A DNA stretch of 49,293 nucleotides, from positions 1 through 49,293 of IMG/VR virus record IMGVR_UViG_3300021368_002262; one strand, given 5' to 3'. Shown here in pieces: positions 1 through 49,293 of this stretch. A program made the translations under genes and the position numbers. Positions within the stretch are counted from its first letter, which is position 1. Each line of letters begins with the position of its first letter. The DNA comes from a virus. The notes beneath the pieces were generated by a model that saw nothing but the letters and a program-made list of their open reading frames with translations, was not told where the DNA came from and did no database searches.

Positions 1-148
1 TGTTGCAAACGAGTCCAGCCAGATCTAATTCATTACCTTTCTGACCAGTTCCTGTCCACATATGCTGACCGTTCAACCAAACGGCACCACATTTCTCGCA
101 CTCTTTCCGTTCCATGGAAAAAGACGATACTTCTTTTGGATCAGTCAT
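1..148 (-). CDS. Partial CxxC-containing conserved phage protein (N-terminus only)
   Basis: The minus-strand reading frame starts at ATG 146-148 and runs off the left edge of the window, giving 49 residues. It begins MTDPKEVSSFSMERKECEKC and contains a CxxC pair (CEKC) followed about 30 residues later by another cysteine (LVCN), which suggests a small zinc-ribbon-like fold completed beyond the window. I chose this start because an in-frame TAG lies 11 codons upstream with no ATG or GTG between, and GAGG lies about 9 bases before the ATG. In T4-like cyanophages a small protein of this kind lies near the terminase genes, so gp17 may follow to the left. Function unknown. Confidence 0.75.
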   Translation of the reverse strand, partial: MTDPKEVSSFSMERKECEKCGAVWLNGQHMWTGTGQKGNELDLAGLVCN

Positions 149-179
149 TTCTGCAGTATCCTCGTGGTAAGGTTTTACC

Positions 180-186
180 TATTTAT
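180..186 (-). promoter_or_regulatory. Putative T4-type late promoter
   Basis: The minus strand reads ATAAATA (caATAAATAggt) in the short spacer between the DUF5872-type gene and the partial CxxC gene, about 30 bases before that gene's ATG. This matches the T4 late-promoter core recognised by gp55-containing RNA polymerase. The intergenic position supports it. Confidence 0.6.
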
Positions 187-208
187 TGTAGCACGTTGTG
201 ACAGTTTG

Positions 209-1372
209 TCAACAATTCCACGCTCTAAGGGATTTAGACAGACGATCGTCTCCAGTATTGTTGGAAGGTTTCTGTCTCTTTCTCATACCCTTCATTCTAG
301 CGCAGAATGATGCCCTACGCTTGTTTCCAACCTTCTTGCTTGGTGCCTTAAGGTCAGATCCTGGATTTTCTCTTTCGTAAGATTTACGTCCTTTTTCGTT
401 GAGTCCTCCAGATTTGTTTTGTCCTTCTTTTTTGGTCCAGGCTGCTCCTTCATTGGTTACCTCTTCCTTTTTTACGCAACGATTGTACGTTTTACCAAAG
501 AGTTTCTGAGAACCTTTCTTCTCATAACCCTTCCAGCACTTTTTTGCTTCATTGGTAACCTCTTCATTCTTAGGACGGCAATCATTTACCAACTTACCAC
601 CCTTCATTTTCATACCCACTTTTTTGTGAGTATCCCAACATGCTTTTGCCTTCTCATTAAATTGTGAGAATGAAATATTACCTTCAAATTCTTCTTTCTT
701 GCTCTTGTTACCCCAGTTTGCAGCGCCAACTTTACGGCACTTGACCAGCGCACCAGATGCATATGCACTTGGCCAAACAGAATAACGAGACTTAACTTTT
801 TTATAGCAAGCGTCCTTTTCGCCTTCATTAAGGTCTTTCTTACCATAATCGCCCTGAGCGTTTGGTTTACCTTTCTTTTTCTTAGCGACACCTGAACCGC
901 CTTTGAAATCTTGGGGATAAGTTGCTTCTGTTTTCACGTTAATTGCCTTACCTTTACGATCGGGATTGGGATCTTTAGCATTCTTACGACGGAATGCCGC
1001 TTCTTCCTCATCCTTATTTAGGTTACGCTTCATTTTACTTGAACCGCACTTGGGTTTAGTTGTTTGTCCTGGTTGCTTGGCACAGGGTTTTCCTGCATAT
1101 TTGCCGCCCAGTTGAACCCAACCAGGCTTGCCATCAGAAGACTTACTCTTGCTAAACCAGTCACGCAAAGAAGAATCACCACTTTTGTTTTCCTCTTTAA
1201 AACCATCACCAGACTTCCATGTTTTTCGTTTCACTTGTTTTTTCTGTGCGAGTTTATTAGCGGTAGCGTACATGACTTCTTTGTCACGATCGCCATAAAG
1301 CTCCTTAAAGCGATGATGATTTTTCTTCATCCCTTTAACGATTCTATCTGCCTCCTGATTAACTGTTGGCAT
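209..1372 (-). CDS. Lys/Cys-rich DUF5872/DUF6321-type phage protein
   Basis: A 387-aa, very basic, cysteine-bearing protein of unknown function. Visible blocks in order: an N-terminal helical Lys-rich part (1-60); a DUF5872-like block (about 67-150) with RDWFSKSKSSDGKPGWVQLG and several Cys; a block near 180-225 containing SRYSVWPSAYASGALVKCRK; two consecutive CW-type repeats (about 235-310) in which Cys-Trp is followed by KKxG and then a second Cys, the second ending FGKTYNRCVKKEE; and a C-terminal DUF6321-like block (about 350-387) with SFCARMKGM and final RAWNC. I recognise these blocks as recurring in marine T4-like phages, usually near terminase and neck genes. Its charge suggests contact with nucleic acid or an acidic virion surface, but this is inference. 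Its ATG lies one base past the TGA of the preceding gene. Confidence 0.8.
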   Translation of the reverse strand: MPTVNQEADRIVKGMKKNHHRFKELYGDRDKEVMYATANKLAQKKQVKRKTWKSGDGFKEENKSGDSSLRDWFSKSKSSDGKPGWVQLGGKYAGKPCAKQPGQTTKPKCGSSKMKRNLNKDEEEAAFRRKNAKDPNPDRKGKAINVKTEATYPQDFKGGSGVAKKKKGKPNAQGDYGKKDLNEGEKDACYKKVKSRYSVWPSAYASGALVKCRKVGAANWGNKSKKEEFEGNISFSQFNEKAKACWDTHKKVGMKMKGGKLVNDCRPKNEEVTNEAKKCWKGYEKKGSQKLFGKTYNRCVKKEEVTNEGAAWTKKEGQNKSGGLNEKGRKSYERENPGSDLKAPSKKVGNKRRASFCARMKGMRKRQKPSNNTGDDRLSKSLRAWNC

Positions 1373-1373
1373 A

Positions 1374-1904
1374 TCACATTCTCTGAATTTCTTCTACGAT
1401 GCAGGTGTTAGTTGCAACAGTAATTTTTATTGCTCTTTTGACGACGGCTTGAGGACCACTGTAAGCATAAGTGTAATCTGCAGAAGCAGCACTAGCGTCC
1501 ACATCAGTTGTAATTGCTCTACCCGTTGCTGCGGTAATTTTTTTGCCAGCGGTACCAGCAGATAAAAATGCACTAGCAATTGCAGGGGATGTTCCATCGT
1601 CTTCTACAGCAATAAAGTCTCCAGAGGAAAATGGGTGGGTGTCACTGAGTTCACCAAGATTTGTTCCGAGTGTATATACGGATGTTGCAGAATCAGTCGC
1701 TTTTACAATTCTAGACTGACCAGGTTTTACACCAGAATTGAGTAAAAGAGGTTGATCTTGGATAACTGTAATTGCAGGACCATCGTTAAACTTAATGGTT
1801 GCATCACCAGCAGTTGCAATCACGCGATAGAATCCAGTTTGTACAACCTGATACTCAGTGCCTGCCGCAACACTATTAGTGCTTAAAACTTTAATTACGG
1901 ACAT
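1374..1904 (-). CDS. Conserved beta-rich virion-associated protein, unknown
   Basis: A 176-aa protein, rich in Thr, Ala, Val and Gly with almost no predicted helix, beginning MSVIKVLSTNSVAAGTEYQV. The first half (YRVIATAGDATIKFNDGP, then PGQSRIVKATDSATSVYTLG) reads like a small all-beta barrel. A less regular Ala/Ser/Thr segment follows, and the end is basic and strand-like. In marine T4-like phages a protein of this type lies just after the small terminase, and I infer a minor virion component. A likely late promoter lies about 27 bases upstream of its start, so it may be expressed separately from gp16. Confidence 0.7.
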   Translation of the reverse strand: MSVIKVLSTNSVAAGTEYQVVQTGFYRVIATAGDATIKFNDGPAITVIQDQPLLLNSGVKPGQSRIVKATDSATSVYTLGTNLGELSDTHPFSSGDFIAVEDDGTSPAIASAFLSAGTAGKKITAATGRAITTDVDASAASADYTYAYSGPQAVVKRAIKITVATNTCIVEEIQRM

Positions 1905-1914
1905 GTCGTGTTAA

Positions 1915-2343
1915 TTAATTCGTGTCCTGATTATTTATCTCCTTTTGCTTCTTCAACATCTTTTGTAATTCCGCTGTAGAGCCAATAAACATAGTGTTAT
2001 TAACCGTAGATGGTCCAGACTTTTTCTCATCAGCATCCAACTCTTTCATTTTCTTTTGAAGATCAATCAACTTATCAGCAGTGTCTGCTACGTTTTTAAT
2101 AAGTTGACCTGCAACTTCATAAGCACGAGGATGATCTGACGCTCGTGCCACATCAAGTATTCCATCTACTGCCTCCTGTCCTTTCATTACTAAGTTGTGA
2201 AGTTGAGCACGACTAATCTCATAGTCTTGCTTGACATCTTCTGTCTCAGACTTCTTTAAAGTCGGTTTTACATTATCAACGTGCTTCTGGAGTTCAGAAG
2301 GTTCTGTTCCAAAAGCATCATTCAGACCATCAAAAGTTCCCAT
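1915..2343 (-). CDS. 16: Small terminase subunit gp16
   Basis: A 142-aa protein (T4 gp16 is 164 aa) located directly after the neck genes 13-14-15, the T4 position of the small terminase. It is mostly alpha-helical and charged: a helical central part (about 40-100) containing RAQLHNLVMKGQEAVDGILD and LIDLQKKMKELDADEKK, then a short C-terminal stretch with STVNNTMFIGSTAELQKMLK. Small terminases form rings that recognise DNA and regulate the large terminase gp17. No enzymatic motif is expected and none is seen. The start overlaps the gp15 stop as TAATG, suggesting translational coupling. The assignment rests on position, size and resemblance to cyanophage gp16. Confidence 0.82.
   Translation of the reverse strand: MGTFDGLNDAFGTEPSELQKHVDNVKPTLKKSETEDVKQDYEISRAQLHNLVMKGQEAVDGILDVARASDHPRAYEVAGQLIKNVADTADKLIDLQKKMKELDADEKKSGPSTVNNTMFIGSTAELQKMLKKQKEINNQDTN
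1932..1938 (-). promoter_or_regulatory. Putative T4-type late promoter
   Basis: ATAAATA on the minus strand (gagATAAATAatc) at the very end of the gp16 coding region, 27 bases before the ATG of the 176-aa gene. Spacing suits a short 5' leader. It overlaps coding sequence, so chance is possible, but the location is right. Confidence 0.5.
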
Positions 2344-3374
2344 TAAATTGCCTCGTCTTGTCCACTAATCGGATTGCGCTTCTTCAAATCAGTAAACTCT
2401 GCCTTGAGTTCACCGAAACCAAAGTCATCTTCAGAATCAAGGAATGCAGCGTCAAGTTCATTGACTAAGTACACGTTTGATCCATTGACGTGCGCTGCTG
2501 CTGCACTATCTTCATGACCCCTGGCTACTGTCAAATTATTACCACTTATCTTAGTAACTCTCATGAGTTCTGTATCAATGTAGATACTATCAAATCTACT
2601 GATACTAGAGGCATCTGCAACAGCGATTAGATTATCATCAGTATCAGTTGCAGAAGTCAACGTAGTTACAACTACACCATCTCTATCTTGCAGAGCAGTG
2701 GGTGTGACTGTATATCGAACTTCTCTTGGTGCTTTATTGACATCAACCTTCGTATACATGTCTGTAATCGCCTTCTTGATAGTCGCAGACTCAGTAACAG
2801 GACCGTAGAGATATGTTTTTACAGTAAAATCTAATGTGTAGATGATCGCTCTACGTTGAGCAAAGTCGCCTTCATAACTATCTTCATAGTCAATACTGTT
2901 CAGAATAATAGGAACATCCTTCGTTTCATTCATCGAAGGAAGTAATTTTACTGATAGATTGTAATGCGGTTGAAAAATGGGAAGGATCTGTTCAATGATT
3001 TGCAAACCATCTTCCTGGTTTTTAGAGATGACACCTACTTCAAAAGTAAGATTATAAGGAACGGGCATGAATACATTTTTATTCTTGGTGCCGCTACTTG
3101 CTACTTTAATTTTTTGTGTAGGTGAAACTTTCCTAGTTCCATCATAACTAATACCTTTGATCTCAAAAGAGATTCTAGGAAGAGTGATCTGAACCCTTTT
3201 ATTAGTAGGGTCTGACATTTGGTCGAGACGCGCCAGGAACTTTTGCTTAGGACCATATGCCAGAGGCACCTTCATCACTTCATCTTGACGACGAAGTTCG
3301 ATATTGTTGAATAAAGTTCCAAACGCAACAATAGTCTTCCTAAAAATTTCGTGATATGAATAATTTCCTAACAT
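2343..3374 (-). CDS. 15: Tail completion / sheath stabiliser gp15
   Basis: A 343-aa homologue of T4 gp15 (272 aa), which forms the hexameric terminator that caps the tail tube and sheath and joins the tail to the neck. The N-terminal two thirds carry the family pattern: YSYHEIFRKTIVAFGTLFNNI (3-23), PLAYGPKQKFLARL (about 38-51), RVQITLPRISFEIKGISYD (about 60-78), then YNLTFEVGVISKNQEDGLQI and LDFTVKTYLYGP. Residues about 235-305 look like an inserted module, with IDTELMRVTKISGNNLTVARG followed by a His-containing turn. The same kind of module occurs in the DUF4815 and giant proteins. Overlaps gp14 and gp16 by TAATG junctions. Confidence 0.9.
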   Translation of the reverse strand: MLGNYSYHEIFRKTIVAFGTLFNNIELRRQDEVMKVPLAYGPKQKFLARLDQMSDPTNKRVQITLPRISFEIKGISYDGTRKVSPTQKIKVASSGTKNKNVFMPVPYNLTFEVGVISKNQEDGLQIIEQILPIFQPHYNLSVKLLPSMNETKDVPIILNSIDYEDSYEGDFAQRRAIIYTLDFTVKTYLYGPVTESATIKKAITDMYTKVDVNKAPREVRYTVTPTALQDRDGVVVTTLTSATDTDDNLIAVADASSISRFDSIYIDTELMRVTKISGNNLTVARGHEDSAAAAHVNGSNVYLVNELDAAFLDSEDDFGFGELKAEFTDLKKRNPISGQDEAI

Positions 3375-4294
3375 TAGATTGTTCCATCAGTAATAGATCC
3401 AACAGTACCGAAAGGATTAGTCTCGGTGAAATCAATAATATCGTTATCGAGAGTCTCGAAATCGTAATTCTGATCGTAGTTACTGTTTTGGTTATTTATC
3501 GTATTATACGATGCAGTAGTCCAAGATGCAGAAGAACTTCCACCAGTAATAGTCTCAGGAATTGTAAAGGTTCCCGAACGATTAATAACAATAAGAGTTC
3601 TTGTAGAACTATCCCAAGACTTAACTTCGGCAGTGACATTTGAAGTTCCACCAGTAACAGTTTCACCAACCGTGAAGTCTCCTGTGCCACCTGCTACGAG
3701 ACCGACAGTAATCGCATTAGCAAAGGCAGTCTCGACAGCATCCAGTTCTGTAATACCAGTGTTGATTTCTTCGTCGCTGTACTCGAAGAGTTCGCATTGA
3801 CATTCCCAAACAAAATTCTTACCGAGTTGATAGAAGGGACGCTCCACTTCTACAAACTTGATTTCAAACAAATGCTTTGTAATAGGGAACCAAATCAGAT
3901 CTCCTTCGTTTGGTCTTCCTTCTGCATTAAGCGTTTCAAGATCGTCAACTTGTGCTTTAAACTTCTCACGGGAGAAAATAAACGTCGTCTTATCTTCGAC
4001 GCGAATTCCAAACTTGCTAAGAAGCTCGCCTTGTCCTTCCCATCCTTCAACATTATTGACATATGCCCTGATCGCCCTCGCACTTTCAAATTTGCCATCA
4101 GAGTCCTCTCCGAAGACCGTATCGCGGTTGACCAGCGTGCGAGGAACGTAGTAAATATCTTGCCCATACATTTCAATAGATTCTACGACAAGGTTTTCCA
4201 TGAACTTCTGCTCCTGAGAAGAAGCATTTGCGTTCAATAAACTAGAGTGATTACTAAAAACGTAATCTTGTGCTGGAGAGTTTTGAAATGCCAT
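3374..4294 (-). CDS. 14: Neck protein gp14 with C-terminal module insertion
   Basis: A 306-aa homologue of T4 gp14 (256 aa), which with gp13 forms the neck ring that closes the filled head and receives the tail. The conserved part includes FMENLVVESIEMYGQDIYYV (31-50), VNRDTVFGEDSDGKFE and NEGDLIWFPITKHLFEIKFV, ending near residue 180 with FVWECQCELFEYSDEEINTG. Residues about 195-265 hold a Gly/Thr/Val module (VGETVTGGTSNVTAEV...SGTFTIPETITGGSSS), apparently foreign to T4 gp14 and similar to modules in the large baseplate proteins. The C-terminal end returns to acidic neck-type sequence (FETLDNDIIDFTETNPFG). It starts one base past the gp13 stop. Confidence 0.9.
   Translation of the reverse strand: MAFQNSPAQDYVFSNHSSLLNANASSQEQKFMENLVVESIEMYGQDIYYVPRTLVNRDTVFGEDSDGKFESARAIRAYVNNVEGWEGQGELLSKFGIRVEDKTTFIFSREKFKAQVDDLETLNAEGRPNEGDLIWFPITKHLFEIKFVEVERPFYQLGKNFVWECQCELFEYSDEEINTGITELDAVETAFANAITVGLVAGGTGDFTVGETVTGGTSNVTAEVKSWDSSTRTLIVINRSGTFTIPETITGGSSSASWTTASYNTINNQNSNYDQNYDFETLDNDIIDFTETNPFGTVGSITDGTI
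3493..3499 (-). promoter_or_regulatory. Possible late promoter inside gp14 (weak)
   Basis: ATAAATA on the minus strand within the gp14 coding region, about 120 bases upstream of gp15. Several such 7-mers are expected by chance in AT-rich DNA, so this is only a candidate for separate gp15-gp16 expression. Confidence 0.25.
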
Positions 4295-4295
4295 A

Positions 4296-5102
4296 TTAGC
4301 CTACCAGATCCAGAGGAGGAATTTCGTAAGTAGAACGAACTTGTTCTTCAAGGTCTTCCTTAAATTTAGAAGCATCATCTAAGATTTTGCGACCATTAAG
4401 TGTGACGCCACCCAACATTTGAATACCATCATACTTACTTAAGTTGCGACCCCATTGCTGTTGAAACAATGCTTCAACATAGTCTTTCAACCAGGAATCG
4501 TTATACATTCCAGTAAAAGTATCAGGATCTTGACGCATCACAACTTCAACTAAAATAAAATCACCCGCTTGCAAATCTGCCCAATCCATATCAAGATAAA
4601 GTCTACCCTGATGCTCATTGAATCGGACCCTACGATTCGCTTGAGAGTTAGTAACAAAATCCAAAGTCTCAAGATATTGAGAAGTCATGAAGTAATGAAG
4701 GATATGTCCATGCGTCATTGCATAGATATCATTCAAAAAGATTTGATACTTGATGTTAAAAATATTCCCAGGAACAATACTAGAAGCACCAATCTGAGTA
4801 TAAACATGATTAACAGCGAGGACGTTTGGCGGGAGTGATACATACTCATTACCTTCTGTCCAATCCGTGCCAGAGATAGCGGATCCTGTCTGAGCTGCCG
4901 TTTTAATTGCATCGGTTACCTCAATTTTGATGAATGCTTTATAACTACCGTTATAATGATATTCCTGATAGTAATCGATAGCCTCTTCAATAAGGTCATC
5001 TAGTTGTTCATCGCATACATTGATGTCGATGGCAGGAAAACCTAATCTACGAAGAGCATAGTTTTTTAACTCAGTTTTAGTTGCGGGTCTAGTTGTTGAC
5101 AT
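4296..5102 (-). CDS. 13: Neck protein gp13
   Basis: A 268-aa protein matching cyanophage-type gp13 (T4 gp13 is 309 aa), partner of gp14 in the portal-proximal neck/head-completion complex. The N-terminus TKTELKNYALRRLGFPAIDI, followed by a Cys and DLIEEAIDYYQEYHYNGSYK, is a strong family signature. Central residues (GNIFNIKYQIFLNDIYAM, MTSQYLETLDFV) and the WLKDYVEALFQQQWGRNLSK helix near 205-225 also fit. The C-terminus is helical (KFKEDLEEQVRSTYEIPP). It follows the large fibre-like gene by six bases and leads into gp14 with a one-base gap, so neck genes 13-16 form a tightly coupled block. Confidence 0.92.
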   Translation of the reverse strand: MSTTRPATKTELKNYALRRLGFPAIDINVCDEQLDDLIEEAIDYYQEYHYNGSYKAFIKIEVTDAIKTAAQTGSAISGTDWTEGNEYVSLPPNVLAVNHVYTQIGASSIVPGNIFNIKYQIFLNDIYAMTHGHILHYFMTSQYLETLDFVTNSQANRRVRFNEHQGRLYLDMDWADLQAGDFILVEVVMRQDPDTFTGMYNDSWLKDYVEALFQQQWGRNLSKYDGIQMLGGVTLNGRKILDDASKFKEDLEEQVRSTYEIPPLDLVG

Positions 5103-5108
5103 TTGTTA

Positions 5109-8100
5109 TCAAGCGAATGAGGAGATAGTGAGAGTAGTAACATCATTTGCACTGATGACCTCTCCTTTCTTGAAGAAACCATCTACATTATCAACGGTGA
5201 TTTGATTAGTACCAAGAGCAGTAATAACACCTGTAGTACCACTGGTTGCACCTGTGACAGTTGCACCGACTTCCATTGTAGTAACATCAGTCAGTGTCAA
5301 GGTTGCATTGGTAGCGACAGTCGCGATATCGACCGTACCACCTGCACCACCTGCCTGAACAATGGTGATTGTCTCACCAGCGACATATCCAGTACCACCA
5401 TTGTTAATTGTAACGTTAGTGATTGCACCAGCAGAAGCAGTGATATCAACAGTCAGAGAGGCAGATCCAGAACCACCTGTTGTTGCCAGAGCAGTTCCAG
5501 TGGTGTAACCTGTACCACCTGTAAGAGTTGCCAAGTTAAAGGAAAGAACCTTACCAGCATTGGGGTTGGTGACTGTAACAGTTTCGCTAACCAAATAACC
5601 AGAACCACCAGCATTAACTGCAGCAGCGGTGATAACACCACCAACGACAGTAGTGTTAACTGTCAGTGAAGAACCTGTACCGCCAGTCGTAGCAACGGCA
5701 GTTCCAGCACTAAATCCACCACCACCGCCGTTAGCGACAGAGGTAGTAACAACAGCACCAGGAGTGGGATCACCAGACAGATTCAGAACCAGAGTGGTAG
5801 TTGTTGCAAGATTGTTGAGCATTGCTCTCAGTTGCTCAAACGCATTATCAAGTTTGGTTTGAACTCTTGCTTCAGTGTAATACTGATTAGTTCCCTCAGC
5901 GAGATCACTTGTAGTCTTATTAGCAAGACTGAGATTTGCACCAGTTGCAGCAGCAACACGGGCATCAGCACGAGCATCTGTATAGTAAAGATTTGAACCT
6001 TCAGCAAGATTTGCAGTAGTCTTAGCAGCAAGACGAGTATCAAAACGTGCATCAGTATAGAAGACGTTTGTGCTGCCTTCAGTAATATTATCAGTATTGA
6101 TATCTGCTTGTGTGACGCTCAGACCACCAGATCCATCATGGGTAATACCTGTACCATATGTGAAGTGAGTTCTGGTTCTTGCAGCGGTAGTAAAGAGATT
6201 CGTAGAACCTTCAGTAACATTATCAGTATTGATATCTGCCTGAGTAACACTCAGAGCACCACTACCATCATGCTCAATACCTGTGCCATAAGTGAAGTGT
6301 GTGCGGGTCCTAGCAGCGGTTGTAAAGAGGTTTGTGGAACCTTCGGTTACATTATCAGTATCGATGTCTGCTTGCGTTACAGTGAGCGTGTAGGTGCCTG
6401 CAGAGTCGTTATATGCCTTAGTAATACCTGTGCCTGCAACGATGAGAGCGTCAACTCTGTCATCAACACGCTCATTAGTGAAGTAAAGGTTAGTTGTACC
6501 TTCAGAAAGAGCATCGGTATCATGATTAGCAATACTGGAAACTGTACCAGTTACATTACCAGTCAGTGCTGCAGTAATTACACCAGCAGCGAAGTTACCA
6601 GATGCATCACGAAGAACCAGGTTATTTGCCGAGTTGTTTGATGTAGAAGCGACGTTGATTGTCGGGTTGCCAGAAACACCATCAGCATTCGTCAGTGTAA
6701 TACCAGAAGATGCTGTGACAGCAAGTGTGCGTCGTGCATAGGTGTTATCAGCAGTTCTAGTAACAAAACCAGTACCCGTCATTGCAGCGAGTGCAGTGAT
6801 ATCTGCATCGCTATAAGATGTTGTAATACTTACGTTGGCAGATCCATTGAAGGATACTGTGCCAGTAACAACACCCTCAAGAATAATGTCTCTCGCAGTC
6901 TCTAAGGTAGTTGCTGTAGAAGCGTTACCAACCAGAGCAGCGGTAATAGTTCCTGCAGCGAAGTTGCCAGAGGAGTCACGATTAACAACTGTAGATGCAG
7001 TGTTTGCAGAAGCAGTTGTCATGCTGTCCAGAAGGTCAGCATTCAGATTGTTGATCTTGTCTGTTGTAGGAATAACCAGAGCAGGACCAGAAGAAACTTG
7101 AGATGTGATCTGACCATCTACAGTCAGGGTGCCATCAATGTTGGCATTGGCATCAACATCAAGAGATGTGCCACTGCCAGTAAGATTGAGACTACCAGCA
7201 CGAAGAGCACCATCTGTACCAGTAAGAACTTCAGAGTTGTTGGTTGCACTTGTCAGGAATGCGAATTGTTGTGCGGATCTGTCGAATCCAAAGAAACCAA
7301 TTTTCGCAGAGCCGTCGTAATAACGGAACTCAACACCACGATCCTTACCGTCGCTAGAGCTCGGTGCTGTGTCACCACCCACAGTAATAATAGGGTCATC
7401 GAGAGTTGTGACCGTAGAATTGACAGTAGTGGTTGTGCCATTGACAGTGAGGTTTCCAGTAACGGTAAGATCAGAAGAAGCAGTTAGATCACCAGTAACA
7501 CCAAGGGTGCCAGCGATTGTAGTATTACCGTTGTCAGTATCAACAGTAAACTTGTCTGCTGCAGAACCGTTTTGAACTTTAAAGAACTTATTATCTGCAG
7601 TAATAGTAACATCATCGTGAGTTACCAGAGCACCAGAGATGTCTGCAGAGTTATTAAGATCCAGAGCACCATTGATTTCGGTAGCACCATAGATTCTTGC
7701 AGCACCACCAACAGCAAGGTTCTTACCAATACCAGCACCACCAGTCAGACGGAATGCACCATCTGCAGCGTATGTACCAGTCAGAGTTTGCTGTGAGTTT
7801 GCAGTCAGAGTTGTGACACCAGATACACCGAATGTGTCGTTGATTTGAGTTGCATCACCAACAGTCAGTGTGCCAATGATGTTTGTATTACCGTTATCAG
7901 TATCAACTTCAAACTTAGCAACTCCAGAACCATTTCTTACAGAGAGAAGTTCGTTAGCAGCATCAACAATCAGAGAATCGTTGATGGTTGTTTGACCTTG
8001 GACAACCAGTGTGCCGTCTGTTGCAATGTTACCTGTAGAAGAGGCAACGGTCATCTTATCCGTACTGCCATTTCTAACCGCAAAGTTAGCATCAACATCA

Positions 8101-11100
8101 ACAGTACCGTTGAATTCTGTTGCACCAGTAACAGTGAGTTGAGCACCGAAGGTTACATTGTTATCAACATTCAAGGTAGAGTTCAACTCGGTATGACCAT
8201 CAGCAGTCAGAGTTCCTTCAATGTTGGTATTACCAGTTACATTATCGACAAAGAACTTATCGGTTGTGCCGTTTCTAACAGCGAAGTCTGCATCAACATC
8301 AACAGTGCCGTTGAACTCAGAGTTGCCAGCAACGTCAAGTGTGCCTTGAATATCGGTATTACCAGATGCACCAAGGACAGAGAACTTAACTGTATCACTA
8401 CTGTTCTTTTTACCAACGAAGAATCCTTCTCCAGAATTGACAGCACCAACATGCAAGTTTTGGTTAACACCAGCACCACCAAAGACTCTTAAGTTAGAAG
8501 TGTTGGAGTTTGAGAATGTAGGGTTGTATGCAGCAACAGAAACATATCTTAGTTTGTATCGGACAGACAGATAGTTTCTTAAACCATAATTCTCAGTTGC
8601 GTCTTCTTGCTGGTTGAAGTCACCGTTAAGGAAGATATCGCCATTAAACAATACATCTTTCTCAAAGTATCCACCACCATCAACTCTTAATGCACCATAA
8701 TCATTATTTTGAATGGTATGAGGAGCACCAGATAGAATATCAGGTTCATCTACAGATTCAAGATGAACTAAACCAGAAATATTTGCGTTGTTATTAAGAT
8801 CAAGAGCACCTGTAAGAGTTGTGCCTTGAGTTACTGCAAGAGTACCAGCAACAGATGTGTTACCCGAAGCAGCAACAACATTGAACTTGTTAGTATTAAC
8901 ATTAAAATTGCCAGTTACATCTAAGATACCAGCAAGAGATCCATTACCAGTTGTAGATTGGAACTCAACCTTAGTAGTTCCACTACCATTATTCAGTTGC
9001 AGAGTCTTAGATGCACCCTGCAGAACCATATTGTCGTCGAAACGAGAGGTGCTGTTAGCACGGAAAGTGCCATCGATGTCAGTATTACCACCAATATTAA
9101 CTGCACCAGTGATACCAACACCACCAGCAACTACTAAGTCACCAGTTGTGTTGGAAGACGATGCCGTTCCAGTAGTTAACTTAAGGTTACCAGCAGTAAT
9201 ACCAGAAGCAGTACCAGAAAAGACTTCGGAAGAATTTGTAGCAGCATGAAGGAAAGTATAACCACCTTCATGACCAGCCAGATCAGTATAGTTAGTATCC
9301 CAACCATAGAAACCTAAACGTGCTTGTGAATCGTAATATCTAAATTCAACACCACGATCCTTGCCATCATCAGATGAAGGTGCAGTATCACCGCCAAGAG
9401 TGATGATAGGATCATCTAATGTAGTAATTGTCGAATTGACTGTAGTGGTTGTACCATCAACTTGAAGATTACCACGAATTGTTACCAGACCACTGACATC
9501 TCTGTCATCATTCGGGTCGATAAAGATATCACCAGTACCACCAATATAGTTTGCCTGTAATCTCAGGTCTTCAATATGAACTTTACCACCAGAGGCAGAT
9601 GCATCAATATCAACAACATCTTCTGCACTGATAGTAACTGTGCTTGTGCCAGAACCAGAATTCGTAGAAAGGATACTAAGGTTTCTAGCAGATCCAGAGT
9701 TTTGTGTCAGAGAGAAGGTAAGGTTACCATCCCCAGACTTATCCAGTGTCTGAGCAACTGCTCCATCAAGAGTAATATCAGGATCAGAAAAATAGGAACG
9801 GACGTTGACATCAATCTCACCAGCGCCACTGTCCCCTGTATTATTAGCGCCAAACAGTAAGTTGCCACTAGTATTATTGATCTTGATAAAGTTGAGACGA
9901 TTGAAACCAGTATTTGCTGTAGAGGTTGTAAGTTCATTATCAAGTTCAAAGTTCTCTACTGCATTACCATCAGTAAAGATGAGTTTATTGTTCTGAAGTT
10001 GTGTATTATCAACACCTGCTGCAGCAATAGTTACATGACCCGCTGCGGAGACATCGAAATCCTCCTGTGCAAAACTAGCCAGTCCCTTCTGTTCCGTGCC
10101 TTCAGCCGCGAGGTAGCGCCATCCTCCACTATCGCCACTGGAATGAGTAGGAGCACCAGCACCAGCACTAATTGATTGCAGTGCTTGATAAACTTTGGAT
10201 GCATTTGTAATGATATCATATCTTACATAAGCAGTTGACCCACTGTAAGCTAGGGCAGTTGTACCTTCAACTGCTGTAGCAATGGGTACAGTTGTAGCAG
10301 ATGTAAGGCGACCATATGTATCAACACTAAATTTTGTTGCATTAACTGTCTGAGAACCAGCTACAGATGTCAGGGATTCAGTATTATAATCACCAGATGA
10401 TACTGTTGTTGTAATCAGATCAACAGTTGGATTACCAGAAACACCATCACCATTGTTAATAGAAATTCTACCAGGAGTTCCAGTAACTGTTCTGGTCTGC
10501 ATGTTACCACCAGATGCTCTAGCAAGCATACCAGTCGTAGTAAGACCTGCAATCGCAGCAAGGTCGAGGTCATATGGTTGAGCAGACTGACCTTCTACAT
10601 TACCATTCAGATTATATGCTGCAAGTGTAGAAGGAGTTTCAGCATTACTAATTCTACCCTTTGCATCAACAGTGACCTTTGTATAGGTTCCTGTTGCACT
10701 TGCAGTACCATCGTAATGTGGCAGGGTGGAGATTAGATCCAGTGAAGCATTAATTGTAATGTTGGTGGATCCATCAAAAATGGCAGAACCTGTAAGGTCA
10801 TCACCTAAAGTGATCTGTCTAGAAGATGCAAGACGAGCAGCGGTTGAAGCATTACCGATTAAGGTTGCTGTAATCGTACCTGCAGAAAAATTACCATCAG
10901 CATCTCTCTGTACAAGAGTATTTGCCGTATTAGACACAGATTCAACTGGTCGTTCATATCTCAGCGTGTTCCACGCCGATACGCCGTCACCAATTTTAAA
11001 TCGACCCGTATCGAGTTCGATCCCTAATTCCCCTTGTGCAAGGGTTGGGTTAGAGTTTGCCCATTCTTGAGCGCCACCACGCCTTAATTGAATTCTATTT

Positions 11101-11105
11101 GCCAT
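5109..11105 (-). CDS. 1,998-aa tail-fibre-like structural protein (wac-position)
   Basis: A long, Gly/Thr/Asn-rich repetitive protein. The N-terminus MANRIQLRRGGAQEWANSNP, then LAQGELGIELDTGRFKIGDG, is the short attachment-type motif seen at the head of many phage fibres, including those with an Mtd N-terminal domain. Two copies of a domain around TLDDPIITxGGDTAPSS / DRGVEFRYYD occur near residues 550-645 and 1222-1310. Between and around them lie 'GGxGIxxNLxVGG' and 'NSTLNVDNNVTF'-type short beta repeats. Residues about 1575-1770 carry 44-residue tandem repeats and four YTxAR-type motifs, and the last about 215 residues are GSGY-type beta repeats. There is no S74-type chaperone end. It occupies the place of T4 wac upstream of gp13. 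It is likely a fibre or whisker, with the receptor unknown. Confidence 0.85.
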   Translation of the reverse strand: MANRIQLRRGGAQEWANSNPTLAQGELGIELDTGRFKIGDGVSAWNTLRYERPVESVSNTANTLVQRDADGNFSAGTITATLIGNASTAARLASSRQITLGDDLTGSAIFDGSTNITINASLDLISTLPHYDGTASATGTYTKVTVDAKGRISNAETPSTLAAYNLNGNVEGQSAQPYDLDLAAIAGLTTTGMLARASGGNMQTRTVTGTPGRISINNGDGVSGNPTVDLITTTVSSGDYNTESLTSVAGSQTVNATKFSVDTYGRLTSATTVPIATAVEGTTALAYSGSTAYVRYDIITNASKVYQALQSISAGAGAPTHSSGDSGGWRYLAAEGTEQKGLASFAQEDFDVSAAGHVTIAAAGVDNTQLQNNKLIFTDGNAVENFELDNELTTSTANTGFNRLNFIKINNTSGNLLFGANNTGDSGAGEIDVNVRSYFSDPDITLDGAVAQTLDKSGDGNLTFSLTQNSGSARNLSILSTNSGSGTSTVTISAEDVVDIDASASGGKVHIEDLRLQANYIGGTGDIFIDPNDDRDVSGLVTIRGNLQVDGTTTTVNSTITTLDDPIITLGGDTAPSSDDGKDRGVEFRYYDSQARLGFYGWDTNYTDLAGHEGGYTFLHAATNSSEVFSGTASGITAGNLKLTTGTASSSNTTGDLVVAGGVGITGAVNIGGNTDIDGTFRANSTSRFDDNMVLQGASKTLQLNNGSGTTKVEFQSTTGNGSLAGILDVTGNFNVNTNKFNVVAASGNTSVAGTLAVTQGTTLTGALDLNNNANISGLVHLESVDEPDILSGAPHTIQNNDYGALRVDGGGYFEKDVLFNGDIFLNGDFNQQEDATENYGLRNYLSVRYKLRYVSVAAYNPTFSNSNTSNLRVFGGAGVNQNLHVGAVNSGEGFFVGKKNSSDTVKFSVLGASGNTDIQGTLDVAGNSEFNGTVDVDADFAVRNGTTDKFFVDNVTGNTNIEGTLTADGHTELNSTLNVDNNVTFGAQLTVTGATEFNGTVDVDANFAVRNGSTDKMTVASSTGNIATDGTLVVQGQTTINDSLIVDAANELLSVRNGSGVAKFEVDTDNGNTNIIGTLTVGDATQINDTFGVSGVTTLTANSQQTLTGTYAADGAFRLTGGAGIGKNLAVGGAARIYGATEINGALDLNNSADISGALVTHDDVTITADNKFFKVQNGSAADKFTVDTDNGNTTIAGTLGVTGDLTASSDLTVTGNLTVNGTTTTVNSTVTTLDDPIITVGGDTAPSSSDGKDRGVEFRYYDGSAKIGFFGFDRSAQQFAFLTSATNNSEVLTGTDGALRAGSLNLTGSGTSLDVDANANIDGTLTVDGQITSQVSSGPALVIPTTDKINNLNADLLDSMTTASANTASTVVNRDSSGNFAAGTITAALVGNASTATTLETARDIILEGVVTGTVSFNGSANVSITTSYSDADITALAAMTGTGFVTRTADNTYARRTLAVTASSGITLTNADGVSGNPTINVASTSNNSANNLVLRDASGNFAAGVITAALTGNVTGTVSSIANHDTDALSEGTTNLYFTNERVDDRVDALIVAGTGITKAYNDSAGTYTLTVTQADIDTDNVTEGSTNLFTTAARTRTHFTYGTGIEHDGSGALSVTQADINTDNVTEGSTNLFTTAARTRTHFTYGTGITHDGSGGLSVTQADINTDNITEGSTNVFYTDARFDTRLAAKTTANLAEGSNLYYTDARADARVAAATGANLSLANKTTSDLAEGTNQYYTEARVQTKLDNAFEQLRAMLNNLATTTTLVLNLSGDPTPGAVVTTSVANGGGGGFSAGTAVATTGGTGSSLTVNTTVVGGVITAAAVNAGGSGYLVSETVTVTNPNAGKVLSFNLATLTGGTGYTTGTALATTGGSGSASLTVDITASAGAITNVTINNGGTGYVAGETITIVQAGGAGGTVDIATVATNATLTLTDVTTMEVGATVTGATSGTTGVITALGTNQITVDNVDGFFKKGEVISANDVTTLTISSFA
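6082..6371 (-). repeat. 132-base (44-residue) tandem coding repeat in fibre gene
   Basis: Equivalent blocks start at 6082, 6214 and 6346, an exact 132-base spacing. Each encodes a run like TEGSTNLFTTAARTRTHFTY followed by GTGIxHDGSGxLSVTQADIN. Two full copies are near identical and a third is partial. The repeat is in frame, so copy-number change would keep the protein intact. Confidence 0.85.
7175..7440 (-). repeat. Second copy of duplicated 'TLDDPIIT...GVEFRYYD' domain
   Basis: Encodes TTVNSTVTTLDDPIITVGGD, then DRGVEFRYYDGSAKIGFFGF, ending in a SEVLTG / RAGSLNLTG turn. It parallels the block at about 9165-9455 in the same gene (TLDDPIITLGGD, DRGVEFRYYDSQARLGFYGW) with a few deleted residues. 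It is an internal duplication within the fibre protein. Confidence 0.8.
9165..9455 (-). repeat. First copy of duplicated 'TLDDPIIT...GVEFRYYD' domain
   Basis: The partner of the block at about 7175-7440. This copy carries an extra NYTDLAGHEGG segment before the conserved SSEVFSG turn. The order TTVNST / TLDDPIIT / GGDTAPSS / DRGVEFRYYD is preserved. Confidence 0.8.
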
Positions 11106-11142
11106 TTTTTACGACAACTCTATAGAGATAATGCTTCCAAGT

Positions 11143-11149
11143 TATTTAT
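11143..11149 (-). promoter_or_regulatory. Putative T4-type late promoter for the fibre-like gene
   Basis: Minus-strand ggcATAAATAactt in the 78-base intergenic gap, about 38 bases before the ATG of the 1,998-aa gene and directly downstream of a terminator-like hairpin. Terminator then promoter marks this as a transcription-unit boundary. Confidence 0.7.
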
Positions 11150-11156
11150 GCCATTA

Positions 11157-11181
11157 AGAAAGGGGGACTAGCGCCCCCCTC
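11157..11181 (-). terminator. Putative intrinsic terminator
   Basis: The minus strand can form a stem AGGGGG/CCCCCT (11175-11180 with 11161-11166) around an 8-base loop (GCGCTAGT), followed by TTCTT. It lies just after the TGA of the 75-aa gene. The GC-rich stem stands out in AT-rich DNA. The U-tract is short, so leakage is likely. Confidence 0.65.
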
Positions 11182-11183
11182 AC

Positions 11184-11411
11184 TCATTCTGCAGAATCTA
11201 CTTCATCAACTTCATCAGGAGGATGGGAAGCGGTTTCTACCTCCTGAGGATTGTAATATTCTAGTGCTTCAATTGCACCTTGAAGTTTAAGTGCAGTCGT
11301 TTCATTTTCTTTGATTTTTGCTGCTAATTGCTGATTTTCTTCAATCAATTTAGTAAAACGCTCTTTGAATTGTCGGAGCATTTCAGGTTGAGCAACTTGT
11401 TCAATCGTCAT
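11184..11411 (-). CDS. 75-aa coiled-coil protein, unknown
   Basis: A small acidic protein beginning MTIEQVAQPEMLRQFKERFT. Residues about 12-52 form a continuous heptad-rich helix (LIEENQQLAAKIKENETTAL) that should be a coiled coil. The tail is acidic and disordered (DEVDEVDSAE). It overlaps the upstream 83-aa gene by 11 bases and is followed by a hairpin terminator, so it ends a transcription unit. Its position between the DUF4815 structural gene and the fibre gene suggests a small assembly or chaperone factor. That is inference. Confidence 0.72.
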   Translation of the reverse strand: MTIEQVAQPEMLRQFKERFTKLIEENQQLAAKIKENETTALKLQGAIEALEYYNPQEVETASHPPDEVDEVDSAE

Positions 11412-11652
11412 GATGTTTACTTTGATTTTGGACTAACGTTAGTAAGAGTGACTTGATATCACCCATTTCAGATTTTAACTGAGAAACCTCTTTTTGTAAA
11501 GTGTCTTTCTCAAGTTTTTCTTTTTGGCGTCTATTGTAAGATGCCATATATTTATCGTAGTCGGATTTATTACCATTCACGATAGCATTAGAGGAGGGAT
11601 CTCTAAACCATCCCTCCTTTCCCTCAACGGGAATCAATTCTTCATTTTCCAT
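11401..11652 (-). CDS. 83-aa conserved small phage protein with C-terminal coiled coil
   Basis: Begins MENEELIPVEGKEGWFRDPS and continues with NAIVNGNKSDYDKYMASY, then a charged helix (about 42-75) reading LEKDTLQKEVSQLKSEMGDI. The pattern of a short globular RDPxSNAIVN segment followed by Tyr-rich and coiled-coil parts is familiar from T4-like phages, where such small proteins sit among the tail and virion genes. Its ATG overlaps the stop of the 2,445-aa gene as TAATG, and its end overlaps the 75-aa gene, so all three are translationally linked. Function unknown. Confidence 0.75.
   Translation of the reverse strand: MENEELIPVEGKEGWFRDPSSNAIVNGNKSDYDKYMASYNRRQKEKLEKDTLQKEVSQLKSEMGDIKSLLLTLVQNQSKHHDD
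11549..11555 (-). promoter_or_regulatory. Possible late promoter inside the 83-aa gene (weak)
   Basis: ATAAATA on the minus strand, about 140 bases before the 75-aa gene. It is inside coding sequence and could be chance. Confidence 0.2.
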
Positions 11653-14600
11653 TAGGTAGCGAGAGCAATAGCACGAAGGTCAGCGATGAGAGGAATTCTT
11701 GCTTGGTTTGAAGATCTCATTACAATCTTGATTTGGAATGCATTGAAATTCAAACCACTTACCTCGTAGTAATAATCCTTCCAAAGAATTTCTTCTGATG
11801 GGGAGGAATCATACTGTAATGGCAATGCCATTAATGTCCAACCAGATGAATCAACATCCTCATTAGTACCAGAGTTGAATACTCTATAATAAATTCTAAC
11901 TTCTGCTTCAGGAGGACGTGACATCTGGAAATCAACTCTCAGAGATCTAGATTCTCTGATCAGTCTTGCAAGACGGGTGATATAAACCGCATCATTCTGA
12001 TCACCGAAAGGCAGAGTGGATACATCTTGAGATGTGTCAATCTGCGATTGCTGACCATATGCATCAGGACCACCAGGCCACTTATTGATTCTATTTGTTG
12101 TTGTGATTAAAGAACATCTGTCAAGATCCACAACAGGAGAAAGTGTGCTCTTCTCTGTAGAAAGATCAATCAGCATATTGAATGATTTTTCACCACTCAG
12201 TTTTGCTAACTCATTAACCTCAGAACAAATCATTCTGGGATTATCAAAGAGATTCCAGTCATTCAATGTAACAGGAACATATGTTCCATCGTTAACAAAG
12301 GATGCTTGATCGACAGCAGTGCTGCCGTCACTGATAGATGTTGCACTAGTAGTATTTACCCTTGCAGTAATATCGGTTTCTGGGAGATCCATAACCGAAA
12401 TAGAAGGTGTCAGAGTCTCAAACTGAACATTCTGTGTTGCAAATACAGCGTTACCACCACTTCTAATGCCGTTGTTAGCAACGCCAGTGATATGTAACAT
12501 ATAAGTATCCAACCAAGGGCAAGAAATACTTGTGTGAGTTTTATTGATATCGATCAGAGGAATACCATCCAAGTTATAGCACTTAACTACTGCACCAGAA
12601 GCATGAGTTGCTTCAGTTGTGCCAGAAGCACCTCTACCAGAGGTTGCCACCGTGATTGTCTTACCGTCAGAAGAGATAGCAGAATATTGAATCAATTCTG
12701 TTCCAATCTGAATATATCCAGGGTTGGTATTGCTAATGGCAGCACCATTAACAATTTTATGGAACAGTGATGCATTAGCAACCGTGATTGATGTAGCACC
12801 AGTTGCAAGTGCGCTGGTAAGCGTAGTGTCTGAAATCTCAGATACAACACCTTCAATATTGACATTATTTGATCTGTTATGCATACCATGGTTTCTATGA
12901 TATACCAGAACTTCTGTTTGATCACTATCAAATGTTGGTGCTGCAGTTAGATATGCTCCGAAAGAATCACCAGTTTCTGCAGAAGAAGTGACAGTTGCAG
13001 ACCAACCACCAGGTTCTGACAGACTTTCAGCATCAGTAAATGCACCAGTAATATAATGGAGAACCAATGCGTTTGTTCCATTCCAGGTTTTAACAATACC
13101 AATAGAATTAGAAGTTGCACCAGTAACAACATCACCAACTTCCAATGTTCCTGAAGCACTACCAACAACCATAGTTGCAATTGCTTCGGAAGATCTTACC
13201 AAGTAAGTATTAGAAGTTCCTTGTAACCAAGAACCACTTGTATCTGTAACAGTAATTGTGTCAGATACACTACCAGATGTAGTTGTTGATATTACAGTTG
13301 CTTGAGCAGCACTGGTTTGCTGGAGGAGACGAGCACCTTGACTAAAGGTATATTGACTGCTAGCAGCTCCAAGAGATAAAACTAACTTAGGTTTAATAGT
13401 TTGAATGGGATTCTCAATCAATCTATGAATGCCGTTATTACCTTTACCTTGAGGAGTGTTATCCAGAGAAACAGTACCTGTTGTAGATGTGAAGTTAGCA
13501 CGATAGATTGTAAACTTCAGATCTTCATACTGGTCAGCAGTCCAGGTAGATGCGTTCTGAGACTTAAACAGAACACCAGCATAGGGTTGTTCAGAGATCG
13601 TTCTAGTTCCAGTTACATCAACATCACCCATTCTAGAGATCCAAACCTTATATTCGTTAGAGTCGGACAAGAGAACGAAGCAATATTCAACAGATGCCTT
13701 AATATAAACAGGAGCCTTGAATGTGAATCTGGTAGGAACCGCAGCACTTTCAGAGATTTCAATATTATCTGGAGTAATAGTAACATCAGAGAAAGGTAGA
13801 ATGGTCTTGGTAGGATAACCATTTTCCATGGTTCTGATCTGCATCGAGATAGGAATATTAGTATCCTTAGTGTTGAAGAAAATATCAACACCCGTCAAGA
13901 ACATGCCACCCTCTTCCTCAACAATAAAGGATTGTGCGAGAGGGTCATACCAACCAATCTGACGTGTTTCAGTTCTAGTTGTTTCAACAACTCTATCTTC
14001 AGTAACAGTATCTCTAACAATCTCTGCATTTCTAACTGCCAAGATATTCTCACGGACAGTTTGCAGAGTACCAGTTGCAGAATAAGTTGTATCCGCAGAA
14101 GAATCAACTGCACCAGGTGTCTTACTATTTTCGTCAGAGGTTGTAAATCTGAATGCACGAGTACCAGTTGCCCAGCGGGGATTTGCGTCATTCTTCGGAG
14201 AAGGAATGAACAAACAACCTTGAATATTACCAACGTTATCAGTCAGAAGACGACGATCTCTTACAACTGCAACGGCACCCGAAGTTTGACCAACCAAAAG
14301 TTCGCCAACTTGAACGTTACCGAAGTAATCAGGAGATACAGTCTCAGAAATTGCAGTAATATCGTGATTCAGATATTCAGTTTGGGAAGAGTATGAGGTG
14401 GGAAGTGCTTCAGTACCCTTACCATAAGGATTAGTTTTATAACCATCATCAGGTGCAACAACTTTAAGTTGGCAACCAGAAGTTTGTCCAGTAACAGTTT
14501 CACCTACAACAAAAGGAGTTTCATTTGTTCTGGAATCAGTTGTCGAGTTCTTGATAATCTCAATAACCTTAGGTGTAATGTAATTAGTAACAGCAACACC

Positions 14601-17600
14601 ATCAAAGAATGCATAGAATCTAGTACGAGGTTTCATACGATCAACATTGAAACCGATGTTACGGGAACGGATCCAAGGAATTGAACTACGAGAAAGAACC
14701 TGATCACCTAAAGATCTACGCTCAATCTTAGGAACAATTCTGGTACGAATACCTTGACGTGCCTGGTTGTTAACAACACGAACAGTACGACGTTCGTGGA
14801 GATAGAACAGACCTTGACGACGCTGACCGTGACCAAGAGCACCCAACTGACGACCAACACCAAACGTACCAGATGCAGATCTAGTTCGTGATGAAGAAGT
14901 TACTGTTTCACCAGTCCAGTTAGTTTGCCAGGATCCCCACTGAATAGGAGCAAAACCATTCTGATCAACCTGAAGGTCTCTAGAAACGGCAGAGAAGTCA
15001 CCTTCGACGTTCTCTACACGAGCAGGAAGACGCTCAATATCAATCCAGTCATCAGATGCAGGAGTTAGGTCAATACGACCAATAAAGGTAAAGACGTTGA
15101 ATGGGTTAACATTCTCAGTTCTGGATGCATAAGGTTGAGTTACAACCGCAACATTATCATAAGGAAGCATGACAACGTTACCATCAGTCTTAACGACATT
15201 AGTAGAGGTGGTTGCATTGAATTGCAGACCAACGTTTGTTGTATAGTGTTGTGCTCTTAATTGACCTTCTCTAAAGTCGAGAGAACACTTATAATCGGGA
15301 TTAAAGACATCACCAGTTGTGTGATCAGTGAAGTCATCAACAACATAACCATTCTTCAGACGGTCGAAACCATTTTCATCATAGGTCTTAGTATTATCTG
15401 CTTGAGACTCAAGCATAGACAATGAAGTGTAGTATTCGACGTGAGTCAGTCTCTGCTCTAGGTCGCCAATATCCTTCATGGTATAACGACGTAGATTTTC
15501 TGTAGTAATCAGAATATCTCTTTCAGGATCAAATACATATGGTTTGTACTCGATTGTTGCCAGGAGCATCGAGTTTTGTACATGCGGAGGTGGGATCAGA
15601 GCGTATCCAGAAACACCTTTGGAAACTCTCAGTTTGCCATCATGAGAGAGATACAACTTGTCAATTCTAGGCAAATACCAAGAGTAGTCTGCACGGAATG
15701 AAGAATTAACCTGCATGATATCAAAGATGGTAGAACCTGCTGATCCACCAGTTGTATCAAATACTCTCGAAACAAAGTCGAAAGTAGTACAGTTAACATA
15801 GAAAGGAGCACCAATTGTACCAGAACCGTTTCTCAGTTCTTTAACAGCAGGACGGAAGTCGATTTGATCTCTAATAAACTTAATAGAACCATCCAGTTTA
15901 TATTGAGGAATCTCTTTAAAGCTGATACCACTGTAAGATTCTGCAGAGAAGTAATCACCAGAAGATGCATGTGACAGGTAATCAAAAATTACCAACAGTC
16001 TTCTAGTGGGAGAAACGGTAGAAGGAAGTCTAGTAAGTCTAGAAACGTCATAGAAGTTAGTTCTCTGACCTGCTTCTAAAGTAAATTGATCTGTAATTAC
16101 CTTAGACCCTGCAAAAATAGAATCAGCAGCGTCATCGATAATACCTGTAATAGCATCACCACTGCTATTAAATCCATTAATTGTTTCACCTTGAATGAAA
16201 GGAATCTCATTCAGAGCAACGTAATATAATTTCAGATCTGCGTTAGAGAATGAAATAACTCTACCTCTTGCACCAGAAGTCTTACCGACCATCAGTGTTC
16301 CAGCAGCAAAGAATGTAGATTCTGTCAGAACAACATATGGTGCAGATGCATCATTATCATCGAAAGATTCATAAACTGCATGAACCCTATAGACATCATT
16401 AACACCAAATGAAATTTCTTCGTCCTGCACTCTAGTGCCATACAAAGAACTGAATGTCAAACCTGTTGGTTGTTCAATAAGATCTTCAAAAGTCTTATAA
16501 ACCTTAAGTGCCTGCATCTTAGATGCGGTCTTGAGTTTCTTAGCAACGGTATTCTTAGATACCAGAGCAGTTAAAGTAACAGTTGCAACGTTTCCAAGAC
16601 CAGCGACTGTAAATGATTGATTATTTGCACCGAAAGTCGCAGTAAGGTTACCAGCATCAACTTGAGCATCGATATCAATATTCTCACCGTTGGAATATGT
16701 ACTAGAGCCACCATTAGCAATGACAGTCAGAATATAATTATCCGAAGACAAAGCAGCAAAAGACTCTGTTTCAGGTACAGTAAATGTAATAGAACCAGTT
16801 GTTACAGTTTTAGATGCAAAGTTTCTGTATACAAAGAAAGATTCGTCATCCAGAGACTTCATTACGTCTTCAGGAAGGTCAAACGAAAGTTCTCCGTTTT
16901 GATAATCCTTTTGGAAGATGAAAGGACGCATCCTCACCATCTCACCATATTCACCATCAGCAACACTACCAACCATCAAAGATTGATCTAATGCTGCAGT
17001 TTGATTTGTGTAATCAAAGACAACAGCGTTAGCATTGACGGTGGATTTTTTGTTTGTGGCAGTTACACCGATAGCAGTGGGATCAACTCTCTTAACACGC
17101 AGTGTGTTAGTACCCTCAAAAGTAGAAAGTGTTGGAGTTACGACATCACCAGGTCTAAGATCTTTCTCAAATCTTGTACGGAAACCTGTCAGTTCATCGT
17201 CCGCTGCCTGATCAACATCAATAGTCGATGATTCAATGGGTCTGGAATCATTCAAAATCCAGTTTGCACCAAATCTAATTGCTTGACTACTGTTTTTACC
17301 AAAGCAAGATCTAGTATCACTTAATTGATAAGAGAATGCTGCTTCAAGAGTACCAACATCTCTACCATTAACTTGAAGGATCTCACCGTTAGAGAATACA
17401 CCATTTACTTGTTCAATATAGATGTAATGAGATCCATTACCAGTATCCGCAATATATCCAGCAGCGCCAGATGTCTTACCTACAATTCTTGTACCTACTG
17501 TATATGTTACTGGGTTTGCAATGTTCAGAACAGTAAACATCTGAACATCATACAACCAAAGGTCATATACACCACCAGTGACAGTAGGATTGACGCCAAA

Positions 17601-18989
17601 TGGTGAAGTTGCTGCAAGTGCAGTAGATGCTTTCTGTAATTGTACAACTCTTGCTCTACCAATTCTATTGGCACCAGACTTTACTGAACTAGTTGCATTT
17701 GCTGCCCAATCATCATACAGATCGATGATCTGATATGCATCAGTTACACCATCACCAGATACTTCTGGCCAACCATAAACATCATAAACCTTGACAAAGT
17801 TGCCGAGGTTGAAGTTAATGATAGCATTCTGTCTGCTATCAAAGTCTCTAGGTTTGTCTGCATCAACGAATTGTGGTGTAATGAACTCTGTTCTATAACC
17901 TCTAACGTATGCCTTACCAGGAGAAATTTCAAGTGCAAGCTTGCCTTCTTGTGCAACATTACCATCAGCAGAAGTTTCACCTGAATTATAAACACCTGCA
18001 TTAAATCCATCATTCAGATGCTCACGAGCGGTAACATCAAATGTATCGATAACATAGTCGCCAGACTCTTCAAATGTTCTACGAGCAAGAGACTTTTCAA
18101 GTTCGCTGTATTCAGTTCTTTCAACAAAGTTTTCAATTCTGCTATTATTAATTCTCAGCAGTTCGATAAAGTCTTTATCTGCTTCATCTGTAATTAGTCT
18201 CTTAACAAACTGTGTGCTGATCTTGAATCTATGACCACCAGGAGCAGAATAGTTTGAAGTTCCTGCAGCATTATCATTCAGAGATTCATCATCTTCAGGA
18301 GTGACAATAGACTCCAGAACTTCTAAACCAACTCTATAAGAAGGATTGCTACCATACTGATCTAGAATCAAATATGAAGAGGGGACATTGACAAAATGAC
18401 CACGAATATAATAGACACCTTCACTGATATATGCGGTAGATCCAACTGCAGTAGCGTTAACAGGCAACAACTGAGCAAAAGGAGTACCGATCTCAATCAG
18501 AGTCGATCCAAATGTAATTTCTTTGTCCGCAATCAACTGTTCGTTGATTTGGAATGTGTTTAGGGTTGCTTGAGAGGTGGTATCACCAGAATCAATGTAC
18601 TTGACATACAGAGTGATATAACCCTTTGAAGATTCGGTAGCAGGAATAGAATAAAGAACCTTTGCCTTAACACCTGTGCTAAGACCTTCAATGATGGCAC
18701 CAGTTAATTGAGTTCTATACGTTTCAACATCGCTACCCAGGAAAGATTCTTGGAGAAGAATTGCTTGAACACTCAGGTCATAACCCACCTGACCAGGGAT
18801 AACCATCGCACCGTCTTTAAACAGATGCGTACCAACCGACTCTACTTGATTTTGCAGAATACTCTGAACCGTAGTGAGTTCTCTCGCCTGAATGGGGAAT
18901 CCAGGGCGGAACAGCACTCGATAAAAATTCTTGTCCTTATCGAAGTCGTCGTAGTAAGGTGTGACGTTTAAATTGGTATTTTGTGCCAT
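11652..18989 (-). CDS. 2,445-aa DUF4815-family baseplate/tail structural protein
   Basis: The N-terminus YYDDFDKDKNFYRVLFRPGF, then PIQARELTTVQSILQNQVES, is the DUF4815 hallmark (phage structural, widespread in marine myoviruses). The DUF4815 part continues in pieces to about residue 1250, with VDFRPAVKEL-like and LEQRLTHVEYYTSLSMLE segments. Near 1297 comes NPFNVFTFIGRIDLTPASDD and an IQWGSWQTNWTG motif. At about 1415-1480 lies a conserved IPWIRSRNIGFN...TRFYAFFDG region, and at about 1680 GWYDPLAQSFIVEEEGGMFL begins a beta-sandwich-like fibre-connector domain. Near 2080-2140 is an IGTELIQYSAIS...GRG module shared with gp15. Position after gp8 replaces T4 genes 9-12, so a role in baseplate-fibre connection is inferred. 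Confidence 0.88.
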   Translation of the reverse strand: MAQNTNLNVTPYYDDFDKDKNFYRVLFRPGFPIQARELTTVQSILQNQVESVGTHLFKDGAMVIPGQVGYDLSVQAILLQESFLGSDVETYRTQLTGAIIEGLSTGVKAKVLYSIPATESSKGYITLYVKYIDSGDTTSQATLNTFQINEQLIADKEITFGSTLIEIGTPFAQLLPVNATAVGSTAYISEGVYYIRGHFVNVPSSYLILDQYGSNPSYRVGLEVLESIVTPEDDESLNDNAAGTSNYSAPGGHRFKISTQFVKRLITDEADKDFIELLRINNSRIENFVERTEYSELEKSLARRTFEESGDYVIDTFDVTAREHLNDGFNAGVYNSGETSADGNVAQEGKLALEISPGKAYVRGYRTEFITPQFVDADKPRDFDSRQNAIINFNLGNFVKVYDVYGWPEVSGDGVTDAYQIIDLYDDWAANATSSVKSGANRIGRARVVQLQKASTALAATSPFGVNPTVTGGVYDLWLYDVQMFTVLNIANPVTYTVGTRIVGKTSGAAGYIADTGNGSHYIYIEQVNGVFSNGEILQVNGRDVGTLEAAFSYQLSDTRSCFGKNSSQAIRFGANWILNDSRPIESSTIDVDQAADDELTGFRTRFEKDLRPGDVVTPTLSTFEGTNTLRVKRVDPTAIGVTATNKKSTVNANAVVFDYTNQTAALDQSLMVGSVADGEYGEMVRMRPFIFQKDYQNGELSFDLPEDVMKSLDDESFFVYRNFASKTVTTGSITFTVPETESFAALSSDNYILTVIANGGSSTYSNGENIDIDAQVDAGNLTATFGANNQSFTVAGLGNVATVTLTALVSKNTVAKKLKTASKMQALKVYKTFEDLIEQPTGLTFSSLYGTRVQDEEISFGVNDVYRVHAVYESFDDNDASAPYVVLTESTFFAAGTLMVGKTSGARGRVISFSNADLKLYYVALNEIPFIQGETINGFNSSGDAITGIIDDAADSIFAGSKVITDQFTLEAGQRTNFYDVSRLTRLPSTVSPTRRLLVIFDYLSHASSGDYFSAESYSGISFKEIPQYKLDGSIKFIRDQIDFRPAVKELRNGSGTIGAPFYVNCTTFDFVSRVFDTTGGSAGSTIFDIMQVNSSFRADYSWYLPRIDKLYLSHDGKLRVSKGVSGYALIPPPHVQNSMLLATIEYKPYVFDPERDILITTENLRRYTMKDIGDLEQRLTHVEYYTSLSMLESQADNTKTYDENGFDRLKNGYVVDDFTDHTTGDVFNPDYKCSLDFREGQLRAQHYTTNVGLQFNATTSTNVVKTDGNVVMLPYDNVAVVTQPYASRTENVNPFNVFTFIGRIDLTPASDDWIDIERLPARVENVEGDFSAVSRDLQVDQNGFAPIQWGSWQTNWTGETVTSSSRTRSASGTFGVGRQLGALGHGQRRQGLFYLHERRTVRVVNNQARQGIRTRIVPKIERRSLGDQVLSRSSIPWIRSRNIGFNVDRMKPRTRFYAFFDGVAVTNYITPKVIEIIKNSTTDSRTNETPFVVGETVTGQTSGCQLKVVAPDDGYKTNPYGKGTEALPTSYSSQTEYLNHDITAISETVSPDYFGNVQVGELLVGQTSGAVAVVRDRRLLTDNVGNIQGCLFIPSPKNDANPRWATGTRAFRFTTSDENSKTPGAVDSSADTTYSATGTLQTVRENILAVRNAEIVRDTVTEDRVVETTRTETRQIGWYDPLAQSFIVEEEGGMFLTGVDIFFNTKDTNIPISMQIRTMENGYPTKTILPFSDVTITPDNIEISESAAVPTRFTFKAPVYIKASVEYCFVLLSDSNEYKVWISRMGDVDVTGTRTISEQPYAGVLFKSQNASTWTADQYEDLKFTIYRANFTSTTGTVSLDNTPQGKGNNGIHRLIENPIQTIKPKLVLSLGAASSQYTFSQGARLLQQTSAAQATVISTTTSGSVSDTITVTDTSGSWLQGTSNTYLVRSSEAIATMVVGSASGTLEVGDVVTGATSNSIGIVKTWNGTNALVLHYITGAFTDAESLSEPGGWSATVTSSAETGDSFGAYLTAAPTFDSDQTEVLVYHRNHGMHNRSNNVNIEGVVSEISDTTLTSALATGATSITVANASLFHKIVNGAAISNTNPGYIQIGTELIQYSAISSDGKTITVATSGRGASGTTEATHASGAVVKCYNLDGIPLIDINKTHTSISCPWLDTYMLHITGVANNGIRSGGNAVFATQNVQFETLTPSISVMDLPETDITARVNTTSATSISDGSTAVDQASFVNDGTYVPVTLNDWNLFDNPRMICSEVNELAKLSGEKSFNMLIDLSTEKSTLSPVVDLDRCSLITTTNRINKWPGGPDAYGQQSQIDTSQDVSTLPFGDQNDAVYITRLARLIRESRSLRVDFQMSRPPEAEVRIYYRVFNSGTNEDVDSSGWTLMALPLQYDSSPSEEILWKDYYYEVSGLNFNAFQIKIVMRSSNQARIPLIADLRAIALAT

Positions 18990-20521
18990 TAGAACTCGAT
19001 TACGATTTTAATATCTTCTACTTGGTCGTTTGCACGACTAATGGATCTTCTATTATCTATATAAACAACGTCACCGCTGTTTGACTCAATCTCGGGTTTT
19101 GCATAACCACTATTGAATCTCATACCCAGGTCATACTCAGTATTGTTGATAGTCCTAGAAGAAGAATTAGGAACTGCTGGGAAGTTAACATCAGGCTGAC
19201 CAGCAGCACCAGATGTTGCACCATTAATAACGTTGGAACCATCAAATTCATTCTGAGTACCAGTAACTTCAGGGAAGATACCGTCAGTAGCATTTTGATA
19301 ATACTTTAGAACTTTTGTGGTGGGGTTCCACGAGATAACTCTCGCACGAGCAGTAACGTTCGTACCACCAACAACTCTAGTTTGAGTGATAATTTCATCA
19401 GGAACATAATTACCTTGGAAAGTTGGTGAGAAGATAACTGCCTTAGTAGCAGAAACCGTCAATTCAGAAATTAATTCTGCTGTACCAAATTTCAGAGGAT
19501 TAGTAATAAGACCAATACGACGATAGTCGTTATCAATCGGGAAGTCGCCAGCACCTTCATCGTATGAAAGTTTAGCGTTAATCATGACACGGAAAGCGCC
19601 AATTTCAACAACAGCATCTGCACCATGACCACCTGGGGGAGGAATGATGACATCAACTTGACCACCAGCACCAGTACCAATACCAGTAATGCTATCTACA
19701 CTGATTTTACCAAATGTATAACCAGTACCACCAGAAGTAACAGTAGCAGAAATAATCTTACCACCATCAACAACGATAGAAACACGACCACCAGTACCGT
19801 CGCCATTGATAGCAACGTTATCGTAAGTACCGTTGTTATAACCTGAACCAGCAGAGTTAATTACAACAGTATCAATTTCACCAGCGACTGCATTTGTTTT
19901 TACCGCGTCATTTGTAAAGACGGGCATGTATTCGTTGGAGAAAAACTTAAGGACGGAAGCAACAGGGATGGTGTACATGTACTTCCAACGATATCCATCA
20001 CCAGTAGTAATGATGCTAGTGGAAGTGCCAGTAGGCTCAACTGTAGAAGGCTTACCATTTGGATCGGAGGGAGAAGTACCATTATAGATGCACTTATAGA
20101 CTTGATATTGTGAATTCACAACATAAAAGTCTGAATCATAAAGTTTAGTAGCACCAGAAGCAGCAGTTTTGGAAGGGGAATAATCATGACGATACATGTC
20201 ATAAGTAAAACCTAATCCACCAGTAGTTTCTTCTGGAGAAACCCAGTCAATACGACGAACAACCTGAACCGTATCTGCCGCAAGAACTCTCTTAAGAGAG
20301 ATCATATCGTCATACGAATCAGAGAATTCTCCAAAGGAATCAACTGCCTGTGGGGGCGAGTTTTCATTGTCCCATGATTGAGGTCTGCCGATAAACAAAT
20401 AAAGTCTATCTCGGTTAGCACCTGCCGCCGAATCGCTCTGACCTGCGTCAGGACCTTCAAGTGCCTTAATGAATTTTTTCGCTGAAAAAATCCTAAATTG
20501 ATCAGTAAGTAGAGCTGCCAT
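18989..20521 (-). CDS. 8: Baseplate wedge gp8
   Basis: A 510-aa homologue of gp8 (T4 gp8 is 334 aa), a wedge component. The N-terminus LLTDQFRIFSAKKFIKALEG, then DRLYLFIGRPQSWDNENSPP, and the mid-protein TGDGYRWKYMYTIPVASVLK are signatures of cyanophage gp8. The extra length comes from inserted GSGY/GTGY repeats (about 220-290) and a region with YVPDEIITQTRVVGGTNVTA and SWNPTTKVLKYYQ (about 375-430). The conserved C-terminus is YDLGMRFNSGYAKPEIESNS, then RRSISRANDQVEDIKIVIEF. The stop overlaps the DUF4815 start (TAATG). A late promoter precedes the gene. Confidence 0.87.
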   Translation of the reverse strand: MAALLTDQFRIFSAKKFIKALEGPDAGQSDSAAGANRDRLYLFIGRPQSWDNENSPPQAVDSFGEFSDSYDDMISLKRVLAADTVQVVRRIDWVSPEETTGGLGFTYDMYRHDYSPSKTAASGATKLYDSDFYVVNSQYQVYKCIYNGTSPSDPNGKPSTVEPTGTSTSIITTGDGYRWKYMYTIPVASVLKFFSNEYMPVFTNDAVKTNAVAGEIDTVVINSAGSGYNNGTYDNVAINGDGTGGRVSIVVDGGKIISATVTSGGTGYTFGKISVDSITGIGTGAGGQVDVIIPPPGGHGADAVVEIGAFRVMINAKLSYDEGAGDFPIDNDYRRIGLITNPLKFGTAELISELTVSATKAVIFSPTFQGNYVPDEIITQTRVVGGTNVTARARVISWNPTTKVLKYYQNATDGIFPEVTGTQNEFDGSNVINGATSGAAGQPDVNFPAVPNSSSRTINNTEYDLGMRFNSGYAKPEIESNSGDVVYIDNRRSISRANDQVEDIKIVIEF

Positions 20522-20549
20522 TTCGTGTAGGTACTATTGTCCTCCTGTT

Positions 20550-20556
20550 TATTTAT
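20550..20556 (-). promoter_or_regulatory. Putative T4-type late promoter upstream of gp8
   Basis: Minus-strand cacATAAATAaac in the 40-base gap between the 1,383-aa gene and gp8. An AGGAGG lies just after the box, about 19 bases before the gp8 ATG, which is far for a ribosome site. An in-frame TAG five codons upstream rules out an earlier gp8 start. Confidence 0.65.
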
Positions 20557-20561
20557 GTGGG

Positions 20562-23500
20562 TTACGAACGAACAATTGTTTGATATTCGATTCGTTTAAT
20601 TCTATAAGATGCACCACCATTACCGTTCAATTTCTCCCCACCAAGAATTGCATATGCTGCAGCACCTGCTCCAGTGGAGTCGGACCCTGCGTTAGTAAAT
20701 GTGATTGTTGGGTGAAGGTTGTATGTACCATCAACAGATTGATTAATACCATAACCACCATTGGAAATGGTGATTGATTCAACCTGGTCACCCGCAGTTG
20801 TCATGTTAACAGTTCCTGTTGCTTGAATGTCTCCAACATTTTCAACTGTAACTGTTGGTGTTGCTGTATAGTTTGTACCAGCGTTCTGGATGAAGAAATC
20901 TACAACCGTACCGCTTTGAGAGAACTCATACAAATAACCAGCAATACCGATATTAATATTACCAGTATTAAATGGAATTATGTTTTGAACTTGTAAGATA
21001 GCATTTACAGGATCCCAAGATACGACAGTACCCTGAACTCCAGAAACATCACCTGTAACAACTTCATTCACACTGTAATTTTGACCATTACCAAAATTAC
21101 CATCTAAGTAGATATTTAGAACAGCAGTGTGTTCAACACCCTCACTCAGACCACCAGCAGATGAGATACTTGCATATTTGAAAGGAATACTTGCATCTTT
21201 CACCTGATCTCCAACTTGGAATAGAGTCGTATTTTGACCGCCTTGTGTTTCTTCAATACCATACAGAGAATTGAAAATTCCACCATCCAAATTAATCTGA
21301 TTGTTATAATCAGTTCCTGTATTTACCAAGTCAGCAATTCCATCACCAGCACCATTATTTTCATCATTATCTTCAAACTTTCTATCTTGTAATGTACCAA
21401 GAGGAACTGTAAGAAGTGAAATAGTATCACCTACAGATTCAAGAATGACGTGCGGTTGGAACCCTGAAGGAGCACTTGATGCCACACCAGCATCGAACTG
21501 AACAATAGCATCTTCGGTAGAAGGAATACCACCATCAATAAATGCTAATTCATCAACTTCAAAGACAACTAGAAGTTCTTTAGTTGCTGGATTATAATCA
21601 TAAACCTTAGCAACTTTGTTATTTGCACTTTCAATTCTTCTAATAACTCTGTCACCAACACTAAAGTTATATTCTTGACTAGAATCAAGAATAACTCTCT
21701 GATCATAATTGAAGTTGATACCTCTAGTTAAACCAGTAAATTTACCTTCTGCTTTAGACGTATATGAAATAGTTTCAGAATTAAGAATAAATTGACCAGA
21801 TCCAGGATATGCATCAGTAGAATCAACGTAAATTGTCGAGTCTGACGCTGTAACGTTCTTTGTTAATCCAGTCAGGTAAATATTCGATGCATTAAATGCC
21901 TGACGAGCACGAGTCTTTCTCTTCAGGTTAACAAGTTTGGTAAAGATAATATTCGGAGGTGATGTATATCCTTTACCAGGATCAGTGACAGTAACCCCAG
22001 TAATAACACCCTGATCAATTGTTGCTACACCCTTTGCACCAATACCACCGCCTCCAGTGAATAATACAAACGGTGGTTCTTGATAGAATTCACCAGGATT
22101 TACAATATTAACACTAGTAACTTCTCCAGTCGTATCAATTTCTGCAGCACCCTGAGCACCTTGACCACCGCCTCCGCCTTCAAAAATCAAAGTGGGAGGA
22201 GTTGCATAAGATCTACCAGAATTTAACAGTGATAAACCTGTGATAGTTTGAACAACGGGACTACCAGTTGCTCCAGATCCTTCACCGCCAAGAATTCTCG
22301 CCTTTGCTGCACCAAAATATCCGTCACCCTTTTTGGTCATCTTGATGTATGAGACCTGACCAGGATTATCAGTGCTCAAAACAACTTCACCTGCAGCACC
22401 TGAGGGGAACTGAGTTACCAAATCAGGGACTGTATCACCCTCAAATAGAGGAGCACTATAAAACTTAGGACCAATTGCATAAGGATACACAGGATTACCA
22501 CTGCCATCTTCAGTCATGAAGTAAGCGTATGTTCCATTAGGATACTCTGGTGTCGGACCAAACTTACCGTTATATGCATCCAAAGTTCCAACAGAAGCAT
22601 CGTAAATATAATCTTCTGTCAAATCACCGAGGACGTATCCATCTTGAACACTTCTAATACCCCTACCAGAGTTGGCATATGCAAAAGCATATAGAATTCT
22701 GGGTGCATCAGCACGAACAGTAAGTCTTAATTCTCTAGTAGTTGCACCAGCAAATTGAGAAAGATATTGAGTATATGTTACCGCACTACCATTAATGTAA
22801 TATTGCACTCCATCACTGTAAATGTAACTAGTCTCACCAATATTTGCACTGTTTCCAGTAGAATGCCAAGAATCTTCTGTTGTAGATAATAAGAAAGTAT
22901 CAGAATCATTTGTAGCATCATCCAGATCGAAGATATAAGTTTTTCCTCTTTCCAGATTCAAGAAAGCAGGACGAGATCCACCAAACTGATATTGATTATT
23001 TGAAACTGTTACATTATAAGTAACATTTGAAACAGTGTTAACCTGAGGTCTGGCACCAGGAAGTTCTGCTGTTGTTCTAAGTCTGAAAGAAGAGACCTCT
23101 CTAGCAACAGCACCACTAGCGTTGTACCCATAAGGACCATAAATGGGATATCCATCAAAGGACATGCCAAGAATTTTAGAGTGACCATCTACATGGCGAG
23201 ATCTATCAATTGTGTTGGGATTATTACTATCTGATTGATAGTAGTTTCTAGTATAGTAATTATTTGCATGTTCCTCATCCTCTATCTCAGAACTGAGGAC
23301 CATATATCCCTCATCACCCTCATATCCAGACATATATCTGTGATGAGCACAATGATAATAAATGCGAGATGTCTCATCTGCATTCATTATAAACAATACC
23401 TGATACTGATTTTCATAATCAGCAGCAGGTGCTTCAGACAATCCTGTACTCTTGTAATACAGAGTTCCAGGAGTTTGATTTAAGGGACCATCTGGAGTCG

Positions 23501-24713
23501 TACTAAATCGCATTGGGTGTCCCAACGCACCTTCCTGATTACTAGAATCAGATTGATTCCAAAGGATTAAATAATTTCTTTGAACCTGAATATTTTCAGG
23601 TGCCATGTAATATTGACCAGCAACAAAAGGTCCAAATTCTTCTGCTTCTGTGCCGAAATCAATATAGAAAATACCTGTTGGGAAAGTTCTTATATCATCA
23701 GAGATTGTGAATGAGAATCCATTAGATCCAAGACACTTATCACCATTCGCGAAAGATGCTCCAGTAGATACATTTCTCAGATAAACTCTGTTGATATTAT
23801 TTTGACCATCTCTGGAAATTTTAGCAATCTCACCCCTAGCATTTCCACCAATTTCATCAACTATACGCCCAACTTCTATAGAACCTAATGTTTCATCAAC
23901 ATTAGAGACTGTAAGCATAATATTATCGAGTTCTGTTTTGATATTCCAGGTGAATATCTCAAGATTACCCCAATCAAATACACCGTTATCTAATTCAAAC
24001 TCATCAATTACCTTGTTAGATTGATAATATCTAACATTACCTTCTGTTACTGCATCATAGTCATCATTATTTTTGATGTAATCGTATTTTACACTATCAA
24101 TAGAAAAACCTGCAGGTGATCCACCATCAGTACCCCACTCTGGAGTATGAAGTAAACCACCATTCGCTAAAATACCAGTTACTTTGTCTTTCTGTTCTTC
24201 ACGAGCAGCAGGATTAGGAACGTCTTTACCACCACGATAAATGAAGACCTGATCAAATGATCTATCGTTTAATGGACCACCTCCAGGTGCTGCTTCTGCC
24301 TGAGTCCAGGTGGGTTTAGGATGATTGTCAGACTCAATTCTGAGTCTATCTGTAGCGTTTTGAAATGTTCCTCTTGTAAGAGAATTTGGATGTTTTTGCC
24401 AAATTCTATTGATATCAAAAGAAGTAACTACGTTAGGTGTTTCTTGTTCGGGGATGATTTGTAATCTTAACGGATCATACCCACGACCTCTCACAAGGAC
24501 ACGAACGTGAATAATTTTACCCGAATCAGCGTCAATAATCGGATACAGTAGTGCTTCCTGATCGGGAGTACCACAACCATCGATAGTTAGTCTTGGTGGA
24601 TCAGAAGGACTATATCCACTACCACCATTTTTTACTCGTACTGCGCGAACACCGAAAATCTCGTCAAAGATTGGTTCGATGACGGCACCAGATCCAGGAA
24701 CAGTTCTTGCCAT
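20562..24713 (-). CDS. 1,383-aa YHYH/cupredoxin-like baseplate-region protein
   Basis: Starts MARTVPGSGAVIEPIFDEIF with an N-terminal GSGY repeat. Residues about 375-465 look like a cupredoxin fold with a complete type-1 copper ligand set: H399 (GHPMRFS), C455, H457 or H458 and M461 (YYHCAHHRYMSG). A YHYH-family domain follows (MSFDGYPIYGPYGYNASG, about 510-530) and resumes near 705-760 (GTLDAYNGKFGPTPEYPNGT). A second cupredoxin-like unit (about 580-685) is inserted between, and its ligand loop is degenerate (RILYAFAYANSGRG). Further on are three GxxY beta repeats (about 800-920), a VDSTDAYPGSGQF 'tRG'-type module (about 940-1010) and C-terminal beta repeats. It lies between gp6 and gp8 territory and is presumably a virion protein with adhesin or metal-binding modules. 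Confidence 0.82.
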   Translation of the reverse strand: MARTVPGSGAVIEPIFDEIFGVRAVRVKNGGSGYSPSDPPRLTIDGCGTPDQEALLYPIIDADSGKIIHVRVLVRGRGYDPLRLQIIPEQETPNVVTSFDINRIWQKHPNSLTRGTFQNATDRLRIESDNHPKPTWTQAEAAPGGGPLNDRSFDQVFIYRGGKDVPNPAAREEQKDKVTGILANGGLLHTPEWGTDGGSPAGFSIDSVKYDYIKNNDDYDAVTEGNVRYYQSNKVIDEFELDNGVFDWGNLEIFTWNIKTELDNIMLTVSNVDETLGSIEVGRIVDEIGGNARGEIAKISRDGQNNINRVYLRNVSTGASFANGDKCLGSNGFSFTISDDIRTFPTGIFYIDFGTEAEEFGPFVAGQYYMAPENIQVQRNYLILWNQSDSSNQEGALGHPMRFSTTPDGPLNQTPGTLYYKSTGLSEAPAADYENQYQVLFIMNADETSRIYYHCAHHRYMSGYEGDEGYMVLSSEIEDEEHANNYYTRNYYQSDSNNPNTIDRSRHVDGHSKILGMSFDGYPIYGPYGYNASGAVAREVSSFRLRTTAELPGARPQVNTVSNVTYNVTVSNNQYQFGGSRPAFLNLERGKTYIFDLDDATNDSDTFLLSTTEDSWHSTGNSANIGETSYIYSDGVQYYINGSAVTYTQYLSQFAGATTRELRLTVRADAPRILYAFAYANSGRGIRSVQDGYVLGDLTEDYIYDASVGTLDAYNGKFGPTPEYPNGTYAYFMTEDGSGNPVYPYAIGPKFYSAPLFEGDTVPDLVTQFPSGAAGEVVLSTDNPGQVSYIKMTKKGDGYFGAAKARILGGEGSGATGSPVVQTITGLSLLNSGRSYATPPTLIFEGGGGGQGAQGAAEIDTTGEVTSVNIVNPGEFYQEPPFVLFTGGGGIGAKGVATIDQGVITGVTVTDPGKGYTSPPNIIFTKLVNLKRKTRARQAFNASNIYLTGLTKNVTASDSTIYVDSTDAYPGSGQFILNSETISYTSKAEGKFTGLTRGINFNYDQRVILDSSQEYNFSVGDRVIRRIESANNKVAKVYDYNPATKELLVVFEVDELAFIDGGIPSTEDAIVQFDAGVASSAPSGFQPHVILESVGDTISLLTVPLGTLQDRKFEDNDENNGAGDGIADLVNTGTDYNNQINLDGGIFNSLYGIEETQGGQNTTLFQVGDQVKDASIPFKYASISSAGGLSEGVEHTAVLNIYLDGNFGNGQNYSVNEVVTGDVSGVQGTVVSWDPVNAILQVQNIIPFNTGNINIGIAGYLYEFSQSGTVVDFFIQNAGTNYTATPTVTVENVGDIQATGTVNMTTAGDQVESITISNGGYGINQSVDGTYNLHPTITFTNAGSDSTGAGAAAYAILGGEKLNGNGGASYRIKRIEYQTIVRS
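22660..22975 (-). other. Degenerate cupredoxin-like unit inserted in the YHYH domain
   Basis: The frame PAFLNLERGKTYIFDLDDAT...RILYAFAYANSGRGI keeps the strand pattern of the intact unit upstream, but the Cys, His and Met ligand positions are replaced. It sits between the two halves of the YHYH domain of the same protein. Confidence 0.6.
23290..23620 (-). other. Cupredoxin-like domain with intact Cu-ligand pattern
   Basis: Within the 1,383-aa protein. H399 comes from GHPMRFS and the C-terminal ligand loop is YYHCAHHRYMSGY, with C455, H457/H458 and M461. The C-xx-H-xx-M spacing is close to plastocyanin-type blue copper sites. Copper binding itself is untested. Confidence 0.65.
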
Positions 24714-24716
24714 TTA

Positions 24717-25946
24717 TCAATTTACAACGTTAATAGTACCATTCATCAGAGAATGAATAGTGCATTGATAGTAAAGTGTATTGGGAGCGTCCATAGGAAC
24801 AGTCCAGTAAAGAACACTAGTTCCACTACCAGTCTGACCAGTGGTATATGCAGTCCCACTCAAACCTTGGGTGCTTTGAATTCTGAAGGGGTGTGCTCCA
24901 CCTTGTACAGAGTTATCAAATGCGTAAGTAAACCCTCTATGTACATACAGAGTAGGGTCATTTTGTGTGGTGGGGAATCCAGGACCGCTAAAGGTGTAAT
25001 TATTAGAACCATCAGCGTTAAGTTCCCACCAAGTAATAGGACTTCTAACAACTGTCCATTGAGTTCCATTGTAGAACAATGAATCTCCCTGTGTAATTCC
25101 ACTTACATTCGTATCTGTCAGAGCAGCAAGAGTTGTTGGAATAGTTCCGTCAAAATTGACTGTTAAAACATCTCCGCTAACTGAAGTCGCGATATTAGTG
25201 CCACCAGCAATAGTCAGACTATCTGTAGTAGTATTCGCTGTTGTACTACCAGTATCACCAGAAAAAGTAGCAAACAAGTTCTGGTCTGCACCACCGCCAC
25301 CGCCGCCTGTTTGATCAGCAGGCACCCAGTTAGAACCATTCCAAGCAAGGACTTGGTTTGATGTGGGAGCATTACTGGTTGTATCAACGTCAGAAAGCAG
25401 ATCAATACTGGAATACTCAGTGAGAAGTTTTGCTCTTACATCACCAGCACCACCTGCAGTGATGTTAATATTGACATACGGATTATCATCACCATCAACA
25501 GTGAAGAAGTAACCAGTATAAGTTGCTGCTGCAGGAGCGTTACCTACAGCAGTGTATTCATTCTTATACTGAATTTTTGTCGGGAAATCAACAACACCAG
25601 TAGTTCCGTTAAATGTATTAACAATACTACCGTTGGAAATAGTTGTATTTCCAGTGCCGTTTGGAGTAATGGCGATATTCCCGTTAGAAGAGGATACGAT
25701 GTTGTTACCGTTAACATCTAAGTTAGCGGTAAGGTTCGTATAGTCTGAAGGTAAGAACGTCGTTCCGTTATACCTTAAGACTTGCCCTACAGCAGGATTA
25801 GTAACACTAACTGTTAAGTTAGTGCCATTACCTAATGCCGCGTACAGCTCATTAAAGTTGTCATTGATCTTGTCACCGCCGACTCGTAAAGTATCACCAG
25901 TATTATCATTAGCGGAGGTTCCAAGACCGAGTGTTTGTTTAGCCAT
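24717..25946 (-). CDS. 409-aa structural protein with C-terminal cupredoxin-like domain
   Basis: The N-terminus TLGLGTSANDNTGDTLRVGG, then KINDNFNELYAAL, is a recurring head motif in cyanophage fibre or structural proteins. The middle is Asn/Thr-rich beta repeats (VLRYNGTTFLPSDYTN, VLAWNGSNWVPADQ and LFYNGTQWTVV form three related units) separated by a poly-Gly linker. The last 90 residues look like a cupredoxin domain with H352 (GGAHPFRIQ), C395, H398 and M401 (YYQCTIHSLMNGTI). It is not a plastocyanin gene: there is no signal peptide, and the domain is the tail end of a virion-type protein. It follows the giant gene, separated by a perfect late-promoter box, and is 3 bases from the 1,383-aa gene. 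Confidence 0.8.
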   Translation of the reverse strand: MAKQTLGLGTSANDNTGDTLRVGGDKINDNFNELYAALGNGTNLTVSVTNPAVGQVLRYNGTTFLPSDYTNLTANLDVNGNNIVSSSNGNIAITPNGTGNTTISNGSIVNTFNGTTGVVDFPTKIQYKNEYTAVGNAPAAATYTGYFFTVDGDDNPYVNINITAGGAGDVRAKLLTEYSSIDLLSDVDTTSNAPTSNQVLAWNGSNWVPADQTGGGGGGADQNLFATFSGDTGSTTANTTTDSLTIAGGTNIATSVSGDVLTVNFDGTIPTTLAALTDTNVSGITQGDSLFYNGTQWTVVRSPITWWELNADGSNNYTFSGPGFPTTQNDPTLYVHRGFTYAFDNSVQGGAHPFRIQSTQGLSGTAYTTGQTGSGTSVLYWTVPMDAPNTLYYQCTIHSLMNGTINVVN

Positions 25947-25966
25947 TACTCGTAGGAATTTTTAGT

Positions 25967-25974
25967 TATTTATA
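25967..25974 (-). promoter_or_regulatory. Putative T4-type late promoter, full TATAAATA
   Basis: The minus strand reads ccTATAAATAacta, a perfect match to the T4 late consensus. It overlaps the TAA stop of the giant gene and lies about 20 bases before the ATG of the 409-aa gene. Confidence 0.75.
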
Positions 25975-28900
25975 GGATCTCTGGATCGATTACCTCTTCT
26001 CCGTAGAGAGAAAGATCAGGAGCAGTCCAATCATCGGGAACAGATGTTTCCACGACAACTTCAGGATTTTGATATCCAGAACCAGAACTACTCATTTCAA
26101 CACCCGCAACGCCTACCAATGCGCGTACTTGACCATCGAATCCAGAAATGGAGTCAAGTCTTACAGTAGGTCTAGATGTATAGTTGGAACCACCAGCGGT
26201 AACCTGTACTCTATCAATAAATCCACTTGTCAGAATAGCAGATGCTTGACCATCTTGTCCAAAGACAGATCCAAGATAATCGAATGTGATCAAAGAGTTT
26301 GAAGATTCAATCAAAGCAACTTCTCTTTCTGAGGTCTCACCCTGAATCTCGATGAAGTCACCAGATTCAATTGGAGGAATAACAGTTGCTGCCTCAACGT
26401 CTGCTTCAGAACCGACGTAAGAGAATGCAACGAAGGTAGATCCAACACGCGGAATCTCAGAGAAGATGATTCTTGAACCAACAATTTCAAAACCAACACC
26501 AGGTTCCTGAAGAACGCCATTGATAGAAACAATGATGTTATTTTCAGGTCTGATGACGCTCGATTGAACACCATCTGTGAGTGTCAGTGAGTAGAATACG
26601 TCACTACGCTTAAGGTTGAAGGACTGACGCAGAGAGTCAAACTCGAATGAAATATCATCCAGTTGTCTCAACTTACCAACATAGAATCCAGTGAAGGATG
26701 CGCCAGGATCAGGTGCCTCAGTGAATTGAATTTCATCGGAGAATGCAGTAAATGCATTTGTAGCACCAGGAGGTTGTAAAACACCATTGATGAATACCAA
26801 CAGGTGACCTGCGGGGTCAGGGAGGTATTGTGTGCCATTATCTGTGGTGAGTTTGAAGTTAGTTTGAGTACCATCAAATCCCTTGAATGCACGCTTAACT
26901 CTTGCCTTAAGATCAACCTTAGCAAGAATTGCTGCGCGGTATCCATCGAGACCCTTGATAGAATCTTTAACATCAAATGTTCCACGAATATCACTGAGAT
27001 AGATTCTCTTATTGAGACCAACATCACGAATATCTTGTACAAGAGCAGCAGCGGCACCAGCAGTTGTAACCTTGGTAGATACGCTCGCGTATCCAACAGG
27101 GAAACTATTACCTACACCATAATCACCAACCAAATCACCGTTATTGAATGTTCCTAAGACTTGTGAAACATAGATGTAGTTATTATTAAGATCGATTTCA
27201 GTAATGATGCCGTAAGTATTAGTATCTTGGTTTCCGTTAACAACCTTGTAAAGTCTTCCACCCTCAGTGAATACATTCAAGTTATTGACGATAGAAACAC
27301 CCAATCGGATATATCCTTCGGATGCGATTCTTTGACCAACCTGAACATCTAAACCAGCATACTTACTAACATCGAGGTATTGTCTAGACGATTCGGGATA
27401 AACAACTGCTGTCTTCTCGAAAGAACCAAGCAGAGTTTCAGTATCAACTGTGAGAGTACCACCAAGATTGCTAGTTACAGCAGCCTGAGTCTTAAGGAAT
27501 CCTGTAGGTTGAGCGGTTTGACCGCTGGTGTATCCCTTGAATGGAATATTGTTAGTGAATTCACCCTTAAGATCGATGACATGTAATCTATCTTCCTCAG
27601 CACTAATTTGTGCTGTTGTAGAGTTAGTTGCACCCACAAGAGTATCTGTGACTGCCCAAGGACCAGCGGTAACACGAACATCAAGATACTTATAGTTTGC
27701 ATCTTCATGGAATCCATAAACGACGCCAGTAACAGAGGGAGCACCTTGCTTAGTAACTACCTCGCCCATAATGAATGGACCGTCAGTGATAGTACCATCA
27801 ATTCTAAATCTCTTATAAACCTGAACAATCTTTGCCTCATTAAGTGAGATGCTTTCCAGTTCAGCATATGAATCACTATTCAAACCATAAATGTAATCAG
27901 AGGACTGCAGACCTCCAGCAATTCCGACAGGGATATCTCTAATTCCGTATGTCTTAGCAACTAGAGAAATGCCAGTTACCTGAGTCAGAGTTGTGTAGTA
28001 AGAATCAGTATTCAACTGCTCACGAATGACATTCAATCCATAACGAATAAATCGTTGAATTGTTGCCTTAGTATAATCAGATGCAGCAGTGGAATCATAG
28101 AATGAATAGAAACCAGCATTAGTAGAAGGTGAGGTCAGAGTATTGTCAAGTGCTTGACCCATAAATCCTTCAAGAAGGTCAATTGCATACTTCTTAATAT
28201 TGTACTCAGTATCAGCGTAGAAGATTTCACCACTAACTGCGAGATATGGATCAAGCGCACCTTTATTGAGTTTCGCACCCCAGAAGTATGCACCAACAGC
28301 ACCATCTCCAGTCCAGTTGTTTGCACCAGTAGCAGAGTTAACAATAACCGATGCTCTGAGTGTAGAGAAACCAAATCCAAACGTTGTTGTAATATATGCT
28401 CTATACCAACCATTACCATAAGGAACAGCACCATAAGCATCACCTGTTAGACCACCCTGAGGAATGAACAGAGATCCTGTGGTTCCAGCGTTGAGGTTGA
28501 GATCGAAGAAAATATTCTGTTCAGATGCGGTGCCAGGATCAAGAGCAATCTTGAATCTGACAGATTGAGATCCAGCAGATTTGAAGAAGACCGAATATGT
28601 GAATGTTTGGGTCGCATCAATTCCAACAGCACCAGTATCAAATGTTTCGCTACCCGAGTCAAACTTAACTGTATCGGAGTCAAATGTTTCAAATGCAGTT
28701 AAACTATAGTCTCTGAAAGTATCATGAACTCCACCATTATTGTTAGCAGCGTAGAATTTCTCTGCAGTTACTGTAGAATCAGGAGCAGCAATATTATTAT
28801 CAGTAATTAAGAGAGAATCAACACCACCATTGGAATTTACCTGCCAATTAGCAGCGAATGCCTCAGGATTGGTGAATAGGTTTGTTCCAGGAACTTGACC

Positions 28901-31900
28901 TGCAATATTAGATGTAATTGTTCTTGCCTTAGAAAGGATCTTAACGTTTGCAGGAGAAGAGTACCAATCATAAGCAGAACTTACACCGCTAGTAGCAATG
29001 GTTCCTGTTGCAGTAGAAGGAGCAGTCAGAGTGTCCGCTGCTGCCCATGCAGTGCCAGTAAATGCACCGACATAGAGGATCTCATCCTCAGAATCCCATT
29101 CAAGAACAGTTGCAGTTCCACCACCACTAGATGTGACAGTTTCACCAACCGCAAAAGCACCAGTAGAAGCACTTAAAGTAATTGTGTAAGCAGATACGCT
29201 AGTATCTACATCGGTAGTGATGAGATCATGTACGACATCATCAACTAAACCATCAATGAATGTGTCATAAGTCCATGCACCAGTACCAAACTGTGCAGTT
29301 GCCAGAGTGGAGATTTCCTCTCTATAGTAGTTCTTATTGTACAGAAGATTCTTAGCAGCACTTCTTGCTTCATCCTTACCAGGAGCAAGGATAGAAACAG
29401 AGGTGTCAACAAGATCTCTAATTCTGTAGATGACGTTATTAATCGCTGTCGGTGTTAATTGATCACGATATGCAGTCTCCGATGTAAATTGTGCTGCATA
29501 CTGATCACCAGTTACATTGGTAAATTGATCATACAGAAGATTCTGTACTGCTCTCTCAGCAAATGTCTTAAGCAGTTCAATAGAGTAAATGGTAGCGAGC
29601 AATTCATTCTCAATATGATTGATAGTGAGATTTGCATTCAGATACAACTCAATTGCTTGAATAGTGCTATTCGTACCACCAGTTTGAAGATCAGAAATAA
29701 TACTCAAGAGAATCAGTTTGAGATCTCTCTCACAAGTCACACGACCATTTGAACCAGGATATGTTAATGCACTGTAATTTACATTATTCAGAGTATATGT
29801 AAACTCTTGAGTTGTAAGTCCAGTGATTTCCTGAGCGATATAATCTCTGTTGAAATAGATTCTATCAGCAGCAATGTTAAAGTCTTCGTCTGTAGGAGCA
29901 ATAATATCATTGATTGTTGTAATCAATGTATCGATAGCAGACTGTACGTTTGCACAGTTACCACCGTCATTTGTAATACCCCAATCACCAACAATAATTG
30001 CGTTGGTATTAGTTTCGTCAAGATCTCCAGTGATCGCCTGTTTAGCATAATAACCTAAGCGATCATGTGCATAGATTGACTGGAATGCTTGCAGTCTGAT
30101 GTGCTGCAGTTCTCCGTTTGCACCAATATAGAAGTTAGCAGCGGTAACGCTGTTTCTGTTGCCACCATTCTCAATGTCATTAGCAAGTCCATCAAGAATC
30201 AGTCCAAGGTCAGTCTTACAACGAAGAGTTCCATCAGTGCTACCACCATTTTCATTTCTAGGCATATCCTGAGCAAGGTCGGGATATCTAGCAATCATAT
30301 CTGCTGCTGCCTTATCAACGATAGGTGTGCGGTTTGCACGGATTAAACCAGCAGCATCTCTGAATCTGTATTGAGCATCACCATCAATTTGATTGGTATA
30401 TACCAGATCATTTACAGTGTCTTGATAATTAACTGTGAAATCTGTCTCCAAGAATGCATCAACTGTACCACCTTGGAACTCATATGCAGGTTCGACCTTA
30501 GTTACACTTGCAAGGTGATCAACAGGGGAACTGAGATTTGCTTGCTCAAGGGTATCAGTGATGATATCCATCAGGTTACCAACAGTGGTCCAAACATCAG
30601 CACAATCGGCAAGACTGTAATCTAGTTGTGTAACACCATTAGAAGTGGCAGAGACGAAGGTGTGTGCATATTGCTGACCAACAGGTGAAGCACCAACATT
30701 AACGGTGATTGTAGTTGCAGAAACAGCGGTGACAGCAAGAACTGCATTGTAAGCAGGATCAGGATTTCCATCACCAGCAATTGCACGAGGATATGCAGTT
30801 TGACGATCATTACCATCTTGAGTGCAAGTAAATGTAAGACTCTCTGTAGCAAGAGAAACACGAGAAGCAGTTGTCAATGAATGACTTCCAATCGTGAGTA
30901 CCATAACACCAGTTGCGGCGTCATAAGTTGCACCAGTTACGGTAAATTGATTCAGAGAAGATGCAGTGGAATCAGTGATTGTTGCATCAGTTTTCTGCGT
31001 CAGTCCATGAGAACCAGTAACAGTCCAAAGAGTATTTGTAATAATATACTGTGCAATTTCTTTTGCTTTATCGAATGCCCAGACAGTCTCTACTTGCTCA
31101 CCATCAACGTGATTGATTGTGATAGGTGTTGTAGTTCTATTGACATACAGTGCTGCTGTATCCCAAATATGACTATTGCTACCATTACGAAGATCTTCAA
31201 CCAATTCTTCAATAACATCAACGATGTCATCTTCACAATTTACATTTCCACCAGGAATTGCCAATGAAGGATATTGCTGAGTCAATAAGTGAACAGTTTC
31301 TTTTGCAATAAAGTCTTTGTTGGAAAGAAGAAGATTTGCAGCATCATAATATCTTTGACTCTTTGCAGCAAATCCAGCAGGTGCGCCTGTAACTCTAGAG
31401 GTTGCAAGGATTGCATCATTGTTGAATTCTTCACCCTTAGTAAATCCTTCAGCACCAGACCAATCATCAACATAAGTTTGACCTTCTGTACCATCAAAGT
31501 GAAGAAGTAATTTGGTATTTGAATCACCTTGGAAGATGCCTGCAGGTGCAGTGAATGCACCAGTATAACGAGCATTAGTAGAAACACGGAACTCATCGAC
31601 ATAACCAGGGAATACTGCACCAGCGTTATAAGTAGCGCCAATTCTAATTGGTTTCGTGGTTCCATAGTTGGAAGCATCAGAGTAATCACTACCCTCTTGA
31701 GTTCCATTAAGGAACATTTTGGTTGTAGTGCCACTTCTGCTGATAGCAACGTGATACCAAGTTCCAGCAACTAAGTTTGTTGTACCAGTGATTGTAACAC
31801 TACCATTATTATAATATTTCAGATTCGCACCATCGAGATACAGATACGGTGACAGTTCAGTTGCTGCTGTTCTGAAGTCAAAGAGTGTTTTACTTCCTGC

Positions 31901-34900
31901 AGCAACAGAGAGAGGTTTAATCCAAAGTTCAACTGTAAATGCACCCGTTCCAAAACCAAATTCACTAGAGGTAGCATAACTAATATACTCATCAACAGGA
32001 ACTGCTCCAACGTTAACAGTAACTGTTGTAGAAGTAGTTGCGGTAATAGTAAGTGCCTGACCAGATGCAGGATCAGTAGAACGAGGATATGTTTTATTAG
32101 AGGTATTATTATCCTGATCACAAGTAAATGTAATACCATTGTCTGCAATGGTTACTTTATTACTAGTAGTCAGAGAGTGAGTTCCAATATTGAGAACTAA
32201 GAGTCCAGAGAGAGGATCATAAGTTGTTCCTGCTGCTGCAGTAAATGTTCCACTTGCACCAACAGATGCAGTGATTGCATTAGCAACACCACTAACAAAA
32301 GTATGAGGAGCAACGCCAGGAGAAAGTGCTAGACATGCGGTTCCATATCTCTCATTGTAAGTATTGAGAGCAGCTCCAGCAGCAAAAGTTGCTGTATGAT
32401 AGTCTGCACCAGTAGATTGAGTTCTACCAATCTTACCAAGGTAGATAGTTCTTCTTGCTTGGTTATAACCAATAACTTCTGCCTTAGTATCAGTGGTTCT
32501 GATTGTCTGACCAGCAGCAAAGAATCCGCTGCCAACACTATCCTTAAATGTCAGTCTTCTAACCTTGCCGCCTTCATTAGCGAAGAAATCTGCACTAGAA
32601 CTACCATACTCAACCTTATAATTGCGAATAAATTCATCCTGTTGGAGAGCACCAGATGCAGTGTCGTAAGGAATTACAAAGTTGTTGATAAGTTCATTTG
32701 ACGGGAACTTGACATCAAATGCAGTTGCATTATCAGTGAAATCAACAATACTTACGGTTGATTTAGAAATATCATCTAAAACGATGTTGGGATAAGTTTG
32801 AGATGTAATTCTGTTGAACAACAGACCAAAGAAGGAAGAACCTTCAGAGATGTTAACCTGTCCGATAAACTCTTGAGTTACAGGATCTTGATATGCTGCA
32901 GTAGATGTAATACGAGCAACAACACCAGAAGATGCACCAATAATAACATCATTAAGTTCAATATCATAAAGACCAGGTGTAGATTGATATGTACCTGCAG
33001 TTTTACTAAGAGTTAATGCATTTGTAACAGAAATCTGTGTTCCATAGATCGGAATATCTTCCTGTTGTGCTGCTGCTTGAGTCCCATCCTCACCTCTAGT
33101 TACACCCAGTGTTGTGGATTGAGAACCATTACTAATAGTATTAACAGTGAAGATTTCAGATCCAAACTGATATTTTTCACCTTGAACAAATGTGCCCGCA
33201 GGAACAGGTGCGTCTGCACCAGCAGCAGTAGTTACAACTTCAAAACTAGTGGTTGCAGCACCAATGGTATAGCGTAAATCTGCAACAGGAGTTTCCTGCC
33301 CTCTTTCGAGGTTAATCTGTTCAACTTTAGCAGTGTCACCTGTGAGATTAGTAACAGTTTCACCGAAAGAGAACAGTCCAATATTGTTAATCGCAGTATT
33401 AGTTGCCAAGTTTGCAGAGAATCCAGTTGCACCGACTGTGCAAAGTTCTCCAATAATGAAGGTTCCTTCGGTCACATAACCTTGGATATTGTCACCAACA
33501 ACCTTAGTAACTGTCAGTCTCGCTGTAGAAGAAACACCAACCAAAGTATTACCTACAAGTGGGAAAATACCACTTTGATTATTAAATGTAAGATCAACAA
33601 TATTAATCTGATTTACAGTTACATTGACATACTTAACACTTGCAGGAGGAGAGGGAGGTTCGCTGAATACAATAGAATCTCCTTGAATCTCAAACGAAGT
33701 ATTTGGAGTTTGTGCAACACCATTCAGAACAATCATTAACTGATTAGCGTTTGCAACAACATTATTCCCAGCAACAGTTAGAGGGAATGAAATTCTTTCG
33801 CCATCAAACAGGTTAGAAATATCATCAACACGCTGTACAACAGAGGTAAGAATATTCTCCGAAGAAGTCAGTCTCTTTTGACGGAACAGAACTTCAGTAT
33901 TATTGAACTCTGAATAAATGGGTTCAACCAGAGAGAAACTCTGAATGTTGGGTACTGTTGCCTGCCTTGCAAGTTCAACGGATTTAGTTAATTCAAAATC
34001 AGTCTCTTTGTTAGGAATAGAACCATATTCATTCAGATTCAACTCACCAAAGACTTTAAATGATGCAGGGTGAACATTCTTGATTAAGATATCCTTCCAA
34101 TCATCAATAGAGACAGAAGACTTAACTGCATATGAGAAGTCTTGATAATAGTAAGAGTCTTGAATCTTTTGAATAATCTCAGAAGGCTTACCAACATCAT
34201 CAATAAATTGACCTGTAGTCTTAGTAATAGAACCAATCTCCAAGACACCTTTAGCAATCTTGAGATCGCTAATAATACCAGAAGACTTAGAAATTACACC
34301 AGTTACTCTTTGACCACTTGCAAAATCTCCAGTGTAATCAACAATCTTAAGAATTCTAGGACCAACTTGCCAACCACTATTAGTAGAAACATAACCAGTA
34401 GCAGTTGCAGTCTCAAGACTGTCACCTTGATAAACTAACTCACCCTCAAGGAAAGTTGAAGTAATGACATTTGCGGTCGCTGCAGCACCAAAAGATTCAG
34501 TCAGCAAAGACTGTCTGCCTGTACCAGTGTTAGCAAATGTAATAGCATCACCAAGTTCTGCGTTTGCAGCGGTAATCGCAAGTTTTAATTGATCATCTTC
34601 GAGAGAGTTTGCACTACCTGTAATTGCAAAATAAGTTGTAGTGCTATTCAATCTACCCAGTGCTCCTGCTGCCAGAGGGAAGTCAGCGCCATCTCCAGTA
34701 TCGGTTACAGAAAGCGTAACTTGAGCACCATTAGTAATTCCATGTGGGAATGCAAACTGCAGAAGACCCAAGTCAAGGTTAACAACATAGTTGAAAGAAG
34801 ACTTAAGTGCAACTGTGGGTTCAGAAGAATATCCCGAACCAGGATCTTTTACAATGATCTGATCAATACGACCATTTCTAATTGTTGCCTCAGCAACGGC

Positions 34901-37900
34901 ATTCTGACCACCGCCACCTGTGATAACAACAGCAGGTGCTTGAGAATAACCAGATCCAGGGTTAGTAACTGTAATACTATCAAGAATACTGGTAGAAGTT
35001 AACTGTGCGTTGATTGGGAACGTAATCTCTGGACGCAAAGTGTAGTCATGAGGATAATCATAACCAAAGTTGTTATTCTTCAGTTTCTTGATTTTACCAA
35101 CTTTGTCACCCTTTGTGAAAATAGATGCTCCAGATCCAAACGGAGGAATAACAACCTGAAGTTCTGCACCCGATCCAGTTAAACCTGCACCAAGAATACC
35201 TTCAATTGCTTCGATATCAATTACTGCTGTTGTGTAACCTTTACCAGGAGAGGTAACAACAACTTCTTGAATCTGACCAGGAATTGATACACCTTCAGAG
35301 TCTGTTCCATCAGCAACGGTGATAGAAACCAAACCACCCTCACCATCTCCACCAATAGGAACACTATTGTAAGTTCCTACTGCATACTCAGTACCAGGTT
35401 CATTAATAGCAACTCTTTCAATTTTACGAGAAGATTGAATACCTGTTACAACAGGAAGTCTAGAGTAGAAACCACCAGCATTGACAATCCTGATATCATT
35501 GATAGGACCAACTGCCTTTGTAGAGGAGGTGCTATAAGTGGTTTGAGAAACGGTAGCAACACCTTCGGGTTCGTTAGCCAATAAGAACTTGAAGATATTA
35601 TCACCAGTAGTAATTGTTCCTCCAGAGGTATCTGTGATAGTAAATGTTCCGACATAAGGAGAATCAACAATATCGAGATAACTAGAAGATGCGATCGGAG
35701 AATCATCACCAGTTCTAGAAGGATCGAAATAATATGAGATATTTGTTACAATGTCACGATCTACTTTCAGTTTCACAGTAGGTGTAGGTTGCCCTTCTCC
35801 AGTCAAACCAGGTGTTCCAATTCTTTCAATAGAGTTGAAGGAATATTCAAGTTTGAACAGATTATCTTTAGAGAATGACAGGTTTGCACCAGCCATAGAG
35901 GAGTGACTAAGGTCGAACAGATACTGGTGACCATAGTACATCTTCAAGACAGGAGACTTGACAAACACACTAACATTTGCTGCAGAGGTTGCAGGTGCAG
36001 AAACTGCTGTCTGAGGTAGTTTGTATGTAAATTCTTTAGAACTTACTACACGATCAACAATAAATGAACCGTCATACTCATCGTAAGTTACACTATTAAC
36101 TTCTTGAGAGGGATTACCATCAACATTAACGTTTTCACCAACACTCAGATAATGCTTATCACCAGTGATAACATACACTTCATCAGTATTGGCAACAGCA
36201 GTACATTGAAGAGTTTTACTCAGAGTAGATACTAAAGTTATTTTCAGAACGCCAGTAAGATTTGTAATCTGTGCAGTAGTATATGCAGCATTGAAAGAAA
36301 TATCAGATGATGAGATGTTAACAACAGATCCAACGATAAAGGTCGATGATCCAGAAACTTCTTCAATTTTAACGCTATAAAAATCGGTGTTAAATGGTTT
36401 GAACTTAGCGAAGGAATCAAGATTCTGACCGCCACCTGCATTATATGTTCCATCTAAATTGTACTTGTCTAGATCGATATTAAAGGTGCCAGGTGTAGTA
36501 TTATTAACCTTCTCAAAGATATAATCAACGATATCATTAACATCATTAGGAACAGGACCCGTGATCCCATAAGTGCTTTGCTCAGCAAACTGTTCGGTAA
36601 CTAAATTACCAGTGTTCAGATCATCAGACCAGGCGTTATTATTAACAGCAACATATACTTTATTATTAGTATTATCAACTTTTAAGATATAACCGCTATT
36701 AACAAAAGCACCCGAAGTATTATTCAAACGTAACTTTGCACCAACTGAGAAATTGAATGCTTGGTTGATAGTAAGTTCCTGAACATTGTCAATCTTGACA
36801 GTGTTAGTAACCTTCATATAATATCTGTTCTTAACAACAGCATTTACTTTCAGTTTCTGAGATCCAGGAGAAGGAACTGTAGATGTTCTAGAACTCCACT
36901 CATCAACAGCATAAGTAAGTGTCTCAGTGTCCTGAGCCAAAGTAATTGTCGCATCATCAAAGTCTAAAGTCTGCAGACCAGCGGTTCCCAGAGCGAGTCC
37001 AGTGTTGGTTACTGTAAGCGTAGATCCAGTGACAGCAGTGACAGCAGTTCTGGCAAAACCAACTCCAGTGTTAGTCTTAACACCTTGATCTCCAAGTCTT
37101 GCAGCATCTGAATTTTTATCAGTCTTAAGACCCCAACCAATATAATCAATATAATCGTAACGGTTCAAATTAGTTGTAAACCAAGCATCATCTGACCAAT
37201 CGTAAGCAAGAGCAAATCCACCAGAAGTGGGAAGTGCAGAAACATCACTAGGAACTGTAGGAGTAACTGCTCTGTTTCTAAGTCTAATATTGTCGAAGTA
37301 TCCTTGGAACTGTTCGTTCTTACGGAACTGACCAAGAGTTGTGCTTCTACCAGGAATATTACCAAAGAACAGGTCTTTATTTCCGAGACTAGTGTTTGCA
37401 ATAGTACCAGTAAATACCTGAATACCATTTACATATCCAGTAAAGGTATTACCAGACTTTTTAACTGCAACAAACTGCCAACTGTTATCGGCAAACATAG
37501 TTGTCGATACTGACTGTAATGCACTACCTGCAGAATTAAGTGCTGTCGTATTGTTTGTAACAACCAGTTCCAGTTTGCCACTAGAAAGATCATAGTACAA
37601 CCAGAGACCACCAGTAGAAACGGTAGCATCACCGATTGCCATCAATGTGACTTGAGTTTGACTGTGAGTATTGTACTCAGAACCATTCTTATAGACCATG
37701 AATTCACAGGTCCAGTCGTCATTCAACTTAGTTCCAAGTTGTGCTGCAGTAATTTTAATGTTTGCATTTTCCCAGGCAGAAGGAGATGCAGTCTGATATG
37801 CAGGCATATATGCCGCATTTGCAAGATACTGAATTGCACCACCAGTGCCAGTAAATGTGCCAGTATAATGAGCACAAGTATCAGTAGTTTCACCTGAAGC

Positions 37901-40900
37901 AAAGGCAAAGATAAATTCATTTCGGTTCCAAGAGGTTTGACCGAATGTATAAACGTCACCAGAATTATCAACAGCTAAAGCATGTGCTGAAATGCCTTCA
38001 ATATTATTTTTGTTGAATTCGTTATTAGTATGCGACTTTAACTTACCATCATAACCAATTTTGACAGTATCTACAGTTTTATAAGTGGTTGTATTATCAG
38101 TTCTAGTAAATGCAACGTTCAAATCACCAAAAATATCAATTACAGAATTTTGTGCGACTTGAATAGACTGTCCAGAGGGTGCGACATATCTGTAGTTCCA
38201 AAGAAGATCACCAGTGGTATCAAACTTACCAACCCAGAAACTATCTTTAGTTGTATTGTCGGACTTAAGTCTCAAAGTAGCGGCAACATAGCACTCACTA
38301 AATTCGTCGCTAACCAAACTCACATCCATGAAAGAATACAAGGAATTATTGATTTCCTTAATCCACTCAATAGTAATTACACTAGTTCCGATTAGTGCCT
38401 TACCAAAAGAAACTCTAACATCGTTAGAACTGCTGCTATCTGCAGTCTCTAAAACAAAGTATACTGCATCATCAAGAACAATTAGATCAAGAAGTTTTTC
38501 GGACTTAGCAGCAGTTGCAATTTTTCTCTTGGCAGCAAAATTACCAGTAGAATCAATAGATGCAATGAAAGCATCATAAGGATTTGCCGAGTTTGTATTT
38601 GTATAACCACCAATAATATAACGAGTATCAGAATATCTCTTAATTGCAGTTACTTTATCTGCACGAGTAGAACCAGAGATACCAGCATAACCTTTTTGGA
38701 AAGTTAATGTGGCACTAAGACCATCAGCAGCCTGTGTATATTTTGCCAGAATAATGTCTGGATTATATGCAGCGAGAACTGGTGCATTGGGTTTGTTCTC
38801 ACCAACTACCCAAACATTGTTTCCACTAACATCCAACTTAAGAAACTCTGTATAAGTTTCACCTGTTTGACTTTCTAAAGTTCTTTCCCACTCTTTTACA
38901 CCAAGAGCAGAGAATTTGGATACAAATGCAACTTCATTACTGTTAGCATCTAAAGTTTTACCACAGAAGAAAATTTCTTTATCATCATTTACAATTACAT
39001 CATTAACTTTGACGTAGTTTTGATTCGCAATTGTTGAGACATAATAATCTGCCTTTTTAAACACCTGAGGATGACTCAGAATAACTCTAGGATTTTTAGT
39101 GTATCCAGAACCAGAGTTAATAATGTTAACTCTCTCAATAGATCCAACAGAAGTTACTACTGCTTCTAATTTAGCAGATTCACCATCACCATCAATAATA
39201 ATTGTAGGAGGAATCTCTTCATCATAACCAGATCCAGTTTGAGTAATTACAACTTCTTCAATACCTTTTAATTGACGAACAATAAACTGTTTATTGGTGT
39301 TATCCATAACAGGATTATAGTCCATGTAAACCGTGTCACCTGCAGCAATGTTGTGAGGTACTTGGGTCTGAACTACACCATAGTTTTTATCATTTACCGT
39401 TTCAAAACTATATGAGGTAACAGTTTCACCTTTAATTCTAGAAACACGAGCGGATACACCAATACCTTCAGTATCAGTATTATCAAACGTCAAGATATCA
39501 TTTACCTGATAGTTTTTACCAGGGTTTTCAACAATAAATCCAGTTACAGCAGCATCTTCAAATTTAGTGATTGTCTCAACTTCAATATCAACTTTAGAGT
39601 CAAATCTAACTTTGGGGAAATAGTCAAAGAGTTGCAAAGGAGACTCTTCAAACAATTGATCGGGATCATCAATTTCATCTTGAGAGATAACACCGTCTCT
39701 ATTCTCGTCTTCTACATCAAACAGAAGAATATCACCACCCTCAGTAGTTAAAGCGTTTGTAGATGCATTAGGCGCTCTCTCAACGTCAATATCAACGTTC
39801 TCATAAGGATCCCTATAACGAACAACACCTGTAGGAATATTTTGCTGTACTGCATCTTTGTTGAGATTCCAAGAATCAACAACCGAGTTAAAGTCAGGAC
39901 CTAAAACATACGGGAATACAGAATTGCCAGCTTCAGTGGTGTCAATGGTAACAAAGTAACAATATCTACCTTCTGGAAAATCAGGTGTTTTGCAAAAACG
40001 ACCGTTATATTGGTCTAAATCACCAAGACCGAAAACATACTCATAATCATTAACAAATCTACCTGCTGCTTCCTCAGTCAGAAGAGGTCCTGCAGTTCTA
40101 ACAGGATATGGATTAGTAGTTTCATTATAAACAAGATTTGTCTTCAGACGATATGAAGTATCCAGTCTAGAAATTTCAGAAGATTGATCGGTAGGATCGG
40201 TATATCCATAAGGACCATAAATCGGATTACCATCAAACGCCCAACCGATGATAGGAGAGTGTGTTAACTGATCATCTTGTTCAAGAATTGCACCAGATGT
40301 ATTTTCAAATAAATTATCACCAAGGATATATCTCAGTCTTTGTGGATTGGAAATGTGTGCATATTCACCACCATATTGATTATTAAATCCAGCAAAAACA
40401 CCACCTTTAGCAGAATCAACTGTTTCTGTTTCTTGTAAATTGTAAGTCCATTGGAATACATTTGAACTGAAGGTTGCATTAGAACCAACAGAAGTCAGAT
40501 TAATTAAAGTAGTCCCTTGAACATAGTTGATACCTCTGTTAAGAATTTCAATACCAGTAACTCTACCAGCATTTTCACCATCAGTATCAATAGTTGCACG
40601 AGCAACAGCACCAAAACCATCTCCTTGAATTGTAATTTCTGGAGCAGTGGTATAACCACTACCAGCAGAAATGATAGCGATAGAAATAATTCTTCCGTTA
40701 CTAACAATTGCCTGAGCAACAGCACCAGAACCAGAACTAAGAGAAACAGTTGGTTTAGACGTATAAGATGCACCACCTGCATCTACAGAAATAGACTTGA
40801 TAGGACCACGAACAGATGCAGTTGCAGTTGCACCAGTTCCACCGCCACCAACAATGGTAATAGACGGTTGTGAGGTGTATCCAGTACCACCAGAATTCAT

Positions 40901-43900
40901 CAGAATTCTAGAAACAACACCCTTAGTGATAATAGCAGTTGCAGCAGCACCAGATCCACCACCACCAACAATAGAGACTAGAGGAGATGAAGTATATCCA
41001 GATCCACCAGCATCAACATTGATTGATGTGATAGAACCATCGACGACAACGCTTGCTGCTGCTCCAGATCCACCGCCACCAGCGATAGTAATAGTTGGAG
41101 GAGATGCTGCGTCATAGTCGGAACCAGCATTAGTAATATCAATAGATGTTACTGGACCAAATGTCTTAGTTACACTCGACTTATAAGACCAAATAGAAAC
41201 ACCATTGACCCATGTACCAATAGGACCAGGAGAGATAGCATTTTTGGTAGAAATTGTTTGAGGAACCAGTGGGAATCTGTTTAATTTACGCTGGTTACCA
41301 GGTAACAGAGCGGATCCAGGGAAAGGACCAATCTTATAGTTGGGGATACCTGTAGATGCAACATAAACATAGTTGTCGTTAAAGAACGAGTTCTGTATGT
41401 TTGTTGTGTAAGGACCAATAGAATTAAGTACAGCACTATTGTCCGACTTACCCTTATTCAAGTCAACTGATACTAAGATATTACCCTGAGGAATAACTGT
41501 AGCAGGAGCAGGAAGTTGATATTGGAATACAGTTTCACTATCTCTAGAAGTGACTAAGAAAGATCCATTATAGATGATGGGGTTTGCACCATAAACTGTA
41601 ACCTGATCTCCAACCAAGAGACCATGTGGATTAGAACAAGTGATTGTTGCAAAACGATTATCAATACCACCGAAAGTCACACTAGCAACTTCAATCAGTT
41701 TTTTAACATTGTACAACCAGGTTCTGAGTTCTGGTTTTACTGATGTACCACCAAGTTTAGATACTGATAATTTATCACCAGCAAGATAGTAAGATCCAGT
41801 GTCAGTAAGAGTTGTTTGTTGTGCATCAACAATACCAACAACATTCAATACTACTTCCTGTGCAGTTCCTTTGTTAATAAAGACAGTAAAATTAGATGCT
41901 ACAGGTGTAGCAGAATCCCAGTCTTCTACAATACCATTTGCTGAACGAGTACATTCAATAAACTGGTTCAGAGATTTTTCTTTATATTGAACTACTTCAG
42001 TTCCACCAATTACAAACTCACCATTTCTTTCTGGCCAACCAATAGTAGAGTCAACTGTAATAACATTATCTTCAGTTCCAAGAGGTTCTGCCAGTTTTGT
42101 TTTATAAGGAACTGTGAAAGAACCTTGAATAGTTTCTTCAGACAGAACAAGTTCAAAGATCTCAACATCAGAAGTTTTAATTGAGATATAGTTCTCAACC
42201 AACGCACTCGCTGCTTTAGTATTAGGATCTGCAATATCTGCTTCTTGAGTCAGCAAACCATCTTTAATATTTGTAGGATCACCACTTACCAGTGTTGCAC
42301 GAAGAATTGTATCAATAGACCAAGTTGCAGAAGATGGTTTAATGATTTGATCTTTAGGATACGAAATACTGATCTGCTCACCATACAGAAGTTTAAACAG
42401 ATATGCAACACTAAAAGAAGTACCCTTTGCAGAGTAAAAATCTTTTACAGACTTGATTGCTGTACGAACATCAATCTTCTTATAATCAAGTTCAGGAACG
42501 TCAGGAAGGAACTGTTCTGTATATTTGTCTAAAAGTCTCTTGACAAATAATGCGTCAAGACATTTTACATTAGTATTAATTGCAGCGGCAGCAGCAGTAG
42601 TATTATTGGAGAACACCGCATTGCCGCTTTCAGTATAAGAAGTAATACCACTAGCAGCTCTAGCACAACCAATAAATTGTGCTTTAGTATATCCTTTACC
42701 AGGTTTGTTAATTGTGAAACCTGTAATTTCGTTCAAACCAATCTCAACAGATGCTTCCGCCTGAGGAGGTGCTTGAATAACAACTTGTGGAGGATTGGCA
42801 GCACTATATCCACTACCAAAGTTATTAACATTGATATCAGTAATTCTACCATTAAAGATGGATGCTGTTGCAGTTGCACCAGTACCACCATTAGTTCTAT
42901 TATCGACAATGTATACAGAAGGTACATCATCATAACCACTACCACCACTCAGTAGTTCAATGCCAATAACACGTCCGTCTCCATCGACTTGTGTCTGAAG
43001 AACTTGAGCACCAGTGGGATCAACTACAGCAATCCTAGGAACAGTCGTATAACCTTGACCAGCGTTCAAAATGTTAATACTGGTAATCACACCATTTGTA
43101 ATAACTGCCTGAAGATTTGCCCTGATAGGATTAGTACCCAGAGGTTCATCAACGTAAATGGTGGGTGCAGTAGTATATCCCTGACCACCGTTAGTGATAG
43201 GAATAGTTCCAGTAATAGAACCGTTACTAATAGTCGGAGTGCCTAGTGTAGCGCCACCAGGCTGCTTGAATGTTACTCTAGGGGTAAAAGTATATCCACT
43301 ACCAGAATTAGTAACTTCAATCCCAGAAATAACACCATTAGTTACAGTTGCTTTGAGTTCAGCAATTTTAGAACCAGCAACGGTGGGATTTTCAATAACT
43401 ACAGTTGGAGGGTTGGTATCACTATAACCTTTACCACCATCCAGAAGAGTAGAAGATTTGATACCATTTACAAGAGCAGTTGCACTTGCACCGCCACCAA
43501 CACCAAAAGAGTTAATAGAAACTTTAGGTGGATATTGGAACTTGTATCCAGTTCCATTTTCGTTGACGGAGATAGAAGTTAACTCACCATCATTATTGAC
43601 ACGAGCATATCCAAGTGCATTAGATCCAAAAGAAGGAATCGGTGCCTCAATAGAATAAACTGATAAAAATCTTCCATTCAGAGGTGCTGTGTTAAAAATA
43701 AACACATCACCATCAAGGAAGTAATCAACCTTAGGAATTAAAAGTTTATTGTCATATACTGCTACTACATACTCATCAACAATGGGTTCATATTTCACCC
43801 CATTTCTGGTGAGTTTAAATTCTGTTTTACCTTCACCAAAGGAATTCGAGATATTATCAACACCGACGATGGTATTCTCAATAAAACCACTTAGGAAAGT

Positions 43901-44512
43901 AATATATGTCGCTGAATTGTCATCAGATGCAATTCTGGTTCTGGGTGCAGTAGTGAAGACAATATTTGTTCCAGAAACAGTGTAATCTGTTCCAGGAATC
44001 AAAACCTCTCCATAAACGCTAACAATCAGGTGTTGTGCGCTAGGAGGTCCAATCGGATTAGATTGTGAAGTCAAGGGGAAGGAACGAGTCGTTCCATCAA
44101 AACTATCAATGATTTGAGCAAGAGTAGTCCATTTTAATTTTACTTGCTCGTATGAAATACCAGGACTCAGAGCAATGTTAGGAGATGAAGTAGTGCTTTC
44201 ATAGTAAATTACTTCATCACCAATCAGTATAGAACCATTAGTGTCCAGAAACTGATCAACAGATTCTACCACAATAGTTTCACTTTCTGCAGAAATCGCT
44301 TCTACTACAGAAGTGGAACCGTCAAGAATTCCAATATCCAGTTTATCAATATCCAGGTATTGAAGGAAATTATTGACAATGTTCTGTCCAAGACCTGTTT
44401 TTTCTTGCGACCTGTAATAATATTCAATAAACTTATTAAACAGGGGATATTCAGACCCAATGAAGTCTGGTGTCTGACTCGCAATAGACTGAGAAACCTT
44501 ATTAATATTCAT
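25970..44512 (-). CDS. 6,180-aa giant mosaic baseplate/adhesin protein (gp7 position)
   Basis: A single open frame of 18.5 kb between gp6 and gp8 territory, where T4 has gene 7. Core-like segments: residues 15-60 (FIGSEYPLFNKFIEYYYRSQ...FLQYLDIDKLD), 645-720 (SVKDFYSAKGTSFSVAYLFK, LLYGEQISISYP) and 3437-3490 (YYYQDFSYAVKSSVSIDDWK...HPASFKVFGELNL). These resemble conserved stretches of large wedge proteins in other T4-like phages. Between them: GSGY clusters (about 316-611, 1121-1336, 3007-3238), a YHYH domain (about 1400-1540), an EF-hand loop (1602-1613), a propeller-like region (1817-2205), LamG-like domains (about 2205-2415 and 4170-4350) and four helical repeats (about 4380-5100). Five 'FINGVLQPPG'-type modules sit at the start, middle and end. 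There is no signal peptide or membrane helix. It is probably a structural scaffold and host-binding protein of the baseplate. Confidence 0.85.
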   Translation of the reverse strand: MNINKVSQSIASQTPDFIGSEYPLFNKFIEYYYRSQEKTGLGQNIVNNFLQYLDIDKLDIGILDGSTSVVEAISAESETIVVESVDQFLDTNGSILIGDEVIYYESTTSSPNIALSPGISYEQVKLKWTTLAQIIDSFDGTTRSFPLTSQSNPIGPPSAQHLIVSVYGEVLIPGTDYTVSGTNIVFTTAPRTRIASDDNSATYITFLSGFIENTIVGVDNISNSFGEGKTEFKLTRNGVKYEPIVDEYVVAVYDNKLLIPKVDYFLDGDVFIFNTAPLNGRFLSVYSIEAPIPSFGSNALGYARVNNDGELTSISVNENGTGYKFQYPPKVSINSFGVGGGASATALVNGIKSSTLLDGGKGYSDTNPPTVVIENPTVAGSKIAELKATVTNGVISGIEVTNSGSGYTFTPRVTFKQPGGATLGTPTISNGSITGTIPITNGGQGYTTAPTIYVDEPLGTNPIRANLQAVITNGVITSINILNAGQGYTTVPRIAVVDPTGAQVLQTQVDGDGRVIGIELLSGGSGYDDVPSVYIVDNRTNGGTGATATASIFNGRITDINVNNFGSGYSAANPPQVVIQAPPQAEASVEIGLNEITGFTINKPGKGYTKAQFIGCARAASGITSYTESGNAVFSNNTTAAAAAINTNVKCLDALFVKRLLDKYTEQFLPDVPELDYKKIDVRTAIKSVKDFYSAKGTSFSVAYLFKLLYGEQISISYPKDQIIKPSSATWSIDTILRATLVSGDPTNIKDGLLTQEADIADPNTKAASALVENYISIKTSDVEIFELVLSEETIQGSFTVPYKTKLAEPLGTEDNVITVDSTIGWPERNGEFVIGGTEVVQYKEKSLNQFIECTRSANGIVEDWDSATPVASNFTVFINKGTAQEVVLNVVGIVDAQQTTLTDTGSYYLAGDKLSVSKLGGTSVKPELRTWLYNVKKLIEVASVTFGGIDNRFATITCSNPHGLLVGDQVTVYGANPIIYNGSFLVTSRDSETVFQYQLPAPATVIPQGNILVSVDLNKGKSDNSAVLNSIGPYTTNIQNSFFNDNYVYVASTGIPNYKIGPFPGSALLPGNQRKLNRFPLVPQTISTKNAISPGPIGTWVNGVSIWSYKSSVTKTFGPVTSIDITNAGSDYDAASPPTITIAGGGGSGAAASVVVDGSITSINVDAGGSGYTSSPLVSIVGGGGSGAAATAIITKGVVSRILMNSGGTGYTSQPSITIVGGGGTGATATASVRGPIKSISVDAGGASYTSKPTVSLSSGSGAVAQAIVSNGRIISIAIISAGSGYTTAPEITIQGDGFGAVARATIDTDGENAGRVTGIEILNRGINYVQGTTLINLTSVGSNATFSSNVFQWTYNLQETETVDSAKGGVFAGFNNQYGGEYAHISNPQRLRYILGDNLFENTSGAILEQDDQLTHSPIIGWAFDGNPIYGPYGYTDPTDQSSEISRLDTSYRLKTNLVYNETTNPYPVRTAGPLLTEEAAGRFVNDYEYVFGLGDLDQYNGRFCKTPDFPEGRYCYFVTIDTTEAGNSVFPYVLGPDFNSVVDSWNLNKDAVQQNIPTGVVRYRDPYENVDIDVERAPNASTNALTTEGGDILLFDVEDENRDGVISQDEIDDPDQLFEESPLQLFDYFPKVRFDSKVDIEVETITKFEDAAVTGFIVENPGKNYQVNDILTFDNTDTEGIGVSARVSRIKGETVTSYSFETVNDKNYGVVQTQVPHNIAAGDTVYMDYNPVMDNTNKQFIVRQLKGIEEVVITQTGSGYDEEIPPTIIIDGDGESAKLEAVVTSVGSIERVNIINSGSGYTKNPRVILSHPQVFKKADYYVSTIANQNYVKVNDVIVNDDKEIFFCGKTLDANSNEVAFVSKFSALGVKEWERTLESQTGETYTEFLKLDVSGNNVWVVGENKPNAPVLAAYNPDIILAKYTQAADGLSATLTFQKGYAGISGSTRADKVTAIKRYSDTRYIIGGYTNTNSANPYDAFIASIDSTGNFAAKRKIATAAKSEKLLDLIVLDDAVYFVLETADSSSSNDVRVSFGKALIGTSVITIEWIKEINNSLYSFMDVSLVSDEFSECYVAATLRLKSDNTTKDSFWVGKFDTTGDLLWNYRYVAPSGQSIQVAQNSVIDIFGDLNVAFTRTDNTTTYKTVDTVKIGYDGKLKSHTNNEFNKNNIEGISAHALAVDNSGDVYTFGQTSWNRNEFIFAFASGETTDTCAHYTGTFTGTGGAIQYLANAAYMPAYQTASPSAWENANIKITAAQLGTKLNDDWTCEFMVYKNGSEYNTHSQTQVTLMAIGDATVSTGGLWLYYDLSSGKLELVVTNNTTALNSAGSALQSVSTTMFADNSWQFVAVKKSGNTFTGYVNGIQVFTGTIANTSLGNKDLFFGNIPGRSTTLGQFRKNEQFQGYFDNIRLRNRAVTPTVPSDVSALPTSGGFALAYDWSDDAWFTTNLNRYDYIDYIGWGLKTDKNSDAARLGDQGVKTNTGVGFARTAVTAVTGSTLTVTNTGLALGTAGLQTLDFDDATITLAQDTETLTYAVDEWSSRTSTVPSPGSQKLKVNAVVKNRYYMKVTNTVKIDNVQELTINQAFNFSVGAKLRLNNTSGAFVNSGYILKVDNTNNKVYVAVNNNAWSDDLNTGNLVTEQFAEQSTYGITGPVPNDVNDIVDYIFEKVNNTTPGTFNIDLDKYNLDGTYNAGGGQNLDSFAKFKPFNTDFYSVKIEEVSGSSTFIVGSVVNISSSDISFNAAYTTAQITNLTGVLKITLVSTLSKTLQCTAVANTDEVYVITGDKHYLSVGENVNVDGNPSQEVNSVTYDEYDGSFIVDRVVSSKEFTYKLPQTAVSAPATSAANVSVFVKSPVLKMYYGHQYLFDLSHSSMAGANLSFSKDNLFKLEYSFNSIERIGTPGLTGEGQPTPTVKLKVDRDIVTNISYYFDPSRTGDDSPIASSSYLDIVDSPYVGTFTITDTSGGTITTGDNIFKFLLANEPEGVATVSQTTYSTSSTKAVGPINDIRIVNAGGFYSRLPVVTGIQSSRKIERVAINEPGTEYAVGTYNSVPIGGDGEGGLVSITVADGTDSEGVSIPGQIQEVVVTSPGKGYTTAVIDIEAIEGILGAGLTGSGAELQVVIPPFGSGASIFTKGDKVGKIKKLKNNNFGYDYPHDYTLRPEITFPINAQLTSTSILDSITVTNPGSGYSQAPAVVITGGGGQNAVAEATIRNGRIDQIIVKDPGSGYSSEPTVALKSSFNYVVNLDLGLLQFAFPHGITNGAQVTLSVTDTGDGADFPLAAGALGRLNSTTTYFAITGSANSLEDDQLKLAITAANAELGDAITFANTGTGRQSLLTESFGAAATANVITSTFLEGELVYQGDSLETATATGYVSTNSGWQVGPRILKIVDYTGDFASGQRVTGVISKSSGIISDLKIAKGVLEIGSITKTTGQFIDDVGKPSEIIQKIQDSYYYQDFSYAVKSSVSIDDWKDILIKNVHPASFKVFGELNLNEYGSIPNKETDFELTKSVELARQATVPNIQSFSLVEPIYSEFNNTEVLFRQKRLTSSENILTSVVQRVDDISNLFDGERISFPLTVAGNNVVANANQLMIVLNGVAQTPNTSFEIQGDSIVFSEPPSPPASVKYVNVTVNQINIVDLTFNNQSGIFPLVGNTLVGVSSTARLTVTKVVGDNIQGYVTEGTFIIGELCTVGATGFSANLATNTAINNIGLFSFGETVTNLTGDTAKVEQINLERGQETPVADLRYTIGAATTSFEVVTTAAGADAPVPAGTFVQGEKYQFGSEIFTVNTISNGSQSTTLGVTRGEDGTQAAAQQEDIPIYGTQISVTNALTLSKTAGTYQSTPGLYDIELNDVIIGASSGVVARITSTAAYQDPVTQEFIGQVNISEGSSFFGLLFNRITSQTYPNIVLDDISKSTVSIVDFTDNATAFDVKFPSNELINNFVIPYDTASGALQQDEFIRNYKVEYGSSSADFFANEGGKVRRLTFKDSVGSGFFAAGQTIRTTDTKAEVIGYNQARRTIYLGKIGRTQSTGADYHTATFAAGAALNTYNERYGTACLALSPGVAPHTFVSGVANAITASVGASGTFTAAAGTTYDPLSGLLVLNIGTHSLTTSNKVTIADNGITFTCDQDNNTSNKTYPRSTDPASGQALTITATTSTTVTVNVGAVPVDEYISYATSSEFGFGTGAFTVELWIKPLSVAAGSKTLFDFRTAATELSPYLYLDGANLKYYNNGSVTITGTTNLVAGTWYHVAISRSGTTTKMFLNGTQEGSDYSDASNYGTTKPIRIGATYNAGAVFPGYVDEFRVSTNARYTGAFTAPAGIFQGDSNTKLLLHFDGTEGQTYVDDWSGAEGFTKGEEFNNDAILATSRVTGAPAGFAAKSQRYYDAANLLLSNKDFIAKETVHLLTQQYPSLAIPGGNVNCEDDIVDVIEELVEDLRNGSNSHIWDTAALYVNRTTTPITINHVDGEQVETVWAFDKAKEIAQYIITNTLWTVTGSHGLTQKTDATITDSTASSLNQFTVTGATYDAATGVMVLTIGSHSLTTASRVSLATESLTFTCTQDGNDRQTAYPRAIAGDGNPDPAYNAVLAVTAVSATTITVNVGASPVGQQYAHTFVSATSNGVTQLDYSLADCADVWTTVGNLMDIITDTLEQANLSSPVDHLASVTKVEPAYEFQGGTVDAFLETDFTVNYQDTVNDLVYTNQIDGDAQYRFRDAAGLIRANRTPIVDKAAADMIARYPDLAQDMPRNENGGSTDGTLRCKTDLGLILDGLANDIENGGNRNSVTAANFYIGANGELQHIRLQAFQSIYAHDRLGYYAKQAITGDLDETNTNAIIVGDWGITNDGGNCANVQSAIDTLITTINDIIAPTDEDFNIAADRIYFNRDYIAQEITGLTTQEFTYTLNNVNYSALTYPGSNGRVTCERDLKLILLSIISDLQTGGTNSTIQAIELYLNANLTINHIENELLATIYSIELLKTFAERAVQNLLYDQFTNVTGDQYAAQFTSETAYRDQLTPTAINNVIYRIRDLVDTSVSILAPGKDEARSAAKNLLYNKNYYREEISTLATAQFGTGAWTYDTFIDGLVDDVVHDLITTDVDTSVSAYTITLSASTGAFAVGETVTSSGGGTATVLEWDSEDEILYVGAFTGTAWAAADTLTAPSTATGTIATSGVSSAYDWYSSPANVKILSKARTITSNIAGQVPGTNLFTNPEAFAANWQVNSNGGVDSLLITDNNIAAPDSTVTAEKFYAANNNGGVHDTFRDYSLTAFETFDSDTVKFDSGSETFDTGAVGIDATQTFTYSVFFKSAGSQSVRFKIALDPGTASEQNIFFDLNLNAGTTGSLFIPQGGLTGDAYGAVPYGNGWYRAYITTTFGFGFSTLRASVIVNSATGANNWTGDGAVGAYFWGAKLNKGALDPYLAVSGEIFYADTEYNIKKYAIDLLEGFMGQALDNTLTSPSTNAGFYSFYDSTAASDYTKATIQRFIRYGLNVIREQLNTDSYYTTLTQVTGISLVAKTYGIRDIPVGIAGGLQSSDYIYGLNSDSYAELESISLNEAKIVQVYKRFRIDGTITDGPFIMGEVVTKQGAPSVTGVVYGFHEDANYKYLDVRVTAGPWAVTDTLVGATNSTTAQISAEEDRLHVIDLKGEFTNNIPFKGYTSGQTAQPTGFLKTQAAVTSNLGGTLTVDTETLLGSFEKTAVVYPESSRQYLDVSKYAGLDVQVGQRIASEGYIRLGVSIVNNLNVFTEGGRLYKVVNGNQDTNTYGIITEIDLNNNYIYVSQVLGTFNNGDLVGDYGVGNSFPVGYASVSTKVTTAGAAAALVQDIRDVGLNKRIYLSDIRGTFDVKDSIKGLDGYRAAILAKVDLKARVKRAFKGFDGTQTNFKLTTDNGTQYLPDPAGHLLVFINGVLQPPGATNAFTAFSDEIQFTEAPDPGASFTGFYVGKLRQLDDISFEFDSLRQSFNLKRSDVFYSLTLTDGVQSSVIRPENNIIVSINGVLQEPGVGFEIVGSRIIFSEIPRVGSTFVAFSYVGSEADVEAATVIPPIESGDFIEIQGETSEREVALIESSNSLITFDYLGSVFGQDGQASAILTSGFIDRVQVTAGGSNYTSRPTVRLDSISGFDGQVRALVGVAGVEMSSSGSGYQNPEVVVETSVPDDWTAPDLSLYGEEVIDPEIL
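29200..31385 (-). repeat. Four divergent helical repeats in the giant protein
   Basis: Each copy starts with a helix of the form AAxLLxxNKxFIxxE: YYDAANLLLSNKDFIAKE (about 31370), FRDAAGLIRANRTPIVDK (about 30365), NIAADRIYFNRDYIAQE (about 29880), RSAAKNLLYNKNYYREE (about 29370). The first three also carry a conserved Cys before an acidic helix (NCEDDIVDVIEEL, RCKTDLGLILDGL, TCERDLKLILLSI); copy 4 lacks the Cys. This is the only strongly alpha-helical part of an otherwise beta-rich protein. Confidence 0.8.
30665..30945 (-). repeat. Duplicated 'HSLTT...TFTC-QD...YPR...VNVG' beta module, copy B
   Basis: Encodes GATYDAATGVMVLTIGSHSL, then LTFTCTQDGNDRQTAYPRA and TITVNVGASPVG. It matches copy A at 31990-32240 nearly element by element. 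It lies between helical repeats 1 and 2. Confidence 0.8.
31465..31995 (-). other. LamG-like (concanavalin-type) domain 2 of the giant protein
   Basis: Residues about 4170-4350: FGFGTGAFTVELWIKPL, then LVAGTWYHVAISRSGTTTKM, FLNGTQEG, PGYVDEFRVSTNARYTG and LLLHFDG. This is the classic strand order of Laminin_G_3 lectin-like jelly rolls, often carbohydrate binding. Confidence 0.85.
31990..32240 (-). repeat. Duplicated beta module, copy A
   Basis: Encodes GTTYDPLSGLLVLNIGTHSL, then ITFTCDQDNNTSNKTYPRS and TVTVNVGAVPVD. It directly precedes LamG-like domain 2. Copy B lies about 1.3 kb further along the gene. Confidence 0.8.
33600..33820 (-). repeat. Middle copy of the 'xINGVxQxPG' beta module
   Basis: Encodes LFDGERISFPLTV, MIVLNGVAQTPNTSFEIQG and SIVFSEPPSP. 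It is one of five copies; the others lie near 43880-44115, 43650-43850, 26680-26900 and 26400-26620. All share an F-x-L-T strand, a hydrophobic-(N/G)-x-V-x-x-P turn and an I-x-F-x-x-x-P strand. Confidence 0.75.
34830..35510 (-). repeat. GxGY beta-repeat cluster 3 of the giant protein
   Basis: Five units: GGFYSRLPVV, GTEYAVGTYN, GKGYTTAVID, GSGYSQAPAV and GSGYSSEPTV. Two of them are followed by a Gly-rich turn of GGGGQNA type. The gp8 protein has closely similar units. Confidence 0.75.
35690..35965 (-). other. Degenerate cupredoxin-like segment in the giant protein
   Basis: Residues about 2850-2940: YYGHQYLFDLSHSSMAGANL, then IERIGTPGLTGEGQP and NISYYFDPSRTGDDSP. The layout resembles the cupredoxin-like units elsewhere in the window, but the Cys-His-Met loop is lost. 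Confidence 0.45.
37260..37890 (-). other. LamG-like domain 1 of the giant protein
   Basis: Residues about 2205-2415: DDWTCEFMVYKNGS, GGLWLYYDLSSGKLELVV, DNSWQFVAVKKSGNTFTGYV, NGIQVFTGTI and GYFDNIRLRNRA. This is a Laminin_G_3-type jelly roll that directly follows the propeller-like region. Confidence 0.8.
37890..39060 (-). other. Propeller-like repeat region of the giant protein
   Basis: Residues about 1817-2205. Blade-like repeats alternate hydrophobic strands with 'xIFFCGKT', 'VWVVGEN', 'YIIGGYTN', 'VYFVLET', 'CYVAATL' and 'VYTFGQT'-type motifs, each preceded by a strand ending in D(T/S)xG or similar (FDTTGDLLWNYRY, IDSTGNFAAKRK). This fits a six- or seven-bladed SBBP/kelch-like beta-propeller. 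Confidence 0.6.
39674..39709 (-). other. Canonical EF-hand Ca2+-binding loop
   Basis: Residues 1602-1613 of the giant protein read DENRDGVISQDE, the full 12-residue EF-hand loop with D1, N3, D5, G6, I8, S9 and E12. Only one loop is present, as in dockerin or calerythrin-like single motifs of bacterial adhesins. Confidence 0.8.
39880..40280 (-). other. YHYH-family domain of the giant protein
   Basis: Residues about 1410-1545: SPIIGWAFDGNPIYGPYGYT, SYRLKTN, LDQYNGRFCKTPDFPEGRYC and PYVLGPDFN. The family's name motif (YHYH) is replaced by YCYF. Unlike the copy in the 1,383-aa protein, this one is not interrupted. Confidence 0.75.
40505..41150 (-). repeat. GxGY beta-repeat cluster 2 of the giant protein
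   Basis: Six units with a period of about 37 residues: GSDYDAASPP, GSGYTSSPLV, GTGYTSQPSI, GASYTSKPTV, GSGYTTAPEI and GINYVQ. Most are followed by VGGGGSGAAATA-like Gly-rich turns. The DNA is locally repetitive (ccaccaccacc runs). Confidence 0.85.
42680..43565 (-). repeat. GxGY beta-repeat cluster 1 of the giant protein
   Basis: Eight units: GTGYKFQYPP, GKGYSDTNPP, GSGYTFTPRV, GQGYTTAPTI, GQGYTTVPRI, GSGYDDVPSV, GSGYSAANPP and GKGYTKAQFI. The repeat lies between the two N-terminal core segments of the protein. Confidence 0.85.
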
Positions 44513-44521
44513 CTCTTATTC

Positions 44522-46552
44522 TTAGAAGCAGGCGGAATCGCTAACTGAACCTTGGTTGTCGATCGGTGGGACTTCAATCGTTGTTGGTGTTTGATTGAAT
44601 ACCGTTGGCGTCAAACTATTTAGAGGGATTGTGGGAGGTGTTGTTGTGCCAATAGGAGCAACTGTAATCGTTGGTGTAATAATATTAATTACTGTTCCAG
44701 GAGTAGTCGCTGGAATAGTAGAGTTATTAGCAGGAATAAACACAACAGGAACCTGAATGTTTGAAGGAATCTGATTTACATCCGTAATCGAACCAAGACC
44801 TGTAACAGAATCAGTTATGCTGATGGCAGAAGAATCTGGAATATTATTACCTGCACCAACAACGTTAATAGGACCAAAACAAATTTGACCTGTATCGTAG
44901 TCAACTGTACCAGCAGTATTATTTGTATAGATCTTTCTAGTACCAGTATTATAGAAAGTTCTTAAATTACCAAAACCATCATCTTCAAACTGTTGATCAA
45001 CACCAGGTCTATCCGCTGTTCTAAAAGTTCCCGAAAGAATAACAGGTTCCTTTTTACAAGTTCCATCACCAGCATCCTGACTAGGGGCACTGTTGTATAA
45101 GTCAGATCCTGTAGAAATACAGTAAGTATTAGTTTGATTAGCAGTCGGTTTTAAATATTTTAGAATTGTTGTCTGCAAAGAAACATCAGTAACACACTTA
45201 TTTGAAAGTGTTACTGCTTTTTCAAAATCTGTCGATCTAAATGTAGAGTTGAAGTTATTAATTTGCGTTTGTTTTGCCCAATCAAGAATACCAGCATTAA
45301 TATCAGTTTCAATTTCAGATGGATTAGATCCACAACCAGTATCGTAGGAAGCAAACAATTTAATGTTGATAAAGATATCATCTGGATCCGTAATCACGGG
45401 ATCAATAGATGCCATCGCATATTTTCTCAAATCTGCTGCAATATCTTTTTTAGTTGCATCATTCAAAAGAGATCCTGTTTTTGTTTTGATAACAACAAAG
45501 ACTTTTCCGTAGATTGGAGGGTTTAAGGCATCTCCACCATATGCAACAACAGAATCGGCGTTAGAATAAATGTTTTTTGTGATTATAGCGTAATCTTGTG
45601 CTGTGACTGCTCTATATTGAGCAGAATAGTATCTAGGAGCATTATATTTGATAGATTCAACGCTTTCTGCACCATCACCCTGTTGGGACTTCTCTTTTAC
45701 TACTGTAGTGATCGAAGCAGCATTATATTGAACATCATTATTATCAATCATGCGACCAATGAAGTTAAACTTACCAACTTCATTCGCTTCAGCGCCAGAA
45801 GTGACCAAATACTCTAATTGTACGACTTCACCATCCTTTAAAGCACGACCAACGCTATCATCACCAAACTTAATTTCATATCGCATATCCTCACCTTCAT
45901 TGAGGAAGTATGCTCGCGTTGATGGAGTTAAATTAGTGACTGTATCTACTCTATTGTAGAGATCAAATTCTGTAGAAGATTCATTAGGTTTTACCTTCAC
46001 CGAAATGGTAGAAACATCGGCATCTTCAGAAGGAACTTTATAAACTTGAGATGCAAAAGTATTAACGACATAAGAGAAGTTAACAATCGAACCTTCGCGA
46101 ACAGTAACAGCAGGAAATGTTGCAATACCTGTAGTAGGACTAACAAGTACAGTTATATCTTGCAGAATATTCCAAATATAAGAACCACCAGACAAAACAG
46201 AACCTTTTTTAAGAGTTACCGACGAAGGATAAGATCCAGCAGTTTGTATAGTCTGTACTTCAAGAGAAACACACGCCTTAGACGCAGTAATTGATCTAGG
46301 AACGTAATTTAAGAGTTTTGCAATATTAACAACATTATCCCGAACCGTTGATGAGGGCAAAAATGCCTCATTCATCGACATATTCGCATTAAAGGCGGAA
46401 TAATAAGTATTATACGCCAAAGTGTCGATTAAATACGACAGCGAAGATCCATCAAAGTCATAATCCGTAAATTCAGATCGTGTTCTTAGATAGGATTTGA
46501 TTGAGGCTTTAATATCCTCAAAATCTAATGCTGTTAAGTTGTTTGGTTGCAT
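44522..46552 (-). CDS. 6: Baseplate wedge gp6
   Basis: A 676-aa homologue of T4 gp6 (660 aa), which dimerises to join the wedges into the inner baseplate ring. Signatures: LTALDFEDIKASIKSYLRTR (4-23), SSLSYLIDTLAYNTYYSAFN, MSMNEAFLPSSTVRDNVVNI, AKLLNYVPRSITASKA, and central segments such as RYYSAQYRAVTAQDYAIITK and NPPIYGKVFVVIKTKTG. These match the J-like/gp6 family common to contractile baseplates. The last about 55 residues are Pro/Thr-rich (TPTITVAPIGTTTPPTIPLN) and end in SACF, an extension not present in T4. Starts as TAATG on the gp25 stop and lies 9 bases upstream of the giant gene. Confidence 0.95.
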   Translation of the reverse strand: MQPNNLTALDFEDIKASIKSYLRTRSEFTDYDFDGSSLSYLIDTLAYNTYYSAFNANMSMNEAFLPSSTVRDNVVNIAKLLNYVPRSITASKACVSLEVQTIQTAGSYPSSVTLKKGSVLSGGSYIWNILQDITVLVSPTTGIATFPAVTVREGSIVNFSYVVNTFASQVYKVPSEDADVSTISVKVKPNESSTEFDLYNRVDTVTNLTPSTRAYFLNEGEDMRYEIKFGDDSVGRALKDGEVVQLEYLVTSGAEANEVGKFNFIGRMIDNNDVQYNAASITTVVKEKSQQGDGAESVESIKYNAPRYYSAQYRAVTAQDYAIITKNIYSNADSVVAYGGDALNPPIYGKVFVVIKTKTGSLLNDATKKDIAADLRKYAMASIDPVITDPDDIFINIKLFASYDTGCGSNPSEIETDINAGILDWAKQTQINNFNSTFRSTDFEKAVTLSNKCVTDVSLQTTILKYLKPTANQTNTYCISTGSDLYNSAPSQDAGDGTCKKEPVILSGTFRTADRPGVDQQFEDDGFGNLRTFYNTGTRKIYTNNTAGTVDYDTGQICFGPINVVGAGNNIPDSSAISITDSVTGLGSITDVNQIPSNIQVPVVFIPANNSTIPATTPGTVINIITPTITVAPIGTTTPPTIPLNSLTPTVFNQTPTTIEVPPIDNQGSVSDSACF

Positions 46553-46971
46553 TACTCAGGTCTCTGTAAAACAAAGTTGATTGTTTCGACAATAGGTAAC
46601 CCGACTACTTGATATTCGATAGTAACATTAAGTTTGTTACCTTCGATTATAGGCGTCACATAAACAGTTTGAAGTTGTACTCTAGGTTCATATTGATTAA
46701 TGGTATTTATGATCTCTTCTTTAAGAGCATCCGCAGTGAATGGATCTAAAGGTTCAAATAGTAAGGCAGTAACTCTAGATCCAACGTTAGGTTGAAAGGG
46801 TTTTTCTCCAGGTTGAGTCAAAATTAAGTTTTTGATCGACTGTTTGATCGCACTTTCGTTTTTCACAACTGATGCATCGTCTGTAAATGGGTTTCGGGCA
46901 AAGTTAACCATCAAATCAACGAATTTACGCGATTTGGTAAAGGATTTACCCGTAATCTTCTTTAACGCCAT
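46552..46971 (-). CDS. 25: Baseplate wedge gp25 (lysozyme-like fold)
   Basis: 139 aa (T4 gp25 132 aa). The family's PGEKPFQPNVGSRV segment (54-67) and core EPR motif (95-97, YEPRV) are present, followed by the strand pair VYVTPIIEGNKLNVTIEYQV. gp25 connects sheath and gp6 and nucleates sheath assembly; it is the best-conserved contractile-baseplate protein. There is no clear Shine-Dalgarno site, but the start lies within the end of the 52-aa gene (10-base overlap), suggesting translational coupling. Its stop overlaps the gp6 start. Confidence 0.96.
   Translation of the reverse strand: MALKKITGKSFTKSRKFVDLMVNFARNPFTDDASVVKNESAIKQSIKNLILTQPGEKPFQPNVGSRVTALLFEPLDPFTADALKEEIINTINQYEPRVQLQTVYVTPIIEGNKLNVTIEYQVVGLPIVETINFVLQRPE
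46704..46710 (-). promoter_or_regulatory. Possible late promoter inside gp25 (weak)
   Basis: Minus-strand cATAAATAcc about 150 bases before gp6, within gp25 coding sequence. It could be chance. Confidence 0.2.
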
Positions 46972-47120
46972 TTTCTGAATGTATCAGTTTTCTTCTTTTG
47001 TCGATTTTCCTGATATTTGTTGAGATAATAATCGGATCTTGGGTCTGTGATGAGCACAGTTGTGCCAAAATCCTGTTTCATCATCTCTTTATTGTGATCA
47101 GGAACGTGATTTAACCCCAT
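46962..47120 (-). CDS. 52-aa small basic phage protein
   Basis: An ATG at 47118-47120 with a strong ribosome site (GGAGG, 4 bases upstream) opens a 52-codon frame that ends inside the gp25 start region. The product reads MGLNHVPDHNKEMMKQDFGT...DPRSDYYLNKYQENRQ and ends in a basic KKKTDTFRKWR. It has a short N-terminal helix and a polar Tyr-rich second half. The gene fills the otherwise empty 200-base gap before gp25. A late promoter lies about 55 bases upstream. Function unknown; tight coupling to gp25 suggests a virion or assembly role. Confidence 0.75.
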   Translation of the reverse strand: MGLNHVPDHNKEMMKQDFGTTVLITDPRSDYYLNKYQENRQKKKTDTFRKWR

Positions 47121-47151
47121 GTGCCTCCGTTTATGAAAAAACAGAACTTTT

Positions 47152-47171
47152 AAAGGGGTTTCTATCCCTTT
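47152..47171 (-). other. Small hairpin in the leader before the 52-aa gene
   Basis: AAAGGG (47152-47157) and CCCTTT (47166-47171) form a 6-bp stem with an 8-base loop just downstream (minus strand) of the late promoter. There is no U-tract directly after it on the minus strand; on the plus strand a T-rich run follows it. Its role is uncertain. Confidence 0.35.
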
Positions 47172-47172
47172 T

Positions 47173-47179
47173 TATTTAT
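47173..47179 (-). promoter_or_regulatory. Putative T4-type late promoter for the 25-6 block
   Basis: Minus-strand cgATAAATAaaa overlapping the TAA stop of the 48-aa gene and about 55 bases before the 52-aa gene. The stretch downstream forms an untranslated leader. Confidence 0.65.
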
Positions 47180-47322
47180 CGACCTTGACCACGATAACGC
47201 TTTTTAGCGTTATTTCGGCTAGTCGAACCATACTTGGTGTGCTGACCCGACCCCTGTCTTGTTTTTTTCGGGGTGGATTCAATCATATTACCGCCACTAA
47301 GCGATTTTTTCATTTTTGCCAT
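47176..47322 (-). CDS. 48-aa conserved basic protein
   Basis: A very basic peptide: MAKMKKSLSGGNMIESTPKK, then TRQGSGQHTKYGSTSRNN and AKKRYRGQGR. I chose the ATG at 47320-47322 because GGAGGT lies 5 bases upstream. An upstream in-frame ATG at 47376 would overlap the PAAR gene by 52 bases and lacks a site. It begins 2 bases after the PAAR stop. The TPKKTRQG and YRGQGR motifs are familiar from small proteins of marine T4-like phages. Net charge suggests it binds nucleic acid or the spike, but nothing shows which. Confidence 0.78.
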   Translation of the reverse strand: MAKMKKSLSGGNMIESTPKKTRQGSGQHTKYGSTSRNNAKKRYRGQGR

Positions 47323-47324
47323 AA

Positions 47325-47876
47325 TTAACCTCCAATAAACACAGTTGGACTTGATCCAGTTATAACAGACAGACACGGAAATGCAGTTGTTCCATCACCC
47401 AGTGGGTCTCCCATTCGGGTTGCCCTAGCACCGCCAATAAAAACGTTCTTAGTGGTTGCCAATGCCTTTCTTGCATGACCCACTGGTGCCTCTCTACCAC
47501 CCGTTACGCCCTGTGTGCACCACCATGCTGGTGTATTACGCACCGTAAAGCATTTATAACCAACAGACGTTGTTGCAAACTGAGTTGGTGTTGGGTGTGT
47601 AGTCAAAAGGTCTTGATCTACGATTGGAACCATTTTGTTGATAAACACTCTGGCAGCAGCTGCTTTAGCAACACCCAATGGTAATTGTGGTAAAGGTGGC
47701 CAAATAGCAACCGCATTAGTTGCAGGTAGTGGAACAGGGACAACTGTAGGACTCAAAGAGGGATGGGGGCAATTAGGTAAGACACCACCACCCAATCCAG
47801 GGTGATGAGAAGCACCTGCACCAGTCCCATGACCGCTACATGTACCCATAAAGATACCAGCGTTTAAACCAGGCAT
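47325..47876 (-). CDS. PAAR-repeat spike-tip protein (gp5.4-like)
   Basis: 183 aa, beginning MPGLNAGIFMGTCSGHGTGA and ending VITGSSPTVFIGG. Pro/Gly/His/Cys-rich N-terminus (HHPGLGGGVLPNCPHP) and the C-terminal ARATRMGDPLGDG / TGSSPTVFIGG pattern are PAAR-type, the domain that caps the central spike and helps pierce the outer membrane, usually binding a metal ion with His and Cys. T4 gp5.4 is 97 aa; the extra centre (about 55-140, WPPLPQLPLGVAKAAAARVF and VGYKCFTVRNTPAWWCTQG) looks like an insertion. It lies three bases after the upstream partial gene, consistent with hub-spike genes. Confidence 0.85.
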   Translation of the reverse strand: MPGLNAGIFMGTCSGHGTGAGASHHPGLGGGVLPNCPHPSLSPTVVPVPLPATNAVAIWPPLPQLPLGVAKAAAARVFINKMVPIVDQDLLTTHPTPTQFATTSVGYKCFTVRNTPAWWCTQGVTGGREAPVGHARKALATTKNVFIGGARATRMGDPLGDGTTAFPCLSVITGSSPTVFIGG

Positions 47877-47879
47877 AGT

Positions 47880-49293
47880 TTACTTATCAAAAGGGTTTCC
47901 GTATGCGTCAGTTGCCAGTGTAACTGTTCTCGCTGAATTAGTCAAGTCATGAAAGATCTTCATTTTACCTGTGGCAGTCCATTCTCTTGCTCCAGGACCA
48001 AGTAGAGGGGACATACCATACGAATATGTGTAAGTCGTGGTAATTGGTTGATTATTTTCATCGACTTGTCCAGTATCAACCTCTTCAGAATATCCAGAAG
48101 ATATCCCAGGAGGAGTACATGTAAAGTGAGAACAACCAATGTCGGCAGGAATACAAGTCAAAGATACCTCAATAGAAGTTTCCTTGGCAGGATCTGCACG
48201 ATACTGTCGCATAAGGTATTTAGTAAAAGTAGTAGCGGTTGGTAAATTAGTAAAACTACCCACACAAGTTTCTACTTTCGCATCTTGCAGAGACTTAAAC
48301 TCAGGAATCTGCTTTTGTGTAATATCATCAATGTCACTTCTAATTTGTTTCGCGGATCTTTGCTTCTCTTCTGCGAATCTATCCTTGTATTCATTAGGAA
48401 CATCCGTATTCTGCAGATAATTCAGGTCATAATCCGTCACCATAATGTCTTTTAGTGGTGCTGTAGCATCAGAACTATACTTTTGTTGCGGTAATTGGTC
48501 AATTCTCTTCCTATCTGGGTCAAGTTTAACCTCAAAAGGTGGTTCTACCTTCCTAACATCTGTTGATGCAGGAACTTCACTATAAACATCTTCGAGTTTT
48601 TGCAGATCTTCACCCGAAACTGTAGTTTCATACACAGTTCCTTCAGGACCTGTGGGTGTAGATTTCAAAATATCCTGAAATTCAGGTACTAAATCCGCAC
48701 GATATGCATCATTTTTTACAGTCTCCGTAATAATCTCGTTAACGTTATTGACAAATATACTTGGAGGTGCATCTTCATCATACCCAGACCCGCCTTTTTT
48801 GATAATAACGGAACTTAAAGATCCACCAACGAACGTTCCTTCAATAACTGCGTCATTTTTAGCGTCAATAGGTTCTGCAGGTGATGGAGATATCTCTAAA
48901 ATAGGTGCAACCTTAAGATCTTGGAACCCAGAACCAGGATTTGCGGCAACTGAAATTCTAACTTTAGCATTTGTAGCACTTCCTGCGGGTTTTACACTAC
49001 CAGGAATGGTCAATTCTTCACCAGAAATGTAATTTTGACCAGGATTTACGATTTCTAGTGCGTTTATACTATTATCATCGCCAACTCTTACGTTAACAAC
49101 TAACCCACTTCCGCTTCCACCAGTGAGAGAAACGTTATCTGCGTCACTATAAGCGTCTTTTAGGTTATCTTTGATGTTATTGATGTCTAAACTAAGGACT
49201 TCTCCGCTAAATGAGATGTCTGTAACCGCTCCATTGGTGATTGTAATGAATCCTGCGGGTTGTGCAATGCTGTTAAATGCTTCTGGCGCGTTT
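47880..49293 (-). CDS. Partial hub/spike-region virion structural protein (C-terminal part)
   Basis: The frame is open to the right edge, so the true start is outside; codons from 49293 inward read APEAFNSIAQPAGFITITNG and continue without stop for 470 residues to TAA at 47880. The TTG at 49013 is internal, not a start. It carries beta repeats of the GxxY type (VNPGQNYISGEELTI, KKGGSGYDEDAPPSIF), a charged helical middle (KDRFAEEKQRSAKQIRSDID), and a Cys-containing C-terminal domain (VSLTCIPADIGCSHFTCTPP...YSYGMSPLLGPGAREWTATG). It is directly upstream of the PAAR gene, the place of T4 gene 5 (hub/lysozyme), but no lysozyme motif is visible in this part. It is probably the C-terminal part of a hub-associated structural protein. 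Confidence 0.72.
   Translation of the reverse strand, partial: NAPEAFNSIAQPAGFITITNGAVTDISFSGEVLSLDINNIKDNLKDAYSDADNVSLTGGSGSGLVVNVRVGDDNSINALEIVNPGQNYISGEELTIPGSVKPAGSATNAKVRISVAANPGSGFQDLKVAPILEISPSPAEPIDAKNDAVIEGTFVGGSLSSVIIKKGGSGYDEDAPPSIFVNNVNEIITETVKNDAYRADLVPEFQDILKSTPTGPEGTVYETTVSGEDLQKLEDVYSEVPASTDVRKVEPPFEVKLDPDRKRIDQLPQQKYSSDATAPLKDIMVTDYDLNYLQNTDVPNEYKDRFAEEKQRSAKQIRSDIDDITQKQIPEFKSLQDAKVETCVGSFTNLPTATTFTKYLMRQYRADPAKETSIEVSLTCIPADIGCSHFTCTPPGISSGYSEEVDTGQVDENNQPITTTYTYSYGMSPLLGPGAREWTATGKMKIFHDLTNSARTVTLATDAYGNPFDK

Follow-up and report, generated by a model that had tools for sequence, protein, structure and literature searches.

A 661-kDa probable gp7 baseplate-wedge protein with a split core and phycobiliprotein-like tail modules in a T4-like marine cyanophage

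The window analysed here is the 49,293-base IMG/VR virus record IMGVR_UViG_3300021368_002262, which contains no ambiguous bases (N). Its minus strand, on which the giant gene and all its parts described below lie, carries a block of baseplate genes in the following order: the wedge genes gp25 (46552..46971; PF04965, phrog_261) and gp6 (44522..46552; PF21379, phrog_219), a giant gene (25970..44512), a gp9/10-like connector (24717..25946; PF07880, phrog_677), a baseplate-wedge gene assigned to phrog_708 (20562..24713), the wedge gene gp8 (18989..20521; PF09215, phrog_438), and a VrlC-type baseplate protein gene with DUF4815 (11652..18989), which occupies the same position as the genes annotated as VrlC in P-HM2 and S-SM2. 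The giant gene lies directly after gp6, the position of gp7 in T4-type phages, and the same slot order is found around its counterparts in S-MbCM100, P-SSM4 and other phages. The original prediction, made from the sequence alone, had placed it in a gp7 slot between gp6 and the gp8 block; this placement holds, with the gp9/10-like and phrog_708 genes preceding gp8. Database names for the giant protein conflict, being "gp7" in P-SSM4, "virion structural protein" in S-MbCM100 and "gp8" in S-MbCM6. The S-MbCM100 record names a different protein gp7 (phrog_719, upstream of PAAR; locus 13603-16632), the window counterpart of which is found at 47880-49292, while relatives apply the name gp7 to the giant. 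Elsewhere in the window, positions 5109-11105 encode a structural protein of 1,998 aa that has a major tropism determinant N-terminal domain; the gene includes a tandem repeat of 132 bp at 6076-6371.

In the six-frame listing, the giant frame runs from an ATG start to a single terminal stop with zero internal stops, and its product of 6,180 aa has a computed mass of 660.9 kDa and a pI of 4.5. The frame occupies 37.6% of the window. These values are close to the approximately 650 kDa and 38% estimated beforehand, and the length of about 1,030 aa quoted then for T4 gp7 is also accurate (1,032 aa). Similar repeats are present inside the giant gene, and an assembly artefact in which such repeats fused separate genes into one frame might be suspected. 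However, a second IMG/VR contig covers the entire gene at 99.95% DNA identity over 19,496 bp without gaps. In addition, 80 metagenomic loci were read around the second gp7 core segment (see below), and 13 of them, the second contig included, hold complete ORFs of 6,064-6,606 aa; the open-ended loci that were examined keep an open frame as far as their stored DNA reaches on each open side. Isolate genomes carry the same gene. Moreover, dN/dS against four relatives ranges from 0.03 to 0.39 across all 500-codon bins, and such values, below 0.4 in every bin, indicate that the whole frame is under uniform purifying selection. With this contig, the dozen further full-length ORFs and the dN/dS values, a frameshift or misassembly, which had been named among the findings that would refute the prediction, was looked for and is practically excluded, and the chance that an artefact created the frame is negligible. 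The giant ORF is confirmed as a real, single, uninterrupted gene, as had been proposed.

The identity of the gene is supported by its match to PHROG 701 and to phage records, and the PHROG match also speaks against a frame that is open by chance. The 6,136-aa PHROG 701 model is matched at positions 1-3204 and up to 6135 (E 0), and 485 phage records, overwhelmingly of Synechococcus and Prochlorococcus phages, match the N-terminal 2,000 aa, over which the nearest isolates among the matches listed are approximately 84% identical. A comparison with marine myovirus proteins had been proposed together with the prediction, and this end-to-end match is its outcome. The closest known system is PHROG 701 ("virion structural protein"), or gp7 "baseplate wedge initiator", of the Kyanoviridae (S-MbCM100, P-SSM4, S-SZBM1_208), with which the giant shares end-to-end homology, gene order and size class. 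Homologs at the same place in isolates measure 6,064 aa in S-MbCM100, 7,312 aa in P-SSM4 (annotated gp7), 7,351 aa in P-TIM40 and 8,573 aa in P-RSM6, the frame of the last also being open, and smaller relatives form a graded series of 767, 896, 1,007, 1,937, 2,514, 3,048, 4,156, 4,454 and 5,195 aa below the 6,180 aa of the window protein. The expectation that the protein would be exceptional, among the largest phage structural proteins, is not sustained, as larger relatives are already annotated in P-SSM4, P-TIM40 and P-RSM6. Neither is a giant virion protein something new, since the homolog S-SZBM1_208, of 6,619 aa and 724.20 kDa, has been detected in virions by mass spectrometry, with 71 peptides and 13.5% coverage (PMC9146016, Table 1, 2022). 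The 1,937-aa homolog gp122 of S-CREM2 was also found in virions, with 91 unique peptides (PMC10665884). The assignment as a virion protein is thus borne out by homology to proteins found in virions. The giant is a normal-sized member of a family present in hundreds of T4-like cyanophages, of a known kind and not the largest; that it would dominate the baseplate, as had been suggested, is plausible by mass.

Several lines of evidence, the slot among them, point to this protein being gp7. Residues 665-723 (42344..42520) match positions 163-221 of PF23786, "Phage baseplate wedge subunit", with 28.8 bits (cut-off, 27 bits). A second segment, residues 3127-3493 (34034..35134), contains a VHPxx motif and corresponds to residues 1585-1921 of S-CREM2 gp122 and 567-673 of the compact gp7 of Melnitz; within it, residues 3449-3490 match PF23786 positions 235-280 weakly (16.1 bits, under the cut-off). 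The two halves of the gp7 core are therefore about 14 positions apart in PF23786 and about 2,730 residues apart in the giant. A VHPxG motif is also seen in a T4-like gp7. When the window N-terminus and 35 relatives were aligned by hhalign with six T4-group gp7s, residues 687-718 fell on T4 residues 729-760 (probability 91.6, E 8.3e-7), and PHROG 26741 matches both the giant and T4 gp7 in an identical register. This direct match is short, covering 32 columns, and the N-terminal giant profile against the PDB gave a T4-like gp7 as its best match, at a weak E of 0.087. AlphaFold modelling of residues 1-810 gave a model of low mean confidence, with a core pLDDT below 50, and a fold search of this model against the PDB returned no reliable match.

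Compact relatives connect the giant to T4 gp7. Melnitz (Methylophilales phage, 896 aa), phiM12 (Sinorhizobium phage, 1,007 aa) and Cr30 (Caulobacter phage, 767 aa) contain both core halves in order, but lack the cyanophage inserts and tail. The Melnitz protein shares four collinear blocks with the giant (profile match E 3.7e-14). Its predicted model, which is poor overall (mean pLDDT 54), has T4 gp7 (5iv5; E 4.1e-5, probability 1.00) and KP1 gp7 (9f4a) as its two best fold matches in the PDB. The original assignment, based on position, now has sequence-profile evidence and, via this compact relative, fold evidence. T4 gp7 itself (PDB 5hx2, 5iv5) resembles the giant in the core motif, in the collinear second motif and in the position after gp6; in contrast, about 640 residues precede the shared core in T4 gp7, whereas the giant begins with the core itself, broken up by large inserts, and continues after it as a tail of 2.7 kaa. 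The T4-specific Pfam domains Gp7_helical, Gp7_5th and Gp7_6th, present in T4 gp7, are absent from the giant and from the phiM12, Cr30 and Melnitz gp7s, so the giant is filed as a gp7 homolog outside the T4 gp7 subfamily. With NCBIfam TIGR02242, phiM12 and Melnitz were matched below the cut-off and the giant was not matched.

Cyanophages and pelagimyophages were said in 2020 to lack gp7 and to carry VrlC in its stead (PMC7029224). Accordingly, the giant could be an unrelated structural protein occupying the slot while VrlC took over the role of gp7, and a BLAST search of the giant against T4 gp7 indeed gave no match. Against this stand the profile matches, the shared register and the fold of the compact relative, and also the gp7 of phiM12, which bridges the two families by matching both the T4 gp7 PHROG (8.9e-7) and PHROG 701 (6.9e-19). 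Besides, phiM12 has a VrlC-like gene as well as gp7; the two coexist, with no either/or between them, and VrlC is hence no replacement for gp7. The unrelated-protein explanation is consequently regarded as very improbable. The preferred reading, with a probability of roughly 0.8, is a single 661-kDa chain that serves as the baseplate-wedge subunit gp7 in a T4-like marine cyanophage (Kyanoviridae). On this reading the gp7 of cyanophages lies inside the giant, with a split core, and the published view that these phages lack gp7 and have VrlC in its place is probably wrong.

The gp7 core extends over residues 1-3493, with inserts of about 530, 350 and 2,060 aa, and is followed by a tail of 2,687 aa; it is nearly whole in the relatives of 767-1,007 aa. 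S-CREM2 gp122 (1,937 aa) maps to residues 1-106, 647-860, 1043-1542 and 3127-3493 of the giant, and ends there. The N-terminal core segment, residues 1-110 (44183..44512), is kept in S-CREM2 gp122 (1-109), Melnitz (10-140) and S-PM2. It is followed by the first insert, residues 111-640 (42593..44182), which has no counterpart at that position in the 896-aa Melnitz protein. Eight beta repeats of the GxGY type are found here at residues 320-608, with further GxGY repeats elsewhere, and residues 300-610 are predicted by AlphaFold to be beta-rich (pLDDT approximately 70-90). Residues 1043-1542 (39887..41386), common to S-CREM2 gp122, comprise beta repeats and a YHYH domain (residues 1355-1526, E 8.4e-32). 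The large insert, residues 1543-3126 (35135..39886), is without a counterpart in S-CREM2 and includes a first laminin-G/ConA-like domain at residues 2252-2418 (37259..37759; PF13385, E 5.7e-9).

The C-terminal extension, residues 3494-6180 (25973..34033), is missing from S-CREM2 gp122. It carries a second laminin-G/ConA-like domain at residues 4178-4315 (31568..31981; PF13385, E 1.4e-20) and, at residues 5276-5420 (28253..28687), a segment resembling the head spike fibre of RcGTA (PDB 6tb9; phmmer E 3e-9). When both halves of the giant were compared with the PDB by phmmer, only RcGTA spike and S-layer matches were obtained, in the C-terminal half. Residues 4,000-4,660 (window positions around 30500-32500) are hypervariable among relatives, and the length differences from other PHROG 701 members lie mainly in this region. 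A module of about 85 aa accounts for part of these differences through its copy number: relatives have from 0 to 16 HMM matches to it, and the window giant has two, at residues 4086-4171 (32000..32257) and 4518-4610 (30683..30961).

The tail also contains three copies of a helical module of about 115 aa that resembles phycobiliproteins: module 1 at residues 4380-4491 (31040..31375), with Cys4426 in the motif CEDD; module 2 at residues 4708-4827 (30032..30391), with Cys4765 in CKTD; and module 3 at residues 4869-4989 (29546..29908), with Cys4927 in CERD. The PF00502 score on the C-terminal half of the giant is 24.2 bits for the whole fragment (cut-off 22.2), with single stretches below the cut-off. 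A profile built from 15 module copies matched phycocyanin alpha among PDB sequences with an E of 7.1e-7, and all 60 of its listed PDB matches are phycobiliproteins or related fluorescent proteins; the same alignment reversed, used as a control, gave zero matches. A second profile, made independently from 10 copies in other phage genes, also found phycocyanin (E 5.7e-6), one designed repeat protein being the sole unrelated top match. Some single copies are matched by PF00502 (best E 3.7e-4), and by no other family at E 0.01.

In the PDB alignment, the C-x-x-D of the modules falls on the KCARD/KCLRD motif of phycobiliproteins, the Cys and Asp of which we take to serve as the bilin-attachment site. 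This C-x-x-D is present in the three window copies. Among 56 non-redundant copies, both residues occur in 34, C only in 1, D only in 6 and neither in 15, a co-occurrence with a Fisher p of 4.6e-8 if relatedness is ignored. An invariant bilin Cys was rejected, as 21 of the 56 copies have no Cys. The module region is matched in 376 records, all of them phages of cyanobacteria or marine virus records. On the basis of these sequence comparisons, the modules are very probably homologous to phycobiliproteins. The likeness concerns the tail modules only and consists of an alignment of about 60 aa that includes the Cys-x-x-Asp site; the modules differ in being about 115 aa long, compared with 155 in the PF00502 model, in being embedded in a virion protein, and in the absence of the Cys from some copies in relatives. 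The split gp7 core and these phycobiliprotein-like modules are what is new here.

It is conceivable, if unlikely, that cyanophage tail proteins, the giant gp7 among them, contain captured host phycobiliprotein domains that still bind bilin at Cys-x-x-Asp. In phages with a CpeT-type lyase, their own tail modules would then be a candidate substrate of CpeT. Phage-encoded CpeT is usually explained as serving the host antennae. Gasper et al. reportedly characterised the CpeT of a cyanophage biochemically in 2017. In the seven Synechococcus phages examined (S-PM2, Syn1, S-CAM3, S-RIM32, S-RSM4, ACG-2014j and ACG-2014e), another giant tail gene, of approximately 3,700-4,500 aa and with 5-11 modules, is preceded 0.29-1.79 kb upstream by cpeT, and in each set at least four modules have C-x-x-D, often as K-C-x-R-D; these phages share synteny and are hence not independent cases. 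Against this reading, cpeT in P-HM1 has no module-bearing tail gene adjoining it, and many module copies are without the Cys. With cpeT matched in 70 records and the module region in 376, the record counts also give no support to the idea that the modules generally need a phage CpeT. As a separate observation on S-PM2, its record places 16 tRNA features inside S-PM2p218 (15974-27313), an open ORF of 3,779 aa in which ARAGORN found zero tRNAs; the tRNA coordinates of AJ630128.1 look displaced.

With respect to function, the gp7 core would act as in T4 and, together with gp6 and gp25, build the wedge of the tail baseplate. The inserts and the tail, that is, the beta repeats, the two laminin-G/ConA-like domains, the YHYH domain, the RcGTA-spike-like segment and the phycobiliprotein-like modules, may project outward, where they would make contacts at the periphery, bind surface glycans or recognise the host. 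Since g10, g11 and g12 have been reported missing from T4-like cyanophages (PMC2984593), the giant may stand in for gp10, gp11 and gp12 and supply their functions. Alternatively, the giant might be translated whole and then cut, with the gp7 part (residues 1 to about 3500) remaining in the wedge and the C-terminal remainder forming a fibre or adhesin of its own. The core ends near residue 3493, where S-CREM2 gp122 stops, and in DSL-LC02 (locus 5524-17370) a 2,514-aa gp7 gene stops at the core end and is followed by a separate gene of 1,432 aa, the product of which resembles residues 5926-6090. This arrangement suggests, from the gene sequences, either a gene fusion in the lineage of the giant or a split in DSL-LC02. 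However, neither a protease nor a cleavage signal was found for the giant, and mass spectrometry of S-SZBM1 reported its homolog as one 724-kDa entry, although at 13.5% coverage without a peptide map this entry is compatible with cleavage. Cutting after translation is accordingly thought unlikely, and the single 661-kDa chain is preferred.

For this group of cyanophages, the size of the giant ORF is by itself ordinary. The presence of gp7 within the giant, with a split core, would mean that the cyanophage baseplate can be modelled on that of T4. The phycobiliprotein-like modules would be an unexpected case of a virus reusing a light-harvesting protein of its host, here in the tail. If they bind bilin, they would also point to a substrate on which the CpeT proteins encoded by phages could act.
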